Shown here in pieces: positions 1 to 64,000 of a stretch of DNA of 64,000 nt. Under the pieces are notes generated by a model. That model saw nothing but the letters and a program-made list of their open reading frames with translations, was not told the DNA's origin and made no database searches. The position numbers and the translations under genes were made by a program. The stretch comes from Ruania albidiflava DSM 18029. Lineage in GTDB: Bacteria > Actinomycetota > Actinomycetes > Actinomycetales > Beutenbergiaceae. The DNA lies in NCBI RefSeq assembly GCF_000421225.1, contig NZ_ATWL01000004.1, positions 1 to 64,000 of the forward strand. Direction: 5' to 3'. The stretch's first letter is position 1; every line of letters begins with the position of its first letter.

Positions 1-364
1 CCGGCTCAACAACCTCAGTCACCGCCTCAGTGGTCTCCGCCACCGGCTCAACAACCTCGGAGAGACCATCGGTCGCATCGGTAACAACGTCCGCCACCAC
101 GGAGGTCGGTTGTTGGTCAGACTGATCTGTCTCGTCAACGGCGCTAGAACCCTCATTGGAGGGTGCAACAACGCTCGTGGTCTGCTCAACAACATCCCCC
201 GCATCGTCGAGCAAGCCGCCGACTAGAGAATCGTCGGCCGAAGCCATCGAACTGAATGCTGCCCCGAGGATCGCTGCACCAGCGACGGTCAGCGTGCTAC
301 GCAACGCCCACCGCAGCGGACGGCGTGCACCGTCCGCCTGGTGCCGATCAACTCTGCGACGCAT
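1..364 (-). CDS. Secreted repeat protein, N-terminal part (runs off left edge)
   Basis: Reading leftward from an ATG at 364 gives 121 uninterrupted codons to the window edge, so the gene is cut. The first ~43 residues form a signal peptide: an Arg-rich n-region, a hydrophobic core (TLTVAGAAILGAAF) and a SMASA-type cleavage site followed by DD. The mature part is acidic and Val/Glu/Thr/Ser-rich, and the block TEVVEPVAETTEAVTEVVEP shows a short internal repeat (TEVVEP twice). No enzyme motif is visible. It is probably exported, with an extended repetitive region. The gene is divergent from the metalloprotease gene at 615. Its function is unknown, and the remaining sequence could add an anchor or a folded domain. 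Confidence 0.6.
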   Translation of the reverse strand, partial: MRRRVDRHQADGARRPLRWALRSTLTVAGAAILGAAFSSMASADDSLVGGLLDDAGDVVEQTTSVVAPSNEGSSAVDETDQSDQQPTSVVADVVTDATDGLSEVVEPVAETTEAVTEVVEP

Positions 365-614
365 TCCGGGATCCCCCACCCTTCCTGACAGGCTTCATGT
401 TACCCGCATCACATGCCATTGCAAGCCCCGCGATGATTTCGTCGGCGCGCACCTCTCCACGCGAGGACCATGGGCCCGCCACGACGCGCGGTGCCTCGGT
501 TCGTCAGGCCTGCGCCTACAGCTCCACTCGACAGGCCGGTCGATGGGCCGGAACTGCTGACTTTCAAGACAAATCGGTTGTCTCTGACGCGGCGTCACCT
601 TCTATCGTCGCGGC

Positions 615-1499
615 ATGACGATCGACGTGTTGAACACCGACCAGGGAATGCGCGATGTGCTGGAGGCGGCAGAGGAGGACCGCGCTGAGCGAGTGCGCCA
701 GATGCTCGCTCCAGCAGCTGGCATGTTCCAGTTCTTCCCAGGCGAGCTGGACCTGGCGGTCATGCACCGGCAGAGCCTGGGCTTCCCGATCGATCGTGAA
801 CTCGAGCAGTCTCGAAGCGCCCTGGAGGCGCTCGAGCGTGCTTCCGCGTGGGAGCGAGTACGGACCGCATTGACCGATGCTGTGTCGGCTCAGCTGGCAG
901 TGACCCCGACGATCACCGTTCCCGACCTCACAGTGTTGCTGGTCCTTGGTGACCCGACAGACTCCTACTTCATGGACGAGGCAAGGGGACTGTCCGGCAA
1001 TGGGTCGATGACTGGTTATCTGATGCTCACCCTGTGGCCCACCGCGGAGAACCTGGACCGCCTCGAGGCTGCGGCAGTGCACGAGCTGCATCACAACCTC
1101 AGATATGCACCGGGCGGTGTCATCTGGGATCCCGCCACTGTGAACGTGGGTGAGCACGTCGTCTCTGAAGGCCTCGCTGATGCGTTCGCCAGGTCGTTGT
1201 ACGGCAACGACCTCGGCTATAGCCCGATAGGGGTCGGTCACCTGAACGATGAGGCAGTGTTCGCGAAGGTGGTTTCCGGACTCGGCGTGACCGGGATGGA
1301 GAACTTTGGCGCATGGGTGCTCGGAGATGCGGCTGCCGAACGCTTCGGTGCTGCCAAGGTGGGGCTCCCGACCGGGGCGGGATACGCCGTCGGCAATCGC
1401 CTGGTGGACGCCTACCTGGCTGCGACCGGCAAGGATGTCACGGAAGTCCTGCACGTTCCGAGCAAGGAGATCATCGCAGTGGCGCTTGCGCACCACTGA
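615..1499 (+). CDS. Putative zinc metalloprotease, DUF2268/YjaZ-like
   Basis: This 294-residue protein has a gluzincin-type signature, VHELHHNLR (about residues 156-164), in which HExxH supplies two zinc ligands and the catalytic Glu. About 28 residues later comes SEGLADAFA, whose Glu is a good candidate third ligand. That arrangement matches the DUF2268 predicted Zn-dependent protease family. There is no signal peptide, so it is probably cytoplasmic. The chosen ATG lacks a clear Shine-Dalgarno and may be near-leaderless. It stands alone between a divergent secreted-protein gene and convergent parB, ending 4 bp from the parB stop. Substrate unknown. Confidence 0.7.
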   Translation: MTIDVLNTDQGMRDVLEAAEEDRAERVRQMLAPAAGMFQFFPGELDLAVMHRQSLGFPIDRELEQSRSALEALERASAWERVRTALTDAVSAQLAVTPTITVPDLTVLLVLGDPTDSYFMDEARGLSGNGSMTGYLMLTLWPTAENLDRLEAAAVHELHHNLRYAPGGVIWDPATVNVGEHVVSEGLADAFARSLYGNDLGYSPIGVGHLNDEAVFAKVVSGLGVTGMENFGAWVLGDAAAERFGAAKVGLPTGAGYAVGNRLVDAYLAATGKDVTEVLHVPSKEIIAVALAHH

Positions 1500-1503
1500 A
1501 CGC

Positions 1504-2898
1504 TCATTCCCCCACGTCTACCGCACTGTCGCCATCACCGTCGTTCTCAGTCATGTCTGCTCGATCGCGGAGCACACCGGGATCCTTCGGTACAAGTACC
1601 CCAAGGATGCGGTTGAGGTCCTGGACGCTGGCAAACTCAATCGTGACGTGTCCTTTGCGCTGTCCGAGGTTTACCTTGACTTTGGTGTCCAGGTTGTCGG
1701 ACAACCGAGCCGCGAGATCGTTCAGCGCCGCAGAGTGTGCCCCCGCTCGCGGTCGACGACGCAGCTCGGGCTGCATCGGGTCGTCGCCGAGCGTGACGAT
1801 CTCCTCGGTGGCGCGAACACTCAGCCCTTCGGCGACAATCCGTTGAGCGAGTCGTTCCATCGCCGCGCCGTCAGTGAGACCGAGGAGCGCGCGGGCGTGG
1901 CCGGCGCTGAGCACGCCCGCGGCGACCCGGCGTTGGACCAGCGGGGGTAGCTTCAGCAGCCTCAGCGTGTTGCTGATCTGCGGACGAGAGCGGGCGATAC
2001 GCACCGCCAGCTCATCGTGGGTGCAGCCAAAATCTTCCAGAAGTTGAGCGTAGGCGGCAGCCTCTTCAAGCGGGTTCAGCTGTGCGCGATGCAGGTTCTC
2101 CAGGAGTGCGTCGCGGAGCATGTCCTGCTCGGAGGTGCTGCGGATGATCGCTGGGACAGTGGTGTTGCCGGCAATCCGGGAGGCCCGCCAGCGACGCTCA
2201 CCCATGATCAGCTCATAAGTGGCTTCTCCGTCGCTGTCGGTCCCGGAGGGACGAACCACGATCGGCTGCAGCACGCCCACCTCACGGATGGAACTAGCCA
2301 GTTCGTTCAGCTCATCGTCGTCGAACACCTGCCGGGGCTGCTTCGCGTTCGGATGCACCGCTGCCACCGAAATCTCAGCGAACGTGGCACCCGGCACGGG
2401 ACGGAGGTCGCCATCGGGCTCCGCGGGAGAGGGGATGACGACGTCTTCCGCTGACCCGGTCTCCCGCGGATCCGCTTTCGAACTTCTTGGTGCCTGGCTG
2501 GTGTCGGGTGTGGTGGGGCTCGGAGGCGCCGGCTGGATGGCTGTCGTGGCGCTGGGCTCGCCGTTATCGTTAGTCGCCCCTTCCAGCTCGGCAAGGAGTG
2601 CTTCACTGGCACTAGTCGAGGCACTACTCTGCGGGGTCCGATCAGTCTCTACATCGTCGGCAGGGGAGGGAGCAGAGCGGATCACCACCTCGTCGACGGC
2701 TTCAAGGGGGCTATCGGCCGTCGGGCTGCTGACGGAACCCGAGGGCGCTGATGCACCACTCCCCGGGTCACCTGGCGTACCCGTTCGCTCCCGATCCTGA
2801 AAAAAGACGTCGACCGGCCGTTGACTGCCCGTCCCCGTCGGTCCCGACGGGATGAGGGCACCCAAGCCACGACCAAGTGCCCGACGGCGCTCGCTCAC
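1504..2898 (-). CDS. parB: Chromosome partitioning protein ParB with long disordered N-terminal linker
   Basis: ParB binds parS and, in characterised members, uses CTP to clamp and spread on DNA. The N-terminus carries the ParA-interacting basic box ([13 protein letters not shown], residues 5-17). The CTPase/N-domain starts near residue 170, with GERRWRASR at 233-241 and [14 protein letters not shown] at 267-280. A helix-turn-helix follows at about 292-316. At 464 residues it is longer than many ParBs because residues ~20-168 are a Ser/Thr/Pro/Glu/Ala linker between the ParA box and the CTPase domain. The GTG start overlaps the parA stop by 4 bp (GTGA) and has a good AGGAG, indicating translational coupling. 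Confidence 0.97.
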
Positions 2899-3989
2899 TG
2901 TTCTGCTCCTTCGTTGACGCTGTCGGCGAGCGGGCCGGCCACGTCGCCGCCGCTCCTCGCCGAGGCAGGGCTGGTGCCGGCATCTGTATCCGGCGGGGGT
3001 TCAATTCCGCGGCGTGCGATCTCACGCGCCGCTTCCATATACGCGAGCGCGCCCGTCGAACCGGCGTCATAGGTCAGGACGGTCTGCCCATAGGACGGTG
3101 CCTCCGAGATGCGGACGGAGCGCGGGACGGCGGTGCGTAGCGTCTGGTCGGGGAAGTGTTCACGAACTTCCTCCGCCACCTGTTGCGCGAGGTTTGTGCG
3201 ACCGTCGAACATTGTCAGCATGATCGTGGAAACGTGCAGAGCCGGGTTCAGGTGGGCGCGAATCAGGTTGATGCTGTTCAACAGCTGACTCAGGCCCTCC
3301 AGTGCGTAGTACTCGCACTGAATCGGGATGAGGACCTCACGAGCAGTGACAAAGGCATTGACTGTCAGTAGGCCCAGGCTCGGTGGGCAGTCCACGAAGA
3401 CGTAGTCGATGCGTGGGTCGCCCCGGCGGGAACGTCCCCGGAGGTAGGCAGCCAAGGCATTGCGGAGCCGATTCTCGCGCGCCACCAGCGAGACCAGCTC
3501 GATCTCGGCCCCCGAGAGTTCGATCGTCGCCGGTGCACAGTAGAGGCCGGGGATGACGTCCGACTCCTGAATGACATCTTCCAACGGGACGTCGTTGATG
3601 AGCACGTCGTAGGTCGACGGCACACCGCTATGGTGCTCGATCCCGAGAGCCGTCGAGGCGTTTCCTTGAGGATCGTTATCAATAACGAGGACACGGAGCC
3701 CCGACTTGGCGAGAGCTGCTGCAAGATTCACAGCCGTCGTAGTTTTGCCGACACCCCCTTTTTGGTTTGCCACCGTGAAGACACGAGTCTGCAGTGGTGG
3801 CGGAAACTTGCTGCCGGAGAGCTCGATACGGCGGCGCGTGTCCTGGGCGAGCTGGGCCGCAAGAGGGGTGGTCTCGTCCATGATCGGGATGGCTTCCATC
3901 AGAGCCAGCCGTCGCTCTTGCTCCGGGGAGAGGGGCGTCGTCACGTCCGCAATCGAGGCCGGGCCCGCCGCGCCGTCATCCTGGTCCAC
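2895..3989 (-). CDS. parA: Chromosome partitioning ATPase ParA
   Basis: ParA-family ATPase (364 aa) that moves ParB-parS complexes over the nucleoid. The deviant Walker A is [10 protein letters not shown] (about residues 75-84). A Walker A' / switch segment is seen in [11 protein letters not shown], and Walker B in [16 protein letters not shown]. About 70 residues precede the ATPase fold, as in other actinobacterial ParAs. The GTG start at 3989 has AAGGG 7 nt upstream. It is the first gene of parAB. The upstream 370 bp carry five DnaA boxes and the first parS-like site, so expression may be controlled by DnaA and by the partition complex (inference). Confidence 0.97.
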
Positions 3990-4090
3990 GTATCATCCCT
4001 TCACCGCCAACAACCCAAGAGTAGACGGCCTAGCGCATCATCACGAACACTTCGCTCGTACCGTGGACATGGACGCCTACGACGCCGCGC

Positions 4091-4362
4091 TGTGGATAAC
4101 CTGTGGGTTGCGTGTGCACAAGTCGCCGTCATGTGTATAAACCCGGGTAGCCTGTGGATAACCTGCGGACCCTCCCTGACTGGTTGAACCGTGACTGCGC
4201 CTGAAACCGCATGAAGTCGCGGCTATTCATTGCTTTTCGACACCGTCCGCATCGGTCAACTCGCAGCAGGTCTTGTCCACATCTTGGAGCGATCATGTGG
4301 ATAACCGCATCTTCAGGGCTTCTTCGCGGAGGCGGTTTCACGTGAACCGCGCGTTATCCACA
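4091..4362. promoter_or_regulatory. Cluster of five perfect DnaA boxes upstream of parA
   Basis: Exact nonamers (TTATCCACA/TTGTCCACA or complements) occur at 4091-4099 (minus), 4153-4161 (minus), 4273-4281 (plus), 4296-4304 (minus) and 4354-4362 (plus). A one-mismatch copy lies at 4132-4140. The first box is about 100 bp from the parA start codon, which suggests that DnaA regulates parAB or is held here. It may also be an auxiliary part of the origin. Binding is inferred from consensus only. Confidence 0.75.
4335..4348. promoter_or_regulatory. parS-like site 1
   Basis: GTTTCACGTGAACC: one mismatch to GTTTCACGTGAAAC. It lies inside the DnaA-box cluster, 6 bp left of the last box. Confidence 0.8.
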
Positions 4363-4489
4363 GAGCGCACATGCACCCGAGCTCACGCTGGTAGCGCGGT
4401 CGGCTTCACCAACATCTGAGTACAGCTGAGCCGGATGCCTGGTGACTCGAATGGCACCTCACGCTCTTGGAGCCCTGACTGTCGCGCCC

Positions 4490-4503
4490 GTTCCACGTGA
4501 AAC
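4490..4503. promoter_or_regulatory. parS-like site 2
   Basis: GTTCCACGTGAAAC: one mismatch. The flanks extend the dyad (CCC on the left, GGG on the right). Confidence 0.85.
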
Positions 4504-4673
4504 GGGCCCGTCGCGAGAGCCCGACCGTTCGGCTCGACGCCTGCACAGGCCGGCGTCCAATAGCCGATCGGGCCGAGTAGGCCACAGCTGCGTTCTCTCT
4601 GTCTGTTACGCACAGCCGCCACCTCAGAGCGTTTCCGCATCCATCGTGCGGTGAGCTGTCAGAAGACTCGGCC

Positions 4674-4687
4674 GTTTCACGTGAAAC
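4674..4687. promoter_or_regulatory. parS: parS site 3 (perfect consensus)
   Basis: GTTTCACGTGAAAC, an exact match. It is embedded in a perfect 32-bp palindrome (4665-4696) whose outer arms read GACTCGGCC and its complement. This is the best candidate for a primary ParB loading site. Confidence 0.95.
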
Positions 4688-4991
4688 GGCCGAGTCGGCG
4701 CTCTGGCACAGAGACGTACTCCGGTTATCCTCATCGGTGCCGACACCTGCTGCAATACCGTCCCGCCTACAGATTCTCAGGACTCCACTACACCATATGG
4801 CGCACAGAACGAATTGACGCCGCCTGCCCTCGCGCGCTCCAACCCGCATCTGCTAGACCAGAAAGAGCACACGGGGGAGCAGCCATGTGCACGTGTGCAC
4901 GTTCGGTCTCCCGAAGCGGGAGCACCGCTGACCCAGCCCGTCCATTCGCACTGCGGACCGAGAGCACAGCGGTCCGTGCACAGTGCACTCG

Positions 4992-5005
4992 GTTTCACGT
5001 GGAAC
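4992..5005. promoter_or_regulatory. parS-like site 4
   Basis: GTTTCACGTGGAAC: one mismatch to the parS consensus. Confidence 0.85.
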
Positions 5006-5152
5006 AGTGCGAAACTCTCGCTCAGCGGCGTCCTTCAAACCCCGAACCACTCATCCATGGAGCCGCACCGATGGAGCCCCGTGATGCCACCATCTTCAGT
5101 TAGTGCCGTCTGAACTCTCGGCGGTGCTATCGTCCGTTCCTACAAGCTGGCG

Positions 5153-5166
5153 GTTCCACGTGAAAC
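5153..5166. promoter_or_regulatory. parS-like site 5
   Basis: GTTCCACGTGAAAC: one mismatch, the same variant as site 2. Confidence 0.85.
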
Positions 5167-5315
5167 GGGCTCGGGCAGTCTGCTCCTGACTGCTCGACCG
5201 CGAAGGTTGAACTCAAGTCCCAGTCGCACATCCATCTCATCTCAGCAGAACGATGCGGCAACCCGCGTGTCCGTCCGCCCTCCTCTTGTGGCCCGATCGA
5301 CAGTCTCACAGATTC

Positions 5316-5329
5316 GTTCCACGCGAAAC
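5316..5329. promoter_or_regulatory. parS-like site 6
   Basis: GTTCCACGCGAAAC: two mismatches, including one in the central CACGTG. Confidence 0.7.
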
Positions 5330-5464
5330 GGAACCGATCATGCAAGTGGCGTGTACTCTTGCCTCGCCCACCGGGCGCCTCGAGCCCACACCGCCCCAGG
5401 GCTGTCGATGACAACCAGAGACACTCCAGCTGCGCTGTATCTGGGCCTGCTTCCTCGCAGACTG

Positions 5465-5478
5465 GATTCACGTGAAAC
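5465..5478. promoter_or_regulatory. parS-like site 7
   Basis: GATTCACGTGAAAC: one mismatch. Confidence 0.8.
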
Positions 5479-5679
5479 AGCGGCTGCTTCTATCTCCTGA
5501 GGCACCGCAAGGATTGGGGTCCACCAGAGACGTGCGATAGTCATCACCCACTCGAGCGGGTACTCCCACCCGCCAGGACAGATACGCCCCGGAGCGGACT
5601 GACTGGACGCGGAAACGGGCAACTGTTTGACCGCATCGACGCAGCTGGCGTCATTCATCACGCGGCACCCGGAAGCACC

Positions 5680-5693
5680 GTTCCACGTGGAAC
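5680..5693. promoter_or_regulatory. parS-like site 8
   Basis: GTTCCACGTGGAAC: two compensating changes that keep a perfect palindrome. Confidence 0.8.
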
Positions 5694-5868
5694 GGGCCGG
5701 ACACTCTTACGGTCACGACCTTGGGCCTATCGGTCGCCCATAGGCACCGACGTCTCTCACGCTCTGACACACTCAGGATGACCGACACATCAGCGACGAT
5801 CGCATCGCCAGCGGTCGCGTATCAGGCGTCGTCACGAGTGGGCAGGCTGCGGGGCGACGGTCGACCTG

Positions 5869-5882
5869 GTTCCACGTGGAAC
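5869..5882. promoter_or_regulatory. parS-like site 9
   Basis: GTTCCACGTGGAAC, identical to site 8 and likewise a perfect palindrome. Confidence 0.8.
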
Positions 5883-6509
5883 AACCTCCGCACCGACGAA
5901 CACTCGACACGATAGGTAGCGGCTCACAAGCTGTGCCGGAAAGAGAAATCCTCATCCACACCGGAACCAGACAGCGGGCTGCACCGACGTCCTGCCGACG
6001 GTGGACTTGTCCGCTCCGCCCAGCTCATCGCCATCACGCTCGAGCGCGATCGCTGAATCCCGGTCGCGGCCTCAACCAATCACCGATGCGCAGCGCAACG
6101 CACTGCGTCCACGCATCCTTGATTCACGTAACGAACCGGTACTCGGCACCTCGAACCACGTGCACGTCCGGCGGGAGCCATCGACGACCATTCCGACGCA
6201 GAAAACCGATCACGTCGCGACAATGATGGTGGTCGGCACGCTGCGTGGACTCGATCCGATGCTCGCACAGGGTGATACCGGATGCTTCACAAGAAATACC
6301 CATGCGGGACTGGCCGAGCGTACCTATCGGATCGGCTGGCGGACGTGACACCACCACAACGTCGTGGACTGAGCCGCCCAACCGATGAACCACAGGGACA
6401 CGTTCGTTGCGGCCCGGCCACTCCTCAGACTGACCGGCGGACGGCGCGATACCCCGGAGGTGCGGACCTCCCGAACTCGATTCGAGCCACCGTTTCCTTC
6501 ACGATCTCC

Positions 6510-6523
6510 GTTGCACGTGAAAC
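6510..6523. promoter_or_regulatory. parS-like site 10
   Basis: GTTGCACGTGAAAC: one mismatch. The 627 bp between this and site 9 hold only weaker CACGTG-type words (6121-6134, 6153-6166). Confidence 0.75.
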
Positions 6524-6768
6524 GGTTATGCTGGCGTCAGCACGACTTCCTCACCCCTGAAAGATGTGCACCGACACCATCTGCCACGTCAGGAATGTGC
6601 CAACCATCATCAGCGTGAAGCCCGGAACCTACCAGCTCTCGCTACGCCGAGGCGGCTGGTTGAACCGAAGCATCACCAGCCGGAACTGCGACCGGAGCGA
6701 GATTCAACATCAGCGTGCTACGCAGCCTCGATAACGATCACGCAGATCGCGGTGCGGTATCCAGCACC

Positions 6769-6782
6769 GTTCCACGCGAAAC
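6769..6782. promoter_or_regulatory. parS-like site 11
   Basis: GTTCCACGCGAAAC: two mismatches, the same variant as site 6. It lies 41 bp from the rsmG stop codon and closes the array. Confidence 0.7.
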
Positions 6783-6823
6783 CGGCACGACGTAATCGTA
6801 CGTCTGTTCGAACCGATGAGGAG

Positions 6824-7468
6824 CTACTTCTTCCGCGCCTCAACCACCCGCGTGACATCGCCATCGCCGAGCATGTCCACCTCGTGGATCGTCACGTCGA
6901 CTACACCGAGCTTGCGCAGCACCTTCGAGGCTTTCTCGACCTCCTCCGCCGCGCGCTGGCCCTTCTGCGCCAGCAGCCGCCCCCCGGCCCCGACCAGCGG
7001 AAGACACATCGGCGAGAGCTTGTCCAAAGCAGCCACCGCCCGTGCAGTGACCGCATCCACGGTGAGCCTGCCGTGCAGCTCCTCCGCCCGCACCTGGTGC
7101 ACGGACACATTGTCCAGGTCGAGCTCGTCGACCACCTCGAGAAGCCAGTCCACCCGGCGCTGCATCGGCTCTACGAGATGCACATCGAGCTCCGGACGCA
7201 TCAACGCGAGCACTACGCCCGGCAGCCCCGCTCCGGAGCCGACATCCGCGAGCGATCCTTCCTCTGGCAGGAACTGTGCCACTGCCGCCGAGTTCAGCAC
7301 ATGGCGCGACCAGAGCTTCGGCAGCTCTCGCGGTCCGATCAACCCTCGTAGCTCACCCTCTTGAGCAAGCAGTTCGGCGAAGTGTGCGGCGCCACCCCAG
7401 GCGAGGCCGAGGATTTCCCGACTCCGGTCGTCGTCCACGGCCACCGAATCCGGCGTGATCTCCTCCAT
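6824..7468 (-). CDS. rsmG: 16S rRNA (guanine-N7) methyltransferase RsmG (GidB)
   Basis: SAM-dependent enzyme that methylates a guanine (E. coli G527) of 16S rRNA; loss gives low-level streptomycin resistance in characterised species. The SAM-binding motif DVGSGAGLPGVVLA lies near residues 75-88 of about 214. RHVLNSAAVAQFLP precedes it, and VTARAVAALDKLSP is the conserved late motif. A TTG codon sits directly before the ATG; I chose the ATG at 7468. It follows jag by 12 bp and is the last gene of the rpmH-rnpA-yidD-yidC-jag-rsmG run. Its 3' end faces the parS array. Confidence 0.95.
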   Translation of the reverse strand: MEEITPDSVAVDDDRSREILGLAWGGAAHFAELLAQEGELRGLIGPRELPKLWSRHVLNSAAVAQFLPEEGSLADVGSGAGLPGVVLALMRPELDVHLVEPMQRRVDWLLEVVDELDLDNVSVHQVRAEELHGRLTVDAVTARAVAALDKLSPMCLPLVGAGGRLLAQKGQRAAEEVEKASKVLRKLGVVDVTIHEVDMLGDGDVTRVVEARKK

Positions 7469-7480
7469 CAACCCACCGTC

Positions 7481-8020
7481 TCAGCCAGCCGCACGGATCA
7501 CCACATGCCGGTTCGGCTCTGCACCTTCGGACTCACTGACCAGGCCCGCTGCGGCTACTGCATCATGGACCACCTTGCGCTCGAACGGATTCATCGGCTC
7601 CAACGCGACGTCTGCTCCGTTCTCCTGCACCCGGACGATCGCGTCCTGCGCCAGGGCGGTGAGCTCAACGCGCCGATTCTTCCGATACCCGGCCACATCG
7701 AGCATCAGCCTGCTGCGATCACCAGTCTTCGCCTGAACAGCGAGTCGGGTCAGCTCCTGCAGCGCATCCAGCACCTCACCCTTGCGGCCCACCAGGGCAC
7801 TGAGGGTCTCGTCGTCCTCATCGGTGACTACTGCAACGGCAGCCCGACCATGGTCGACGTCGATGTCGATGTCACCATCGAGATCGGCGATGTCCAACAG
7901 CTCCTCGAGATAGTCAGCAGCGACTTCGCCCTCCTCCTCGAGTCGAGCCCGTTCATCCGAACTATCGCTGCCCTCTGGCATGTGGCCCTCGGAGCTCACT
8001 GCTGCAGTCTCGTTCGTCAT
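7481..8020 (-). CDS. jag: KH/R3H RNA-binding protein Jag (KhpB)
   Basis: Single-stranded nucleic acid binding protein of the KhpB/Jag family, linked in other Gram-positives to elongation and sRNA-dependent control. The N-terminal ~50 residues are acidic. A KH-type domain follows (ALVGRKGEVLDALQELTRLA), then the R3H segment (NRRVELTALAQDAI through PMNPFERKVVHDAVA). I chose the ATG at 8020 (MTNETAAVSS) because AGAGG lies 8 nt upstream; an in-frame ATG at 8047 lacks a comparable site. It sits between yidC and rsmG, its usual place. Confidence 0.92.
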   Translation of the reverse strand: MTNETAAVSSEGHMPEGSDSSDERARLEEEGEVAADYLEELLDIADLDGDIDIDVDHGRAAVAVVTDEDDETLSALVGRKGEVLDALQELTRLAVQAKTGDRSRLMLDVAGYRKNRRVELTALAQDAIVRVQENGADVALEPMNPFERKVVHDAVAAAGLVSESEGAEPNRHVVIRAAG

Positions 8021-8109
8021 CGTGTCAGCCTCTCGTCTCATTCTCACAGCCGCGCTGGGCGGTGTGATGGACCGGCGGCGCCGGTGTCGTCATAGTTGCA
8101 GGCGCCCGG

Positions 8110-9129
8110 TCAGCCGGTCGCAGCCCCTTTTCCCTTGCGCTTGGAGCGTGGTGCATTCCGCTTCGGCTGGGTCCGCTGCCCACTGGCCGGCTTCGTACTC
8201 TCAGCCTCGGCCGACTCGTCTCCACCCTCGAGCACAGCGCCCTCGTCCTCCAGGGAGATACCGCGGCCCTTCTTCGCCTTGGCCTTCTTCGCCTTGCGTT
8301 CCAGGTACTTCTGCTCCGCCTCAGAACCCGGCGTGGGCGAGTTGCGGATGACGATGAACTGCTGCCCAAGGGTCCACAGGTTCGACGTGGTCCAGTAGAT
8401 CAGCACACCCATCGGGAAGTTCACACCGATGAACAGGAAGATCAGCGGGAAGATGTACATCAACATCTTCTGCTGCCGGGCCATCGGGTTGTCCTGCGAG
8501 GCCGCTGGCATGTTCTTCATCGTCAGCTGGCGCTGGGTGAACAGCGTGGTCGCCGACATCAGCACGATCAGCGTGGCTGTCACCAGCCGCACGGCGAGCG
8601 CGTCATCGCCCATGAAGCTGGACGCCAGCGGGGCGCCGAAGATTGTCGAGGACTCAGCCTGTGCGGCCAGCGTCTGCGTCAGTGGCCCGATGCTGTCGCG
8701 ACCGTGGTACGAACCACTGGCCACATCGGGCAACGAGTACAGCACCCGGTACAGGGCGAAGAACACCGGCATCTGCGCGATCAGCGGCAGGCAGGAGGCG
8801 AACGGGGAGGTACCAGCCTCCTTGTAGATCGCCATCATCTCCTGCTGCATCGCTTGGCGAGACGCAGGATCTGTCTTTCCCTTGTACTTCTTCTGCAGCT
8901 TCTGGATCTCTGGTTGCACCACCTGCATGCCGCGCGAGGCCTTGATCTGCCGCACGAACAGCGGGATCAGCAGGATCCGGATCACCACCACCAGCGCAAC
9001 GATGGAGAGCACCCACGTCCAGCCACCAGCAGGGTCCATGCCGATGAACGTGAGCGCATCGTGCGCCTGCACCATGATCCAGGCCACGGCCACTTTCAGC
9101 GGCCACAGCACAGTGTCGAAGAAACCCAT
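8110..9129 (-). CDS. yidC: Membrane protein insertase YidC/Oxa1
   Basis: Insertase for integral membrane proteins, acting alone or with SecYEG. From MGFFDTVLWPLKVAVAWIMV the protein has the short Gram-positive layout of five hydrophobic segments. The Arg-containing cytoplasmic region (QIKASRGMQVVQPEIQKLQ) and helices starting LPLIAQMPVFFALYRVLY are diagnostic. The C-terminus is a Lys/Arg-rich tail (KRNAPRSKRKGKG) that probably contacts the ribosome. The frame opens further upstream at 9213, but the ATG at 9129 starts the first hydrophobic helix and has an AGGAG upstream (spacing a little long at 13 nt). It follows yidD in the conserved operon. Confidence 0.95.
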   Translation of the reverse strand: MGFFDTVLWPLKVAVAWIMVQAHDALTFIGMDPAGGWTWVLSIVALVVVIRILLIPLFVRQIKASRGMQVVQPEIQKLQKKYKGKTDPASRQAMQQEMMAIYKEAGTSPFASCLPLIAQMPVFFALYRVLYSLPDVASGSYHGRDSIGPLTQTLAAQAESSTIFGAPLASSFMGDDALAVRLVTATLIVLMSATTLFTQRQLTMKNMPAASQDNPMARQQKMLMYIFPLIFLFIGVNFPMGVLIYWTTSNLWTLGQQFIVIRNSPTPGSEAEQKYLERKAKKAKAKKGRGISLEDEGAVLEGGDESAEAESTKPASGQRTQPKRNAPRSKRKGKGAATG

Positions 9130-9151
9130 CTGCCGGCTTGGTCTCCTAAGG

Positions 9152-9556
9152 TCAGATCCGCTGGTGCGGACCCTGGTGGGAAAGTCTGTGATCGAGACTA
9201 CGGTCTGCCCCATAGGCTAAGCGGTCCGCGTGCGACGGCGAACCATCTGCCTGGCATCGGTCGTCACCGTGCTCGCCGGTCGTCCCGGCACGTCGCCGCC
9301 AAGGCAGGTTGGTCTGGGCAGGAACCTCGTCCACGCCACCAGCGGACCACGGGTTGCAGCGCAGCACCCGCCACGCCGCGAGCCCTGTGCCCGTGAGCGG
9401 ACCGTGCCGCCGTAACGCTTCCAAGCCATAGGCCGAACAGCTCGGGTAATACCGGCACCGCGGCGCCAGCCAAGGCGAGACGATCAGCTGGTAACCGCGC
9501 ACCATCATGGTGAGCAGCCAGGTAACCGGATGACGAGAGCTGTGCCGCGCCGTCAT
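9152..9556 (-). CDS. yidD: Membrane protein insertion efficiency factor YidD
   Basis: Small membrane-associated protein that assists YidC-dependent insertion. The family core is clear: MVRGYQLIVSPWLAPRCRYYPSC, then SAYGLEALRRHG and RVLRCNPWSAGGVDEVP (residues ~18-80). Two to three conserved Cys residues are present. The protein is 134 aa; the last ~50 residues are hydrophilic and look unconserved. Its start overlaps the rnpA stop by 4 bp (ATGA), indicating coupling. Confidence 0.95.
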   Translation of the reverse strand: MTARHSSRHPVTWLLTMMVRGYQLIVSPWLAPRCRYYPSCSAYGLEALRRHGPLTGTGLAAWRVLRCNPWSAGGVDEVPAQTNLPWRRRAGTTGEHGDDRCQADGSPSHADRLAYGADRSLDHRLSHQGPHQRI

Positions 9557-9960
9557 CGTTGCACCCTCCCAGCATCCGGTGGGTCTCCGGCAGCCACGGG
9601 TACGGAGCGCCCCCTCCGCCGGTACTCCTTCTGCTGCGCCTTCCGCCAGCTGCGACGCAGGTCGCTGCGCAGCTCCGTAAAGCTAGCCCCGGCTGCCGCC
9701 GGCAGTGCTCGCACCACCAGTGCTGTGCCCTCGGGCAGCTCATCAAGGTCCTCAGCCATCACGGCACGCATCCGCCGCTTCACCAAGTTCCGCTGCACTG
9801 CCCCGCCCACGGCCCGGGACACAACAAAACCCACCCGGGTGACCGTGTCCCGGGTGGAGTGGTAGTGCACCACCAGCCGCGCAGTGCTGCTGCGGGCACC
9901 GGAAGAGATCGCCGCGCCGAACTCGTCGCCGTGGCGCATCCGATACTCCGCCGGCAGCAC
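9553..9960 (-). CDS. rnpA: Ribonuclease P protein component
   Basis: Protein subunit of RNase P, which matures tRNA 5' ends. The RNR motif region appears as AVQRNLVKRRMRAVMAEDL (about residues 54-72), preceded by RVGFVVSRAVGGAV. The N-terminal MLPAEYRMRHGDEFGAAI is typical. Length 135 aa is normal. It lies 13 bp downstream of rpmH, as in most bacteria. The last ~25 residues are Arg/Pro-rich and unconserved. Confidence 0.95.
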   Translation of the reverse strand: MLPAEYRMRHGDEFGAAISSGARSSTARLVVHYHSTRDTVTRVGFVVSRAVGGAVQRNLVKRRMRAVMAEDLDELPEGTALVVRALPAAAGASFTELRSDLRRSWRKAQQKEYRRRGRSVPVAAGDPPDAGRVQR

Positions 9961-9973
9961 CGCCCTGAGCGTC

Positions 9974-10111
9974 TCAGGCAGTCAGAGCGCGACGGCCCTT
10001 GCGGCGCCGGGACGCAACGATGGCGCGGCCAGCGCGAGTGCGCATCCGCAGTCGGAAGCCATGCACCTTGGCTCGGCGCCGGTTGTTGGGCTGGAAGGTC
10101 CGCTTGCTCAC
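9974..10111 (-). CDS. rpmH: 50S ribosomal protein L34
   Basis: Forty-five residues from a GTG at 10111: [18 protein letters not shown], then [20 protein letters not shown], the near-invariant L34 sequence. GGAG sits about 8 nt before the GTG. It is the first gene of the minus-strand operon that continues to rsmG, divergent from dnaA as at almost all bacterial origins. Confidence 0.98.
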
Positions 10112-10526
10112 GGTTCTGCTCCAAGACGTCGGGAAGTGTGCCGCCCCATCGTGTCGTGGAGCGCAAGACGTTACGGACACGGCGCACCAGCACGTGGGCA
10201 CAGTCGTCCATATGACTGACCCACGATACGTGGTGGCTCGAAGCACGGTCAAACCGCGCAACCATGGGCTTGCTCACCATCGGCATCTGCCTGTGGACAA
10301 CCCGCTGGCCGAGACCACCGATACACCGATACGCTCGCCTCTCCAGGTATGTGGTCCATCAGCCCGAGAACCGCAGCAGCTCAATGCTCGACGCCGTGGC
10401 ACGCGGTTACACACAGACTGTGGATAGAGTTGTGGATCATCGCCTGGTCCAACCAGCTGCACCCGCGGCATGGACCTACCGGGTGCCCAACCATCACCAT
10501 CAGTCGTCCTTCAGGCAGGGGGTCCA
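10112..10526. promoter_or_regulatory. rpmH-dnaA divergent intergenic region with DnaA boxes
   Basis: A 415-bp gap between divergent genes, so it must hold promoters for both. DnaA-box words occur at 10292-10300 (TGTGGACAA, exact), 10419-10427 (TGTGGATAG, one mismatch) and 10431-10439 (TGTGGATCA, one mismatch). Autoregulation of dnaA is the expected role. I do not assign precise -35/-10 elements. Confidence 0.7.
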
Positions 10527-12002
10527 GTGTCAGAGTCGCCAGTCGATCCCACCGATCTCAACTATGCCTGGCAGCGCGCTTACGAGATCCTGAACAGCCG
10601 CGGGAACCTCGGTGGTGCTCAGGCCGGCTTCATCCGCCTGACCAAACCACTCGGCGTCATCGACGACACGATCCTGCTGGCCGTACCGAGCGAGTTCGCC
10701 AAGGACTACATCGAGACCCGGGCGCGGGAGTCGATCATCTCCGCGCTGTCCACCGCGCTCGACCGCACTGTGCGGATCGCAGTCACCGTGGATCCCTCGC
10801 TGGAGGACAAGGACGACCAACCCGAACGTGCCGAGACCGACCAGGTGCCACGAAGCTCAGGCCCTGCGACCCAGCACGGCGACCAGGCGCCCAGCAGCGG
10901 CGCCCAGCAGCGCACTGTCGAACCACCGGCACCGCCACGGGTGGACAACTACGCCACTGGCGTGGACCCGAACGCGCGGCTGAACCCGAACTACTCCTTC
11001 GACACGTTCGTGATCGGATCCTCGAACCGATTCGCACACGCGGCCGCGACCGCCGTCGCCGAAGCACCGGCGAAAGCGTACAACCCGCTGTTCATCTACG
11101 GACAGTCCGGGCTCGGCAAGACACACCTGCTGCATGCCATCGGCCACTACGCGAAGAGCCTCTACCCCGGAATCCGGGTGCGGTACGTGAACTCCGAGGA
11201 GTTCACCAACGACTTCATCAACTCCATCCGCGACGACAAGGCAGAGGCGTTCCAGCGCCGCTACCGCGAGGTCGACGTGCTGCTCATCGACGACATCCAG
11301 TTCCTGCAGGGCAAGGAACAGACGATGGAGGAGTTCTTCCACACCTTCAACACCCTGCACAACGACAACAAGCAGGTGGTCATCACCTCCGACTTGCCGC
11401 CCAAGCACCTGAACGGGTTCGAGGACCGGATGCGGTCCAGGTTCGAGTGGGGTCTGATCACCGACGTACAACCGCCGGACCTGGAGACGCGGATCGCCAT
11501 CCTGCGGAAGAAGGCGGGCAGCGAGTCGCTGCAGGCACCCAGCGAGGTGCTGGAGTACATCGCCTCGAAGATCTCCTCGAACATCCGCGAGCTGGAGGGT
11601 GCCCTCATCCGGGTGACCGCGTTCGCGAACCTGAACCGGCAGTCGGTGGACCTGCCCCTGGCGGAGATGGTGCTCAAGGACCTGATCACCGACACCGACG
11701 GTGCCGAGATCACGCCGTCGATGATCATGGCGCAGACCTCCTCCTACTTCGGTGTGACGATCGAGGCGCTGTGCAGCGCAGACCGTTCCCGAGTGCTGGT
11801 CAACGCCCGCCAGATCGCCATGTACCTGTGCCGCGAGCTGACCGAGCTGTCCCTGCCGAAGATCGGACAGCTCTTCGGAGGCCGCGACCACACCACGGTG
11901 ATGCACGCGAACAAGAAGATCCGCCAGCAGATGGCCGAACGGCGCTCCACCTTCAACCAGGTCACCGAGCTGACCAACCGGATCAAACAGCAACGCACCT
12001 GA
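10527..12002 (+). CDS. dnaA: Chromosomal replication initiator DnaA
   Basis: AAA+ initiator that binds DnaA boxes at oriC, melts the duplex and loads helicase. Domain I starts [13 protein letters not shown], and a ~60-residue Gln/Pro/Ser-rich domain II follows. Walker A is GQSGLGKTH in [18 protein letters not shown], and Walker B is [18 protein letters not shown]. Domain IV carries the signature [17 protein letters not shown] chose the GTG at 10527 ([10 protein letters not shown]) because a G-rich Shine-Dalgarno (AGGGGG) precedes it and it starts domain I directly; an in-frame ATG at 10470 would add 19 unconserved residues. About 491 aa, normal. Confidence 0.97.
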
Positions 12003-12472
12003 CAAACCACGCGAAATGCACAGTTGTGGACAACGCTGTGGACAGCCGTGGATAACTACCGCGCAGCACGTGGACAACATGGTCCTTCTCCGTGGACGCC
12101 GCTAGGGCCGGCAGATGACATTCACATCTTCCCCGTGGCGCTGTGCACGCTCGTCCCACCACCTGTCCACAACCGGCTGCCCACACTGACCTGCACAGAT
12201 GCCGCTCGCCCACAGTCTCCACATCTCCTATGACGACCACGAGACCTTTAACGATCCGAGGATGTGAACAACCAACAGCTACCGGTCCGAGCCCTGAGCA
12301 ACCCTGCTGATGAACACATCGACAGATCCAGCACCCATCACCCACCGCTGTCGTCTAACCTCGGAGGCAGACCTGTGTCCTGCTCCGCCGAGGAGACGTG
12401 GACAACCGCCCGCTGCTGACTCACTATGCTCAGTAGCCCCAAGTACGACGATCAGAAAGTAGGGCCCGCATC
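12003..12472. other. oriC: Origin of replication oriC (dnaA-dnaN gap)
   Basis: The 470-bp gene-free gap between dnaA and dnaN carries DnaA boxes in both orientations: TGTGGACAA 12025-12033, TGTGGACAG 12037-12045, CGTGGATAA 12047-12055, CGTGGACAA 12069-12077, CTGTCCACA 12163-12171 and CGTGGACAA 12397-12405. Weaker words lie between. Several boxes carry C at position 1 of the reversed nonamer, the high-GC variant described for Streptomyces. A short A+T-richer stretch around 12220-12260 is a possible unwinding element (inference). Location and box density make this the canonical oriC. Confidence 0.9.
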
Positions 12473-13600
12473 GTGAAGTTCAGGGTGGAGCGAGACGTAC
12501 TGGCCGACGCCGTCACCTGGACTTCGCGCAGCCTGCCGACACGTCCACCGTCTCCCGTGCTCGCCGGGGTGCTGCTGACAGCGGACGCCGAGGGCAGCCT
12601 GGTGCTCTCCACCTTCGACTACGAGGTCTCGGCCCGGTCCACGGTGACCGCCGAGGTGGAAGAGGCCGGTTCGGTGCTCGTCTCCGGCCGCCTGCTGGCC
12701 GAGATCGCCCGAGCGTTGCCGAACAAGCCGGTCGAGGTGGCCGTCGAGGACAACCGGGTGATGGTCGTCTGCGGCGCCTCCCGGTTCACGCTGCTCACCA
12801 TGCCGGTCGAGGAGTACCCGTCCCTACCAGATCTTCCGGAGGTCACCGGATCTATCGACGGCGACGGGTTCGCCCGCGCCATCGCCCAGGTGACGATCGC
12901 CGCCGGCCGGGACGAGACCTTGCCGCTGCTGACCGGTGTCAAGCTCGAGATCGAGGGCGACACGCTCACCATGCTGGCCACCGACCGCTACCGCCTGGCG
13001 ATGCGAGAAGTGCACTGGAACCCCGCCAGCCCGGGGGTCTCCCGCACAGCGCTGGTGCGAGCACGCACCCTCTCTGATGTGGCGAAGAACCTTTCCAGCG
13101 CCGGGTCGGTGGAGCTCGCCCTGGCCGAGGGCGGGGACATCATCGGCTTCGAGGCAGGGGGCCGGCGCACGACCTCGCTGCTGCTGGAGGGGGACTACCC
13201 CCCGGTGCGGCGGCTGTTCCCGGAGCAGACGTCCACGCACACGGTCACGGCGACCTCCGACCTGGTCGAGGCCGCCAAGCGGGTGGCCCTGGTCGCCGAG
13301 CGGAACACCCCGATCAGGTTGTCGTTCACCGAGGGCCAGGTGGTGCTCGAAGCCGGTCAGGGAGACGACGCGCAGGCGTCGGAAGCACTGGAGTCCACCC
13401 TCGTGGGTGAGGACATCAGCACCGCGTTCAACCCGCAGTACCTGCTCGACGGGCTCAGCTCGCTGGACTCCGAGTTCGTCCGGCTGTCCTTCACCCACCC
13501 GTCAAAGCCGGCTGTGATGACCGGGCAGGACTCCATCGACGGTAGCGATCACGCCGAAGAGTTCCGCTACCTGCTGATGCCGATCCGCTTCGGAGCCTGA
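12473..13600 (+). CDS. dnaN: DNA polymerase III sliding clamp (beta subunit)
   Basis: Ring-shaped processivity clamp, 375 aa, the normal length. The start KFRVERDVLADAVTWTSRSL and internal TDRYRLAMREVHW are characteristic. The C-terminus ends with the conserved HAEEFRYLLMPIRF, which in the family closes the ligand-binding cleft. The GTG start at 12473 has AGGG upstream. It is the first gene after oriC, followed 30 bp later by gnd and then recF. Confidence 0.97.
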   Translation: MKFRVERDVLADAVTWTSRSLPTRPPSPVLAGVLLTADAEGSLVLSTFDYEVSARSTVTAEVEEAGSVLVSGRLLAEIARALPNKPVEVAVEDNRVMVVCGASRFTLLTMPVEEYPSLPDLPEVTGSIDGDGFARAIAQVTIAAGRDETLPLLTGVKLEIEGDTLTMLATDRYRLAMREVHWNPASPGVSRTALVRARTLSDVAKNLSSAGSVELALAEGGDIIGFEAGGRRTTSLLLEGDYPPVRRLFPEQTSTHTVTATSDLVEAAKRVALVAERNTPIRLSFTEGQVVLEAGQGDDAQASEALESTLVGEDISTAFNPQYLLDGLSSLDSEFVRLSFTHPSKPAVMTGQDSIDGSDHAEEFRYLLMPIRFGA

Positions 13601-13630
13601 GAGCAGCACGTCAACGAAAGGATCGCGCAG

Positions 13631-14524
13631 ATGCACATCGGACTCGTGGGACTGGGCCGCATGGGCGGCAACATGCGCGATCGCCTGCGGCTCAAGGGCC
13701 ACGAGGTCACCGGATACGACCACAACCCCGAGGTCTCTGACGTCGCCTCGCTCGCCGAGATGGTCCAGGCACTGGACGGTGACCGGCGGGTGGTGTGGGT
13801 GATGGTCCCGGCCGGGGAGGTCACCGAGTCTGTGATCTCGGAGGTGGCCGGGCTGCTTGGTCCCGGTGACGTGATCATCGACGGCGGCAACTCCAAGTAC
13901 GACGACGACCTGCGCCGGGCCGAGGAGCTCGGTCGGCGGGACCTGAGGTACGTGGATGCCGGTGTCTCCGGAGGAGTCTGGGGAGAGACGAACGGGTACG
14001 GGCTGATGGTCGGCGGCGATGACGCCACGATCGAGTACCTGATGCCTGTCTTCGATGCGCTGCGACCGGACGGCCCGCGCAACGAGGGTTTCGTGCACGC
14101 CGGTCCGGTGGGCGCTGGCCACTACGCGAAGATGGTGCACAACGGCATCGAGTACGGCGTGATGCAGGCCTACGCCGAGGGCTACGAGATCCTCGCGGCA
14201 CGCGATGACCTGATCGGGGACGTCGGTGCGATCTTCGAAGCGTGGCAGCGCGGCACCGTGGTTCGTTCCTGGCTGCTGGAGCTGCTGGTCAAGGCACTCA
14301 ACGAGGACCCCGACCTGGACGACATCCGCGGTTTCGTGGCCGACTCTGGTGAGGGACGCTGGACCGTGGAGGAAGCTGTGCAGCGGGCCGTGCCGGCGCC
14401 GGTGATCAGCGCTGCCCTGTTCGCCCGGTTCGACTCCCGGCAGGAGGACTCCCCGGCGATGAAGGCGGTGGCCGCACTGCGTCAGCAGTTCGGCGGCCAC
14501 GCCACGAAACCCTCCGCTGAATGA
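13631..14524 (+). CDS. gnd: 6-phosphogluconate dehydrogenase (decarboxylating), short GndA type
   Basis: Oxidises 6-phosphogluconate to ribulose 5-phosphate with CO2 release. The Rossmann motif GLVGLGRMGGNM is at residues 4-15. IIDGGNSKYDDDLRRAEEL and the substrate-binding/catalytic region DAGVSGGVWGETNGYGLMVGG follow, with YAKMVHNGIEYGVMQAYAEG containing the catalytic Lys. At 297 aa it is the short form found between dnaN and recF in many actinobacteria, which often prefers NAD (family knowledge, not visible here). Confidence 0.95.
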   Translation: MHIGLVGLGRMGGNMRDRLRLKGHEVTGYDHNPEVSDVASLAEMVQALDGDRRVVWVMVPAGEVTESVISEVAGLLGPGDVIIDGGNSKYDDDLRRAEELGRRDLRYVDAGVSGGVWGETNGYGLMVGGDDATIEYLMPVFDALRPDGPRNEGFVHAGPVGAGHYAKMVHNGIEYGVMQAYAEGYEILAARDDLIGDVGAIFEAWQRGTVVRSWLLELLVKALNEDPDLDDIRGFVADSGEGRWTVEEAVQRAVPAPVISAALFARFDSRQEDSPAMKAVAALRQQFGGHATKPSAE

Positions 14525-14589
14525 CGGCGGAACCCACCTGGTCGTCCTCGTGCACCTTCCGCATGCCTCGGCAGGGCCGGTGAGGGCTC

Positions 14590-15792
14590 GTGTACGTCTC
14601 TGACCTGGCGCTGACCGACTTCCGGTCCTACCCCGAGGTGCTGCTGGCGCTGGACCCCGGTGTGACCGCGTTCGTGGGGCCGAACGGACAGGGCAAGACG
14701 AACCTGGTGGAGTCCCTGGGCTACCTGGCTACCTTCTCCTCACACCGGGTCTCCGCGGACGCCGCGCTGGTCCGTGCTGGTGCGCAGCGGGCGATCATCC
14801 AGGCGAAAGTGGTGCGGGACGGTCGTAGCTCGCTGCTGGAGCTGGAGGTGGTGGCGGGCAAGGCGAACCGGGCCCGGTTCAACCGCAGCCCCTTGCCCAG
14901 GGCCCGAGACCTGGCCGGGCGGCTGCGCACGGTCCTGTTCGCCCCCGAGGACCTCAGCCTGGTCAAGGGGGATCCGGAGGGCCGGCGCCGGTTCCTGGAC
15001 GAGCTGCTGGTGCTGCTCAGCCCCAAGCTCGCTGCGGTGCGCTCGGACTACGAACGGGTGATCCGGCAACGCAACGCGCTGCTGAAGTCCGCCGGTACCC
15101 AGCGTCGTTCGGGTACCAAGCTGGACCTGCGCACCCTGGACGTGTGGGACGACAAGGCGGCGGTCGCCGGTGCCCAGCTGGTGGCGGCCCGGGTGCAGCT
15201 GGTGAATGCGTTGCGCCCGCACCTGGCCCACGCCTACACGCAGGTCAGCTCCGGTCAGAGCGAGGCGCGGATGTTCTACCGTGCCAGCGTGGACCGGGCG
15301 ATGGGCAGCACCGGACGCTCGGCGGCCGGCCGACCCGCTGAGCCCGGGCCCGAGGACCCTGAAGCGCTCACCGACGCCGGTGTGGTTGAGGCCCGGCTGC
15401 TGGAAGCGATGGCGCACCTGCGTGGCAAGGAGATCGAGCGCGGGGTGAGCATGGTGGGTCCGCACCGCGACGAGCTCGAGCTGTATCTGGACGACCTGCC
15501 CGCCAAGGGGTACGCCTCGCACGGAGAGTCCTGGTCGCTGGCGCTGGGGCTGCGGCTGGCCAGCTATGAGCTGCTCAAGGCTGATGACGACTGGCACGAG
15601 AGCTCAGAACCAGTGCTCATCCTCGATGACGTGTTCGCCGAGTTGGACACCCGCCGACGGGACCGGCTCGCCGAGCTGATCGCTCCCGCTGAGCAGGTGC
15701 TGATCACCGCAGCGGTGGCCGAGGACGTTCCCGAGGTGCTCGAAGGGGCACGGGTGGACGTGATGGGGTCGGTGGCCACCTGTGTCAGGTGA
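14590..15792 (+). CDS. recF: DNA replication and repair protein RecF
   Basis: SMC-like ATPase that helps load RecA at gaps. Walker A is [12 protein letters not shown] (about residues 30-41). The ABC signature region lies near [19 protein letters not shown], and Walker B near [21 protein letters not shown]. The 400-aa length is normal. The GTG start gives [14 protein letters not shown], the expected N-terminus. Its stop overlaps the start of the dciA gene by 11 bp. Confidence 0.96.
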
Positions 15793-16402
15793 CCAGGGCC
15801 TCCCGCCCACTGAGGAGCCGGCAGGTGGGGAGGGACGGCCGGCCGAGGAGGTCCGGTCCGGCCAACTGCCGGAGCAGGCCAGCACCACCGAGGACCTACC
15901 GGACCAGGAGGATCCGGACAGTGCGGCACGGGTCGCGCTGGCTCGTGCACGAGAAGCAGCCCGTGCCAAGGGGATGGCCACTACGCGACGCAAGCCCCGC
16001 CGTCGAGCCGGTGACGTGTACCTGCCCAGCGCACCGGAGTCCGCCCGGGACCCGGCTCCCCTCGGCGATGCCGTGCAGGCACTGGCCCGCCAGCTCGGCT
16101 GGAGACAACCGCTGTCCATCGGTGGTGTGGTCGGGCGCTGGCGGGAGGTGGTCGGCGACCAGATCGCCGACCACTGCGTGCCGGAGACCTTCGAGGACGG
16201 TGTGCTGGTGGTCCGCACCGACTCCACCGCCTGGGCCACCCAGATCCGTCTGCTCACCCCACAGCTGGACCGCCGGCTCGCCGAGGAGGTCGGTGAAGGG
16301 GTGGTCACCTCGATCAAGGTGCTCGGCCCTGGCGGCCCGTCATGGAGCCGCGGCACCAGGCGGGTGCAAGGCGGGCGCGGGCCACGGGACACCTACGGCT
16401 GA
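15782..16402 (+). CDS. DUF721 protein, DciA-like helicase loader candidate
   Basis: 206 aa. The conserved DUF721/DciA core occupies about residues 95-185: [20 protein letters not shown], then [40 protein letters not shown] and a C-terminal [12 protein letters not shown]. The N-terminal ~90 residues are polar and probably disordered, with a basic patch ([10 protein letters not shown]). DciA proteins act as replicative-helicase operators in many bacteria lacking DnaC; assigning that role here rests on family and position. The GTG start overlaps recF. Confidence 0.85.
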
Positions 16403-16608
16403 GCCGTTGTCCACATGCCACCACACCGTTGTGGACAACACTGTGGACAGACTCGGAATCTGCGCTGTTTCGGGGTAGAATCGACTACAGCGTCCGGGGG
16501 GCAGTGGCACCTGATCATGAGAACCCTGGGCCGGCACGTGTTCCCGCCGTCTCCACCCGGATCGGTGCCGAAGGCGTGCACCGACGACGATAGGAGCGCC
16601 AGAAGAAC
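16403..16608 (+). promoter_or_regulatory. gyrB upstream region with three DnaA boxes
   Basis: DnaA boxes at 16407-16415 (TTGTCCACA), 16430-16438 (TGTGGACAA) and 16442-16450 (TGTGGACAG, one mismatch) lie just upstream of a -10-like TAGAAT at 16476-16481. The arrangement suggests that DnaA could modulate gyrBA transcription. The remainder is a ~125-nt leader to gyrB in which I see no further element. Confidence 0.65.
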
Positions 16609-18645
16609 GTGGCTGACGAGACGACAGGGCCAGAGGCCGGATCCACACCTCCCGGGTCGACTGGCTATGACGCCGGCAACATCACCGTTCTCGAGGGGCT
16701 CGAAGCAGTTCGCAAGCGCCCCGGCATGTACATCGGCTCCACCGGTGAGCGGGGTCTGCACCACCTGGTCTACGAAGTGGTGGACAACTCCGTGGACGAG
16801 GCGCTGGCCGGCTACTGCGACCACATCGAGATCACGTTGCTCGCCGACGGCGGTGTGCGGGTGCGGGACAACGGGCGCGGTATCCCGGTGGCGATGCACC
16901 CCAGCGAGGGCCGACCCACGGTCGAGGTGGTGATGACCATCCTGCACGCCGGCGGAAAGTTCGGCGGTGGTGGTTACGCCGTCTCCGGTGGTCTGCACGG
17001 CGTGGGCGTGTCCGTGGTGAACGCCCTTTCCTCCCGGATGGTCACCGAGGTGTGCCGCGACGGCTACCGCTGGCGCCAGGAGTTCGGCGAGGGCGGCCAT
17101 CCAGTCGGTGAGCTGCAGCAGCTGGGGGCCACCGAGGAGACCGGCACCATCCAGACGTTCTGGGCGGACGAGACGATCTTCGAGACTACCGAGTACGACT
17201 TCGAGACCCTGCGCTCTCGGATGCAGCAGTACGCGTTCCTGAACAAGTCGCTGCAGATCACCCTCACCGACGAGCGGCACAACGGTACTGCCGACGAGGT
17301 CGCCGGTGAGGAAGACGAGGAGGAGGACGAGGCCGGACGCACCCGCACCGTCAGCTACAAGTACGACGGCGGGCTGGTCGACTACGTCAACCACCTCAAC
17401 TCCGCCAAGCGCATCGAGGCAGTCCACCCGGAAGTCATCGACTTCGAGTCCGAGGACACCGAGCGGAAGATCTCCCTGGAGATCGCGATGCAGTGGACCG
17501 CTGCTTACACCGAGAGCGTGCACACCTACGCGAACACCATCAACACCTCCGAGGGGGGGACGCACGAGGAAGGCTTCCGGGCGGCACTGACCACGCTGAT
17601 CAACCGGTACGCGCGGGAGAACAAGCTCCTCAAGGAGAAGGACGAGAACCTCACCGGGGACGACGTGCGCGAGGGGCTCACCGCCGTCATCTCCATCAAG
17701 CTCGGCGAGCCACAGTTCGAGGGGCAGACCAAGACCAAGCTGGGCAACACCGAAGCGCGCACGTTCACCCAGAAGGTGGTCTTCGACCAGCTCGGTGCCT
17801 GGCTGGAGTCGCACCCGAACGAAGCCCGGGACATCATCCGCAAGTCCGTGCAGGCTGCTGCGGCACGGTTGGCGGCGCGCAAGGCCCGCGAAGCGACCCG
17901 GCGCAAGGGGTTGCTCGAGGGTGGTGGTCTGCCCGGCAAGCTGAAGGACTGCTCGAGTCGAGACGCCTCGATCTGCGAGGTGTTCATCGTCGAGGGTGAC
18001 TCCGCCGGCGGCTCGGCGGTGCAGGGTCGTAATCCGGAGACCCAGGCGATCCTGCCGATCCGCGGGAAGATCCTGAACGTGGAGAAGGCCCGTGTGGACA
18101 AGGCGATGGCCAACCAGGAGGTGCAGGCGCTGATCACTGCGTTCGGCACCGGGTTCGGTGAGGACTTCGACATCACGAAGCTGCGGTACCACAAGATCGT
18201 GCTGATGGCCGATGCGGACGTGGACGGCCAGCACATCTGCACCCTGCTGCTGACCTTGTTGTTCCGGTACATGCGTCCGCTGATCGAGAACGGGCACGTG
18301 TACCTGGCGCAGCCGCCGCTGTACCGGATCAAGTGGACCAACGCGCCGCACCAGTACGTGTTCAGCGACCGGGAACGGGACGCGATGGTGGCCGAGGGCC
18401 TGGCGAAGAACCATCGGCTGCCCAAGGACACCGGCATCCAGCGGTACAAGGGCCTGGGCGAGATGGACTACCGCGAGCTGTGGGAGACCACGATGGACCC
18501 GGACACCCGCACGCTGCGGCAGGTGACCATCGGCGAGGCCGCGGCGGCGGACGAGATCTTCTCGATCTTGATGGGCGAGGACGTGGAGTCACGCCGCTCG
18601 TTCATCCAGCGCAACGCCCGCGACGTGCGCTTCCTCGACGTCTGA
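16609..18645 (+). CDS. gyrB: DNA gyrase subunit B
   Basis: ATPase subunit of gyrase, 678 aa. GHKL motifs are [20 protein letters not shown] and [13 protein letters not shown], with the ATP lid around [20 protein letters not shown]. The TOPRIM region shows [19 protein letters not shown] and [19 protein letters not shown], and the C-terminus ends with [12 protein letters not shown]. An acidic insertion [11 protein letters not shown] lies at about residues 229-240. GTG start at 16609 with AGGAG about 14 nt upstream. It is 16 bp before gyrA. Confidence 0.98.
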
Positions 18646-18661
18646 GTAAGGAAAGTCTTCA

Positions 18662-21295
18662 GTGACCGACGACAACACCCCCCTGACCGGCGACGACACG
18701 GAGGCCGTGCTCACCGACCGGATCGAGCAGGTCGATCTGCAGCTGGAGATGCAGCGCTCCTACCTGGACTACGCGATGAGCGTGATCGTCTCCCGGGCGC
18801 TGCCCGATGTGCGCGACGGGCTCAAACCGGTGCACCGGCGGATCCTGTACGCGATGTTCGACGGCGGCTACCGGCCGGACTCCTCCTACTCCAAGTGCTC
18901 CCGCGTGGTCGGCGACGTGATGGGTCAGTTCCACCCGCATGGTGATACGGCGATCTATGACGCGATCGTGCGGCTGGTGCAACCCTGGTCGCTGCGGTAC
19001 CCGCTGGTCAACGGTCAGGGCAACTTCGGCTCACCCGGTAACGACCCGGCGGCCGCACCCCGGTACACCGAGTGCAAGATGGCACCGCTGGCCATGGAGA
19101 TGGTCCGCGACATCGACAAGGACACGGTCGACTTCGGGGACAACTACGACGGCCGGACCCAGGAACCGAAGGTGCTGCCCGCCCGGTTCCCGAACCTGCT
19201 CGTGAACGGCTCCTCCGGGATCGCCGTGGGCATGGCCACCAACATCCCCTCGCACAACCTGCGCGAGGTGGCCGACGGTGTGCACTGGCTGCTGGCGCAC
19301 CCGGACGCTTCCGCCGAGGAGCTGCTCGGTGCGCTGCTGCAGCGGATCAAGGGACCGGACTTCCCCACCGGGGCGCAGATCCTGGGCATCAAGGGTATCG
19401 AGCAGGCCTACCGGACCGGGCGCGGGTCGATCACCATGCGCGCCGTGGTGGAGGTCGAGGAGATCCAGAACCGCACCTGCCTGGTGGTCAGCGAGCTGCC
19501 CTACCAGGTGAACCCGGACAACCTTGCGGCCAAGATCGCCGAGCTGGTCCGGGACGGGCGGATCCAGGGCATCGCCGACATCCGGGACGAAACCTCCGGT
19601 CGCGCCGGCCAACGCCTGGTGATCGTGCTGAAGCGCGACGCCGTGGCCAAGGTGGTGCTGAACAACCTGTACAAGCACACCCAGCTGCAGGAGACCTTCG
19701 GCGCGAACATGCTCGCCCTGGTGGACGGCGTGCCGCGCACGCTGAGCCTGGACGCGTTCATCCGGCACTGGGTCGCTCACCAGATCGATGTGGTGGTGCG
19801 CCGCACCCAGTGGCTGCTGAAGCAGGCCGAGGACCGGATCCACATCCTGCGCGGCCTGATCAAGGCGTTGGACGCGCTGGACGAGGTGATCGCCCTCATC
19901 CGCCGGTCCCCGACCGTGGAGGACGCCCGGCGCGGCCTGATCGAGCTGCTGGAGATCGACGAGATCCAGGCGAACGCCATCCTGGAGATGCAGCTGCGCC
20001 GGCTCGCGGCCCTGGAACGGCAGAAGATCCTGGACCAGTTCGAGGCGCTCGAGGCGGAGATCGCCGACTACAAGGACATCCTCGGCTCCCCGGACCGGCA
20101 GCGCACCATCGTGGGTGAAGAGCTCTCCCAGATCGTGGACAAGTACGGCGACGAGCGGCGCACCACGATCCTGCCCTTCGACGGGGACATGTCCATCGAG
20201 GACCTCATCCCCGAAGAGGACGTGGTGGTCACCATCACCCGCGGCGGGTACGCCAAGCGCACCCGTACGGACAACTACCGCGCCCAGCACCGTGGCGGCA
20301 AGGGGGTGCGCGGGGCACAGCTGCGCGGGGACGACATCGTGGACCAGTTCTTCGTCACGACGACGCACCACTGGTTGCTGTTCTTCACCAACCTGGGCCG
20401 GGTGTACCGGGCCAAGGCCTACGAGCTGCCCGAGGGCGGTCGGGACGCCAAGGGGCAGCATGTGGCGAACCTGCTGGCGTTCCAGCCCGACGAGCACATC
20501 ACCCAGGTGCTCGCCATCCGGGACTACGAGCAGGCGGACTACCTGGTGCTGGCCACCAAGTCCGGTCTGGTGAAGAAGACCCGGCTGACCGAGTACGACT
20601 CCAGCCGCACCGGAGGCGTGATCGCGATCAACCTCCGCGAGTCCGCCGACGGACAGGTGGACGAGCTGGTCGCCGCCCGGGTGATCAACGTCGGCGAGGA
20701 TCTGCTGCTGGTCTCCCGGAAGGGTCAGTCGCTGCGGTTCACCGCCACGGACGAGGCGCTGCGGCCGATGGGCCGAGCCACCTCCGGGGTGACCGGGATG
20801 AAGTTCCGCGACGACGACTCGCTGCTGTCGATGACCGTGGTCCGGGACGACTCGGACCTGTTCGTGGTCACCGAGGGCGGGTTCGGCAAACGCACCCGGG
20901 TCTCGGAGTACCGCGTGCAGGGTCGTGGCGGGCTCGGCATCAAGGTCGCGAACTTGGTCGAGGCTCGCGGCGACCTGGTCGGCGCACTGATCACCGACGC
21001 GGACGACGAGGTGCTGGTGATCATGGAGAAGGGCAAGATCGTGCGCACTGCGGTCAGCGAGGTGAACCTCACCGGCCGCACCACCCAGGGTGTGACCTTC
21101 GCCAAGCCGGACAAGGGCGACCGGATCATCGCGATCACCCGGAACCTGGAGTCTGTCGCCGAGGCCGAGGTGGAGGCCGGGGACGAGGATGCTGCCGGCG
21201 AGGACGGTGAAGCTCCAGCAGAGGGTGCCAGCACCAAGGATGATGGCGTACCGTCGTCCGCAGCATCGGCGGAAGGCGAGGACGAGAACCGATGA
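18662..21295 (+). CDS. gyrA: DNA gyrase subunit A
   Basis: Breakage-reunion subunit, 877 aa. The N-terminus has [20 protein letters not shown]. The quinolone-resistance region reads [20 protein letters not shown] with the catalytic Tyr in [10 protein letters not shown]; the usual Ser83 position (E. coli) is Thr-free and reads GDTAIYD, the Ala form found in many actinobacteria. The GyrA-box [11 protein letters not shown] is present in the C-terminal beta-pinwheel. The last ~50 residues are Glu/Ala-rich. GTG start at 18662. The stop overlaps the DUF3566 start by 4 bp. Confidence 0.98.
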
Positions 21296-21951
21296 GCGAA
21301 CCCACGCAGCACACCGGCAGCACACCGGTGCGCACCTCGGCACGGAACCTACCCACCACCGAGCGACCTGCGTCCATCCCACCCAGCGTCCCGCCAGCCG
21401 GGCAGGGCGGATCCTCCAGTGCCTCACGGCCGACCGGGCAGACGACGGCCGCGAGGCCGCATACCCCGGCTGGCAGCGGGTCACGACCGGTGGGCCCAGG
21501 TGCGGGCAGCAGCGGCACGAACCGTTCCACCTCCGGCTCCTCGGCACCCAGTGCGGCCCGCCCGGCGTCCTCCGGTTCGGTGGACACCGGTCCGCGACGG
21601 ATCCGACTGGCGGTCAGCCGGATCGATCCGTGGTCGGTGATGAAGCTCTCCTTCCTGCTGTCCATCGCCATCGGCATCGGCATCGTGGTGGCTACTGCGG
21701 TGGTCTGGGGCGTGCTGAACTCGATGGAGGTGTTCGCAACCGTCCAGGACCTCATCGAGCAGATGGGCGCGATGGAGCAGTTCGGCGGGATGCTCGAGTA
21801 CGTGGAGTTCTCCCGGGTGATCTCGGTGGCCACGGTGATCGCGATCGTGGACGTGGTGCTGCTCACCGCGCTGTGCACCCTCGGGGCGTTCATCTACAAC
21901 CTCGTGGCCGCGATGGTCGGTGGGTTGCACCTGACCCTCACCGATGAGTGA
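21292..21951 (+). CDS. DUF3566 transmembrane protein
   Basis: 219 aa. The N-terminal ~95 residues are Pro/Ser/Gly/Thr-rich and probably disordered. The conserved part starts [20 protein letters not shown] and contains two transmembrane helices (about residues 117-140 and 183-210). This is the DUF3566 family that regularly follows gyrA in actinobacteria. Function is unknown; position suggests a link to envelope or division functions near the origin, which is inference. It overlaps gyrA (ATGA), so is translationally coupled. Confidence 0.9.
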
Positions 21952-22023
21952 GAGCGGTGCAGGGCCGCTTCTCGCCCGCGACGGCGCAGCTCGCCGTGGC
22001 GTGATCAGGCTCACGGGCACGTT

Positions 22024-22053
22024 TTGGTCGCACCAGCGCGGCTGAGGTAGTCT
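22024..22053 (+). promoter_or_regulatory. Candidate promoter for tRNA-Ile
   Basis: TTGGTC (22024-22029) and TAGTCT (22048-22053), separated by 18 bp, lie 35 bp upstream of the tRNA. A plausible sigma-70-type promoter, not proven. Confidence 0.45.
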
Positions 22054-22088
22054 GCTGCTCGCACGCTCGCGTGAAGATCGCGGGCCCG

Positions 22089-22162
22089 GGGCCTATAGCT
22101 CAGTCGGTTAGAGCGCTTCCCTGATAAGGAAGAGGTCGCTGGTTCGAGTCCAGCTAGGCCCA
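22089..22162 (+). tRNA. tRNA-Ile (GAT)
   Basis: The 74-nt cloverleaf has acceptor stem GGGCCTA paired with TAGGCCC, D-arm AGCTCAGTCGGTTAGAGC, anticodon loop CTGATAA with anticodon GAT, and T-arm GCTGGTTCGAGTCCAGC. No CCA is encoded. Its location after gyrA and DUF3566 is conserved in actinobacteria. Confidence 0.97.
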
Positions 22163-22191
22163 CGTCGCCCGCCTGCGGAGGGAGCATCCTC

Positions 22192-22314
22192 GTGAAGAAG
22201 GTCCTAGCCCTCGCCGCGCTGGCGGCAGCAGGGATCGTCGTGTGGCGCAAGGTGGCCGAGGACCGCGGCATCCGCCAGCAGTGGGAAGAGGTCACCGACC
22301 CGCTGCCGGAGTAA
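22192..22314 (+). CDS. DLW-39 family miniprotein
   Basis: A 40-residue protein starting at GTG 22192 with a strong GGAGGG about 8 nt upstream. Sequence VKKVLALAALAAAGIVVWRK, then VAEDRGIRQQWEEVTDPLPE: one hydrophobic N-terminal segment, a basic stop-transfer, then an acidic tail with the Trp/Asp/Pro features of the actinobacterial DLW-39 family. It sits between tRNA-Ile and tRNA-Ala, its usual site. Role unknown, probably a membrane-anchored micropeptide. Confidence 0.85.
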   Translation: MKKVLALAALAAAGIVVWRKVAEDRGIRQQWEEVTDPLPE

Positions 22315-22388
22315 ACTCGGATCCGGCGTGGACCGCGGTCCGGTCGCCAACCTGGCCGCAGAGCGCGCCGAACCACAACTACACACCA

Positions 22389-22461
22389 GGGGCCATGGCG
22401 CAATTGGTAGCGCACCTGCTTTGCAAGCAGGGGGTTACGGGTTCGAGTCCCGTTGGCTCCA
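22389..22461 (+). tRNA. tRNA-Ala (TGC)
   Basis: The 73-nt cloverleaf has acceptor stem GGGGCCA with TGGCTCC (one G-T pair), D-arm GGCGCAATTGGTAGCGC, anticodon loop TTTGCAA with anticodon TGC, and T-arm ACGGGTTCGAGTCCCGT. CCA is not encoded. Decayed mobile DNA begins immediately downstream, so this tRNA may once have been an integration site. Confidence 0.97.
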
Positions 22462-22878
22462 CAATTTCAGACGTACGAGAACACCTGACATCGGTGGAAG
22501 CTGGTGTTGGTGCGAGGGCGGCGAAGTGCGCGGCGCACAGCTGGTCGGGCGACACCGACCCAGCGACCAGGGCAACCGACGCCGGCCCACCACAAGCCGC
22601 ACAGTTGCATCGTGGCGAGCGGATCGTGGTCGATGAGGCGGGGATGCTCGACCAAGACACCGCCCTCGCCCTATTCATCGTCGCCGCCGAGACGAGCGCA
22701 ACCCTCGCACCCACCGCGAAGGACCAGCCTGCGAAGTTCGGGTCACGACCGATCAGGTAAACGCCGAACTCCGGTTACACGCCCCCGGGCGGGTTCTTGC
22801 GCAGACCTCGACGCCGGATCCGCCGACCGTCGGGGAGTTCCACGACGCCCTGGCCCGCTTCCAGGTGCTCGTCTGTCG
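22462..22878 (+). pseudogene. Remnants of a MobF/TraA-type relaxase-helicase and an unassigned frame
   Basis: The frame at 22620-22715 reads RIVVDEAGMLDQDTALALF and continues VAAETSATLA, the Walker B motif of RecD-like helicase domains found in TraA/MobF conjugative relaxases. It has no start and ends at a stop at 22758. In the next frame, ~22750-22897 gives an open stretch beginning TTDQVNAELRLHAPGRVLAQ that I cannot assign. Both are too short to function and are probably debris of a conjugative or integrated element. Boundaries are approximate. Confidence 0.5.
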
Positions 22879-23151
22879 TCACGCGCTGGCGCTGTAGCGT
22901 TGGCGGGCGGCTTCGCCGCTGGTGCCGATCGCCTCGCCCACCTCGCGCCAGGACAGACTTTGCTCGCGCGCAACGCGCACCGCTTCGGCAAGCTCTTTCT
23001 CGGCGGCGTCACGTCGCCAGGCGGCGAGCTTGACCGCCATCGTGGGCGGGAGGGGCGCGTCCTGATCGCCGGGCTTCGGGTTGTAGTTCTCGAAGGCGTC
23101 GGCGAACTCGTCGGCACGAGCCTTGATGTCTTCAATGGAGCGTCGAGTCAT
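22879..23151 (-). CDS. Antitoxin-like HTH protein of a toxin-antitoxin pair
   Basis: 90 aa: an N-terminal helical region (MTRRSIEDIKARADEFADAF), a Pro/Asp linker, then a C-terminal helix-turn-helix (SLSWREVGEAIGTSGEAARQ). It follows the stop of the putative toxin frame by 6 bp. The arrangement of toxin first, then a small HTH antitoxin, both behind a palindromic promoter, resembles actinobacterial type II modules. The reading frame is intact although the toxin frame looks broken. The specific TA family is not certain. Confidence 0.6.
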   Translation of the reverse strand: MTRRSIEDIKARADEFADAFENYNPKPGDQDAPLPPTMAVKLAAWRRDAAEKELAEAVRVAREQSLSWREVGEAIGTSGEAARQRYSASA

Positions 23152-23157
23152 GGTGGT

Positions 23158-23390
23158 TCACCTCAGATACTTGGTTCGGGCCGGGCGCATGGCGTGAGCG
23201 ATGGCGATGACACCGTGCCACTCGACCACGCCGACCTCCACGAGGGTGCCGGTGTCATCGGGGCCGATGAACACGGTCATCGAGTCGTCTTGCACGAAAT
23301 GGCGGACAGGAAATCGGAGCGCGTGGAGCATGGCTTCATCCGTGACGCCGTGCCGGTGGGCACTGTCGAGATGATCGGTTCCGGCTCCAT
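23158..23390 (-). pseudogene. Frameshifted toxin of the toxin-antitoxin pair
   Basis: The frame ending at 23158 encodes HGVTDEAMLHALRFPVRHFV, then DDSMTVFIGPDDTGTLVEVG and VVEWHGVIAIAHAMRP, like a family of small actinobacterial TA toxins (about 75-80 aa). Upstream in that frame there is a TGA and no ATG/GTG before the mid-protein Met. The expected start (ATG at 23390, MEPEPIIST) is in another frame. The ATG-to-stop span is 233 nt, not divisible by three, so a single-base indel near 23360-23375 (true mutation or sequencing error) would restore one ~78-aa protein. Confidence 0.6.
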
Positions 23391-23393
23391 GTC

Positions 23394-23422
23394 ACAAGTT
23401 TACTTGTCGCAAGGGAACTTGC
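23394..23422. promoter_or_regulatory. Tandem palindromes at the TA promoter
   Basis: Two adjacent inverted repeats: ACAAGT-TT-ACTTGT at 23394-23407 and GCAAG-GGAA-CTTGC at 23409-23422, directly upstream of the toxin ATG. Likely operators for autoregulation by the antitoxin. Confidence 0.6.
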
Positions 23423-23428
23423 CAAGCG

Positions 23429-23626
23429 TCACCGCGCTCTCGCCCACACCGTGCCGCGATGCACCCCGAACCGGCGGACCAGGGCGTTCACGCTGACGTC
23501 CTGCGCGCGGGCTGTTCGCATAGCGTCCACTTCCTCGTCGGTGAGGCGTGTTCGAGGTCGCTTCTGTTCCCGCAGCGTTCCATTGCTCCCACCAACTTGC
23601 CGCAGTCCGCTCCTCCTCGGCGGCAT
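23429..23626 (-). pseudogene. Serine recombinase/resolvase C-terminal remnant
   Basis: The minus-strand frame ends with RPRTRLTDEEVDAMRTARAQ, then DVSVNALVRRFGVHRGTVWA, which matches the C-terminal helix-turn-helix of resolvase/invertase-type serine recombinases. No catalytic Ser domain is found upstream; the region to 23866 has only short overlapping frames. It is interpreted as a truncated recombinase left by a mobile element. The following ~240 bp up to the BaeRF3 gene hold nothing else I recognise. Confidence 0.5.
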
Positions 23627-23865
23627 GCTGACGCATCTCGTTGTTCCGTCACAAAACCGCAGGTCAGCGACCCTTTCTCCTCTCGAGAGGGTCTCGTGTC
23701 TGTCTGCTCAGGTGTCTGGTCGACTTCTTCGGTGGTGGTTCGAACAGGGGCGCCCACTGCCCTCTCCTGGAGTAGATAGGCTGGTGGCGCATCAGAGACG
23801 GTGCTCACCGGCTCGGTCGAGTCGCGAAACGCCGTCTGACGCATGCGACGGAAGGGTGTTCCCCC

Positions 23866-24969
23866 ATGACCGGCCACTCCCAAGGAATAGTTGACTCGCT
23901 CGACTTCAGTTCCGTCCTGGAACGCCAGGAACAAGGGGGAGTCACCCTCACCTTCACCGTGGCCACCGATGTCACCGGGAAGGCCGAGAAGGTGTCAGCG
24001 CTCACGTTGAAGAACCACGTGCGTGACGCCAAGGCGCGACTCGTGGAGTCGGGGATGCGGGAGGCCGCCGCGACCGAGCTTCTGGCGCCGGTGGCCGCGC
24101 TCGTCACGGACTCCTCGTACTGGCGGCTGCAGAGCCGCGGGTTGATCGTGTTCCTCGCCGAAGGATTCTTCCTGCCGGTGCGGGTGCCGATCGAGCTGGG
24201 CGACAGCGTGACCGTGGGTGAGGAGTTCAACCTGCTACCGCTCGCGCCGGTCCTGGCGAGCGACCGCAAGCTGTACGTACTCGCACTGGCGCAGAACTCG
24301 GTGCGGCTCTTCGACTCCACCCGGAACGTGATCGAGGAGCTGCCCCTGGAGAATGTCCCGGCCTCGTTCGACGAGGTGATCGACGAACTGCCGGAGCGAG
24401 AGCTGGACGTGCGCTCGGCCTCCGCCGGAGCGCAAGGCACGCCTAGCTTCCAAGGCAGCGGCCGAGATATCGACCGCTTCCTGCTGGAGAAGTACATCTC
24501 TGCCATCGGACAAGCGATCGGCACGCGGCTCGGCACTGCACGCTCACAGCCGCTCGTGCTCGCCGCTGTGGCCGAGTACCTGCCCATCTTCAGAGCGTCC
24601 TGCCCCTACCCTGCAGTCTTCGACGGAGTGATCGCCGGCAGCCCGGAGCGAGCGCTCCCGGACGAGCTGCGCTCCGCCGCCTGGCAACTGGTGAACAGCG
24701 AAGAGGAGGCCCGCGAGGCGGAGGAGCAGGACCGGGCCCGGTCGCTCGCCCACGCCGGCCGGGGTTCCTTCGATCTGGTGGAGATCGCCCAGGCTGCTGC
24801 CGAGGGCCGTGTGGACACTCTCTTCCTGCCCCGCGCTGAGGACGGGATCCGCGGTCAGGAGTCTCGGGAGCTGGCGAACCGTGCGCTGATCGAGACATTG
24901 AAGAACTCGGGCGTGCTGCGCACCCTGGGCGCGATCGACAGTGCGGGCCTGGCCACGTTCCGTTACTGA
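23866..24969 (+). CDS. BaeRF3-like (bacterial archaeo-eukaryotic release-factor family) protein
   Basis: 367 aa, soluble. The sequence RGLIVFLAEGFFLPVRVP, then FNLLPLAPVLASDRKLYVLAL and SVRLFDSTRNVIEELPLENV, matches the BaeRF family 3 pattern, bacterial relatives of archaeo-eukaryotic peptide-release factors (eRF1 middle domain) and Dom34. A later segment (RDIDRFLLEKYISAIGQAI) corresponds to the second half of the fold. Such proteins are predicted to act on ribosomes under stress, but function is unproven. It is monocistronic and starts right after the mobile-element remnant. ATG with a weak GAAGGG upstream. Confidence 0.75.
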   Translation: MTGHSQGIVDSLDFSSVLERQEQGGVTLTFTVATDVTGKAEKVSALTLKNHVRDAKARLVESGMREAAATELLAPVAALVTDSSYWRLQSRGLIVFLAEGFFLPVRVPIELGDSVTVGEEFNLLPLAPVLASDRKLYVLALAQNSVRLFDSTRNVIEELPLENVPASFDEVIDELPERELDVRSASAGAQGTPSFQGSGRDIDRFLLEKYISAIGQAIGTRLGTARSQPLVLAAVAEYLPIFRASCPYPAVFDGVIAGSPERALPDELRSAAWQLVNSEEEAREAEEQDRARSLAHAGRGSFDLVEIAQAAAEGRVDTLFLPRAEDGIRGQESRELANRALIETLKNSGVLRTLGAIDSAGLATFRY

Positions 24970-25628
24970 GCCGAGTGAGTGAAGAAGGACACCACCCGCC
25001 GCACCTCGGCCGGATCGCCTTCCACCTGCACCTCGGTCAGCGGTACCCCCTCGTAGAGCACGCCGATCCAGGTGGTGGAGTCGCCGGTCACGGTTGCGTG
25101 CGCTGCCGGCGCCGGGTCGCGGGTGATGGACAGCTCAGCAGCCCAGTCCAGTCGGTAGGTGTAGAGCTGACTGTCAGCGATCCGTCCGTCCCGAAGCCGG
25201 AGCTGCAGCTGCACCGGGGGATCCAGTACGACCGCCGGTGCCATGGTGAGCATCGACTGCACAGCGGCGTCCGGGGTGAGCCCGCAACCGTGCGGGCGCC
25301 ACACCGGTGACGCCTGTGCCCACCGGCCCAGTGCACTGAACACCGGGCCCAGCTCCCGACCCCAGTCCGTGACCCGGTAGCCGGTGGCGCGGGCAGGCGC
25401 CGGTAGCTCCACCCTCTCGAGGAGACCGACAGCCTCCAGCTCGCGGAGCCGCGCGGTCAGCACCGCCGGAGTCACCCCCCGTACCCCCTCAGCGAGCTCG
25501 TTGAACCGCTTCGGCGCCAGCATGAGCTCGCGCAGCACGGGATACGTCCACCGGTCGCCGAGCAGCTCCATCGCATGCGCTGTGGCACAGGCATCCCCGT
25601 GGTCGGTGTAGGCACGCTTGGCTGGCAC
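24963..25628 (-). CDS. HxlR-family transcriptional regulator with C-terminal SCP2-like domain
   Basis: 221 aa. The winged-helix HxlR domain spans about residues 12-100: CATAHAMELLGDRWTYPVLR, RFNELAEGVRGVTPAVLTAR, LRELEAVGLLERVELP. The C-terminal ~110 residues (QLQLRLRDGRIADSQLYTYR onward) resemble the sterol-carrier/SCP2-type sensor often fused to HxlR regulators. Divergent from the alpha/beta hydrolase gene, with two palindromes between them, so it probably represses the pair. GTG start. Its stop overlaps the BaeRF3 stop region convergently by 7 bp. Confidence 0.88.
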   Translation of the reverse strand: MPAKRAYTDHGDACATAHAMELLGDRWTYPVLRELMLAPKRFNELAEGVRGVTPAVLTARLRELEAVGLLERVELPAPARATGYRVTDWGRELGPVFSALGRWAQASPVWRPHGCGLTPDAAVQSMLTMAPAVVLDPPVQLQLRLRDGRIADSQLYTYRLDWAAELSITRDPAPAAHATVTGDSTTWIGVLYEGVPLTEVQVEGDPAEVRRVVSFFTHSAQ

Positions 25629-25653
25629 GCCGCCATCGTCTCACACAACTATG

Positions 25654-25685
25654 GACAACGAAGTTGTCACTATGGTAAACATAGT
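25654..25685. promoter_or_regulatory. Paired palindromic operators between hxlR and hydrolase
   Basis: GACAAC-GAA-GTTGTC at 25654-25668 abuts ACTATG-GTAAA-CATAGT at 25669-25685. Both dyads are perfect and lie between the divergent genes, where an HxlR dimer would bind. Confidence 0.65.
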
Positions 25686-25719
25686 CGGTCAGTGCATTTC
25701 CGACGACGACGGAGCCATC

Positions 25720-26535
25720 GTGACCACTGAACCTGCACCGATCGTGAGCACCGGAGCCGGTGTCAGTCACGGCACTGTCACGTCCGCCGACGGCACCCGG
25801 ATCGCCTGGAGCCGCCGCGGATCCGGACCCGACCTGGTGATGGTGCACTGCGTCGCCGTCTCCCGGTCGAGCACCCCGCAGCCCGCGCTCCCGGACGCCC
25901 TGGCCGAACACTTCACCGTCTGGACCTATGACCGCCGAGGAACGGGAGAGAGCGGGACCACCCCGCCCTACGCCGTCGAGCGGGAATTTGAGGACCTGAG
26001 GGCGATCATCGGCCTGGCCGAGGGACGCCCGGTGCTGGGTTACGGGTTCTCCTCCGGTGCGACGCTGCTGCTCCTCGCGGCGGAGGCCGGCGTGCCGCTC
26101 GTCGGGCTCGCACCGCTGGAACCGCCCCTGATGCCCGCCGATCCCCACTTCGACCTGCGTGCGGAGGCTCAGCGACGTATCGAGACCAGCCTCGCCGATG
26201 CGCACCACTGGTTCAACACCGAGGTCGTCGGGGTCCCGGCCGAGATTCTCGAGCAGATGCCACCGCCGACCGAGAACGATCTGCAGAACACCGCGACGAT
26301 CGTGCACGAGCTCACCTTCCTGCCCGGCACGTCCGCACAGCGGTTCGCCGGCCTGCGGACGCCCATCGTGGTGATCTCCTCCGACGCCACCGACCCGACG
26401 ATGCTCGCCGGAGTACAAGAGCTCGCCGCGACGATCCCCTCCGCCTCGGCGGCGATCGTGCCCGGCGAGTGGCACGGCGTGGACGACGCTACCCTCACGC
26501 TGACGATCCGCGACTTCGCCGCCGGACTCCGGTGA
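25720..26535 (+). CDS. Alpha/beta hydrolase
   Basis: 271 aa from the GTG at 25720 (VTTEPAPIVS), chosen for GGAG 5 nt upstream; the frame opens earlier at 25618 but that start lies in the hxlR promoter. The fold is visible in VMVHCVAVSRSS (oxyanion region), TYDRRGTGESGTTPPY (HG-loop and DRRG), the nucleophile elbow GYGFSSGATLLL (catalytic Ser), late acid in VVISSDATDPTM and catalytic His in PGEWHGVDD. Substrate unknown. HxlR regulators often control enzymes acting on electrophiles or aromatics, hence the divergent pairing. Confidence 0.88.
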   Translation: MTTEPAPIVSTGAGVSHGTVTSADGTRIAWSRRGSGPDLVMVHCVAVSRSSTPQPALPDALAEHFTVWTYDRRGTGESGTTPPYAVEREFEDLRAIIGLAEGRPVLGYGFSSGATLLLLAAEAGVPLVGLAPLEPPLMPADPHFDLRAEAQRRIETSLADAHHWFNTEVVGVPAEILEQMPPPTENDLQNTATIVHELTFLPGTSAQRFAGLRTPIVVISSDATDPTMLAGVQELAATIPSASAAIVPGEWHGVDDATLTLTIRDFAAGLR

Positions 26536-26578
26536 GCCGGCCCTGATCCGGCTCCGTCACCGGTCGGTGCACCCGGAC

Positions 26579-27004
26579 TCACCGCCGCAGCTGGAAGTGC
26601 CGCCCGGTGATCTGCTTCACCTCGATCGCTACGAACGTGCCCTTCCAGCCGGCCGTCCACGGCGGGGGCAGCACTGCCTCGGCCCGGGCCTGCTCCACCC
26701 CCGTGCGCAGCTCACGTGCCGGACCCTTGGCCACCACGCTGGTCGCCACCTCGTCGTTGACCTGGTCGGCCTCGAAGGCCACCCGTTCGCTCATGTGCAT
26801 ACCGAGCAGCTTGCTGCCCTCCGCAGTGCGAAACAGCACCCGGTCACCATCGACGACCGCGTTGATCGGCACGATGTTCACCTCATCAGCCGTCCGGTAG
26901 GCCAGGCGCCCGAAGCTGCAGCCGCGGAGGAAGTCCCAGCACTCCTGCTCGCTCAGCTCGGTCGTCCGCTCCGGTTCAGCGGCCTGGTCCCAGATCGTCG
27001 TCAT
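26579..27004 (-). CDS. Pyridoxamine 5'-phosphate oxidase-like flavin-binding protein
   Basis: About 141 aa. The pattern LSEQECWDFLRGCSFGRLAY, then VNIVPINAVVDGDRVLFRTA, SERVAFEADQVND and SVVAKGPARELR is the split-barrel PNPOx-like family, typically binding FMN or F420. The C-terminal WTAGWKGTFVAIEVKQITGR fits. I chose the ATG at 27004; a GTG one codon earlier is possible, both behind GGAGG. It stands alone. Specific reaction unknown. Confidence 0.82.
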   Translation of the reverse strand: MTTIWDQAAEPERTTELSEQECWDFLRGCSFGRLAYRTADEVNIVPINAVVDGDRVLFRTAEGSKLLGMHMSERVAFEADQVNDEVATSVVAKGPARELRTGVEQARAEAVLPPPWTAGWKGTFVAIEVKQITGRHFQLRR

Positions 27005-27169
27005 CACCGCTCACCTCCGTGCCCTCCGTCGATGGTTCCTCCAACGTACGGCCAAAGCCGTCCGACGGCCCGGACTTAGGTCCTGAGGAGCACGCGGTGC
27101 CGCCGAGAACTGCACCTGAGACGGCCAGAACGCCGGCCCGCACGCGCGTCCGCGGTTGCATCGGCGAAT

Positions 27170-27182
27170 GTTAGTTACTAAC
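27170..27182. promoter_or_regulatory. TetR operator candidate
   Basis: The perfect 13-bp palindrome GTTAGTTACTAAC lies 9 bp upstream of the tetR GTG start. The size and TTAG/CTAA half-sites are typical of TetR operators. Suggests autoregulation of the tetR-ABC operon. Confidence 0.65.
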
Positions 27183-27191
27183 GTTCACAGC

Positions 27192-27737
27192 GTGAGCAGA
27201 TGGCAGCGGACGCACGAACAGCTCAGCCAAGCAGCCCTGGAGCTGTTCACCGAGCACGGATACGAGGCCACCGGCACCGCTCAGATCGCCCAACGGGCCG
27301 GCGTCAGCGAGATGACCCTGTTCCGGCACTTCCCCACCAAGGAAGCGCTGCTGCTCACCGACCCGTTCGATCCGGTCATGGCGAAGGCCGTGCGTGAGCG
27401 CCCGGAGGAGGAAGCTCCGATGCAGGCGCTGACCGCCGGCATCGGACAGGTCTGGCACACCATCGACGACGATGCTCTGCGAACCTTGCGTGGGCGGCTC
27501 CGGATCATCGCTCGCGCTCCGGCCCTGCGTGGAGCCATCGAGCGGAACAGCGAGGCCAGCGCCAGTGCCCTGACCGCCGCCCTGGAGGACCGAGGCGTCG
27601 ACCGGCCGCAGGCGCACGTGGCCGCAGCCGCGGTCATCGCGGGGCTCAGCGCCGCCCTGCAGACCTGGGCGATGACCGAGGATGCCGATCTGCAGCACAC
27701 GCTCGCCTCTGCCCTGGCGGTGCTGGCCGGTGAGTAG
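27192..27737 (+). CDS. TetR-family regulator of the adjacent ABC exporter
   Basis: 181 aa from the GTG at 27192 (VSRWQRTHEQLSQAALELF). The TetR HTH is TGTAQIAQRAGVSEMTLFRH followed by FPTKEALLL. The C-terminal ligand domain is divergent, as usual. The start upstream at 27156 is less likely because it would span the palindromic operator. The stop overlaps the ABC ATPase start by 8 bp, so the regulator and transporter form an operon. Confidence 0.88.
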   Translation: MSRWQRTHEQLSQAALELFTEHGYEATGTAQIAQRAGVSEMTLFRHFPTKEALLLTDPFDPVMAKAVRERPEEEAPMQALTAGIGQVWHTIDDDALRTLRGRLRIIARAPALRGAIERNSEASASALTAALEDRGVDRPQAHVAAAAVIAGLSAALQTWAMTEDADLQHTLASALAVLAGE

Positions 27738-28455
27738 CGTGCTGAGCTTCCACGGTGTGACCCGCGCCTTCCGCACCGGCGCCGGCGTGCACCGGCTCAC
27801 CTTCCAGCTCGGCGAAGGTGAGATCGTGGCGCTGATCGGGCTCAACGGTGCCGGCAAGACCACCCTGATGCGCCTGGCACTCGGCATGCTCCGGGCCCAG
27901 CAGGGCACAGTGCGCCTGTTCGGCCGACCACTGCCCAGCCTGCCGACCGCCGCCTGGTCGGAGGTAGGCGCCCTGGTCGAACGCTCGACGGCCTACCCCG
28001 AGCTGACCGTGGCCGAGAACCTGGACATCGCCCGCAGGCTACGCGGCGGCGCACGCCACGTCGTCACCGCGGCGATCACCGCCTGGCAGCTGGACCAGCT
28101 CACCGACCGCCGGTACCGCACGCTGTCCCAGGGGAACCGGCAACGCGTCGGCCTGGCCGCCGCCCTGCAGCACCAGCCGCGCCTGGTCGTGCTCGACGAG
28201 CCGAGCAACGCTCTCGATCCGGCTTCGGTGCTGCTGCTGCGCGCTGAGCTGCTGCGCCGCGCCCGCGCCGGTGCTGCGGTCCTGGTCAGCAGCCACCACC
28301 TGGACGAGGTCGCCCGGATCGCCGACCGGGTGCTGCTGCTGAACGCCGGCCGGCTGATCGGCACGCTGGACACCACCGGCCCCGACCTGGAACGGGCCTT
28401 CTTCGAACGCATCCGCACCGACGACGAACTCCGCCGTGCCCAGGAGCCGGCATGA
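27730..28455 (+). CDS. ABC transporter ATP-binding protein
   Basis: 241 aa from the GTG at 27730. Walker A GLNGAGKTT, the Q-loop region LVERSTAYPELTVAENL, signature LSQGNRQRVGLAAAL (LSQGN in place of LSGGQ), Walker B LVVLDEPSNALDP and switch His in VSSHHLDE are all present. It resembles the DrrA/CcmA exporter class that works with a separate permease, encoded next with 4-bp overlap. Probable role: drug or peptide export under TetR control. Confidence 0.92.
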   Translation: MSSVLSFHGVTRAFRTGAGVHRLTFQLGEGEIVALIGLNGAGKTTLMRLALGMLRAQQGTVRLFGRPLPSLPTAAWSEVGALVERSTAYPELTVAENLDIARRLRGGARHVVTAAITAWQLDQLTDRRYRTLSQGNRQRVGLAAALQHQPRLVVLDEPSNALDPASVLLLRAELLRRARAGAAVLVSSHHLDEVARIADRVLLLNAGRLIGTLDTTGPDLERAFFERIRTDDELRRAQEPA

Positions 28456-29204
28456 ACGCAGCCCTGGTCGTGGAGGCCCTGAAGCTCCGCCGTTCCCCGG
28501 TCGGTCTGCTCGCGACGTGCGCACTGCTGGCCGGCACCCTCCTGCTGCTCGGCGGAATCACTGCTGCCGTGGTCGAGGGCAACCCGCAGATCATCGCCAA
28601 GGCCGGTCCGGCGGCGAGCCTGGACTGGTCCGGGCTGACCGCAGGTGCCGCCCAGATCACCTCCGCCGGCGCTCTGATCGCTTTCGGGGTGGTGCTCGCC
28701 TGGATGTTCGGCCGGGAGTTCGCCGACGGCACCATCACCGGCCTGTTCGCGCTGCCGGTCAGCCGCGGTCGGATCGCCCTGGCGAAGCTCGCCGTGTACG
28801 CGGGATGGGTGCTGCTGGTCAGCATCACCCTCCCGCTCGGCGTGCTCGCCCTCGGTCTGCTCCTCGGCTACGGCCACCCGGGCGCCGAGGTATGGCGCAG
28901 CCTCGCCCGACTGTGCCTGCTGACCGCGCTCACCGGTGCAGCCGCCGCCCCGGTGGCCTGGGTCACCACTCTCGCCCGGTCTTTGCTCGCCGGGGTCGGC
29001 ACCACGATCCTGCTCGTCGTCCTCGCCCAGGTCGGCGTGCTGGCCGGCAGCGGCGGCTGGCTCCCGCTGGCCGCCCCGGCACTGTGGGCCCTCAGCGGTG
29101 GACAGGCCGTCGACCCAGTGCAGCTCGCCCTCACGGTGGCGCTCGCCCTCGTGTCCGCCACCCTCACCGGCACCGCGTGGAGCCGCCTCCAGCTGGATCG
29201 CTGA
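28452..29204 (+). CDS. ABC-2 type transporter permease
   Basis: 250 aa with about six transmembrane helices. An N-terminal short cytoplasmic stretch (LVVEALKLRRSPVGLLA), then FGVVLAWMFGREFADGTITG and LFALPVSRGRIALAKL, a pattern common in ABC-2 permeases (GTITGLFALPVSR). Start overlaps the ATPase stop (ATGA), indicating coupling. Forms the exporter with the preceding ATPase. Confidence 0.88.
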   Translation: MNAALVVEALKLRRSPVGLLATCALLAGTLLLLGGITAAVVEGNPQIIAKAGPAASLDWSGLTAGAAQITSAGALIAFGVVLAWMFGREFADGTITGLFALPVSRGRIALAKLAVYAGWVLLVSITLPLGVLALGLLLGYGHPGAEVWRSLARLCLLTALTGAAAAPVAWVTTLARSLLAGVGTTILLVVLAQVGVLAGSGGWLPLAAPALWALSGGQAVDPVQLALTVALALVSATLTGTAWSRLQLDR

Positions 29205-29324
29205 CCCGGCCGGGCTGCTGGTCTGGCTGCACCGCTGGACGTGACTGCGCACACATGGCTGCACCGGCCTGCCGCAGCCTGCGACGGTAGGATCGAGGGC
29301 AGGTAAGGCAGGAGCGAAGAGAAC

Positions 29325-30266
29325 ATGACGAGCGGCGTGAGCGCCCCGGACACCGGCCGGGACGCAGCCCTCGCCGCGAAGTCGGACCGTCCGGGTCTGC
29401 GTGCGCGGCTGGGCCGGTACTACTCCCTGACCAAACCCGGTGTGCTGTACGGCAACGTGCTCACCGCGGCGGCCGGGTTCTTCCTCGCCAGCGGCCGCGG
29501 CACCCCCACGCTCGGGCTGTTCCTGGCACTGATGGTCGGTACCACGCTGATCATCGCCTCCGCGTGCGTGCTGAACAACGTGCTGGACCGGGACATCGAC
29601 CAGCGGATGGAACGCACCAGCACCCGCGCCACGGTGACCGGCAGCATCCCGGCGCGGAACGCCGTCCTCTTCTCGGTCGTGATGGGCCTGGTCGGCCTGG
29701 CGATCCTGGTGCTGTGGACCAACGCGCTCGTGGTCGCCACCGGCATCGGCGGGTTCATCACCTACGTGTGGCTCTACGGTGCGCTGTCGAAGCGGATGTC
29801 GCTGCACGGCACCCTGGTCGGCAGCGTGTCCGGTGCCGCCCCGATCCTCGCCGGCTACCTGGCCGTCTCCGGCCGCGTGGACGCCGGTGCGGTGCTCGCG
29901 TTCGCCATGCTGTTCCTGTGGCAGATGCCGGAGTTCTACTCCATCGCCATCTACCGGCGGGAGGAGTACGCCCGCGCCGGGGTACCGGTCATCTCCGTGG
30001 TCAAGGGCGAGCGCACGACGGCGGTGCACATCCTGGCCTACACGGTCGCCTTCGTGGTGGTCACCCTGCTGCTGCCGGTGTTCGGGTACGTCGGCCTGGT
30101 CTACACCATCGCCATGGCCGCGCTCGGCGGATGGTGGATCTACCTGGGCGTCCTCGGTCTGCGCAGCTCGCAGCCGGCAACCTGGGCGCGCCGGATGTTC
30201 CGCTTCTCCATGGTGATGATCCTGGCGCTGTGCGTCATGGTCTCGGTGGGCCCGTTCCTGCCCTGA
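29325..30266 (+). CDS. ctaB: Heme O synthase (protoheme IX farnesyltransferase)
   Basis: UbiA-superfamily prenyltransferase that adds farnesyl to heme B for cytochrome oxidase biogenesis. The first Asp-rich motif is NNVLDRDIDQRMERT (about residues 84-98). The second conserved region follows near YRREEYARAGVPVISVVKG, and nine hydrophobic segments are visible. 313 aa is normal. ATG with AGGAG 11 nt upstream. It is convergent with the mevalonate operon, which supplies isoprenoid precursors for its farnesyl donor, a neat functional neighbour (inference). No ctaA or cox genes are in view. Confidence 0.93.
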   Translation: MTSGVSAPDTGRDAALAAKSDRPGLRARLGRYYSLTKPGVLYGNVLTAAAGFFLASGRGTPTLGLFLALMVGTTLIIASACVLNNVLDRDIDQRMERTSTRATVTGSIPARNAVLFSVVMGLVGLAILVLWTNALVVATGIGGFITYVWLYGALSKRMSLHGTLVGSVSGAAPILAGYLAVSGRVDAGAVLAFAMLFLWQMPEFYSIAIYRREEYARAGVPVISVVKGERTTAVHILAYTVAFVVVTLLLPVFGYVGLVYTIAMAALGGWWIYLGVLGLRSSQPATWARRMFRFSMVMILALCVMVSVGPFLP

Positions 30267-30291
30267 GAACCGACGCCGCCGGCACCCCCTT

Positions 30292-30367
30292 TCGCACTGG
30301 AATCCCGTGAGCGCATTGGAACCGGGATAGAAGGGTGTTCCAATGCGGCAAGGGTGTTCGAGTGCGA
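30292..30367. terminator. Nested inverted repeats between ctaB and mvaS
   Basis: An inner perfect 11-bp dyad, CGCATTGGAAC (30312-30322) with GTTCCAATGCG (30337-30347), lies inside an outer dyad, TCGCACTGGAA (30292-30302) with TTCGAGTGCGA (30357-30367, one mismatch). The right half also reads as two 19-bp near-direct repeats starting AAGGGTGTTC at 30331 and 30350. It separates convergent genes, so it can act as a bidirectional terminator. The repeated motif may also be a protein-binding site. Confidence 0.6.
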
Positions 30368-30385
30368 CCAGGGCACCAGGTGCAG

Positions 30386-31543
30386 TCAGCCGCTGGTGCG
30401 CTCGTACTGCCGTGCCCGGCCCTGGATGCCGGTGAACCGGAACGGTGCCTTGGTCACCCGCGGGGTCTGCACGTCCACGCCGCTGGGCAGCTCGGTCGCG
30501 TGCAGCTCCCGGTACTCCGCCACCTCCAGCGGCACCCGGGCATCGAGCACCTCCAGCACCCGGCGGGCCCGGGCGGAGTCCGCGTAACCGGGGGCCACGA
30601 TGCCGGTGAGGAACTCGCTCACCGACCCCGATCCGTAGCTGAACAGGCCGACCCGCTTACCGGCCAGGTCCTGCTCGTGGTCCAGCAGCGCCGCCAGCGA
30701 GGCGTACAGGGAGGCGGCGTAGGTGTTCCCCAGCCGCCGGTTGTACACCGACCCGGTCTCCAGCCCGTCCGCGGCGATCTCCCCGCCTGCGTGCCGGGCG
30801 AGGCGCTGCTGTGCCTTCTTCGCCATCTTGGTGAACGGTTGGTGGTACACGATCCGCTCGATCGATCCCAGGTCCGGACCGCCCTGGGCGGCCAGGTCGT
30901 CCCAGGCGCCGGTGAGCGCGTCCAGGTAGGCACGGATGGACAGCGCCCCGTCCACCACGGCGGTGCTGGAGTCGTTCGGCCGCCAGAAGTCGTCCACGTC
31001 GGCAGTGTGCACACCGGAGACCGGCTCGATCTCCACCAGCGCCGGGTTCGCGCTCACCAGCATGGCCACCGCACCGGCACCCTGGGTGGGCTCACCTGGG
31101 CTGTCCAGCTCGTAGCGGGCCACGTCCGCGGCGATCACCAGCACCTTCTCCTGCGGGGAGCGGCTGAGGATCCCGACCGCCGCCTGCAGCGCCGCCGTGG
31201 CCGAGTAGCAGGCCTGCTTCAGCTCGACCGTCCGCACCCCCGCGGGCAGCCCGAGCAGCTGGTGTATCCACACCCCAGCGGCCTTGGACTGGTCCAGCCC
31301 GGACTCGGTGGCCACGAGCAGCGTACGGATCCCCTCGATGCCGTTCCGCTCCAGCAGCGGCAGCGCAGCAGCAGCCCCCATGGTCACGATGTCCTCGTCC
31401 GGGGCGGGCATGCTCATCTCGTCCTGCCCGATACCGAGCCGGTACTTGTCCGGGTCGGTGCCGTTCGCCTCGGCGAGGGTGGTCAGGCTGAGCACGTGGT
31501 GGGTCGTGGCCAGCTCGAGGTCGTGGATACCGATCGGTGTCAT
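30386..31543 (-). CDS. mvaS: Hydroxymethylglutaryl-CoA synthase
   Basis: Condenses acetyl-CoA and acetoacetyl-CoA to HMG-CoA. Active-site Cys in ELKQACYSATAALQAAVGIL (about residues 107-126), Glu region in LLVATESGLDQSKA, His in IVYHQPFTKMAKKA and the late NRRLGNTYAASLYASL and YGSGSVSEFLTG match bacterial HMGS. 385 aa is normal. It is last in the operon; its ATG overlaps the mvaA stop by one base (TGATG). Confidence 0.95.
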   Translation of the reverse strand: MTPIGIHDLELATTHHVLSLTTLAEANGTDPDKYRLGIGQDEMSMPAPDEDIVTMGAAAALPLLERNGIEGIRTLLVATESGLDQSKAAGVWIHQLLGLPAGVRTVELKQACYSATAALQAAVGILSRSPQEKVLVIAADVARYELDSPGEPTQGAGAVAMLVSANPALVEIEPVSGVHTADVDDFWRPNDSSTAVVDGALSIRAYLDALTGAWDDLAAQGGPDLGSIERIVYHQPFTKMAKKAQQRLARHAGGEIAADGLETGSVYNRRLGNTYAASLYASLAALLDHEQDLAGKRVGLFSYGSGSVSEFLTGIVAPGYADSARARRVLEVLDARVPLEVAEYRELHATELPSGVDVQTPRVTKAPFRFTGIQGRARQYERTSG

Positions 31544-32625
31544 CAGTGTGCTACTTCGTTCCGCTCCAGGCGCCGGTGCGCCGTCATGAGCTCTCCTGGG
31601 TTGGTCTGTGCGGCGAGTAGGGACAGCTCACCACAGAGGACGGTCGCGGCCATCACCGCCGCAAGACGGCGGGAGTTCACCCCTGGTTCGGCCTCCTGTC
31701 TGCAACCGAGGCGCTCCAGTGCATATTCCACGTGCGGCAGGTGCTTGCCGTTGCCGACCGTGCCGACGATCAGGTGCGGCACCGTGCAGGAGAAGTACAA
31801 GCCCTGCTCGCGCACCTCCGCATATGTGATGCCCTGCGAGCCCTCGACGATGTTCGCTGCGTCCTGCCCGGTGGCCAGGTAGAACGCCAGCAGCATGTTC
31901 GCATAGTGCGCGTTCGCCGAGCGCAGCGCCCCAGCGATCGTGGAGCCGACGAGGTTCTTGCGCACCACCAGGTCGGTGATCGCGGCCGCGTCCGAACGCA
32001 ACGTGCGGCGCACCACCTCGTGCGGGACGAGGATGTCGGCGACGACGTTGCGTCCCCTGCCGAGCACCCCGTTGACTGCTGTGGCCTTCTTGTCCGAGCA
32101 GTAGTTGCCGGAGATGGATCCGTAGTCCAGCCCCAGGTCCCAGGACAGGATGGTCTCCATCAGCGCCTCCGCAGCGCCGGTGACCATGTTGTGCCCGGAG
32201 GCGTCCCCGGTGGACAGCGCGAACCGCACGAACAACAGGTTCCCGACGATCTCCGGGTGGGCCTCCAGCAGCCGGGCGTACCGGCTGCCCGCGGTGACCA
32301 CGTCCTGCAGCTCGGTCAGCCGTGCGCGGACCTGCTCCGAGGCGGCGTACGCCACCTGGGCGTCCGGCGCCACGAACAGCACCGACCGGGTCATCCGCTC
32401 GTCGACCACCACGGCGTGGATGCCGCCGTCGACCTTCTGCGAGACCCGGGCGCCGCGACCGACCGACGGCCACAACGGGGTCTCGTAGGTGGCCAGCGGC
32501 ACCTCGACGTCCCCGGTCACGGCGTTCCCGCTCAGCCGCAACGGTCCCACCCAGCGGGTCGGAAGCTCAGTGGTGGGCGGAGCGGACTGGTGCACTGCGT
32601 GGTCCTCGTTCTTGGTGGCGGTCAT
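31543..32625 (-). CDS. mvaA: Hydroxymethylglutaryl-CoA reductase
   Basis: Reduces HMG-CoA to mevalonate. Hallmarks: PLATYETPLWPSVGRG, FALSTGDASGHNMVTGAAEA (cofactor site), SGNYCSDKKATAVN (catalytic Lys), the GQDAANIVEGSQ segment and a late catalytic His in LMTAHRRLER. The SGNYCSDKKA form resembles class I (NADPH) enzymes as in Streptomyces CL190. Start at ATG 32625 (MTATKNEDHA), overlapping the fni stop by 4 bp; a longer upstream frame runs through fni and is spurious. Confidence 0.95.
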   Translation of the reverse strand: MTATKNEDHAVHQSAPPTTELPTRWVGPLRLSGNAVTGDVEVPLATYETPLWPSVGRGARVSQKVDGGIHAVVVDERMTRSVLFVAPDAQVAYAASEQVRARLTELQDVVTAGSRYARLLEAHPEIVGNLLFVRFALSTGDASGHNMVTGAAEALMETILSWDLGLDYGSISGNYCSDKKATAVNGVLGRGRNVVADILVPHEVVRRTLRSDAAAITDLVVRKNLVGSTIAGALRSANAHYANMLLAFYLATGQDAANIVEGSQGITYAEVREQGLYFSCTVPHLIVGTVGNGKHLPHVEYALERLGCRQEAEPGVNSRRLAAVMAATVLCGELSLLAAQTNPGELMTAHRRLERNEVAH

Positions 32626-33707
32626 GAGCGGTACCTGTCGCTGCGGTGGGCCAGCCGGGTGAGGTCGATGCCGCGCAGGTGGCAGAACTCTGCCAGCTGT
32701 CCACCCACCAGCAGGTCCACCTGGGTGAGCTCTGCGGGGGTGCGGACCCCGAGCAGGCCGAGCACCGCCGTCGTCTGCTCCTGCCACGCCCGCACCAGCG
32801 GGACGAGCGCCTCGGCACCGCCGGCCAGCACCGTCTTCAGGAACACGCCGGCCACGCCGACGGCCCGCGCACCGCAGGCCAGGGCCTTGACCACGTCGTA
32901 GGGGTGGCGCACCCCACCGGAGGCGAGCAGCTCGGGGGCATCACCCGGAGCGTCCAGCAGGCAGGCGGGGGCGGACTGGCCGAACCCGGACAGGCTCGAG
33001 TAGTCCAGCATGCTGCCGGTGCGGCGGTCGTTCTCGATGCTGAGGAAGTCGGTGCCGCCGCGGCCGCTGACGTCCGCCAGCTGCACGCCCAGGCCGGCCA
33101 GGGTGCTCAGTGTGCGCCGGCTCAGCCCGAAACCGACCTCCTTGACGATCACCGGCACCGGGCAGGCGGCCACGATCTGCTCCACCGACCGTGCCCAGGT
33201 GCTGAAGTCGCGGCTGCCCTCCGGCATCACGGTCTCCTGCACGGCGTTCAGGTGCAGCTGCAGCGCATCCGCACCGAGCAGCTCCACCGCGCGGACAGCG
33301 TCCTGGGCGCTGCGCCCGGCGCCGAGGTTGGCCATCACGAACCCGTGCGGGTTCTCTTGGCGGATCACCGTGAAACCCGCAGCAGTGTCCGGTTCGTCGA
33401 GGGCCACCGAGATGGACCCCGAGGCGATCGGCATCCCGGTCTCCGCCGCAGTGATCGCCAGCTCCCGGTTGATCTGGGCGGTCTTCTCGGTGCCGCCGGT
33501 CATGCCGTTGACGTAGAACGGGACCGGCCAGCGCCAGTTGCCCACCGCCGCGGTGAGGTCCACCTCGTCGGTGGAGACCGCCTCCAGCGCATGGTGCACG
33601 ACGTGCAGGTCGTCGAAGTCCGTGCGCGGTGCCGGGACGCTGTGCTGCTGCTCGGCCAGCCGCACGTGGTCGTCCTTGCGGGCGGCGCGCCGGGAGTCGA
33701 CGGTCAT
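32622..33707 (-). CDS. fni: Type 2 isopentenyl-diphosphate delta-isomerase (FMN-dependent)
   Basis: Interconverts IPP and DMAPP using reduced FMN. Begins TVDSRRAARKDDHVRLA, with RKDDHV the conserved N-terminal motif. Also NGMTGGTEKTAQINRELA, MPIASGSISV, LQLHLNAVQE (catalytic region), VIVKEVGFGLSR, VSGRGGTDFLSIEN and LLASGGVRHPYDVVKALACG. 361 aa. Start ATG 33707 overlaps the mvaK2 stop (ATGA). Type 2 enzyme is the usual companion of this operon. Confidence 0.95.
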   Translation of the reverse strand: MTVDSRRAARKDDHVRLAEQQHSVPAPRTDFDDLHVVHHALEAVSTDEVDLTAAVGNWRWPVPFYVNGMTGGTEKTAQINRELAITAAETGMPIASGSISVALDEPDTAAGFTVIRQENPHGFVMANLGAGRSAQDAVRAVELLGADALQLHLNAVQETVMPEGSRDFSTWARSVEQIVAACPVPVIVKEVGFGLSRRTLSTLAGLGVQLADVSGRGGTDFLSIENDRRTGSMLDYSSLSGFGQSAPACLLDAPGDAPELLASGGVRHPYDVVKALACGARAVGVAGVFLKTVLAGGAEALVPLVRAWQEQTTAVLGLLGVRTPAELTQVDLLVGGQLAEFCHLRGIDLTRLAHRSDRYRS

Positions 33708-34786
33708 CGCTGACTCCCTTCCGGCGGGTGGACCAGCAGGCCCAGGTGCCTGATGTCGTGGTTCTCCCACTCAGCGAGGATACCGGTCGCCGAGACTGCC
33801 GCAGGAGTGAGCACGATGCCACAGTCCCCACCGCCGGCCCCCGACGGCTTGCCACCGGCACCGTGCCGCTCGGCGATCTCGCACAGGTCCCGCAACATGT
33901 CCGTCTCGATCCGGATGCCGGAGGCCTGCGCCAACCGGTGCAGCACCCGCCGCGCCCGACGCACCACGGCCACCGCTGCCGAGGAGTCCCCGGCGGCCAG
34001 TGCGGCCACCAGGTCCTCCACGCAGGCCCGGCTCTCGGCGAGGAACTCCTGGTACGAGGTGCCGCTGTGCTGCACCCCGGCGACGAGGATCTCGGTGGAC
34101 GCGGGTGTGCCGGTCCAGCCGACGAGCAGGTGCAGCCCTTCTGGCTCCGGCAGCGGGCGCACGCTGAACGGCGCCCAGCCGGGAGCGTCCATCGTGGCCG
34201 TCACCCCGTGGCCGTGCAGGTGCTCGGCCAGTGCGGCCCGGTCCGGTGAGCTGTACCGGATCCAGCCGCCGAACGTGCTCGCGGCCAGATCGCCGCCGGA
34301 AGCCCGCGGGGTGACGGCGATCGTGGCCAGCAGGGCCAGCTTGAACCGCTCCAGCGGGGTCAGGTGCAGCTGGTAGAACTCGTCCAGCGCGGCGATCATC
34401 GCCACGGTCACCGCCGCCGAGGAGCCGAGCCCGAACTTGCGGCCGCTGGTGTCCTGCAGCTCGGAGTGGATGTGCACGTCGAAGTAGGCCGGCTCCAGAC
34501 CGCGGTCGGCGCGCAAGGCGTCCACAGTGCGCAACGTGGAGATCACGTAGTCCCGCGGGTCGTGCTCGACGACGATGCTCCCGTGGTCCGCCTCCCTCGC
34601 CCAGACCAGGGGGCCCCGTTGGTAGGCGCTGGAGTGCACCCGGCCCACCCCGGCCGCAGGTTCGCCCACCTCCAGCTGCACGGTCAGGTACCGGTCCACC
34701 GCCACCAGCACGGCCGGCTGCCCGGGCTCGACCACGGCGTACTCCCCGGCGATGTACAGCTTGCCGGGTGCCTGCGCGCGGATCAC
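33704..34786 (-). CDS. mvaK2: Phosphomevalonate kinase (GHMP family)
   Basis: Phosphorylates 5-phosphomevalonate. Starts VIRAQAPGKLYIAGEYAVVE, the N-terminal GHMP motif. The GHMP ATP loop is FGLGSSAAVTVAMIAAL (KFGLGSSAA), and the C-terminal motif is GGKPSGAGGGDCGIVLTPA. 360 aa. The GTG at 34786 overlaps the mvaD stop as GTGA; the longer frame upstream overlaps mvaD and lacks coding character. Position between mvaD and fni fits the CL190-type order. Confidence 0.94.
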   Translation of the reverse strand: MIRAQAPGKLYIAGEYAVVEPGQPAVLVAVDRYLTVQLEVGEPAAGVGRVHSSAYQRGPLVWAREADHGSIVVEHDPRDYVISTLRTVDALRADRGLEPAYFDVHIHSELQDTSGRKFGLGSSAAVTVAMIAALDEFYQLHLTPLERFKLALLATIAVTPRASGGDLAASTFGGWIRYSSPDRAALAEHLHGHGVTATMDAPGWAPFSVRPLPEPEGLHLLVGWTGTPASTEILVAGVQHSGTSYQEFLAESRACVEDLVAALAAGDSSAAVAVVRRARRVLHRLAQASGIRIETDMLRDLCEIAERHGAGGKPSGAGGGDCGIVLTPAAVSATGILAEWENHDIRHLGLLVHPPEGSQR

Positions 34787-35814
34787 GACCCGGCCTCGGT
34801 GCTCGCCTCGGCAGCAGCGGGCACCTCGGTCCCGGACAGCAGATGTGCACCGGGACCGGCGCCGGTGGTCCGCACCTGCTCCGGGCCGACGACGTCCCTC
34901 AGCCGGGCTGCCACGGCCTCGGCCTGCTCCGGTCGCACCAGCACGGCGACGTTCGGTCCCGCGTCCGCTGTGGAGTAGGCCTCCACGCCCTCCTCGCGCA
35001 GGGCCACGACGGCGTCCATCACCTCGATGCTGCGTGGTTGCAGGTACCGGATCGGCGGCTCGGTCGAGGCGATCAGTCCGTGCATGCGCAGCGCGTGCGC
35101 CTCGGTGATCTGCCCGATCCGGGTGAAGTCGCCGGCACGGCAGGCTGCGACCATCTCGGTCAACGTGGTCTCCGTGCTGGTGATCCACGCAACGAAGTAC
35201 GGGGAGCTGCTCGCGGTACGGCGCATCGCCTCCCGAGACGAGATCGCCTTGGCCGCGCAGTCCACTGTGGCGACGACCATGGCCAGGTCCGGGGCGGGCA
35301 CCGGTTCGGCGAACGAGGTCTCGTCGTCGGTGCCGGCGTGCCAGATCGCCACGTTCCCGATCACCGACCGGGCCGCTGAGCCGGAGCCACGGCGGGCCAG
35401 GCGGCTCAGCGCCGACGTGTCCAGGTCCAGGCCGTAGGCGGCCGCAGCGGCGGTGGCCAGCGCAGCGAACCCGGAGGCGGAGGAGGCCAGGCCCGCACCT
35501 GTGGGAGCCTCGTTCACCGACCGGACCGAGGCTCGGGTGGTGGCGCCGGCGCGCTCGCGGACCAGGTCGAGGAATGCGGTGACCCGCTGTGCAGCGGTGC
35601 CGGTGGCCGCGGCACCGTTGAGCTCGAAGGTGTCTTGATCACGGCCAGGGTCCAGACGGACGGTGGTGGTGGTGGGAAACGCATCCAGGGTCAGCGACAG
35701 GCTGCCGGCGACCGGGAGGATGAGGTCCTCGTCGCGCTTCCCCCAGTACTTCACCAGCGCCAGGTTCGGGAAGGCGCGGGCCGTGGCCGCGCCCGGGGCG
35801 CTCGCCTGGCTCAT
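34783..35814 (-). CDS. mvaD: Diphosphomevalonate decarboxylase
   Basis: ATP-dependent decarboxylation to IPP. The start region is AFPNLALVKYWGKRDEDLIL (KYWGKRD motif), then GSLSLTLDAFPTTTTV. The GHMP loop is NEAPTGAGLASSASGFAALA, followed by ALSRLARRGSGSAARSV. The catalytic Asp region is YSTADAGPNVAVLVRPE. 343 aa. I chose the ATG at 35814, which overlaps the mvaK1 stop by 4 bp. Confidence 0.95.
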   Translation of the reverse strand: MSQASAPGAATARAFPNLALVKYWGKRDEDLILPVAGSLSLTLDAFPTTTTVRLDPGRDQDTFELNGAAATGTAAQRVTAFLDLVRERAGATTRASVRSVNEAPTGAGLASSASGFAALATAAAAAYGLDLDTSALSRLARRGSGSAARSVIGNVAIWHAGTDDETSFAEPVPAPDLAMVVATVDCAAKAISSREAMRRTASSSPYFVAWITSTETTLTEMVAACRAGDFTRIGQITEAHALRMHGLIASTEPPIRYLQPRSIEVMDAVVALREEGVEAYSTADAGPNVAVLVRPEQAEAVAARLRDVVGPEQVRTTGAGPGAHLLSGTEVPAAAEASTEAGS

Positions 35815-36797
35815 CGGGCGGGCACCGTGGTGGTCCAGGTGCGCGGGGCGCCCGCAGCACGCAGCGCGGACCCGAGCTGTTCGGCGTGCTCGGTGGAGCG
35901 GGCCAACGCGATGATGCAACCACCCTGGCCGCCGCCGGTGAGCTTGGCGCCGGCAGCGCCGGCCGCGAGGGCGGCAGCCACCAGGGCATCCAGCCGGTGG
36001 TCGCTGACGCCTAGCCCAGCGAGCAGGTGGTGCGTCTGGGTCATCCGCTCACCCAGGGCAACCCCGTCCCCACGGGTCAGGTCGCCGGTGGCGGCCTCGG
36101 TGAGGGTAGCGATCCGGTCGATCACGGTGTCCACTGCGGCCGGGTCGGCGTCCCGACGGGCACGGACCTGGGCCACCGCCTGGGCGGTGGAGCCGGACGC
36201 ACCGGAGTCGGCGAGGGTGAACACCAAGGGGCTACCGACCCGCACCGGGCTCGCCTGACCGCGCTGGAACCGGATCGGACCACCGGTCGTGACCGCACGC
36301 GCATCCAGACCGCTCGGATGGCCGTGCGCCACCCGCTCCGCCTCCTGCACGATCCCGTACAGCGCGTCCGGGGACAGTTCGGCACCCCCCAGGTCCGCCA
36401 CCGCCCGGGCCACGGCTGCGGCGACCGCGGCGCTGGAGCCCAGACCCCGTTCGTAGGGCACCGAGCTGCGGATCTGCACCCGGGCACCGGACAGGGACGG
36501 TTGATGGTCGAGCGCGGCACGTACCGCGGTGAGCACCGGCCACAGCCTGGCCGGGGCCTCGGCAGCCGGTCCGGTGAACAGCTCGCTGCCGAGGAGGATG
36601 GCCTCGGCCGGGGCGACGTCAGCGTGCACGCCCAGACCGTGCACCGGGAGCGCCAACGCGGGTGCGCCGTAGACGGCAGCGTGCTCGCCGAGCAGGATCG
36701 CCTTCGCATGCGCAGCACCGGCGCCCGTGCTCGTACCGGTCCTGGCGCCGCCCGCAGGGTACGCGAGGCTCGCGTGGGCAGGCGTAGGCGTCCGCAC
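35811..36797 (-). CDS. mvaK1: Mevalonate kinase
   Basis: First enzyme committed to the phosphorylated branch. GHMP motifs: AHAKAILLGEHAAVYGAPAL (N-terminal), VPYERGLGSSAAVAAAVARA (ATP loop), SGLDARAVTTGGPIRF and GAKLTGGGQGGCIIALARS (C-terminal). 328 aa; the first ~25 residues are Ala/Gly/Thr-rich and unconserved. GTG start at 36797, no in-frame alternative is better. It is the promoter-proximal gene of six; a -10-like TAGGTAT reads leftward at 36825-36831. Confidence 0.94.
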   Translation of the reverse strand: MRTPTPAHASLAYPAGGARTGTSTGAGAAHAKAILLGEHAAVYGAPALALPVHGLGVHADVAPAEAILLGSELFTGPAAEAPARLWPVLTAVRAALDHQPSLSGARVQIRSSVPYERGLGSSAAVAAAVARAVADLGGAELSPDALYGIVQEAERVAHGHPSGLDARAVTTGGPIRFQRGQASPVRVGSPLVFTLADSGASGSTAQAVAQVRARRDADPAAVDTVIDRIATLTEAATGDLTRGDGVALGERMTQTHHLLAGLGVSDHRLDALVAAALAAGAAGAKLTGGGQGGCIIALARSTEHAEQLGSALRAAGAPRTWTTTVPAR

Positions 36798-36989
36798 AGT
36801 CGGTTCCGTTCCGTCGGTGGTCAGATACCTAGGTTAGGACCGGAATGTGCACGAAATGTGTGTAACCGGGCCGTCGACGGTACTTCCGCGGGGTGGGAGG
36901 GCCGCAGAGTGTGGAACCTCACTCTCCGGGCCCGCCCGGATCGGGGGTTGTCCCGGGTGTCTGGTCCGCAACGGTCGGGTGTGTCCTGG
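36798..36989 (-). promoter_or_regulatory. Mevalonate operon upstream region
   Basis: 192 bp between mvaK1 and the 3' end of the aldo/keto reductase gene. A leftward -10-like TAGGTAT (36825-36831) sits in the short palindrome ACCTAGGT. I find no convincing -35. Readthrough from the reductase gene is possible. Confidence 0.35.
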
Positions 36990-37973
36990 TCAGCCGGCGC
37001 TGCGTTCGCTGTCCAGGTCGGCCATCGCTGCCTCCGGGTAGCGGGCGCCCCGGGCTGCACCCGCTGGCACCAGCGCGGTGATCTGGTCCAGATCGGCAGC
37101 ACTGAGAGCGAGGTGGCGGGCACCGAGCATGGACTCCACCTGGCTGGTGCGGCGGGCACCGACGACCGGGACGATGTCCTCGCCCTGGGCGGCGACCCAC
37201 GCGATCGCCAGCTGTGCCAGCGTGCTGCCGCGAGCGTCGGCAATCTGCTGCAAGGGTGCGACCAGAGCCCGGTTGTGCGCCAGGTTCTCGCCCTGGAACC
37301 GGGGGAAGATCGCCCGGTTGCCGATCGCGGCACGCCCCCCGAGCAGACCTTTGGCGAGCACCCCGTAGGCGGTGATCCCGATGCCGAGCTCCCGGCAGGT
37401 CTGCAGGATCTGGTTGCCCTCGATGTCCCGGGTGAGCAGCGAGTACTCGATCTGCAGGTCGGAGATGGGTGCCACGGCTGCCGCCCGCCGGATCGTCTGC
37501 GCACCCACCTCGCTCAGGCCGATGTGCCGCACGTACCCGGCCTCGACCAGCTCCTGGATCGTGCCCACGGTGTCCTCGATCGGGACCTGGGGGTCGAGGC
37601 GGGCGGGGCGATAGATGTCCACGTGGTCGGTGCGCAACCGGTGCAGGGAGTAGGTGAGAGAGCTCTTCACCGTAGCCGGGCGGTTGTCGCAGCCAGCGGG
37701 CATCCCGCCCGGGGTGAGCAGGGCACCGAACTTCACCGACAGCACCACCTCCTCGCGGTCCCGCCCGTGCAGGGCGCGGGCGAGCAGCATCTCGTTGTCG
37801 CCGGCACCGTAGAAGTCGGCAGTGTCGATCAGCGTGCCGCCGGAGTCCAGGTAGTGGCGGACGACGCGGATGCTCTCCTCGTCGTCGGTGGGGCCGTAGG
37901 CGCCAGACAGGCTCATCGCGCCGAGGCCGGGTGAGGTGACGGTAGGACCGTTCGTTCCGAGCGTGTGTGTCAT
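36990..37973 (-). CDS. Aldo/keto reductase
   Basis: 327 aa from the ATG at 37973. Canonical AKR features: TDFYGAGDNEMLLARAL context with the catalytic Asp-Tyr pair (LIDTADFYGAG), catalytic Lys in EEVVLSVKFGALL, and His replaced in the segment SLHRLRTDHVDIYRPAR. NADPH-binding C-terminal motif VPVVGARRTSQVES. Closest to the YajO/AKR13 group of stress-related reductases. Divergent from an XRE regulator, which probably controls it. Confidence 0.9.
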   Translation of the reverse strand: MTHTLGTNGPTVTSPGLGAMSLSGAYGPTDDEESIRVVRHYLDSGGTLIDTADFYGAGDNEMLLARALHGRDREEVVLSVKFGALLTPGGMPAGCDNRPATVKSSLTYSLHRLRTDHVDIYRPARLDPQVPIEDTVGTIQELVEAGYVRHIGLSEVGAQTIRRAAAVAPISDLQIEYSLLTRDIEGNQILQTCRELGIGITAYGVLAKGLLGGRAAIGNRAIFPRFQGENLAHNRALVAPLQQIADARGSTLAQLAIAWVAAQGEDIVPVVGARRTSQVESMLGARHLALSAADLDQITALVPAGAARGARYPEAAMADLDSERSAG

Positions 37974-38074
37974 GGCCGCCAGCCTCGGTCGGAGCGGCAC
38001 AGCGGACCAGGCCGGGTCCATCCTGGGTGCGGCGCACCCTGGATACGCGGATCCGGTGCGCGCACACTGAGGGG

Positions 38075-38983
38075 ATGAGCGCTGCACCGCTCCTGGCCGA
38101 CTTCCTCCGCCGCCGGCGCGAGCTCCTGCGGCCCGGGGACGTGGGCCTGCCGGTGACCTCGCGGCGTCGCACCCCCGGGCTGCGCCGCGAGGAGGTGGCC
38201 ATGCTCGCCGGTGTCTCCGTGGACTACTACACCCGCCTGGAGCAGGGGCGGGAGTCCTCACCCTCAGCATCGGTGGCCGGTGCGCTGGCGGGCGCCCTGC
38301 AGTGCGACCTGGACCAGCGTGACCACCTGTTCCACCTGGCCCGTCTTCCCCTGCCGCCTCGGCATGCCGGCCATCATGTCCGTCCGGGGCTGCTCGCCCT
38401 GGCTCGCCGGCTGACCGACATCCCGGTGCTGATCACCAGCGACCTTGGTGAGGTGCTCTGGTGCAACCCGCTCGGCAGCGCCCTGGTCGGGGACCTTCCC
38501 GCACGACCGGGCCGGGACCGGAACCTGGTCTGGCGCTGGTTCACCGACCCCACCTCCCGCGCCATGCCGGAGGCCGACTGGGACCGGATCTCCGCGGCGC
38601 ACGTGAGCGACCTGCGGGCCGTCGCGGCGCGCCGCGCAGCCGATCAGGAGGTCACCGCCTTCGTCGAGGACCTGCTCAGCCGGAGCGCCGAGTTCCGCGA
38701 GCTGTGGCAGCGTCACGACGTCGCCACCCACCGGTCGGACGTCAAGACGCTGCTGCACCCGGAGGTCGGCGCAGTCCCGCTGCGGTGCGAGGTGCTGCTC
38801 ACCCCCGACGAGGACGTCTGGCTGCTCGCCTTCTTCCCGCTGGAGGGCACCGACGCCGCGGAGAAGCTGGAGCTGCTGCGGGTGATCGGCGTCCAGGAGC
38901 TGCACCCGGCCGGCTCAGCCGTCCACGGTCTGCCCGGCGAGGAAGTGCCACCCCAGCCACCACCAGCACACCAGCACCGCTAG
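38075..38983 (+). CDS. XRE-family regulator with MmyB-like ligand domain
   Basis: 302 aa from the ATG at 38075 (GGGG just upstream). N-terminal HTH: TPGLRREEVAMLAGVSVDYY, then TRLEQGRESSPSASV. The C-terminal MmyB/MLTR ligand-binding domain begins PVLITSDLGEVLWCNPLGSA, then VWRWFTDPTSRAMPEADW and SDVKTLLHPEVGAVPLRCEV. Common actinobacterial class, divergent from the enzyme it controls. Its last 69 bp overlap the convergent DUF6186 gene. Confidence 0.9.
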   Translation: MSAAPLLADFLRRRRELLRPGDVGLPVTSRRRTPGLRREEVAMLAGVSVDYYTRLEQGRESSPSASVAGALAGALQCDLDQRDHLFHLARLPLPPRHAGHHVRPGLLALARRLTDIPVLITSDLGEVLWCNPLGSALVGDLPARPGRDRNLVWRWFTDPTSRAMPEADWDRISAAHVSDLRAVAARRAADQEVTAFVEDLLSRSAEFRELWQRHDVATHRSDVKTLLHPEVGAVPLRCEVLLTPDEDVWLLAFFPLEGTDAAEKLELLRVIGVQELHPAGSAVHGLPGEEVPPQPPPAHQHR

Positions 38984-39118
38984 CCGGATGGTGCGCGAGG
39001 TCAGGACACGATCGAACAGGTCGGTGATCGTGACCTCGTCGGCCGACCGGCGGGCGATCCGGTCGGTGACCAGCAGTGCCACCGCGCAGACCGCGAAGTA
39101 GAGCCCACTGGCGATCAT
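38915..39118 (-). CDS. Small membrane protein, DUF6186-like
   Basis: 67 aa from the ATG at 39118: two hydrophobic helices (ASGLYFAVCAVALLVTDRIA and TIRLAVLVCWWWLGWHFLAG) around a polar loop. Resembles the DUF6186 family. ATGA overlap with the preceding membrane-protein gene, so part of the arsB operon. It overlaps the 3' end of the convergent XRE gene by 69 bp, an unusual arrangement. Function unknown. Confidence 0.65.
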   Translation of the reverse strand: MIASGLYFAVCAVALLVTDRIARRSADEVTITDLFDRVLTSRTIRLAVLVCWWWLGWHFLAGQTVDG

Positions 39119-39750
39119 GGTGCTCGCCCCCTGCGCAGCAGGTACACCCCGGCCAGCAGCCACACCACCGCGAACACTGCCTGACCCGCGCGGTGCTCCA
39201 GCGCCGGCTCCAGCAGGTCGCTGAGCGGTGCCGCGGCCGGATCCTGGCCGAGGTTCACCAGCAGCACCTGCGCCAGCTCCCACAACCCTCCGGCGATCCA
39301 GATCGCCGCCCACGCCCATGCCAGACGACGCAGCGCCGGTGGCCACCGGACCTGCCGGGTGGCGGCACGGTCACCGGGCCAGCCCAGCACCAGTGCCACC
39401 ATCCCCAGCGGCACCAGCACCGCCACCATCGCCCCGCTGTGCCGGGGGAGCAGGGCCAGGGCCACCGCCGCCACCGCGGCCACCGGCAGCAGCACCCCCA
39501 GCCGCAGGTGGATCCGGGAGCGGTGCGAACCCTCTTCGGGGCGTCGCACCAGGTCGGCGGCCATCACCACCGCGGCGAGCAGGAACAGTCCGGCAGCGAA
39601 CCACTGCTGCCGGACCAGCTGGACCGCGCCGATGATCGCCATCACCAACAACCACGTCCACGGCCCCCACGCCGGCAGGACGTCGCCGGCGGGGTCCCGG
39701 CTGCTGTGCCCGCGCTCCCCGCCCCTGCCCGCCGGGTGCTCGCCGCTCAT
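39115..39750 (-). CDS. Membrane protein of unknown function in arsB operon
   Basis: 211 aa from ATG 39750, which overlaps the arsB stop (ATGA). About six hydrophobic segments, e.g. [65 protein letters not shown]. The N-terminal 25 residues are polar. No family recognised. Co-transcription with arsB and the DUF6186-like gene suggests a shared envelope role. Confidence 0.7.
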
Positions 39751-41123
39751 CCGCCCACCACCTGCAACCATCCCGCCAGGGCGACCAGCGAGACCAGCAG
39801 CACCGGCGCCGTCAGCACGACCCCCGTCCGGACGTACCGACCCCAGCCGATGCGGATGCCTTTGCGGTCCAGCACGTCCAGCCACAGCAGCGTGGCCAGC
39901 GACCCGATCGGGGTGATCTTCGGGCCCAGGTCGGAGCCGATCACCGTGGCATAGACCATCGCCTCGTGCGTCACCCCGGACGCTGCCACCCCGGCCACCG
40001 CCAGGACCATCACCAGCACGGTGGGCAGGTTGTTCAGCACCGAGGCCACCACCGCCACCACGACCCCGACGCCCAGGGCGGAGACCAGCACGCCGTGCGC
40101 GGGCAGCACAGTGAACACCCGGGTCAGCTGCGCGGTCAGCCCCTGGTCCCGCAGCCCGTAGACCACCACGTACATGCCCAGGCTGAACAGCACCACCTGC
40201 CAGGGCGCCTGCTGCACCACTGTGCGCACCCGGATCGGGTGCGGTGGGGCGGGCGTACCCGTGCTGCCCCGGTGAGCTCCGCCGTCACCGGCGGTGTGCG
40301 CACGGGCACGGAACGCGAACGCGGGACGCCGCGCAGCCACGGCGAGCAGCACCACCGCCCCACCGCCCACCACCGCAGAGAGCGGCACGCCCAACGGTCC
40401 CGCCGTGAGATAGCCGGCCAGCAGCAGCGCGAGCACCGCCCACCCTGAGCAGAACGTCAGCCGGTCGGTGACCGCCTGGGCCGGCTGAGGCAGTCCGGAC
40501 AGGTGGTAGCGGGGCGGGACCCAGCGGCGGTAGTACAGCCACAGCACACCCAGGCTCGCGGCCACCGACACCACACCGACCGGCACCATCACCAGCGCAT
40601 ACCGGGCGAAGGAGATGCCGAAGAAGTCCGCAGTGACGATGTTCACCAGGTTGGAGACCAGCAGCGGCAGGCTGCCCGCGTCGGCGATGAACCCGGTCGC
40701 CATCACGAAGGCGATGGTCGCCCGGGTGGAGAAGTGCAGCACACGCAGGATCTGCACCACGATCGGGGTGAGGATGAGCGCCGCACCGTCGTTGGCGAAG
40801 AACGCCGCCACCACCGCGCCCAGCAGCACGATGAGCACGAACAACCGCCTCCCGCGCCCACGCCCCCAACGAGCCACGTGCAGCGCAGCCCACTCGAAGA
40901 AGCCGCACGCGTCCAGCACCGACGAGATGAGGATGATGCCCACGAACGCCAGCGTCGCGTTCCACACGATGCCCACCACCGGCAGGTCGGCCAGGTGCAC
41001 CACTCCGGTCAGCAGTGCCAGGGCCGCGCCCCCCAGGGCGCTCCAGCCGATCCCGAGCCCCCGCGGTTGCCAGATCACCAGGGTGAGCGTGACCAGGAAG
41101 ATCCCGACAGCGAGCCCAGGCAC
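39747..41123 (-). CDS. ArsB-family arsenite/antimonite efflux permease
   Basis: 458 aa, about 11-12 transmembrane helices. Strong resemblance to enterobacterial ArsB throughout: [96 protein letters not shown] and [20 protein letters not shown]. ArsB extrudes As(III)/Sb(III). No arsR, arsC or acr3 accompanies it. A ~50-residue Gly/His/Arg-rich cytoplasmic insert lies mid-protein. GTG start; Shine-Dalgarno weak. Confidence 0.9.
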
Positions 41124-41209
41124 GCGTTCAGCGTAGGTCGCTCCGGGCGGGTGCGCCTCGTGGAGCTCCGGCCGCCGCTCGCCAACCTTCCGGATGGTAG
41201 GCTCGCGCG

Positions 41210-41746
41210 ATGGTGAACGAGACCCATGCCCGCATCCTCCTGGCGGCCCGAGAGATGCTCAGTGCCGACGGCACAGTGTCCCTGGACTCCGTGGCCCGGC
41301 AGGTGGGTCTGACCAAACCGGGGTTGATGCACCACTTCCCGAGCAAGGAAGCGATGATGGTGGCCCTGGTGGACGCCGTCATCGACCAGTGGGAGGAGCA
41401 GCTCACCGAGACCCTCGGTGCAGAGCCCGCAGAGGTCGGTGCGGTCGACCGGATCGGTGCCTACGCCCGCTTCGTGCTCTCCCAGGACTTCGACCGGTCC
41501 GACGTGGTGGTGTTCGCCGACCCACGGCTGCATCGCACGCTGGTGGCCCGGTGGGAGGAGCGGATGACGCCCTGGTGGTCCGTGCCCGAGGATGCCACCG
41601 AGACCATGCGCACCCGGCTGCTTGCCGTTCGGTTGCTGGCCGACGGAGCCTGGTTCGCCAGCGCCACGGGGATGCTCGTGCCCGGCCCCGAGGAACGCCG
41701 CCGGTTACGGCTGCTGGTCGAGGAGCTGTTGGCGGGTGCCCGATGA
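41210..41746 (+). CDS. TetR-family regulator of SMR exporter pair
   Basis: 178 aa. [23 protein letters not shown], then [20 protein letters not shown]. The C-terminal part shows a conserved-looking [22 protein letters not shown] overlap with the first SMR gene downstream makes it the first gene of the efflux operon. Divergent from arsB with an 86-bp gap. Confidence 0.9.
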
Positions 41747-42099
41747 CCAGGTGGATGCTGCTCGGCGCCGCGATCGTCACTGAGGTGGCCGGTTCACTGG
41801 CGCTCAAGGCCGCCCTGGGCCACGCTGGCTGGTACCTGCTGGTGGTGCTCGGCTACGTCGCAGCCTTCGTGCTGATCCTCCGGGCGATGAGGGCCGGGCT
41901 GGGTCTGGGCGTGGCCTACGGCATCTGGGGTGCGATGGGCGTGGCGCTCACCGCACTCTTCGGGGCGCTGCTGTTCGGGGAGATCATCACCGATGTGATG
42001 GTCCTCGGGCTGGTGCTGGTGGTCGGCGGTGTGCTGCTGGTCCAGCTCGGCTCCCAGCGCGCACTGGCCACACGATCCCGGCAGGAGGCGGCCGGCTGA
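41743..42099 (+). CDS. Small multidrug resistance (SMR) protein, first of a pair
   Basis: 118 aa with four transmembrane helices: WMLLGAAIVTEVAGSLALKA carries the essential membrane Glu (E14 equivalent, here in TEVAGS), then VVLGYVAAFVLILRAMRAGL, GVAYGIWGAMGVALTALFGA and the terminal helix with GLVLVVGGVLLVQLGSQ. EmrE/QacE-like. Its last 128 bp lie in the first copy of a 151-bp tandem repeat. Probably pairs with the next SMR protein as a heterodimeric exporter of cationic compounds. Confidence 0.92.
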   Translation: MTRWMLLGAAIVTEVAGSLALKAALGHAGWYLLVVLGYVAAFVLILRAMRAGLGLGVAYGIWGAMGVALTALFGALLFGEIITDVMVLGLVLVVGGVLLVQLGSQRALATRSRQEAAG

Positions 42100-42273
42100 T
42101 GGCCCTGCTCCTGCTGGCCGGTTGTTCGGGGAGATCATCACCGATGTGATGGTCCTCGGGCTGGTGCTGGTGGTCGGCGGTGTGCTGCTGGTCCAGCTCG
42201 GCTCCCAGCGCGCACTGGCCACACGATCCCGGCAGGAGGCGGCCGGCTGATGGCCCTGCTCCTGCTGGCCGGT
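41972..42273 (+). repeat. Exact tandem duplication, two 151-bp copies
   Basis: Copy 1 is 41972-42122, copy 2 is 42123-42273, identical by inspection. The unit runs from the last third of the first SMR gene through the start of the second. Both flanking genes remain intact; the extra copy inserts a spacer of ~150 bp holding a duplicated gene-1 tail and an abortive gene-2 start (MALLLLAGCSGRSSPM then stop). Confidence 0.95.
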
Positions 42274-42570
42274 GCGATCCTCGCCGAGGTGACCGGGACG
42301 GTGTCCCTGCGGATGGCGGCGACCGGATCCCGGCGCTGGTTCCTCCCGGTGGCGGTGAGCTACCTGCTGGCGTTCACCCTGCTGTCGGCCGCGCTCGGGC
42401 ACGGGATGGGGATCGCCGTGGCCTACGGCATCTGGTCGGCCACCGGTGTTGCGATCACCGCCGTGCTCAGCAAGGTGCTCTTCGACGAACCTCTGACACC
42501 GCTGATGGCGCTCGGCATCAGCCTGATCGTCGGCGGCGTGCTGCTGATCGAGGTCGGGGCTGGCCGCTGA
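42250..42570 (+). CDS. Small multidrug resistance (SMR) protein, second of a pair
   Basis: 106 aa, four transmembrane helices. ALLLLAGAILAEVTGTVSLR has the membrane Glu (AEVTG), then RRWFLPVAVSYLLAFTLLSA, GIAVAYGIWSATGVAITAVL and LGISLIVGGVLLIEVG. The start lies in the second copy of the 151-bp repeat. Before duplication it would have overlapped the first SMR gene by ATGA; now they are 150 bp apart, so translational coupling has been lost or altered. Confidence 0.92.
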   Translation: MALLLLAGAILAEVTGTVSLRMAATGSRRWFLPVAVSYLLAFTLLSAALGHGMGIAVAYGIWSATGVAITAVLSKVLFDEPLTPLMALGISLIVGGVLLIEVGAGR

Positions 42571-42681
42571 CCGAGGTGTGCTGGGCACGCGATCGGAACG
42601 GGACCAGGCCGCTGGATCCGCAAGGCATCCGGAAGGGAACGAGCTCTGGTGCTCGGCCGTCGCAGCGGCGAGGATGGCACC

Positions 42682-42960
42682 ATGTGCCGCAACATCCGGA
42701 CCCTGTACAACTTCGAGCCGCACGCCACCTCTCAGGAGGTGCATGCCGCCGCACTGCAGTACGTGCGCAAGGTCAGCGGGATGACCAAGCCGTCGCAGGC
42801 CAACACCGAGGTGTTCGAGCAGGCCGTGGCCGACATCGCCCACATCACCGAGCACCTGCTCGCCGACCTGACCACCACCGCAGCGCCGAAGGACCGCGAG
42901 GTGGAGGCCGCCAAGGCGAAGGCCCGCGCCGCCAAGCGGTACGGCACCGTCGCCTCCTGA
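42682..42960 (+). CDS. DUF2277 family protein
   Basis: 92 aa starting MCRNIRTLYNFEPHATSQEV, then AALQYVRKVSGMTKPSQANT and TAAPKDREVEAAKAKARAAK. This is the DUF2277 family, distinctive for its MCRNI(K/R)TLYNF start. ATG at 42682, with AGGAT upstream. Function unknown; small, soluble, single-domain. Confidence 0.9.
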   Translation: MCRNIRTLYNFEPHATSQEVHAAALQYVRKVSGMTKPSQANTEVFEQAVADIAHITEHLLADLTTTAAPKDREVEAAKAKARAAKRYGTVAS

Positions 42961-43117
42961 CATCCTGCCCTGCACACCGTGCTCGGACCTGCGCATGGGT
43001 GTGGTTACCGTCGCTCTTCCGGCGGCTATGTCAAGTGGTCGTTGCGACGGCGAGGTTGTCGTCAAGTGCTTGGGCGGGGCTGCGGGGCTGCGGGGAACGG
43101 AGCGCAGGAGCTCGACC

Positions 43118-43141
43118 CTTGACCTTGTCACTGTGACAAGG
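43118..43141 (+). promoter_or_regulatory. MerR-type operator/promoter of the HEAT operon
   Basis: TTGACC (43118-43123) overlaps a perfect 19-bp palindrome CCTTGTCAC-T-GTGACAAGG at 43123-43141, ending 15 bp before the HEAT gene ATG. MerR activators bind such dyads in a stretched spacer; the -10 would fall around 43143-43148 (TCGGGT-like, weak). Confidence 0.75.
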
Positions 43142-43156
43142 TGTCGGGTGGTACCT

Positions 43157-43813
43157 ATGCCTACCACCGACCGCCTCCTCCAGGCCCTGTCCGGTCCGCA
43201 GTCCTCTACCCGGCTGCGCGCCGCGATGACCCTCGGCACCTACCCGGACTCCGACCTCGTACCCGCGCTGATCGAGCGCTGCGCGGTGGAGCCCGACTTC
43301 TACGTGCGGGACATGCTCACCTGGGCGCTGACCCGCCACGCCGCTGACGTCACGATCCCGTTGCTGCTCGCGGAGCTCGCCGGCGGCCAGCCGCAGGCAC
43401 GCAGCCAGGCGCTGCACACCTTGTCCAAGATCGGCGCGGCCTCCACCTGGTCGGCGATCACCCACGACCTGCTCACCGACCCGGACCCGGAGACGGCGAA
43501 GAGCGCCTGGCGGGCCGCCGTCGTACTGGTTCCCGACGGCGAGGAGGAGGCCCTGGCAGCAGTGCTCGCCAGTCAGCTCGGCCGCGGCGACGAGGATCTG
43601 CAGCGCAGCCTGAGCCGGGCGCTGGTCGCCCTCGGTGAGATGGTCGAGGCGGCGGTGGAGGACGCCACCAGGCACCCCGACCCGCAAGTGGTGGCGCACG
43701 CCCTCGCCACCCAGCAGCTGCTGGAGGACCCTGACTCCGCGTTCACCGTCTCGGTGGAGGAGGCGCTGCGCCTGCGCGCGCTGGCGTCTGCTCCGCAGGA
43801 GGAGGCCGGGTAG
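43157..43813 (+). CDS. HEAT-repeat protein
   Basis: 218 aa from the ATG at 43157. Alpha-helical repeats are clear: TRLRAAMTLGTYPDSDLVPA, VRDMLTWALTRHAADVTIPL, ARSQALHTLSKIGAASTWSA and AKSAWRAAVVLVPDGEEEAL. All are HEAT/ARM-like with conserved A-x-x-L spacing. No catalytic motif, so it is likely a protein-interaction scaffold. The stop overlaps the MerR-HEAT start by one base, so the two are coupled. The ORF opens earlier at 42995, but that would cross the palindrome. Confidence 0.85.
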   Translation: MPTTDRLLQALSGPQSSTRLRAAMTLGTYPDSDLVPALIERCAVEPDFYVRDMLTWALTRHAADVTIPLLLAELAGGQPQARSQALHTLSKIGAASTWSAITHDLLTDPDPETAKSAWRAAVVLVPDGEEEALAAVLASQLGRGDEDLQRSLSRALVALGEMVEAAVEDATRHPDPQVVAHALATQQLLEDPDSAFTVSVEEALRLRALASAPQEEAG

Positions 43814-44823
43814 TGCTGATCGGGGAGGTGGCCCGCCGGTCGGGAGTGAGCCCGCGGATGCTGCGCCACTACGACCGGCTCGGGCTGGTCCGGCCGACCG
43901 GGCGCACCACCGGTGGCTACCGCGTGTATGCCGAGAGCGACCTGCGCCGCATCCTGCACGTGGAGATGCTGCGTTCCCTCGGTCTGAGCCTGGAGCAGGC
44001 CCGCGACGCCCTCGAGGACCCGGCGGCCGCACCTGCCGAGCTGGTGGCCGAGCTGGCGGCACGGACCCGGGCGAGGATCGCCGTCGAGCAGGAGCTGCTG
44101 GACCGGCTGGAGCAGGTGCGGGCCGACAAGCCACAGGAGTGGACCGACGTGCTGCGCACCACTGCGCTGCTCCGGTCCGTCGCCTCCGCGGACCCGAACC
44201 GCCGTGCCCGGGCCGTGCTGGCGGCCGCCACCAGTGCCGCCAGCACCGGTAGCGGACAGCCGGCGCCGGACGCGCTCGCCGATGCCGTGCTCGCCGAGGC
44301 GGAGACGAACGTGGCCGGGACGCTCCGGTGGGCGCTGGCCCGGGGCGGTGACCAGGCGGTGGACCGGTTGGCTGCTGGTCTGGGCAGCACCGACCCGGAC
44401 GTGCGGCGACGTGCCGCCGAGGCGCTCGCGGAGATCGGCACCGACCGGGCCGCCGGGGCGCTCCGCGAGGCGCTGTCCCACCCCGACGAGCGGGTCCGGT
44501 ACCGTGCTGCCCTGGCGCTCGGCCGGGGTGGGGAGGCGGCAGCACTGCCGGTGCTGCTGCAGATGGTGGTGGCAGGCCGCACCGACGTGGAGGCAGCTGA
44601 GGCGCTCGGCGCCCTGGCGGCCGACCAGCAGCAGCGTGGGGTGATCCTCGCGGCGATCGCCGATCTGCTGCGCGATGCCGGCACCCCACCGGCGGCCCGC
44701 TCCCGGCTCACCCAGGCCCTCGGCGAGCTGCCCGGTGCCGCTACCGAGCGGCTGCTGGCCGAGCTGACGAGCGACCCGCAGCCGGACGTCGCCCGCACGG
44801 CCACCTACCTGAGCAACCGCTGA
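43813..44823 (+). CDS. MerR-family regulator fused to HEAT repeats
   Basis: 336 aa. The N-terminal MerR domain (about 1-70): LIGEVARRSGVSPRMLRHYD, RLGLVRPTGRTTGGYRVYAE. A coiled dimerisation stretch follows (ELVAELAARTRARIAVEQEL). The C-terminal half, ~residues 175-330, is HEAT: STDPDVRRRAAEALAEIGTD, HPDERVRYRAALALGRGGEA and SDPQPDVARTATYL. The effector domain of ordinary MerR proteins is replaced by HEAT repeats. It probably binds the palindrome upstream of its own operon and may interact with the partner HEAT protein. Confidence 0.88.
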   Translation: MLIGEVARRSGVSPRMLRHYDRLGLVRPTGRTTGGYRVYAESDLRRILHVEMLRSLGLSLEQARDALEDPAAAPAELVAELAARTRARIAVEQELLDRLEQVRADKPQEWTDVLRTTALLRSVASADPNRRARAVLAAATSAASTGSGQPAPDALADAVLAEAETNVAGTLRWALARGGDQAVDRLAAGLGSTDPDVRRRAAEALAEIGTDRAAGALREALSHPDERVRYRAALALGRGGEAAALPVLLQMVVAGRTDVEAAEALGALAADQQQRGVILAAIADLLRDAGTPPAARSRLTQALGELPGAATERLLAELTSDPQPDVARTATYLSNR

Positions 44824-44840
44824 CCCGCCGCAAGCAGCGT

Positions 44841-44902
44841 CCGCGAACGCCCGGGTTTGCCGCGTGAATCGGTTCAGGGACCGCAGAGGCGAGCGTTCGC
44901 GA
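44841..44902. repeat. Intergenic inverted-repeat element, copy A
   Basis: Terminal arms CGCGAACGC (44842-44850) and GCGTTCGCG (44893-44901) flank an inner dyad TGAATCGGTTCA. The reverse complement of the whole ~61 bp matches the element at 56026-56089 at roughly four of five positions. It lies between convergent merR-HEAT and iolD and can act as a bidirectional terminator. Confidence 0.7.
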
Positions 44903-44911
44903 TGGGGCGGG

Positions 44912-46801
44912 TCAGAGGTGGTGGCGTTGCTTGGCCTGGAAGTGCTGGTACTCCGCGTAGGCCTCCTGGGTGGAGGTCAGCCGGGCGACCTGAGCCACCG
45001 GCACGTCCCAGCCGTTGCTCGCCGGCGGGCCGTCGGCGAGCTGGTCGGTCTCGATCACGAGCACTGACGCGTGCTCGGCCGCCACCGCCCGGGCGTAGGC
45101 CTCCCGCAGCTCGGCCACCGTGGCCACCTGCTCCGCGGCCACCCCGTAGCTGCGCGCGTTCGCCACGAAGTCCACCCCGACATACTCCCCGGAGAGCAGC
45201 CCGGTGGTCTCCTCCCGCCGGCGGTAGGTGGTGCCGAACCGCTGCGAGCCCACCGACTCCGAGAGTGCACCGATCGAGGCGAACCCGTGGTTCACCAGCA
45301 CGACGACGATCACCTTCAACCCCTCCTGGGCGAGGGTCGCCAGCTCGCCGGGCATCATCTGGTACGTGCCGTCACCCACGATCGCCACCACCTCACCGGT
45401 CGGGCGAGCCAGCCGCACCCCGATCGCCGCCGGGATCTCGTACCCCATGCAGGAGTAGCCGTACTCCAGGTGATAGGTCCCCGGCCCGGGCGAGCGCCAC
45501 AGCGCCTGCAGGTCGCCGGGCATCGATCCGGCCGCATTGATCAGCACGTCGTCGGCGCCGAGCAGCTCGTTCAGCGCCCCGAAAACCTCCACCTGCGCGG
45601 GCGGCACCTGCCCGGATCCGGCGGTCACCTCGGCCCGCACCTGCTGCCACGCACGACGGCGGTCGGCCACCTCGCGCGTGTAGGGCTCCGGTACGCGGTA
45701 CTCGCCCAGGGTCTCGGTGAGCGCCGCTAGACCGCGGGCGGCGTCGGCCACCAGCATCGTCGCCGAGTGCTTGGCAGCGTCGAAGGAGGCGATGTTCAGG
45801 TTCACGAACTGCACGCCCTCGGCTGCGAAGGCGGTGCGCGAGGCCGTGGTGAAGTCGGTGTACCGGGTACCCACACCGATCACCACGTCCGCCTCCGCGG
45901 CCAGCGCGTTCGCCGCTGCCGTGCCGGTCGAGCCGACCCCGCCCACGCTCAGCGGGTGCTCCCCGGGCAGCGCACCCTTGCCCGCCTGGGTGTCCGCCAC
46001 CGGGATCCCGCTGACCTCCGCCAGCCGGGTGAGCTCCGCCGTCGCCCCGGAGTAGATCACCCCGCCACCGGCCACCAGCAACGGCCGCCGGGCTGCGCCG
46101 ACCACGTCCGTGGCCCGGGCCAGGGCCTCCGGCTCGGGTACCGGCCGGGCCACGTGCCAGGTGCGCTCGCGGAACAGCTCCAGGGGCCAGTCGTGCGCCT
46201 CGGCCTGCACGTCCTGCGGCAGGCACAGCGTCACCGCCCCGGTGGCGGCCGGGTCGGTGAGCACCCGTATCGCCTCCAGCAGCGCCGAGGGCAGCTGCTC
46301 GGGACGGTTCACCCGGTCCCAGTACGCCGAGACCGGCCGGAACGCGTCGTTCACGCTCACCTCCTGGCTGCGCGGGTCCTCCAGCTGCTGCAGCACCGGG
46401 CCCGCACGCCGGGTCGCGAAGAGGTCCGCGGGCAGCAGCAGCACCGGGATCCGGTCGATCGTGGCCAGCGCCGCGCCGGTGACCATGTTCGTGGACCCCG
46501 GCCCGATCGAGGCCGTGCACACCAGCGTCTGCAACCGCTCCCGTGCCCGGGCGAAACCCACGGCGGTGTGCACCATCGCCTGCTCGTTGCGGGCCAGGTA
46601 GTACGGCAGCGGTGCCTCCTCCGGCGCCGGCTTCGTCGCGTTCTGCAGCAGCGCCTGACCCAGCCCGGCCACGTTCCCGTGCCCGAAGATCCCGAACGCC
46701 GCCGGCAGCAGCCGCTGGCGCCGCCCGTCCCGCTCGGAGTGCTGTGCGGCCAGGAAGCGCACCAGCGCCTGGGCCACGGTGAGCCGGGTCGTCGCGGCCA
46801 T
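44912..46801 (-). CDS. iolD: 3D-(3,5/4)-trihydroxycyclohexane-1,2-dione hydrolase
   Basis: ThDP-dependent ring-opening enzyme of myo-inositol catabolism, 629 aa. N-terminal: LTVAQALVRFLAAQHSERDG and GIFGHGNVAGLGQAL. The ThDP-binding region is in EYGYSCMGYEIPAAIGVRLA and the motif GDGTYQMMPGELATLAQEG (GDG...). LNIASFDAAKHSATMLVADA and TTYRRREETTGLLSGEYVGV are family-specific. ATG start 46801, one base from iolB. Confidence 0.95.
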   Translation of the reverse strand: MAATTRLTVAQALVRFLAAQHSERDGRRQRLLPAAFGIFGHGNVAGLGQALLQNATKPAPEEAPLPYYLARNEQAMVHTAVGFARARERLQTLVCTASIGPGSTNMVTGAALATIDRIPVLLLPADLFATRRAGPVLQQLEDPRSQEVSVNDAFRPVSAYWDRVNRPEQLPSALLEAIRVLTDPAATGAVTLCLPQDVQAEAHDWPLELFRERTWHVARPVPEPEALARATDVVGAARRPLLVAGGGVIYSGATAELTRLAEVSGIPVADTQAGKGALPGEHPLSVGGVGSTGTAAANALAAEADVVIGVGTRYTDFTTASRTAFAAEGVQFVNLNIASFDAAKHSATMLVADAARGLAALTETLGEYRVPEPYTREVADRRRAWQQVRAEVTAGSGQVPPAQVEVFGALNELLGADDVLINAAGSMPGDLQALWRSPGPGTYHLEYGYSCMGYEIPAAIGVRLARPTGEVVAIVGDGTYQMMPGELATLAQEGLKVIVVVLVNHGFASIGALSESVGSQRFGTTYRRREETTGLLSGEYVGVDFVANARSYGVAAEQVATVAELREAYARAVAAEHASVLVIETDQLADGPPASNGWDVPVAQVARLTSTQEAYAEYQHFQAKQRHHL

Positions 46802-46802
46802 C

Positions 46803-47666
46803 TCAGTTCCCTCCGGTCATCGGCAGGCGGTCGTCGACGGCGGAGCTCGCCCAGGTCTCGCGCACCCAGCTGTAGGCGGGGTCGTCGGTCATCAACCAGA
46901 CGCCGTCGCGCTGCGGGCCGGCCATCACGTTCAGGTAGTACATGTCCTCACCCGGTGGGGCGATGCACGGGCCGTGGTAACCGTGCGGCACCAGCACCAC
47001 ATCGCCGGTGCGCACCTCGGTGAGCAGGTCCATCGGCTCCGGACGGGTGCCGGCGGTGTACTGCCGGTGGTAGCCGGTCCCGCCCTCGCGGCGCATCCGG
47101 AAGTAGTAGAGCTCCTCCAGCTCCCGCTCGTGCTCGGTGTGGGTGTCGTGCTTGTGCGGCGGGTAGGAGGAGAAGTTGCCGCCCGGGGTGATCACTTCCA
47201 CCAGCAGCAGCCGGTCGGTGGCCACCCCGTTGCCCAGGGCGTAGTTGCGCGGTTCTCGGCTGCAGGCTCCGGCCCCGCGCAGGGTGACCTGCACGTGCTC
47301 GGCGCCATAGCGTCGCGGCGCCAGTCGCTCCTGCGCACGGGCGGTGGCGATCGCGAAGCGGCCGCCGGCCGCGCTGGTGAGCTCGGCTCGGCACTCCCGT
47401 GGCAGGTAGAGGAAGTCGGTGAGCGAGGTGAACACGTCTGCCCGTCCCTGGAGAACGAACGCTGCGCCGTCGACCTGAGCAGACAGACCACCCATGAGGG
47501 GCAGCACGATCGCCTCGTCCTCACCGGTCGCCAGCGTGTGCGACCCGCCTGGTGGGAGGGCGAGCACCTTCAGCCCGGAGTAGGCCCAGCCGGCGCGCTC
47601 TGGGGTGAGGTCCAGCTCTAGCGGGCCGGCGGCCAGCGTCCCGGCGGGGTGGAACACCGTGCTCAT
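46803..47666 (-). CDS. iolB: 5-deoxy-glucuronate isomerase
   Basis: Cupin-like isomerase in inositol catabolism, 287 aa. VFHPAGTLAAGPLELDLTPE and GWAYSGLKVLALPPGGSHTL start the N-domain. The metal/substrate region shows NFSSYPPHKHDTHTEHEREL (HKHDT) and TGDVVLVPHGYHGPCIAPPG, with YYLNVMAGPQRDGVWLM near the end. ATG 47666 chosen; the long upstream extension runs into the aldolase gene in a shadow frame. Confidence 0.95.
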   Translation of the reverse strand: MSTVFHPAGTLAAGPLELDLTPERAGWAYSGLKVLALPPGGSHTLATGEDEAIVLPLMGGLSAQVDGAAFVLQGRADVFTSLTDFLYLPRECRAELTSAAGGRFAIATARAQERLAPRRYGAEHVQVTLRGAGACSREPRNYALGNGVATDRLLLVEVITPGGNFSSYPPHKHDTHTEHERELEELYYFRMRREGGTGYHRQYTAGTRPEPMDLLTEVRTGDVVLVPHGYHGPCIAPPGEDMYYLNVMAGPQRDGVWLMTDDPAYSWVRETWASSAVDDRLPMTGGN

Positions 47667-47677
47667 GTCCGTCTCCT

Positions 47678-48553
47678 CTACAGCAGCCCGACCGCGGCGT
47701 CGACCGCGGCGGCCACGTCGCCGTCCGGTGGGTACAGCATCGCCCTCCCGATCACCAAGCCGAGCGCGTTCTCGCAGGCCAGCGCCCGCTGCCAGAGCGT
47801 CAGCGCCGCATCCGGATCCTCGGGCACCTCCCCGCCGAGCAGCAGGCACGGCAGCGTGGTGGCGGCCAGCACCCGTTCGACCTCCGGCACAGCGGGCAGC
47901 TTCAACCAGGTGCGTGCTGAGGTGCGGCCCAGACCGGAGGCGACCGCGATCGAGTGGATCACCGCGTCCGGGCTGAGGTCGTTGCGCAGCCGGCCACCGG
48001 TGCGGGTGGACCAGAACGGTTCCACCATGGCGGTCAGGCCGCGGCCAGAGAGCTCGTTCACCGCCCCTGCGCAGGCGGCCAGGGTCCGCGGGGTGGCCGG
48101 GTCCTGCGGGTCCAGACGCAGCAGCATCTTCCCGCCGTCCAGCCTCGCCTCGGCCACCCCTTCGGCGTCGTAGCCGGTGAACCGGTCGTCCGCCTCGAAC
48201 TGCGAGCTCGCTAGGCCCGCCCGGTTCATCGAGCCGAACACCAGCTTGCCGTCCAGCGCTCCGAGCACGGCCAGGTCCTCGATCAGGTCCGCGGTGCCGA
48301 GGAACCCGTGCACACCGGGGCGGGTGAGCGCCTCGGCGCAGCGGGCGAGCAGGTCGCCGCGGTCGGCCATCGCCAGCGGATCCGGACCGGCGGCCAAGGA
48401 CGCCCGTGCCGGGTGGTCCGCCGCGATGATCATCAGGTGCTCACCGGGTGCGGGCATGCTCCCGGGTGCACGAGTGGCGAGCGCATCGGAGATCCGCTCC
48501 GGTTCGTGTGCGCGTAGCCGGGCGAGCTGGGCCACCGGCGGCGGGGCGGTCAC
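47678..48553 (-). CDS. Cgl0159-like (beta/alpha)8 aldolase-family protein of inositol cluster
   Basis: 291 aa from the GTG at 48553, which overlaps the iolC stop (GTGA). Class I aldolase-like: HLMIIAADHPARASLAAGPD, GVHGFLGTADLIEDLAVLGA, FGSMNRAGLASSQFEADDRF and LKLPAVPEVERVLAATTLPC with a candidate Schiff-base Lys. Homologues sit with iol genes in Corynebacterium (Cgl0159 family). Could replace or supplement IolJ-type aldolase; exact reaction unproven. Confidence 0.8.
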   Translation of the reverse strand: MTAPPPVAQLARLRAHEPERISDALATRAPGSMPAPGEHLMIIAADHPARASLAAGPDPLAMADRGDLLARCAEALTRPGVHGFLGTADLIEDLAVLGALDGKLVFGSMNRAGLASSQFEADDRFTGYDAEGVAEARLDGGKMLLRLDPQDPATPRTLAACAGAVNELSGRGLTAMVEPFWSTRTGGRLRNDLSPDAVIHSIAVASGLGRTSARTWLKLPAVPEVERVLAATTLPCLLLGGEVPEDPDAALTLWQRALACENALGLVIGRAMLYPPDGDVAAAVDAAVGLL

Positions 48554-49584
48554 AGCGGGCCCTCCGCGTGGAAGCTCTCCGCTGCGGCGGCGGCACGGGC
48601 GGCGAACGTGGCGGCGGTGGCCGCGCCCGCCCGCTCGTTCACCTCGGCCACCGGGACACCGGCGAGCACGTCGGCGATCTCTGCGGCGGTCGGCATCGCC
48701 GTGGAGCACTCGAGCCGGGAGGCGACGATCGCACCGGCCACGTTCGCCGCGGCGATCACCTGCTCCAGGTCCCAGCCTTCCAGCAGCCCGTGGCACAACG
48801 CCCCGCCGAACGCATCCCCTGCGCCGAGCCCGTTGACCACCTCGATCTGCGCCGGCGGCACGACCACTCGCTGCGTGGCGGTCTTGGCGAGCGTGCCCGC
48901 CGGCCCCTGCTTCACGATCGCCAGCTGCACCCCGGCGGCCAGCAGGGCGTCGGCCGCCCGCTCCGGGTCGGCTTCCCCGACCGCGATCTCGCACTCCTCC
49001 CTGTTCCCCACGGCTACCGTGGCGTGTGCCAGCGCAGCCTGGTACTGCGCAGTGGCCTCGGCCGGATCCGGCCAGAACATCGGCCGGTAGTCCAGGTCGA
49101 ACACGGTGTGCGCAGCGCGGCCGCGACGGGCGAGTGCGGCGTGGTGGGCGGCACGGGAGGGTTCCATGCACAGACCGGTCCCGGAGATCCAGAACAGCCG
49201 CGCTCCGGCGACGAGGTCCATCGGTAGCTCCTCGGCACGCAGCTGCAGGTCCGGTGCGGAGGGGAGGCGGTAGAAGTACAGCGGGAAGTCGTCCGGCGGG
49301 AAGATCTCGCAGAACGTGATCGGTGTCGGCAGCTCGGGCACGGTGACCACGTGCTCGTCCGCCACCCCGAGACGGCGCATCTCCGCCCGGACATAGCGCC
49401 CGAACGGGTCGTCACCGACCCCGGTGAGCACCGCCGCCGGACTGCCCATCCGAGTAGCCGCTACCGCCACGTTCATCGGGCTACCACCGAGGAACTTGCC
49501 GAAGCTGGTCACCTCGTCCAGACCGATACCGATCTGCAGCGGGTACAGGTCGACTCCGGCCCTGCCCATGGTGACGACGTCCAC
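48550..49584 (-). CDS. iolC: 5-dehydro-2-deoxygluconokinase
   Basis: PfkB sugar kinase in inositol catabolism. Start GTG at 49584 (VDVVTMGRAGVDLYP) has an ideal AGGAGG 8 nt upstream; the longer GTG/ATG options at 49641-49647 lack one. Conserved: FGKFLGGSPMNVAVAATRMG, TGVGDDPFGRYVRAEMRRLG, VFDLDYRPMFWPDPAEA and the PfkB catalytic motif NGLGAGDAFGGALCHGLLEG. First gene of the minus-strand iol operon; iolA, iolE, iolG and transporters are not in view. Confidence 0.92.
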   Translation of the reverse strand: MDVVTMGRAGVDLYPLQIGIGLDEVTSFGKFLGGSPMNVAVAATRMGSPAAVLTGVGDDPFGRYVRAEMRRLGVADEHVVTVPELPTPITFCEIFPPDDFPLYFYRLPSAPDLQLRAEELPMDLVAGARLFWISGTGLCMEPSRAAHHAALARRGRAAHTVFDLDYRPMFWPDPAEATAQYQAALAHATVAVGNREECEIAVGEADPERAADALLAAGVQLAIVKQGPAGTLAKTATQRVVVPPAQIEVVNGLGAGDAFGGALCHGLLEGWDLEQVIAAANVAGAIVASRLECSTAMPTAAEIADVLAGVPVAEVNERAGAATAATFAARAAAAAESFHAEGPL

Positions 49585-49688
49585 GTCCACGACCTCCTGA
49601 CAAGACTGCGACACCCACCGGCGGTCGGTGCGCTGCGTCATGATCACTGCGCAAGAGTCTGCCCCATTTCACCCCTCCGGCGCATCCT

Positions 49689-49702
49689 TATGTCCTAACA
49701 TA
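49689..49702. promoter_or_regulatory. Palindromic operator between iolC and gntR
   Basis: TATGT-CCTA-ACATA, a perfect 14-bp dyad in the divergent gap. A likely site for the neighbouring GntR regulator. Confidence 0.6.
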
Positions 49703-49751
49703 TGAGCCTGTCAGGTTCGATTTGTCAGTTCAGCCGACCCGAGGAGGGGCG

Positions 49752-50498
49752 ATGGCCGACGACCCGGCGGTGGTCCGCGTGGAGCTCGACCGGTCCAGCC
49801 CGGTGCCGTTGTACCACCAGCTCGCGACCGCGATCGAGCACGCGATCGAGACCGGCAGCCTGCCCCCCGGGCGCCGGTTGGAGAACGAGATCGCCCTTGC
49901 CAAGCGGCTGCGGGTCTCCCGGCCGACGGCCCGGCGGGCGCTGCAGGAGCTGGTGGACCTGGGCATGCTGGTACGCAAGCGTGGGGTGGGCACCCAGGTG
50001 GCGCCGGTGCGGGTGCGGCGCAAGGTGGACCTGTCCAGCCTGTACGACGACTTGCAGCGCAGTGGCCGTCATCCCACCACCTCGGTGCTGGAGTACAGCG
50101 TGGCGCCGGGCACGGCGGAGGTCATCGAGGCGCTCGAGCTGCCTGCAGAGGCAGATGTGGTCACCATCCGCCGGATCCGGCTCGCCGACGGCGAACCGCT
50201 GGCGTTGATGACCAACCACCTCGCCCTGGAGGTGGCACCGAGCTACGAGGAGCTCGGTGAGTCCGGGCTCTATCACGCGCTGCGCCAGCGCGGGGTGGAG
50301 ATCCACATGGCGCACCAGCAGATCGGTGCTCGGATCGCGACTGCCAGCGAGGCGCGGCTGCTGGAGGAGAAGCCGAAGGTGGCGTTGCTGACCATGGAGC
50401 GCACCGCCTACGACGCCGCTGGCCGGGCGATCGAGCACGGTCAGCACGTCTACCTGGCGTCCCGGTACAGCTTCTCCACGACGCTCTTCGCCTCCTGA
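49752..50498 (+). CDS. GntR/HutC-family regulator of inositol genes
   Basis: 248 aa from the ATG at 49752 with GAGGAGG just upstream. Winged-helix: PVPLYHQLATAIEHAIETGS, PGRRLENEIALAKRLRVSRP, TARRALQELVDLGMLVRKRG. The UTRA ligand domain follows (VVTIRRIRLADGEPLALMTN, LYHALRQRGVEIHMAHQQIG). Divergent from the iol operon, so the likely inositol-responsive repressor (inference from position). Confidence 0.9.
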   Translation: MADDPAVVRVELDRSSPVPLYHQLATAIEHAIETGSLPPGRRLENEIALAKRLRVSRPTARRALQELVDLGMLVRKRGVGTQVAPVRVRRKVDLSSLYDDLQRSGRHPTTSVLEYSVAPGTAEVIEALELPAEADVVTIRRIRLADGEPLALMTNHLALEVAPSYEELGESGLYHALRQRGVEIHMAHQQIGARIATASEARLLEEKPKVALLTMERTAYDAAGRAIEHGQHVYLASRYSFSTTLFAS

Positions 50499-50728
50499 GC
50501 AGGCCGCCACCCACCCACCACCTCCGCTGCGCGCACCCCCTCGGCGTGAAGCGATTCATGCGACACTTCGCCCGCGGCATCGTGCTCGCGGGTGTCGACC
50601 TCGCGCAGGAAGTGTCGCCGTCGTTCGCACGCGGTGCTGCCGGTGTTCGCATACGGTACTGCCCTCCCGCAGGGAGTGCAGACCCTCGCGCACACACCCC
50701 GACCGCCCTCCGTGCCAAGATCGGTACC
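50499..50728. other. Intergenic region with nested inverted repeats and a dispersed core motif
   Basis: A 10-bp perfect dyad GCGACACTTC (50560-50569) / GAAGTGTCGC (50609-50618) encloses CCCGCG/CGCGGG. Two 20-bp near-direct repeats follow, starting GTTCGCACGC (50623) and GTTCGCATAC (about 50646). At 50547-50558, TGAAGCGATTCA matches the core of the intergenic elements at 44841 and 56026. No coding signal; it may terminate gntR transcription. Confidence 0.5.
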
Positions 50729-51685
50729 GTGCGCACCTCGAGGACGGATCGACCGACCCTTCCCCGGCTGCTGCTGCCGATCTGGGCCTATCCGCTCGTG
50801 GGGGTCGGCGCAGTGCTGATCGCGTTGCTGCCCTGGATCCGCACCGGGCTGCGGCTGCCGCTGCAGAACCTGTGGGCCACCCAGACACTTCCCGAAGACA
50901 TGCCGATCGTGCTGCTGCCGTTGAGCCAGTACTACCTGGGCACGATCCTGGCGCTGCTGGTCACCGCCGGGCTGGTCGGTGGCATCGTGGCCCGGGCGGC
51001 ACCGCCGACGCACCGGGCACTGAGCGGTGGGTTCACCGTGGCCGGGGCATTCCTGGCGATGACGTTCGTCTGCGTGCAGTCCGCCCTGGTGCTGGCCGAA
51101 GGCCTGCGGACCGATGAGACCGCCAGCACCTATCTCACCCTGGTCGTCGCCTGGACGGTGCTGTGCAGCCTAGGTGGCCTGCTGATCATGGCCCTGGTCA
51201 CCCGTGCACCGCGAGCCGGCGCCACCGTGGCCGTAGCGCTCGCCGCTCCGGCCGTCGGCACCTGGGCGAAGGCGCTGTTGGCTCCCTCACCCTCGCTCGC
51301 CTCCCCGGCGGTGCAGACCGTGATCGACTACCTGCACTGGCTACCCGCCGTGCTGGTGGGGGTGGTGCTCGCCTGGTGCGGGGTACGCACGTCGGGACGG
51401 ATCGCGGCGTGGGTGATGAGCCTGGTGCTGCTGTGGGTGCTGCCGGCAGTGCTCACTGCGATCACCTACGTGGCCGGCTTCCGTGCCGCCGAGAGCCTCC
51501 TGGAGAGCATCGGTGCCGGTCTGGACGTGCTCGCCCTCGCCCTGGCCCCCAGCATCGCCGGCCCACCGGTACTGGTGGCCTTCGCCATCGGTGCGCTCGG
51601 CTCGGTGCTGATCTGGGCGCTGCTCTTCACCCGGGCCCGGGCCGCCGACCGCCGACTGCACGAAGCGGCCCACGACCAGGGTTGA
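50729..51685 (+). CDS. Polytopic membrane protein of unknown function
   Basis: 318 aa from the GTG at 50729 (VRTSRTDRPTLPRLLLPIWA). Seven to eight hydrophobic segments, e.g. VGVGAVLIALLPWI, YLGTILALLVTAGLVGGIV, LPAVLVGVVLAWCGVR, WVMSLVLLWVLPAVLTAITY and VLVAFAIGALGSVLIWALLF. No family motif recognised. The upstream in-frame ATG at 50546 would translate the inverted-repeat region and is rejected. Convergent with argS (5 bp between the stops). Confidence 0.75.
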   Translation: MRTSRTDRPTLPRLLLPIWAYPLVGVGAVLIALLPWIRTGLRLPLQNLWATQTLPEDMPIVLLPLSQYYLGTILALLVTAGLVGGIVARAAPPTHRALSGGFTVAGAFLAMTFVCVQSALVLAEGLRTDETASTYLTLVVAWTVLCSLGGLLIMALVTRAPRAGATVAVALAAPAVGTWAKALLAPSPSLASPAVQTVIDYLHWLPAVLVGVVLAWCGVRTSGRIAAWVMSLVLLWVLPAVLTAITYVAGFRAAESLLESIGAGLDVLALALAPSIAGPPVLVAFAIGALGSVLIWALLFTRARAADRRLHEAAHDQG

Positions 51686-51689
51686 TCGG

Positions 51690-53495
51690 TCACATCCGCT
51701 CGGGTGCGGCGATGCCGAGCAGCTCCAGGCCCTTGGCCAGAGTGCGGCGGGTCAGGTCCACCAGCGCCAGGCGACGCTCACGCACCGGGGAGTCGGAGCC
51801 GAGCACCGGGCAGGCCTCGTAGAAGTCGGTGAACGCCCGGGCCAGGTCGTAGCAGAACCCGGCAAGTCGGTGTGGCTCCAGGTCCTCGGCCACCGCATCG
51901 AGCACGTCGGCCAGGGAGTCGGCGGTCAGGATCAGCGCCCGCTCGGCTGGTTCCAGGGCAGCGCCGTCCAACGACGGCGCCGTCTCCGGAACGCTCAGCC
52001 CCCGCTCGGTGGCCCGACGCAGGATCGAGGTCAGCCGGGTGTGCGCGTACTGCAGGTAGACCCCGGTGTTGCCGTTGAAGGCGGTCATCCGCTCAGTGTC
52101 GAACACGTAGTCCTTCACCCGGGAGCCGGACAGGTCGGCGTACTTCACCGCACCGATGCCAGCCTGCTCGGCGATCTCGTGCAGCGCCGCCTCGTCCAGC
52201 GCGGTCCCCTTGGCCTCGGCCCCTTCGCGGACCACGGTCTCGGCGGCAGCCACCGCCTCATCGAGCAGGTCCATCAGCCGCACCGTCTCCCCGGAGCGGG
52301 TCTTGAACGGCTTGCCGTCCGGGCCGAGGATCGAGCCGAACGGTACGTGCACTGCCTGCACCTCGTCAGTGAGCCAGCCGGCGCGGCGGGCGGCCTCGAA
52401 CAGCAGCCGGAAGTGCAGCGTCTGCCGGGCGTCCACGAGGTAGAGGATCCGGTCGGCGTCCAGCTCCGCGATCCGGTACTGCAGCGTGGCCAGGTCGGTG
52501 GTGTCGTAGCCGTAGCCGCCGTCCCGCTTGCGCACCATCAGGGCCGCCGGCTGCCCGTCCGGTCCGGTGACCTCTTCGGAGAGCACCACCAGCGCGCCGT
52601 CGGAGGAGACGGCGATACCGGCCTGCGCCAGCTCGTCGGCGACGGCGGTGAGCCGGTCGTTGTACCAGGACTCCCCGCGGGAGTCCTCGGCGCGCAGCAG
52701 CACGCCGAGCCGGGTGTAGACCAGGTCGAAGTAGTGCTGGGACTCGGCGACGATCTCCCGCCAGGTCGCCAGCGTCTCGGCGTCCCCGGACTGCAGCGCC
52801 ACCACCCGGTCCCGGGCCCGGTCGGCGAACTGGGGGTCGGTGTCGAACAGCTGGCGTGCCGCTCGGTACAGGCCGTCCAGCGCGGAGACCGGGCTCGGCT
52901 GTGCACCTCCTTCGATCTCGGCGTGCCGCCAGGGGGAGTCCGGGTGCTCGACGATGTACTGGATCAGCATCCCGAACTGGGTACCCCAGTCGCCCAGGTG
53001 GTTCTGCTTGATCACCTCCGAACCGAGGAAAGCCAGCACCCGCACCAGGCAGTCGCCGATCACCGTGGAGCGGATGTGCCCCACATGCATCTCCTTGGCG
53101 ATGTTCGGCCCGGAGTAGTCGATCACTGTCCGCACCCCGGCCTGGCTGGCCGGAACTCCCAGGCGCGGGTCGGCGCGGCGCGCCTCGGCCTGGGTCCACA
53201 GCGCGTCGTCGGCCAGGGTCAGGTTCAGGAAGCCGGGTCCGGAGATCTCCACCTGCCCGACGGCGGAGCCCGCCGGGATCGCCTCGCTCACCCTGGTCGC
53301 GACCTCGCGGGGGTTCGCACCGACCTTCTTCGCCAGCGCGAGCGCCGCGTTCGCCTGCAGGTCGGCGTGGTCGCTGGGGCGGATCAGCGGGTCAGCGCCG
53401 GCCTGCTCGGGGTAGGCGGTGGCGATGGCGGTGCCCACGGCCTCGGTCAGCTGGCGGGCGAGGGTGGGGATAGCGCGGGTCTCGATCTCAGGCAC
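51690..53495 (-). CDS. argS: Arginyl-tRNA synthetase
   Basis: Class I synthetase, 601 aa. N-terminal additional domain, then the HIGH-type motif in NIAKEMHVGHIRSTVIGDCL (HVGH). Further ArgRS features: NHLGDWGTQFGMLIQYIVEH, YDTTDLATLQYRIAELDADR and VPFGSILGPDGKPFKTRSGE; the latter holds the usual position for the KMSK-like loop. DALR-type anticodon domain begins near NTGVYLQYAHTRLTSILRR. GTG start. Slightly longer than many ArgRS. Confidence 0.96.
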   Translation of the reverse strand: MPEIETRAIPTLARQLTEAVGTAIATAYPEQAGADPLIRPSDHADLQANAALALAKKVGANPREVATRVSEAIPAGSAVGQVEISGPGFLNLTLADDALWTQAEARRADPRLGVPASQAGVRTVIDYSGPNIAKEMHVGHIRSTVIGDCLVRVLAFLGSEVIKQNHLGDWGTQFGMLIQYIVEHPDSPWRHAEIEGGAQPSPVSALDGLYRAARQLFDTDPQFADRARDRVVALQSGDAETLATWREIVAESQHYFDLVYTRLGVLLRAEDSRGESWYNDRLTAVADELAQAGIAVSSDGALVVLSEEVTGPDGQPAALMVRKRDGGYGYDTTDLATLQYRIAELDADRILYLVDARQTLHFRLLFEAARRAGWLTDEVQAVHVPFGSILGPDGKPFKTRSGETVRLMDLLDEAVAAAETVVREGAEAKGTALDEAALHEIAEQAGIGAVKYADLSGSRVKDYVFDTERMTAFNGNTGVYLQYAHTRLTSILRRATERGLSVPETAPSLDGAALEPAERALILTADSLADVLDAVAEDLEPHRLAGFCYDLARAFTDFYEACPVLGSDSPVRERRLALVDLTRRTLAKGLELLGIAAPERM

Positions 53496-53524
53496 CGGCC
53501 CATCATCCCATCCCCCACAGAGTG

Positions 53525-53575
53525 AAATTGCTCGTCGGTCTGGCCACGCCTGGTCGCCAGATCGACGAGCAACTT
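53525..53575 (-). terminator. Hairpin downstream of the LEA-like gene
   Basis: The 17-nt arms at 53528-53544 and 53556-53572 (TTGCTCGTCGGTCTGGC; one G-T pair in RNA, otherwise complementary) have an 11-nt loop. GAA/TTC pairs extend the stem past one mismatch. It lies in the gap below the LEA-like gene and above argS. No T-tract, so a rho-independent role is tentative. Confidence 0.55.
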
Positions 53576-53612
53576 CCTGAGACGGGAGGGCACCGGGTTC
53601 GGGCCGGGCCGG

Positions 53613-54458
53613 TCAGTCCTTCTTGTCGGTGGCGTCCTTCGCGGCGTCCTTGGTGTCCTGAGCGGCGTCCTTGACTGCGTCACCGGCCTCACTGGCAGCG
53701 TCAGCGACGTCGTCCTTCGCCTCTGCGGCGGCGTCCTTGACGTCCTCGGCCGCGCTGCTGGTGGCGTCCTTGGCTTCGTCAGCCTTGTCGCTGAGGCTCT
53801 CGGCAGCGTCCTTCGCGCTCTCCTTGACCGCCTCGGCCGCTCCCGCGGCGGCCGCACCGGCCTCCTCGGCGACGTGCTTGGCCTTCTCCGTCGGCGCCGG
53901 CGCGTCGTCCCAGTACTCCTCGGCCCACGGGTCCTCGGTGGGCTGGGTGCGCTTCCAGATCAGCACACCGGCTCCGGCCACGGCTGCACCGGCGAGCACC
54001 CAACCGATGGTCTTGCCGACCTTGGAGCCTCCCTTGGCCTTCTTCTCCTGCTTGGCGACGGCGTCACTGGCGGCATCGAGCACGGCCCCGGCCTTGTCCG
54101 CAGCGGTGTCCGCACCCTCAGCGGCGGCCTTGGCTGCGTTCTCCATCGCTTCCACCACGCGGGGGATCACGGTCTCGGTGAGCGTGTCGTGCGCGGCGTC
54201 GACCGCCCCGCGGCTCTTCTCCGCGTACTCGGCGACCTTCGGTGCGGCTGCCTGCACACCGGTGCGCAGTGCATGCTCCACCCGCGGGCTCGCCCAGTCC
54301 ATGGCGGCCTCCACCTTTGGTCCGGCCCAGTCCTTGGCGGCGTCGACTCGCGGGCCGGCCCACTCGCGTCCCTGATCAGCGAGCTGACGCGCGACCTTGC
54401 CGGCCTCCTCTGCCTGCTCACGGAGGTGCTCAGCGTTGATCTTGTCCTGACGCGACAT
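53613..54458 (-). CDS. LEA/apolipoprotein-like amphipathic repeat protein with one membrane helix
   Basis: 281 aa. N-terminal half: amphipathic repeats built on EWAGPRVDAAKDWAGPKVEA and AMDWASPRVEHAL. A single transmembrane segment VGKTIGWVLAGAAVAGAGVL lies at about residues 145-170. The C-terminal half is Ala/Asp/Lys/Glu with 11-residue-like LEA_4 spacing (KDAAESLSDKADEAKDATSS, EDVKDAAAEAKDDVADAASE). The architecture (repeats-TM-repeats) recalls Streptomyces DUF5324 proteins and YtxH proteins. Likely a stress or envelope-associated protein. ATG with GGGGAG upstream. Confidence 0.75.
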   Translation of the reverse strand: MSRQDKINAEHLREQAEEAGKVARQLADQGREWAGPRVDAAKDWAGPKVEAAMDWASPRVEHALRTGVQAAAPKVAEYAEKSRGAVDAAHDTLTETVIPRVVEAMENAAKAAAEGADTAADKAGAVLDAASDAVAKQEKKAKGGSKVGKTIGWVLAGAAVAGAGVLIWKRTQPTEDPWAEEYWDDAPAPTEKAKHVAEEAGAAAAGAAEAVKESAKDAAESLSDKADEAKDATSSAAEDVKDAAAEAKDDVADAASEAGDAVKDAAQDTKDAAKDATDKKD

Positions 54459-54611
54459 CTGACTCCCCTAGCTCATGGTCCGCGGGGGTCCGCGGGTGGT
54501 GGTGACGGTTAGGTTGCCGGTCCCTATGGTGCCACCCCATCGGCTTTGCTGCATACGCCTGCGGCGAACGGGTCACCCGACGAGCACCGGAGAAGTGCGA
54601 GGATGGGGCGC

Positions 54612-55136
54612 ATGGACGCGATTCTGCACACCTCTGCCGGCGACATCCGCATCGAGCTGCTCCCGAACCATGCACCCAAGACGGTGCGAAACTTCGTGGA
54701 GCTCGCGACCGGTGCTCGCACCTGGACGAACCCGGAGACCGGTGAGAAGACCAACGAGCCGCTGTACAACGGCACCATCTTCCATCGGGTGATCCCGAAC
54801 TTCATGATCCAGGGCGGCGACCCGCTGGGCAACGGCCGCGGCGGCCCCGGCTACCAGTTCGACGACGAGATCCACCCGGAGCTGAACTTCAACGCTCCGC
54901 ACGTGCTGGCGATGGCCAATGCGGGCAAGCAGATGGGCCGCGGGACGAACGGCTCGCAGTTCTTCATCACTACGGCGAAGACCCCGTGGCTGCAGGGCAA
55001 GCACACCATCTTCGGCACGGTCAAGGACCAGGCGAGCGCCGCCGTCGTGGACCAGATCGGCTCCGTCTCGACCGACCCGCGGGACGACCGCCCGGTCGAG
55101 GACGTGGTGATCAGCTCCATCGAGATCGTCGACTGA
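54612..55136 (+). CDS. ppiA: Peptidyl-prolyl cis-trans isomerase, cyclophilin type
   Basis: 174 aa. Cyclophilin motifs: NEPLYNGTIFHRVIPNFMIQ (catalytic FHRVIPNFMIQGG with the key Arg), QFDDEIHPELNFNAPHVLAM, NGSQFFITTAKTPWLQGKHT and IFGTVKDQASAAVVDQI. No signal peptide, so cytoplasmic. ATG at 54612 with GAGGATGGGG upstream. Located at the conserved ppiA-rhomboid-crgA position. Confidence 0.96.
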   Translation: MDAILHTSAGDIRIELLPNHAPKTVRNFVELATGARTWTNPETGEKTNEPLYNGTIFHRVIPNFMIQGGDPLGNGRGGPGYQFDDEIHPELNFNAPHVLAMANAGKQMGRGTNGSQFFITTAKTPWLQGKHTIFGTVKDQASAAVVDQIGSVSTDPRDDRPVEDVVISSIEIVD

Positions 55137-55167
55137 GCAGGTCGAGCCTGACCTCGCGCCCGCGACG

Positions 55168-56010
55168 ATGACGAGCTACCCTGCCGCACCACCGCCGCAC
55201 GCTGCGGCAGGTCCGCCGACCTGCCCGCGCCACCCGGACCGCGTCTCCTACGTGAGCTGTCAGCGGTGCGGGCGCCCAGCCTGCCCGGAGTGCCAGCGTC
55301 CGGCGGCGGTCGGGGTGCACTGTGTGGACTGCGTGCGTGAGGCCGGTCGTACCCAGCGGGCGCACCGCACGGTGCTCGGCGGGCGGGTCAGCCCGAGCTC
55401 TCGGCCGGTGGCGACGATCACGTTCATCGCCCTGTGCGTGCTGATGTACCTGGCCGACTACGTGGCGCCGGTGTACCAGCTGTTCGCGTTCTCCCCGGCG
55501 ATCGGCCAGATCGAGCCGTGGCGGATGCTCACCTCGGCATTCCTGCACGCGGGTTGGTTGCACCTGCTGGTGAACATGTACGCGCTGTGGATCGTCGGTC
55601 CGTTCCTGGAGGAGATGCTCGGCCGGTGGCGGTACGTCGCGCTGTACCTGCTCAGTGCGTTGGGCGGCTCGGTGGCCGTGGTGCTGCTGACGCCGGTGAG
55701 CCAGTGGGGGTACTCCGTGGTCGGTGCCTCCGGTGCGGTGTTCGGGCTGTTCGCCGCGATCGCCGTGGTGCTCAAGCGCACCGGTCGCGATGCCCGGCAG
55801 ATCCTCGTGGTGATCGCGATCAACGTGGTGTTCTCGTTGATCATCGCCCGGGTGTCCTGGCAGGCGCACCTCGGCGGGCTCGTGGTCGGGGCCGCACTGG
55901 GGTTCCTGTTCGCCTACCTGCCCAAGGAGCGCCGCTCCAGCGGCGCCGTCGTGGGAGTGGTGACCTCCGCCGTCGTGCTGGTGGGCGTGACGCTGCTCGC
56001 CTACGCCTGA
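55168..56010 (+). CDS. Rhomboid-family intramembrane serine protease with N-terminal B-box zinc finger
   Basis: 280 aa. The N-terminal ~60 residues carry a Cys/His-rich B-box-like zinc module (CPRHPDRVSYVSCQRCGRPA, then CPECQRPAAVGVHCVDCV). Six transmembrane helices follow. Catalytic Ser in VVGASGAVFGLFAAI (GASG) and catalytic His in SWQAHLGGLVVGAALGF. HAGWLHLLVNMYALWIVGPF is the conserved N-terminal core. 31 bp after ppiA. Substrates unknown. Confidence 0.93.
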   Translation: MTSYPAAPPPHAAAGPPTCPRHPDRVSYVSCQRCGRPACPECQRPAAVGVHCVDCVREAGRTQRAHRTVLGGRVSPSSRPVATITFIALCVLMYLADYVAPVYQLFAFSPAIGQIEPWRMLTSAFLHAGWLHLLVNMYALWIVGPFLEEMLGRWRYVALYLLSALGGSVAVVLLTPVSQWGYSVVGASGAVFGLFAAIAVVLKRTGRDARQILVVIAINVVFSLIIARVSWQAHLGGLVVGAALGFLFAYLPKERRSSGAVVGVVTSAVVLVGVTLLAYA

Positions 56011-56025
56011 TCCGGCCCACCCCAG

Positions 56026-56089
56026 CCCGCGAACGCTCGCTTCCGCGGCTGCTGAAACGATTCACGCCGCAGAGGAGGGCGTTCGCGGG
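56026..56089. repeat. Intergenic inverted-repeat element, copy B
   Basis: Perfect 11-bp arms CCCGCGAACGC (56026-56036) / GCGTTCGCGGG (56079-56089) around an inner TGAAACGATTCA. Inverted relative to copy A at 44841 and similar along its whole length. Lies just past the rhomboid stop, between convergent genes. Confidence 0.75.
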
Positions 56090-56464
56090 TGGTGGGGAGG
56101 TGTGAATGACATGGCTGTAGTTCTCCACAGGTTTGTCCACGAGTGGTGGACAGACCTGATGGGCGGGTGACAACCATGTAGTTCTCCACACCGTTGTCCC
56201 CAGCTGGGGAAATCACATCGGTGTCATTCTCCCCAGGTGTGGATCATCCTGTGGATAACTGCTTCGGCGCGGGCCGTGAGTGGGTAGAGCGTGCGGTGGT
56301 GCACCGCGCGCGAGGGTCGGCTGCGGTGCGGACCGGGGGCAGACGGGGCTAGCGGCCGGGCGCGGACCGGGCCGGGTGCCGGCAGCGGTACGGCGCCTGG
56401 GCGGCCATGGTGCCGCCGGGCTGCCGGAGGCCGCCGGGCTGTCGAGAGAGGAGTGTCGCGGGCG
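56090..56464. promoter_or_regulatory. Gene-free interval with a cluster of DnaA-box-like words
   Basis: 375 bp between rhomboid and crgA (convergent). Between 56121 and 56258: TTCTCCACA at 56121 and 56182, TTGTCCACG at 56133, TTGTCCCCA at 56194, TTCTCCCCA at 56227, TGTGGATCA at 56238 and the exact box TGTGGATAA at 56250-56258. GTAGTTCTCCACA occurs twice as part of three loose ~55-bp repeats. A perfect dyad CCCCAGCTGGGG lies at 56199-56210. The remaining ~200 bp (56265-56464) show nothing I can assign. Confidence 0.6.
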
Positions 56465-56710
56465 TCAGCGCCAGCGCATGGTCATGACGAATCCGATCAT
56501 CATGATCCCGAAGCCGATGGCGAGGTTCCAGTTGCCGATGCCCGGGATCGGCCAGGCGGACTGGGCCAGGTAGGTCGCCACCACCCACACCAGGCCGAGG
56601 ATCATCAGCGTGACCATGGTCGGCGCCCACCAGCGCGGGTTCTGCTCGGGTGCGGACGAGGCCGGCGGGGGAGTGTAGGCCGGCTTCTTCCGGCGCTTTG
56701 ACTCGGGCAT
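56465..56710 (-). CDS. crgA: Cell division protein CrgA
   Basis: 81 aa. MPESKRRKKPAYTPPPA is the basic N-terminus, then ENPRWWAPTMVTLMILGLVW (QNPRWWAP) with two transmembrane helices, WPIPGIGNWNLAIGFGIMMI and a short C-terminus. Regulates FtsZ-ring and septal PG in mycobacteria and Streptomyces. ATG at 56710. Its 3' end faces the DnaA-box-like interval. Confidence 0.95.
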   Translation of the reverse strand: MPESKRRKKPAYTPPPASSAPEQNPRWWAPTMVTLMILGLVWVVATYLAQSAWPIPGIGNWNLAIGFGIMMIGFVMTMRWR

Positions 56711-56844
56711 GGCGACGATCTCTCCTAGGCGACGATCCTGGCCCATCCTAGAGGTCTTTGTGCCTAGGGTCTGCCACGGACGCGCGAACGTCTCCAGCGC
56801 ACCGACCGCCTCCGTCGACCCCGGGCACCGGTGCTGCGCGGACG

Positions 56845-56878
56845 GCTCCGCCGGTAGATCAGCTCCGCCGGTAGATCA
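56845..56878. repeat. 17-bp perfect tandem repeat at the O-methyltransferase 3' end
   Basis: GCTCCGCCGGTAGATCA occurs at 56845-56861 and 56862-56878. The junction creates the in-frame TGA (56859-56861) that ends the minus-strand gene. Confidence 0.9.
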
Positions 56879-57530
56879 GCGCGAAGCCGTCCCAGCCCTT
56901 CACCCCCACGGTCTGCAGAGCGGTGGCGTCCAGACGCGGATCCTCGGCGACCATCCGCAACGCAGTGCGCACACCGACAGCATCCGGTGCGCTGGAGTCT
57001 GGATCGGCTACCCGCCCCTGCCGGGTGACGTTGTCGAGCACGATCACGCTGCCCGGCCGGGTGAGCGCCATGGTCGCCTCCAGGTAGGTCGGGTTGTTCG
57101 GCTTGTCCGCGTCGATGAACACCAGGTCGAACGGGTCCGGACGCTCGGCGACCAGTGCTGCCGACGTCTCGACCGCCGGACCCACACGGATCTCCACCCG
57201 GTCGCCGACACCGGCCGCGGCCAAGCTCTGCCTGGCGACTGCGGCGTTCTGCTCCTGCAGCTCCAGGGAGAGCACCTGCCCGGTGGGCCCCACGGCCCGC
57301 GCCAGCCAGAGCGTGGAGTACCCGGCGAGCGTGCCGAACTCCAGGACGCGACGAGCGCCGATCATCTCCGCGAGCAGGGCGAGCAGCTTGCCTTGGGGCG
57401 CAGAGACGGCGATCCCCGGTGCGGTGGAGCGCACATCGCCGGCAGCGGTGTCGCGCAGCGCCTGGTCCTCCTGGACCAGCTCGGCGGTGAAGTAGTCATC
57501 GACGGCAGCCCAGGCCTGGTCACGGTGCAT
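56859..57530 (-). CDS. O-methyltransferase, SAM-dependent (class I, family 3 type)
   Basis: 223 aa from the ATG at 57530. VLEFGTLAGYSTLWLARAVG is the SAM motif I, then LSLELQEQNAAVARQSLAAA, FDLVFIDADKPNNPTYLEAT (metal-binding Asp, motif) and VIVLDNVTRQGRVADPDSSA. Resembles caffeoyl-CoA/catechol O-methyltransferase-like proteins. Acceptor unknown. The last codons, ALIYRRS, end at a TGA formed by a 17-bp tandem repeat. Confidence 0.92.
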   Translation of the reverse strand: MHRDQAWAAVDDYFTAELVQEDQALRDTAAGDVRSTAPGIAVSAPQGKLLALLAEMIGARRVLEFGTLAGYSTLWLARAVGPTGQVLSLELQEQNAAVARQSLAAAGVGDRVEIRVGPAVETSAALVAERPDPFDLVFIDADKPNNPTYLEATMALTRPGSVIVLDNVTRQGRVADPDSSAPDAVGVRTALRMVAEDPRLDATALQTVGVKGWDGFALIYRRS

Positions 57531-57589
57531 ACCCCATCCTTGCAGCACCCGGCTCCGCAGGTCCAGGCGGGCCACCGTATGCTGCTGCC

Positions 57590-58366
57590 ATGGGTCAGCC
57601 ACCCGACCAGTCACCGCAGCAGCCGCACCGTTCAGGCATGTCCCTCGGTGTGGCGGTCGTCGGTGTGCTCGCGGGTCTGCTGTTCGCCACGAACGCCTCC
57701 CTGTTCGCCGATGGCGACGGTCGTCAGCCGATGAACCTCCAGGACCTGGTTCGTGCCGAGAGCGAGCGGCTCGAGGAGACGAACAGCGACGTGCGAGCGC
57801 TGCAGGAGCAGGTGGATGGCCTGGTTGCCGAGCAGTCCCGGGCGAACCCGGACGTGGCTGCCGGCCCCGAGCTGAGCTTCGCGTCCGGGCGCACCGGTGC
57901 CGAGGGCGAGGGCATCGTGGTCTCGCTGTGGGACTCCCCGCTGATCCATGACATCCCCGAGGGGTTCCACGCCGACGACCTGCTGGTGCACGAGCAGGAC
58001 CTGTGGGCGGTGCTGAATGCACTCTGGACCGGTGGCGCCGAGGCCGTGAGCGTCCAAGGGCACCGAGTGGGCCCGCTGACCGACATCCGGTGCGTGGGCA
58101 ACGTGCTGCTGCTCGACGGCTACACCTACTCCCCGCCGTACGTGCTGGCCGCGATCGGCGACCAGGACGAGCTGGAGGCTGCCCTGGACGCCTCGCCGGC
58201 CGTGCAGGCCTACCGCACCTATGTGGGCGCCGTCTCCCTGGGCTGGTCGTTGGAGGAGCGGGAGATGATCACGATGCCGGCGGTCGAGGGCGGGCTGTCC
58301 ATGCAGTACGCCCGTGTACCTGGTGACGAGCCGATCACCCTGGACTCCCTGCCGGACGGACGCTGA
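57590..58366 (+). CDS. DUF881 family membrane-anchored protein
   Basis: 258 aa. N-terminal membrane anchor (MSLGVAVVGVLAGLLFATNA), a coiled-coil (LQDLVRAESERLEETNSDVR...), and the DUF881 domain with GEGIVVSLWDSP, LLVHEQDLWAVLNALWTGGA and AVSVQGHRVGPLTDIRCVGN. Typically located near crgA, sortase and PknB in actinobacteria; suggests an envelope/division role. The stop overlaps the sortase start by one base. Confidence 0.9.
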   Translation: MGQPPDQSPQQPHRSGMSLGVAVVGVLAGLLFATNASLFADGDGRQPMNLQDLVRAESERLEETNSDVRALQEQVDGLVAEQSRANPDVAAGPELSFASGRTGAEGEGIVVSLWDSPLIHDIPEGFHADDLLVHEQDLWAVLNALWTGGAEAVSVQGHRVGPLTDIRCVGNVLLLDGYTYSPPYVLAAIGDQDELEAALDASPAVQAYRTYVGAVSLGWSLEEREMITMPAVEGGLSMQYARVPGDEPITLDSLPDGR

Positions 58367-59139
58367 TGAGCACACTGACCGACCTCCGCCACGACGCCCA
58401 CGGTGAACCACCACCCCGCCGGCACGCCCGCCGACCGCGCCGCTCGGTGGGTGCGGCGATCACCGGTGCCCTCGGGGAGCTGCTGATCACTGCTGGTGTG
58501 CTGCTCGCGCTGTTCGTGGTGTGGCAGCTGTGGTGGACCGACGTCGAGGGCGAACGGTCCGCTGAGCAGGCGATCGAGCAGTTCGAGACCGACATCCCGG
58601 AGGTCCCCGACACGGTCGGGCAACCGCGCACGGGACCACCACCAGAAGAGGTCGCCCCTGGCGAGGGCGAGGTGTTCGGCACCCTGTACGTGCCCGACTG
58701 GGGTGCGGACTACCGGATGCCGCTCGCCGAGGGCGTGGACCTGGCCACCGTGCTCAACGACGGCCGGGTCGGGCACTACCCGGAGACCGCGATGCCTGGT
58801 CAGGTCGGCAACTTCGCGATGGCCGGACACCGGCAGACGTACGGCAAACCGTTCTATGCCGTGGACACTCTCGACGAGGGCGACCCGGTCGTGGTGCAGA
58901 CGGCGCAGGCCTGGTACGTGTACACGGTCACCTCGCACGAGATCGTCCGCCCGGACCAGGTCGAGGTGATCGCCCCGGTACCGGGGGACCCGGGTGCAGA
59001 TCCCACAGAGGCGATGCTCACCATGACCAGCTGCCACCCGCTCTGGTCGACCGCCGAGCGCTACATCGTGCACGCCCAGCTGGACTACTGGCTGCCGTTG
59101 GACGAGGGATACCCCGCCGAGCTGGAAGGAGCGCCGTGA
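58366..59139 (+). CDS. Class E sortase
   Basis: 257 aa. One N-terminal TM (ELLITAGVLLALFVVWQLWW), then a sortase fold: ETAMPGQVGNFAMAGHRQTY contains the catalytic His (AGHRQ), LTMTSCHPLWSTAERYIVHA holds catalytic Cys and downstream Arg (TSCHP...ER). The Tyr-rich sequence preceding the His is typical of class E (LAXTG specificity). Anchors LPXTG/LAXTG-type proteins to the cell wall. Overlaps the next small gene by one base. Confidence 0.95.
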   Translation: MSTLTDLRHDAHGEPPPRRHARRPRRSVGAAITGALGELLITAGVLLALFVVWQLWWTDVEGERSAEQAIEQFETDIPEVPDTVGQPRTGPPPEEVAPGEGEVFGTLYVPDWGADYRMPLAEGVDLATVLNDGRVGHYPETAMPGQVGNFAMAGHRQTYGKPFYAVDTLDEGDPVVVQTAQAWYVYTVTSHEIVRPDQVEVIAPVPGDPGADPTEAMLTMTSCHPLWSTAERYIVHAQLDYWLPLDEGYPAELEGAP

Positions 59140-59303
59140 TGTACGGCTGGATCTGGCGACACCTGCCCGGGCCTGTGCTGGTACGGCTGCTGCTCGCGCT
59201 GCTGCTGGTGCTGGCCGTGGTGGCCGCGCTGTTCCTGTGGGTGTTCCCCGCGATCGCCCCGTACGTGCCGTTCAACGACCAGACCGTGGGAGCACCCTCA
59301 TGA
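59139..59303 (+). CDS. Small single-pass membrane protein between sortase and pabA
   Basis: 54 aa: MYGWIWRHLPGPVLVRLLLA, then LLLVLAVVAALFLWVFPAIA and PYVPFNDQTVGAPS. One long hydrophobic helix with an extracytoplasmic-looking tail. ATG overlaps the sortase stop (TGATG) and the stop overlaps the pabA ATG (ATGA), so it is translated within the operon. No known family recognised; overlap on both sides argues it is real. Confidence 0.7.
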   Translation: MYGWIWRHLPGPVLVRLLLALLLVLAVVAALFLWVFPAIAPYVPFNDQTVGAPS

Positions 59304-59950
59304 GCCGCATCCTGGTGATCGACAACTACGACAGCTTCGTCTACACGATCGTCGGCTACCTCCAGCAGCTCGGCGCCGAGACGGTCGTGCTGCGCAACGA
59401 CGACCCTGCGCTACGAGACCCCCAGGTGCTCACCGGTTACGACGGCGTGCTCATCTCTCCGGGACCGGGTACCCCGAAGGAGGCCGGGGAGTCGCTGCAC
59501 CTGATCGCGGCGTGCGAGCAGAGCAGCACCCCGCTGCTCGGTGTGTGCCTGGGTCACCAGGCGCTCGGGGAGTACTACGGAGCCACTGTGGGCCACTCCC
59601 CGGAGCTCATGCACGGCAAGACCTCCCAGGTGGAGCACCACGCTGACGGAGTGTTCGCCGGGCTGCCCTCACCGCTGACTGCCACCCGGTACCACTCCCT
59701 GGCGGTGCTGTCCGGCACGGTGCCGGACGTGCTCGAGGTGACCGCCACCACCAGCGGCGACATCATCATGGGTCTGCAGCACCGCACGCTTCCGCTGCAC
59801 GGGGTGCAGTTCCATCCCGAGTCGGTGCTCACCGAAGGGGGTCACCGCCTGCTGGCGAACTGGCTCGCCGTTACCGGGGACGACGGCGCAGTCTCCCGGA
59901 GCGTAGGCCTCGCTCCGTTGGTCACGGGCTCAGCAGGTGAGGCCGGCTGA
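59300..59950 (+). CDS. pabA: Glutamine amidotransferase of anthranilate/4-amino-4-deoxychorismate synthase
   Basis: 216 aa type 1 amidotransferase. ILVIDNYDSFVYTIVGYLQQ start, GVLISPGPGTPKEAGES, the nucleophile elbow TPLLGVCLGHQALGEYYGAT (catalytic Cys), HGKTSQVEHHADGVF and the His-Glu of LHGVQFHPESVLTEGG. PabA and TrpG cannot be separated by sequence here; the location between sortase and pknB is the usual actinobacterial pabA-like gene. Convergent with pknB. Confidence 0.92.
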   Translation: MSRILVIDNYDSFVYTIVGYLQQLGAETVVLRNDDPALRDPQVLTGYDGVLISPGPGTPKEAGESLHLIAACEQSSTPLLGVCLGHQALGEYYGATVGHSPELMHGKTSQVEHHADGVFAGLPSPLTATRYHSLAVLSGTVPDVLEVTATTSGDIIMGLQHRTLPLHGVQFHPESVLTEGGHRLLANWLAVTGDDGAVSRSVGLAPLVTGSAGEAG

Positions 59951-59963
59951 GCCGGCCCCCGGG

Positions 59964-61901
59964 TCAGGGCTGCTGCTCGCCGCCCTCGTCGCCGCCACCG
60001 GTGTCGCCCCCGCCGTTGTCGCCGTTGCCGCCACCATCTTGACCACCACCACCGGTGTCGTCGGTGGGCTCGTCCGTGGGCGACTGCGACTCGTCGCCGC
60101 TCGGGGACTCCGACTCGTCACCGTCCGGGCTCTCTGACTCGTCATCGGTCGGGGTCTCCGACGGCTCCGGCGGCGGCGTGGAGACCACCAGTGCCACCCT
60201 GGTGTCGTTCTGCACCGTGCCCGCCCCGGGATCCTGCCGGAGCACCACACCGGGTGGGCCGTCGTCCTCCTGCTCGGTGACCTGGCTGCTCAGGCCGAGG
60301 TCGCTGAGGATGCCGTTCGCCTCCTCCAGGTCCATGTCGGTCAGGTCCGGCAGCTCGACGTTCCCGGTGGCGATGATGATGCTGATCGGGTCGTCCGGGT
60401 TGGCCATCGTGCCCGCCTCCGGGTCGGTGGCGATCACCTCGTCCTTGTCCGCACCCGGCTCGTTGCGCGTGTCCACGGAGAAGTTGGCCGGGTTGAAGCC
60501 GCGGCCCTCCAGGGTCTGGCGGGCCTGGTCCTGGCTCATCCCGGTCACGTCCGGGATCTCCAGCTCACCGGGACCGGAGGAGAACTGCACCGTCACCGAG
60601 GCGCCCTCGTCGACCACCGCACCGGTCTCCGGGGTCCAGCTGACCGCATCCCCCTCGGGGATGGCGTCGTCGGTGACGTCGTCCCCGACGACCAGCTGCA
60701 ATCCTTCTGTCCCGCCCTCTGGGACCGCGTTGCGCAGCGCCAGGCGGGCCTCGTCCTCGTTCATGCCCTGCAGGTCGGGCACTTCCACCTGCAGCACCGG
60801 TGGTGGCGGCTCGGGCCGGTTCAGCAGCAGCAGGGCGATCGCCACGGCAGCGAGCACCGCCACCGCCGCCAGCACCCACACCAGCGCCTTGGACCGCTTC
60901 GGTTCCTCCTCCGGGGCGGCCTCGGCCTGGGCCTGCGTGCCGGTGGGGAACAGGTCTGGCGGAGCGGGGCTGGTGGCGCCGAGCACCTGGGTGGCCGGTG
61001 CTGCAGCAGCGGCAGCGGCCAGCGAGGGGGCCCGCACCACCCCGTCGGTCACGGCCGCGTCCAGGTCGGAGCGGAACTCCGCAGCGGTCGCATACCGGGC
61101 TTCGCGGTCCTTGGCCAGTGCCTTCATCACGATCCGGTCGAGCGCCTCGGGCACGTCGCTGGCCACCTCGCTGGGCGGCTTGGGCTGCTCGCTCACGTGC
61201 TGGTAGGCCACGGAGACGGCGGAGTCGCCGCTGAACGGAGGCTGACCGGTGAGCAGCTCGTACAGCAGGCAACCGGTGGAGTACAGGTCCGAGCGGGTGT
61301 CCACCACCTCGCCCCGGGCCTGCTCCGGGGACAGGTACTGGGCAGTGCCCACCACCGCCTGGGTCTGGGTCATCGTCGCCGAGGAGTCCGCCATCGCCCG
61401 CGCGATGCCGAAGTCCATCACCTTCACCGCCCCGGTCGGGGTGAGCATCACGTTCGCCGGTTTGATGTCCCGGTGCACGATGCCCGCATGGTGGGAGTAC
61501 TCCAGTGCAGCGAGCACCCCCTGGGTGATCTCTACCGCCTCGTCCAGCGGCAGTGCGGCACCGTCCTTGAGCAGGTCCCGGACCGTGTGCCCCTCCACGT
61601 ACTCCATCACGATGAACGGGATCGCCACCTGCGCCCCGTCCACACCGGTGGTCAGCTCCTCGCCGGTGTCGTACACGGACACGATCGCCGGATGGTTCAG
61701 CGACGCCGCGGACTGCGCCTCGCGGCGGAACCGGGTGTGGAAGCTGGGATCGCGGGCCAGGTCGGAGCGCAGCATCTTGACCGCCACTGTGCGCCCGAGC
61801 CGGTTGTCGCGACCGATGTAGACCTCAGCCATCCCGCCACGGCCGATCGGCTCGCCGATCTCGTAGCGACCGGAGAGCACGCGGGGAACGTCGTTGGCCA
61901 C
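59964..61901 (-). CDS. pknB: Serine/threonine kinase PknB with three PASTA domains
   Basis: 645 aa. Kinase domain ~10-275: GRGGMAEVYIGRDNRLGRTV, VHRDIKPANVMLTPTGAVKV and MDFGIARAMADSSATM (HRD, DFG). Transmembrane helix near 345 (VWVLAAVAVLAAVAIALLLL). Three extracellular PASTA domains begin VPDLQGMNEDEARLALRN, IPDVTGMSQDQARQTLEGRG and LPDLTDMDLEEANGILSDLG. The tail beyond PASTA 3 is a ~60-residue Ser/Asp/Glu/Gly low-complexity stretch, not typical. Senses muropeptides or lipid II; regulates division and PG. GTG start; last gene of the pbpA-pknA-pknB run. Confidence 0.96.
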   Translation of the reverse strand: MANDVPRVLSGRYEIGEPIGRGGMAEVYIGRDNRLGRTVAVKMLRSDLARDPSFHTRFRREAQSAASLNHPAIVSVYDTGEELTTGVDGAQVAIPFIVMEYVEGHTVRDLLKDGAALPLDEAVEITQGVLAALEYSHHAGIVHRDIKPANVMLTPTGAVKVMDFGIARAMADSSATMTQTQAVVGTAQYLSPEQARGEVVDTRSDLYSTGCLLYELLTGQPPFSGDSAVSVAYQHVSEQPKPPSEVASDVPEALDRIVMKALAKDREARYATAAEFRSDLDAAVTDGVVRAPSLAAAAAAAPATQVLGATSPAPPDLFPTGTQAQAEAAPEEEPKRSKALVWVLAAVAVLAAVAIALLLLNRPEPPPPVLQVEVPDLQGMNEDEARLALRNAVPEGGTEGLQLVVGDDVTDDAIPEGDAVSWTPETGAVVDEGASVTVQFSSGPGELEIPDVTGMSQDQARQTLEGRGFNPANFSVDTRNEPGADKDEVIATDPEAGTMANPDDPISIIIATGNVELPDLTDMDLEEANGILSDLGLSSQVTEQEDDGPPGVVLRQDPGAGTVQNDTRVALVVSTPPPEPSETPTDDESESPDGDESESPSGDESQSPTDEPTDDTGGGGQDGGGNGDNGGGDTGGGDEGGEQQP

Positions 61902-63368
61902 TTAGCGTTCCTTCACTTTCTGCGGCGGGCATGGTGCCCGTTGGGTCAAAGGTGGGACGAGGACGAGGGCAGAGCTGGCCACCCACGCGGCATTCGCAGC
62001 GCCCAGCCTAGTGAACCACAGCGTCACCAACGCCCCGACGGCCACGATGACGATCAGCGCCAGCGGCCACCACCCACCTGTCCGGAGAACGTCTGGCAAG
62101 TCTGCTACCAGGCTGTTCGGTTCATGATGGCGGCGATAGCGGCGCGCAGAACGACGGGCACTGTGACGTGACCGAGACGACCGGGACAGCGACCGGCGGG
62201 TGGGCAGCTCCTCCTCGTCGAGCTCCTGTGGCAGGCGTCGGGTGCGGCTGGTACCGGACATCGGGCGCCACCGCGGCGGCCCGAGCTCGTCCTCGGTCCC
62301 TCCGTGCTCCTCGGGCTCCGGCACGGGCGCCGCGGCTGCGGCAGCAGCCGGCTGATCCAGGTGCGTACCGGGGGAGGGGAGCGACCCGCTCGAGGCGGGC
62401 TGCGCCGTCTCTGGCTGGGAGCGACCACGCGCAGCGGTGGCTGATCCGCTCGACCCGGGCTGCGCCGTCGCTGTCCCACTGGTGGGCAGCCCACCGCCGG
62501 GGGTGCCACCGACGCTGGTGGCGGGCCGTTCCGGCTCGATCTCCACCTCGAGGGAGGCGGCGATCGCCTCCAGCATGCGCGCCAGGGACGCGGCCGACCG
62601 CGGCCGGGCCTCCGGGTCCTTGGCGAGCATCTGGGTCACCACCTCCCGCACCCGCGCATCCAGGCTGTCGGGCAGCGGCGGCACCGGCTGCTTCACGTGC
62701 GCGAACGCGATGTCCACCTGGGTGCTGCCAGTGAACGGCCGCTTGCCCACCAGCGACTCGTACGCCACCACCCCGAGGGCGTAGATGTCCCCGGCGCCGG
62801 TGGCAGCCCGGCCCATCGCCTGCTCCGGCGGCAGGTACTGTGCCGTGCCCATCACCATGCCGGCGGCGGTCATCGGCGCCTGGTTCGACCCCAGCGAGAT
62901 GCCGAAGTCGGTGATCTTCACATACCCGTCCAGGGTGATGAGGATGTTCGAGGGTTTCACGTCCCGGTGCACCACCCCGGCCATGTGCGCCGCATGCAGC
63001 GCCCGGGCCGCCTGGGCGAGGACCGGCAGCACCTGGGCCGGCTCCAGGCTGCGCTCGCGGCGGAGCAGGTCCTCCAGGGACTCCCCGTGCACCAGCTCCA
63101 TGATCAGGTAGCCAGAACCCCGCTGCTCCCCGTAGTCGTACATGGCGGCGATGTTCTGGTGGGTCAGCGCCGCGGAGTTCACCGCCTCCGCCCGGAGCCG
63201 GTCCAGGAAGTGCTGGTCGCCGGCGAACTCCTCCCGCAGCACCTTCGCGGCCACGTGCCGGCGCAGGTTCAGGTCTGTGGCCACCCACACCTCGCCCATC
63301 CCGCCGATCGCGAGCCGCTCGGTGAGCTCGTAGCGCTCACCGAGGACGAGGCCGGCGACAGGCTTCAC
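61902..63368 (-). CDS. pknA: Serine/threonine kinase PknA
   Basis: 488 aa. Kinase domain: LAIGGMGEVWVATDLNLRRH, VVHRDVKPSNILITLDGYVK and ITDFGISLGSNQAPMTAAGM (HRD, DFG), AQYLPPEQAMGRAATGAGDI. A ~130-residue Pro/Ala/Gly/Ser/Arg-rich juxtamembrane linker follows, then a transmembrane helix (WWPLALIVIVAVGALVTLWF) and a short tail. GTG start overlaps the pbpA stop. Works with PknB in cell-shape and wall control. Confidence 0.94.
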   Translation of the reverse strand: MKPVAGLVLGERYELTERLAIGGMGEVWVATDLNLRRHVAAKVLREEFAGDQHFLDRLRAEAVNSAALTHQNIAAMYDYGEQRGSGYLIMELVHGESLEDLLRRERSLEPAQVLPVLAQAARALHAAHMAGVVHRDVKPSNILITLDGYVKITDFGISLGSNQAPMTAAGMVMGTAQYLPPEQAMGRAATGAGDIYALGVVAYESLVGKRPFTGSTQVDIAFAHVKQPVPPLPDSLDARVREVVTQMLAKDPEARPRSAASLARMLEAIAASLEVEIEPERPATSVGGTPGGGLPTSGTATAQPGSSGSATAARGRSQPETAQPASSGSLPSPGTHLDQPAAAAAAAPVPEPEEHGGTEDELGPPRWRPMSGTSRTRRLPQELDEEELPTRRSLSRSSRSRHSARRSARRYRRHHEPNSLVADLPDVLRTGGWWPLALIVIVAVGALVTLWFTRLGAANAAWVASSALVLVPPLTQRAPCPPQKVKER

Positions 63369-64000
63369 TGGTCCAGCACCGCCTGCATGATCTCTCGGGC
63401 CACCGGCGCCGCGACCGTACCGCCGGTACCGGCGGCGCCCAGCTCCTCGGTGCCCTCCAGCACCACCGCCACCGCTACCTGCGGGTCGTCGGCCGGGGCG
63501 AAGGCGGTGAACCAGGCGTTCGGCTGCACGGTGCCCTCCGGCCCCTCCACCCCGGTCTCAGCGGTGCCGGTCTTGCCCGCCACCTGCACCCCAGAGATGC
63601 CGGCCGCCTGACCGGTGCCGTTGTCCACGACGTTCACCATCATGTCGGTCATCGTGGCCGCGGTCTCGGCGGAGATCGGCTCGGAGAGCACGCTCGGGTC
63701 CGCCCGGCGGGTCACCCGCAGGTCCGGGCCCCGCTCGGTGGCGACCAGGTGCGGGGTCATCAGCTCGCCGTCGTTGGCCACCGCCGCGGAGACCATCGCC
63801 ATCTGCAGCGGGGTGACGCGCACGTCGAACTGGCCGATGGCAGTCATCGCCAGCTGGGCGTCGTCCAGGTCCTGGCCGAGCACGCTCGGGGTCACCGTCA
63901 GCGGGATGTTCAGCCGCTGCCCGAAGCCGAACGCCTCCGCCTGCTCGGCCAGTGCCTCCTCGCCATGCTCGACGGCCAGCATCGCGAACGGGGTGTTGCA
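63365..64000 (-). CDS. pbpA: Penicillin-binding protein PbpA (C-terminal part, runs off right edge)
   Basis: 212 codons are present, ending at 63365; the gene starts beyond 64000. The SxN-type motif is cut by the edge (reads CNTPFAMLAVE, the Ser being outside), and the KTG motif is clear in GVQVAGKTGTAETGVEGPEG. Further transpeptidase features: FGFGQRLNIPLTV, MTAIGQFDVRVTPLQMAMVS and NAWFTAFAPADDPQVAVAVV. This is the class B PBP linked to PknA/PknB. Confidence 0.94.
   Translation of the reverse strand, partial: CNTPFAMLAVEHGEEALAEQAEAFGFGQRLNIPLTVTPSVLGQDLDDAQLAMTAIGQFDVRVTPLQMAMVSAAVANDGELMTPHLVATERGPDLRVTRRADPSVLSEPISAETAATMTDMMVNVVDNGTGQAAGISGVQVAGKTGTAETGVEGPEGTVQPNAWFTAFAPADDPQVAVAVVLEGTEELGAAGTGGTVAAPVAREIMQAVLDQ

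Follow-up and report, generated by a model that had tools for sequence, protein, structure and literature searches.

Nearly all parS sites of this chromosome appear to lie in one short, gene-free stretch next to the segregation genes. We read this stretch, between parA and rsmG, as the chromosome's single ParB-loading centromere, with DnaA most likely assembling on a cluster of boxes at its parA side; judged from the sequence, we give this reading a probability of roughly 85%. In ParABS systems, ParB loads at parS, slides along the DNA and is transported by ParA. Here, ParB from the adjacent gene would load at eleven sites over 2.45 kb, ~5–8 kb from oriC, slide outwards as a CTP clamp and form a complex that ParA moves and that probably recruits SMC. 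The DNA in between would act as a spacer, in which exact positions and letters drift although the sites keep their number and location. DnaA assembled on the seven-box cluster may, as its placement suggests, couple initiation to segregation or to the expression of parAB.

A parS-like array between parA and rsmG

We scanned the window, by which we mean the whole 64-kb stretch of DNA analysed here, for GTTTCACGTGAAAC and found 11 matches at up to three mismatches, every one at 4335–6782 (Table 1). One is perfect, six have one mismatch, four have two and none has three; dinucleotide shuffles of the 64 kb yielded a mean of 0.81 matches and at most 3. The count and positions of the eleven 14-mers with zero to two mismatches in the original prediction were thereby reproduced exactly, as was its statement that nine of the ten gaps measure 149–318 bp: successive sites are spaced by 155, 184, 318, 161, 163, 149, 215, 189, 641 (the exception) and 259 bp. 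Site 3 is the centre of a 32-base perfect palindrome (4665–4696). The share of two-mismatch sites (4 of 11, two of them C/C dyads) is larger than in any relative tabulated. Across the assembly (4,174,923 bases in 60 contigs, 98.5% complete), matches at up to two mismatches occur in 12 places, 11 of which are in the parA–rsmG gap, so the motif is not equally dense everywhere; the twelfth, on contig C27, has just one half intact.

Table 1 Features of the segregation and origin region of the window.
Feature	Position	Strand	Sequence or description	Basis
parB	1504..2898	−	464 aa; ParB_N, HTH_ParB and ParB_C domains	Pfam
parA	2895..3989	−	364 aa; AAA_31/CbiA ATPase	Pfam
DnaA box	4091..4099	−	TTATCCACA	scan, genus alignment
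DnaA box	4113..4121	−	TTGTGCACA, 1 mismatch; offset 124 from position 3989	genus alignment
DnaA box	4132..4140	−	TTATACACA, 1 mismatch	scan, genus alignment
DnaA box	4153..4161	−	TTATCCACA	scan, genus alignment
DnaA box	4273..4281	+	TTGTCCACA	scan, genus alignment
DnaA box	4296..4304	−	TTATCCACA	scan, genus alignment
parS-like site 1	4335..4348		1 mismatch	motif scan, genus alignment
DnaA box	4354..4362	+	TTATCCACA; just past first parS	scan, genus alignment
parS-like site 2	4490..4503		GTTCCACGTGAAAC	motif scan
parS-like site 3	4674..4687		perfect match	motif scan
parS-like site 4	4992..5005		GTTTCACGTGGAAC	motif scan
parS-like site 5	5153..5166		GTTCCACGTGAAAC	motif scan
parS-like site 6	5316..5329		2 mismatches	motif scan
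parS-like site 7	5465..5478		1 mismatch	motif scan
parS-like site 8	5680..5693		GTTCCACGTGGAAC (C/C dyad)	motif scan
parS-like site 9	5869..5882		GTTCCACGTGGAAC (C/C dyad)	motif scan
parS-like site 10	6510..6523		1 mismatch	motif scan
parS-like site 11	6769..6782		2 mismatches	motif scan
rsmG (gidB)	6824..7471	−	right border of gap	Pfam GidB
dnaA	10470-12002			Pfam
Canonical oriC region, dnaA to presumed dnaN	12003..12472		own conserved DnaA boxes; dnaN start approximate	

The gap that holds these sites looks non-coding. GC by codon phase is flat over its whole length (0.605/0.616/0.622), as against phase spreads of 0.20–0.44 in seven neighbouring genes, and none of the ten open reading frames of 92–261 aa in or overlapping the gap (21 were listed) matched a Pfam family at E ≤ 0.01. 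We obtained no Rfam match above gathering within 1–15000 and no tRNA in a search of 1–16000. A hidden gene or known RNA was therefore rejected as far as tested, and the interval is indeed gene-free, as predicted. It is also lower in GC (61.4% versus 69.0% for the window) and lies about as far from oriC as the ~6 kb proposed: the gap between dnaA and dnaN, the latter presumed from its position and sequence, starts at 12003, 5.2–7.7 kb from the array.

These observations bring together what marks a parS centromere, namely a match to the core, adjacent parA and parB genes (the ParB of the window is related to solved Spo0J/ParB structures), proximity to the origin, few sites elsewhere and retention in relatives. 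That the 14-mers instead serve another palindrome-binding regulator, or arose by chance or from a repeat, is scarcely credible, as they agree with the known parS core, adjoin parAB, are confined to the gap and are retained in the family; in addition, neither a comparison of the three mixed sites of the window nor a masked self-comparison revealed flank homology between its sites. The array is most likely the ParB-loading centromere. The notion of a concentrated centromere holds in that the array adjoins parAB, is syntenic and has practically no sites elsewhere; its density is not unique.

A DnaA-box cluster at the parA edge

The original prediction likened the interval to DNA maintained only for segregation, and overlooked that its parA-side 375 bp carry a conserved DnaA-box cluster. 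Seven boxes at 4091–4362 run from the parA side to just beyond the first parS. All eight genomes of the genus have 5–8 boxes within 450 nt upstream of the parA match (shuffle control: means of 0.11–0.20, maxima of 1–3), and in each of them the distance from the cluster to the first parS is at most about 175 bp; 13 other family genomes have 0–2 boxes in that region. Beyond the parA-proximal motif, the conserved alignment blocks are, judged by eye, almost all DnaA-box cores. The pair of strong boxes at 4091/4153 occurs once in its own genome and, in its exact form, in just three of the eight genus genomes, the others differing in boxes and spacings. We consider these boxes likely DnaA-binding sites that may act in replication–segregation coupling. 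Arrays as such cannot depend on a link of this kind, because those of the other genera in the family come with 0–2 boxes.

Could the cluster be a second or bipartite replication origin with the array beside it? The window clade has seven to eight boxes, four of them spaced by 19–22 bp, and the local AT maximum at the cluster (0.53) is close to that of the dnaA–dnaN gap (0.55). However, seven of the genus genomes, all that could be read there, have a well conserved oriC between dnaA and dnaN (the alignment is without G007, a short contig that lacks dnaA), which makes the parA-side boxes dispensable as an origin. The cluster at 4 kb is not the sole conserved DnaA-box region at a skew switch, and cumulative GC skew over positions 1–16000 turns near 13.5 kb rather than at 4 kb. 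We regard a second origin as very improbable.

The boxes might also form a DnaA-titration or nucleotide-exchange locus that controls initiation and not segregation, and that sits in the parA–rsmG gap by happenstance. In Escherichia coli, datA and DARS carry IHF/Fis sites and alter the nucleotide state of DnaA or the timing of initiation. Like such loci, the boxes at 4091–4362 are a non-coding cluster outside oriC; they occur in both orientations, the cluster is restricted to one genus of the family, and strong TTATCCACA boxes lie 7.6–7.9 kb from a dnaA–dnaN gap that itself has mostly imperfect boxes. Titration would nevertheless make a coincidence of the placement, at most 450 bp upstream of parA and ~175 bp from the first parS in eight of eight genomes, and in 19 of 21 Streptomyces loci a pair of boxes 18 bp apart is likewise found upstream of parA, mostly 198/180 bp from the parA match. 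We think this explanation unlikely, although it deserves more weight than a second origin.

Retention, turnover and site orientation in relatives

The array is kept in relatives. In 20 of the 23 family genomes with parA, all sites with at most one mismatch lie between parA and rsmG, except that five of these 20 have one further site inside parA; the 20 compact gaps measure 2.0–6.9 kb and hold 3–14 sites. Sites of G018 and G021 are within 4 kb of parA, and G014 has six sites over 3.3 kb, displaced 17.6–21 kb from parA. G008 (580 contigs, no parA match at E ≤ 1e-80) was left out of all gap work, G014 and G021 were left out of the gap tables as rsmG was not found in the stretch examined, and the family tree (FastTree, four concatenated protein pieces) excludes G007, G014 and G021, which had too many gaps.

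Even congeners differ so much in spacer DNA that most of it cannot be aligned, while the sites are retained; the array thus persists while its DNA turns over. Ten of 11 aligned genome pairs share 0–4 sites in place, the exception being G020/G017 with 10 of 10, and in G006/G005 identity is lower inside sites (0.39) than outside (0.46). Between the window and its two nearest relatives, site 1 alone has stayed equally far from parA (offset 346–348 from the parA match). The expected conservation of spacing was hence not borne out, as site positions are mostly not common even to congeners. In several genomes the sites are spaced more evenly than at random, and combining one genome per genus gives p = 1.5e-4, a value that is optimistic because the genomes were picked by hand and the pick for one genus was the lowest of three. 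Two genera point the opposite way (0.91 and 0.97) and G012 was too small for the test; we do not rely on even spacing as an argument.

Two sites of the window, at 5680 and 5869, are perfect C/C dyads, which had been taken as compensating changes under selection. Across the genus, C/C dyads are depleted (3 observed versus 15.1 expected) and mixed half-sites are in excess (62 versus 36–37.5), and we reject selection for perfect dyads; the window alone gives no signal either way (3 mixed sites versus 3.4 expected). None of 200,000 simulations reached the common orientation of sites observed in the genus and none of 20,000 permutations its mixed-site value, figures that overstate the number of independent events because the sites are not phylogenetically independent. 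Co-orientation did not reach significance among the other family members (fraction 0.10 over 10 genomes, without G011), nor among the named loci with mixed sites, 33 out of 80 (fraction 0.32). Site orientation correlates with GC skew (−0.63 in genomes with at least five mixed sites); mutational strand bias does not suffice as the cause, because G001 combines negative skew with the opposite orientation.

The excess of mixed half-sites in the genus and their common orientation may be a trace of the birth of the array by duplication, with later inversion or re-amplification in G001, and not a functional polarity, an explanation for which we see even odds. In G011 a 28-bp unit that contains GTTCCACGTGAAAC stands in tandem in six identical, co-oriented copies. 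In G002 and G017 the offset of an internal repeat equals the distance between two neighbouring sites exactly (159 and 70 bp), so a site was copied together with its flank. G001, nested within the genus on the tree, is flipped at 1:9, its first site is oriented as in G004 and G006, and GC skew is weaker in its gap than in any other of the genus. In most genus genomes, however, the identity between flanks of mixed sites is close to random and masked self-comparison gives few internal repeats or none; the duplicated sites of G002 differ in type, and mutational strand bias could contribute in genomes whose plus strand is C-rich.

A bolder possibility, which we consider less likely than not, is that DnaA is wired into the centromere, with helically phased boxes that time its movement or set the amount of ParAB, and with parS sites that are asymmetric and co-oriented by selection. 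If true, the DnaA–centromere link of the genus would be an invention independent of that of Caulobacter, perhaps foreshadowed by the Streptomyces box pair upstream of parA, and asymmetric, co-oriented sites would give the centromere a direction.

The array among known centromeres

A gene-free centromere of 2.45 kb would be a clean, deletable and transplantable unit, suited to testing how ParB clamp density and SMC loading depend on how many parS sites there are and how they are spaced. A natural series on the rise and turnover of arrays is available in the family, with 3–14 sites and one 28-bp tandem array. The DnaA cluster at the array edge, which may tie chromosome copying to chromosome movement, would allow a direct test of replication–segregation coupling outside Caulobacter and Vibrio. 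Among the matches listed from the open-licence literature, we found no description of a parS array or of DnaA boxes at parA for the family.

The density of the array had been thought unusual, yet comparable arrays exist in other actinobacteria and in Myxococcus xanthus. One of 80 named actinobacterial loci equals or exceeds the site density of the window, and three more reach 9–10 sites. Within the Micrococcales, a Dermabacteraceae locus (L029) and two Brevibacterium loci (L038 and L039) have 10–15 sites within 2.45 kb near parAB; unlike the window, all three have no site in the parA–rsmG gap, and in the two whose positions were examined (L029 and L038) the array lies at or beyond the parB end. 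According to the excerpted report, M. xanthus has 22 parS sites in 3 kb near parAB, a cluster that ParB bound in vitro (PMC3899335). It resembles the window in being a single dense array near parAB, and the C/C dyad of two window sites is part of its consensus TGTTCCACGTGGAACG. It differs in lying ~4 kb upstream of a parA locus that is ~35 kb from oriC and in belonging to a different phylum, and that excerpt mentions no DnaA-box cluster (PMC3899335). Corynebacterium glutamicum, as excerpted, shares an actinobacterial ParABS system with origin-near sites; its ten ChIP-proven sites, parS1–10, nine of them intergenic, are spread over 35 kb, lie 73 kb from oriC and are all identical in sequence (PMC7083940). 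Streptomyces has the same parS core and a pair of DnaA boxes upstream of parA in 19 of 21 named loci, but its sites are dispersed (4–9 over 13–21 kb), with two in the parA–rsmG gap of each of the 21 loci, and it has two or so DnaA boxes against the five to eight of the window genus.

For DnaA boxes at a centromere the nearest likeness is Caulobacter crescentus, whose centromere was reportedly found by Mera et al. in 2014 to bind DnaA as well. The excerpt of a review gives the same account and notes a proposed role of DnaA in starting segregation (PMC6399470). Both regions are origin-near parS regions with DnaA boxes, seven in the window and five to eight in all eight genus genomes; Caulobacter is an unrelated lineage, and the predicted boxes of the window are gathered in one block, on the parA side of a long array. 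Dense parS arrays are already known, and the array of the window joins them.

The parS-like array between parA and rsmG

We searched the window for GTTTCACGTGAAAC and found eleven matches at 0–2 mismatches between 4335 and 6782, all inside the parA–rsmG gap. At ≤3 mismatches no match was present in the 64 kb outside these eleven, and shuffled 64-kb controls gave a mean of 0.81 (maximum 3), confirming the eleven 14-mers of the original prediction. A scan of the whole assembly (4.17 Mb, 60 contigs, 98.5% complete) agreed: at ≤2 mismatches it returned 12 places, 11 of them in the gap, and the twelfth had a single half-site intact. A 32-base perfect palindrome (4665–4696) is centred on the sole perfect parS; in the 25 inverted pairs listed out of 30, no comparable palindrome involves another parS-like site.

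Gene layout around the array
Feature	Position	Strand	Basis or content
parB	1504–2898	-	Pfam
parA	2895–3989	-	Pfam
parA–rsmG gap	2.8 kb		eleven parS-like sites
rsmG	6824–7471	-	Pfam
jag	after rsmG		Pfam
dnaA	10470–12002	+	Pfam

We presume the identity of yidC, which follows jag, and of the genes between yidC and dnaA, from conserved gene order. A gene with a DUF2268 Pfam domain, a predicted Zn-dependent protease (615–1499), is convergent with parB and adjoins it. As had been proposed, the gap is gene-free and lower in GC (61.4% versus 69.0% across the window): its GC is flat across codon phases (0.605, 0.616 and 0.622; spread of 0.20–0.44 in seven neighbouring genes), ten of its longer open reading frames have no Pfam match, and no Rfam family reached threshold within 1–15000. 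Judged from sequence, the array is most likely a ParB-loading centromere. Clamp loading of ParB, its sliding and transport by ParA are established for ParABS systems in general, and the same steps would be expected here.

Retention and turnover of the array in relatives

Sites with ≤1 mismatch were present in 56 of 59 genomes searched, our own included. The family set comprised 24 genomes including our own, 23 of them with parA, and the parA region was inspected in the 22 others. In 20 of the 23, the parA–rsmG interval held all such sites genome-wide, the one exception being an extra site within parA (442–475 bp from the match start) in five of the 20. The gaps of these 20 genomes span 2.0–6.9 kb and hold 3–14 sites at ≤2 mismatches; all eight genomes of the genus (the window's own and G001–G007) have 8–14. 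This synteny supports the predicted concentrated centromere. Family members G018 and G021 have six sites each, <4 kb from parA, with rsmG 10.7 kb off or not found in the stretch. A third, G014, has six sites over 3.3 kb (contig C19:314672–318009), but 17.6–21 kb from parA; the array is whole yet parted from parA.

We also examined 80 named actinobacterial loci, covering ≤10 kb either side of parA. The gap contained 0–6 sites in the 79 with both genes. At least 11 sites in any 2,448-bp stretch occurred in one locus (Dermabacteraceae, 15 sites) and 9–10 in three further loci. Positions are available for the Dermabacteraceae locus and for one from Brevibacterium, and in both the dense sites lie at or past the parB end. 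The 15 Dermabacteraceae sites occupy 1.2 kb (12615–13799 of that locus). Six genomes of other families in the order have clusters of 3–9 sites within 1.1–8.2 kb, one with a stray site ~154 kb from its cluster; these clusters are presumed to be origin-proximal.

In global alignments, ten of eleven gap pairs were 44–47% identical outside sites, roughly the level that we would presume for unrelated GC-rich DNA, and the pair G020/G017 was 53% identical. Sites coinciding with a partner's site numbered 0–4 per pair, G020/G017 excepted (10/10), and the conserved spacing that would have favoured a centromere did not materialize. Identity within sites ranged from 0.39 to 0.92 across aligned pairs, and local alignment still matched the parA-proximal 40–440 bp in the eight pairs tried. 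Thus, the location and number of sites are kept, and the letters and spacing of most of the gap are not. The family genome G011 contains six identical 28-bp units with one site apiece, apparently a parS array caught mid-expansion; they stand in tandem 600–740 upstream of the parA match, each with GTTCCACGTGAAAC in uniform orientation. In G002 and G017, an internal repeat offset equals the exact site spacing (159 and 70 bp, respectively). Together with the G011 units, these offsets indicate that duplication accounts for at least part of array growth.

Half-site composition

Across 86 genus sites the C-half frequency is 0.42, and sites with one T-half and one C-half (mixed sites) are in excess (62 observed versus 36 expected), with C/C (3 versus 15.1) and T/T dyads (7 versus 21.5) depleted. 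Within-genome permutation gave a mean of 37.5 mixed sites, and none of 20,000 permutations reached 62. These counts speak against the earlier reading of two C/C dyads in the window as compensating changes under selection. The window has two of the three genus C/C sites and alone exhibits neither mixed-site excess nor co-orientation. Mixed sites are co-oriented per genome (44:18 overall), with the genus member G001 reversed (1:9), possibly through inversion or re-amplification of its array. The first site in the G001 gap is still oriented as in G004 and G006, though most of its mixed sites are opposite to those of other genus members. Outside the genus, mixed sites number 42 versus 30.6 expected, and their co-orientation is not significant. 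We read this pattern as multiplication of an ancestral mixed site, with G001 rearranged; a functional polarity of mixed sites is a possible alternative.

DnaA boxes and known systems

Seven DnaA boxes (4091, 4113, 4132, 4153, 4273, 4296 and 4354; four with perfect TTATCCACA) begin at the parA side of the gap and end shortly beyond the first parS. Each of the eight genus genomes carries 5–8 boxes within the first 450 nt; dinucleotide shuffles average 0.11–0.20, and 13 other family genomes tested have 0–2. Judged by eye, nearly every invariant block of the genus alignment past the conserved motif next to parA is a box core. Four same-strand boxes in the window are separated by 22, 19 and 21 bp, and three comparable boxes in G005 and G002 by 21 and 40–41 bp, distances close to multiples of two helical turns. 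Three of eight genus genomes contain the exact pair of strong boxes, each in a single copy. Conserved boxes and other blocks also persist between dnaA and dnaN in the seven genus genomes where this gap was readable, which leaves the usual origin in place. Far from oriC, at 56121–56258, four further DnaA-box-like matches, one of them perfect, form another small group. Of 21 Streptomyces loci (L065, L072–L080 and L082–L092), 19 have a box pair 18 bp apart some 180–210 bp upstream of the parA match, and 18 of these place it at 198/180 bp. Through the cluster beside the array, DnaA may act on parAB transcription or on the centromere, or the boxes may serve as a sink.

The literature searched yielded no description of a parS array combined with a conserved DnaA cluster. 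Published work describes a dense array in Myxococcus xanthus, where 3 kb hold 22 parS sites with a C/C consensus and ParB binds them in vitro (PMC3899335); ten sites over 35 kb in Corynebacterium glutamicum, where one is enough for normal growth (PMC7083940); and binding of DnaA to the Caulobacter centromere, which low DnaA levels move without replication (reviewed in PMC6399470). Dense parS arrays as such are therefore already known, and the DnaA cluster at the array's edge is the less expected part.
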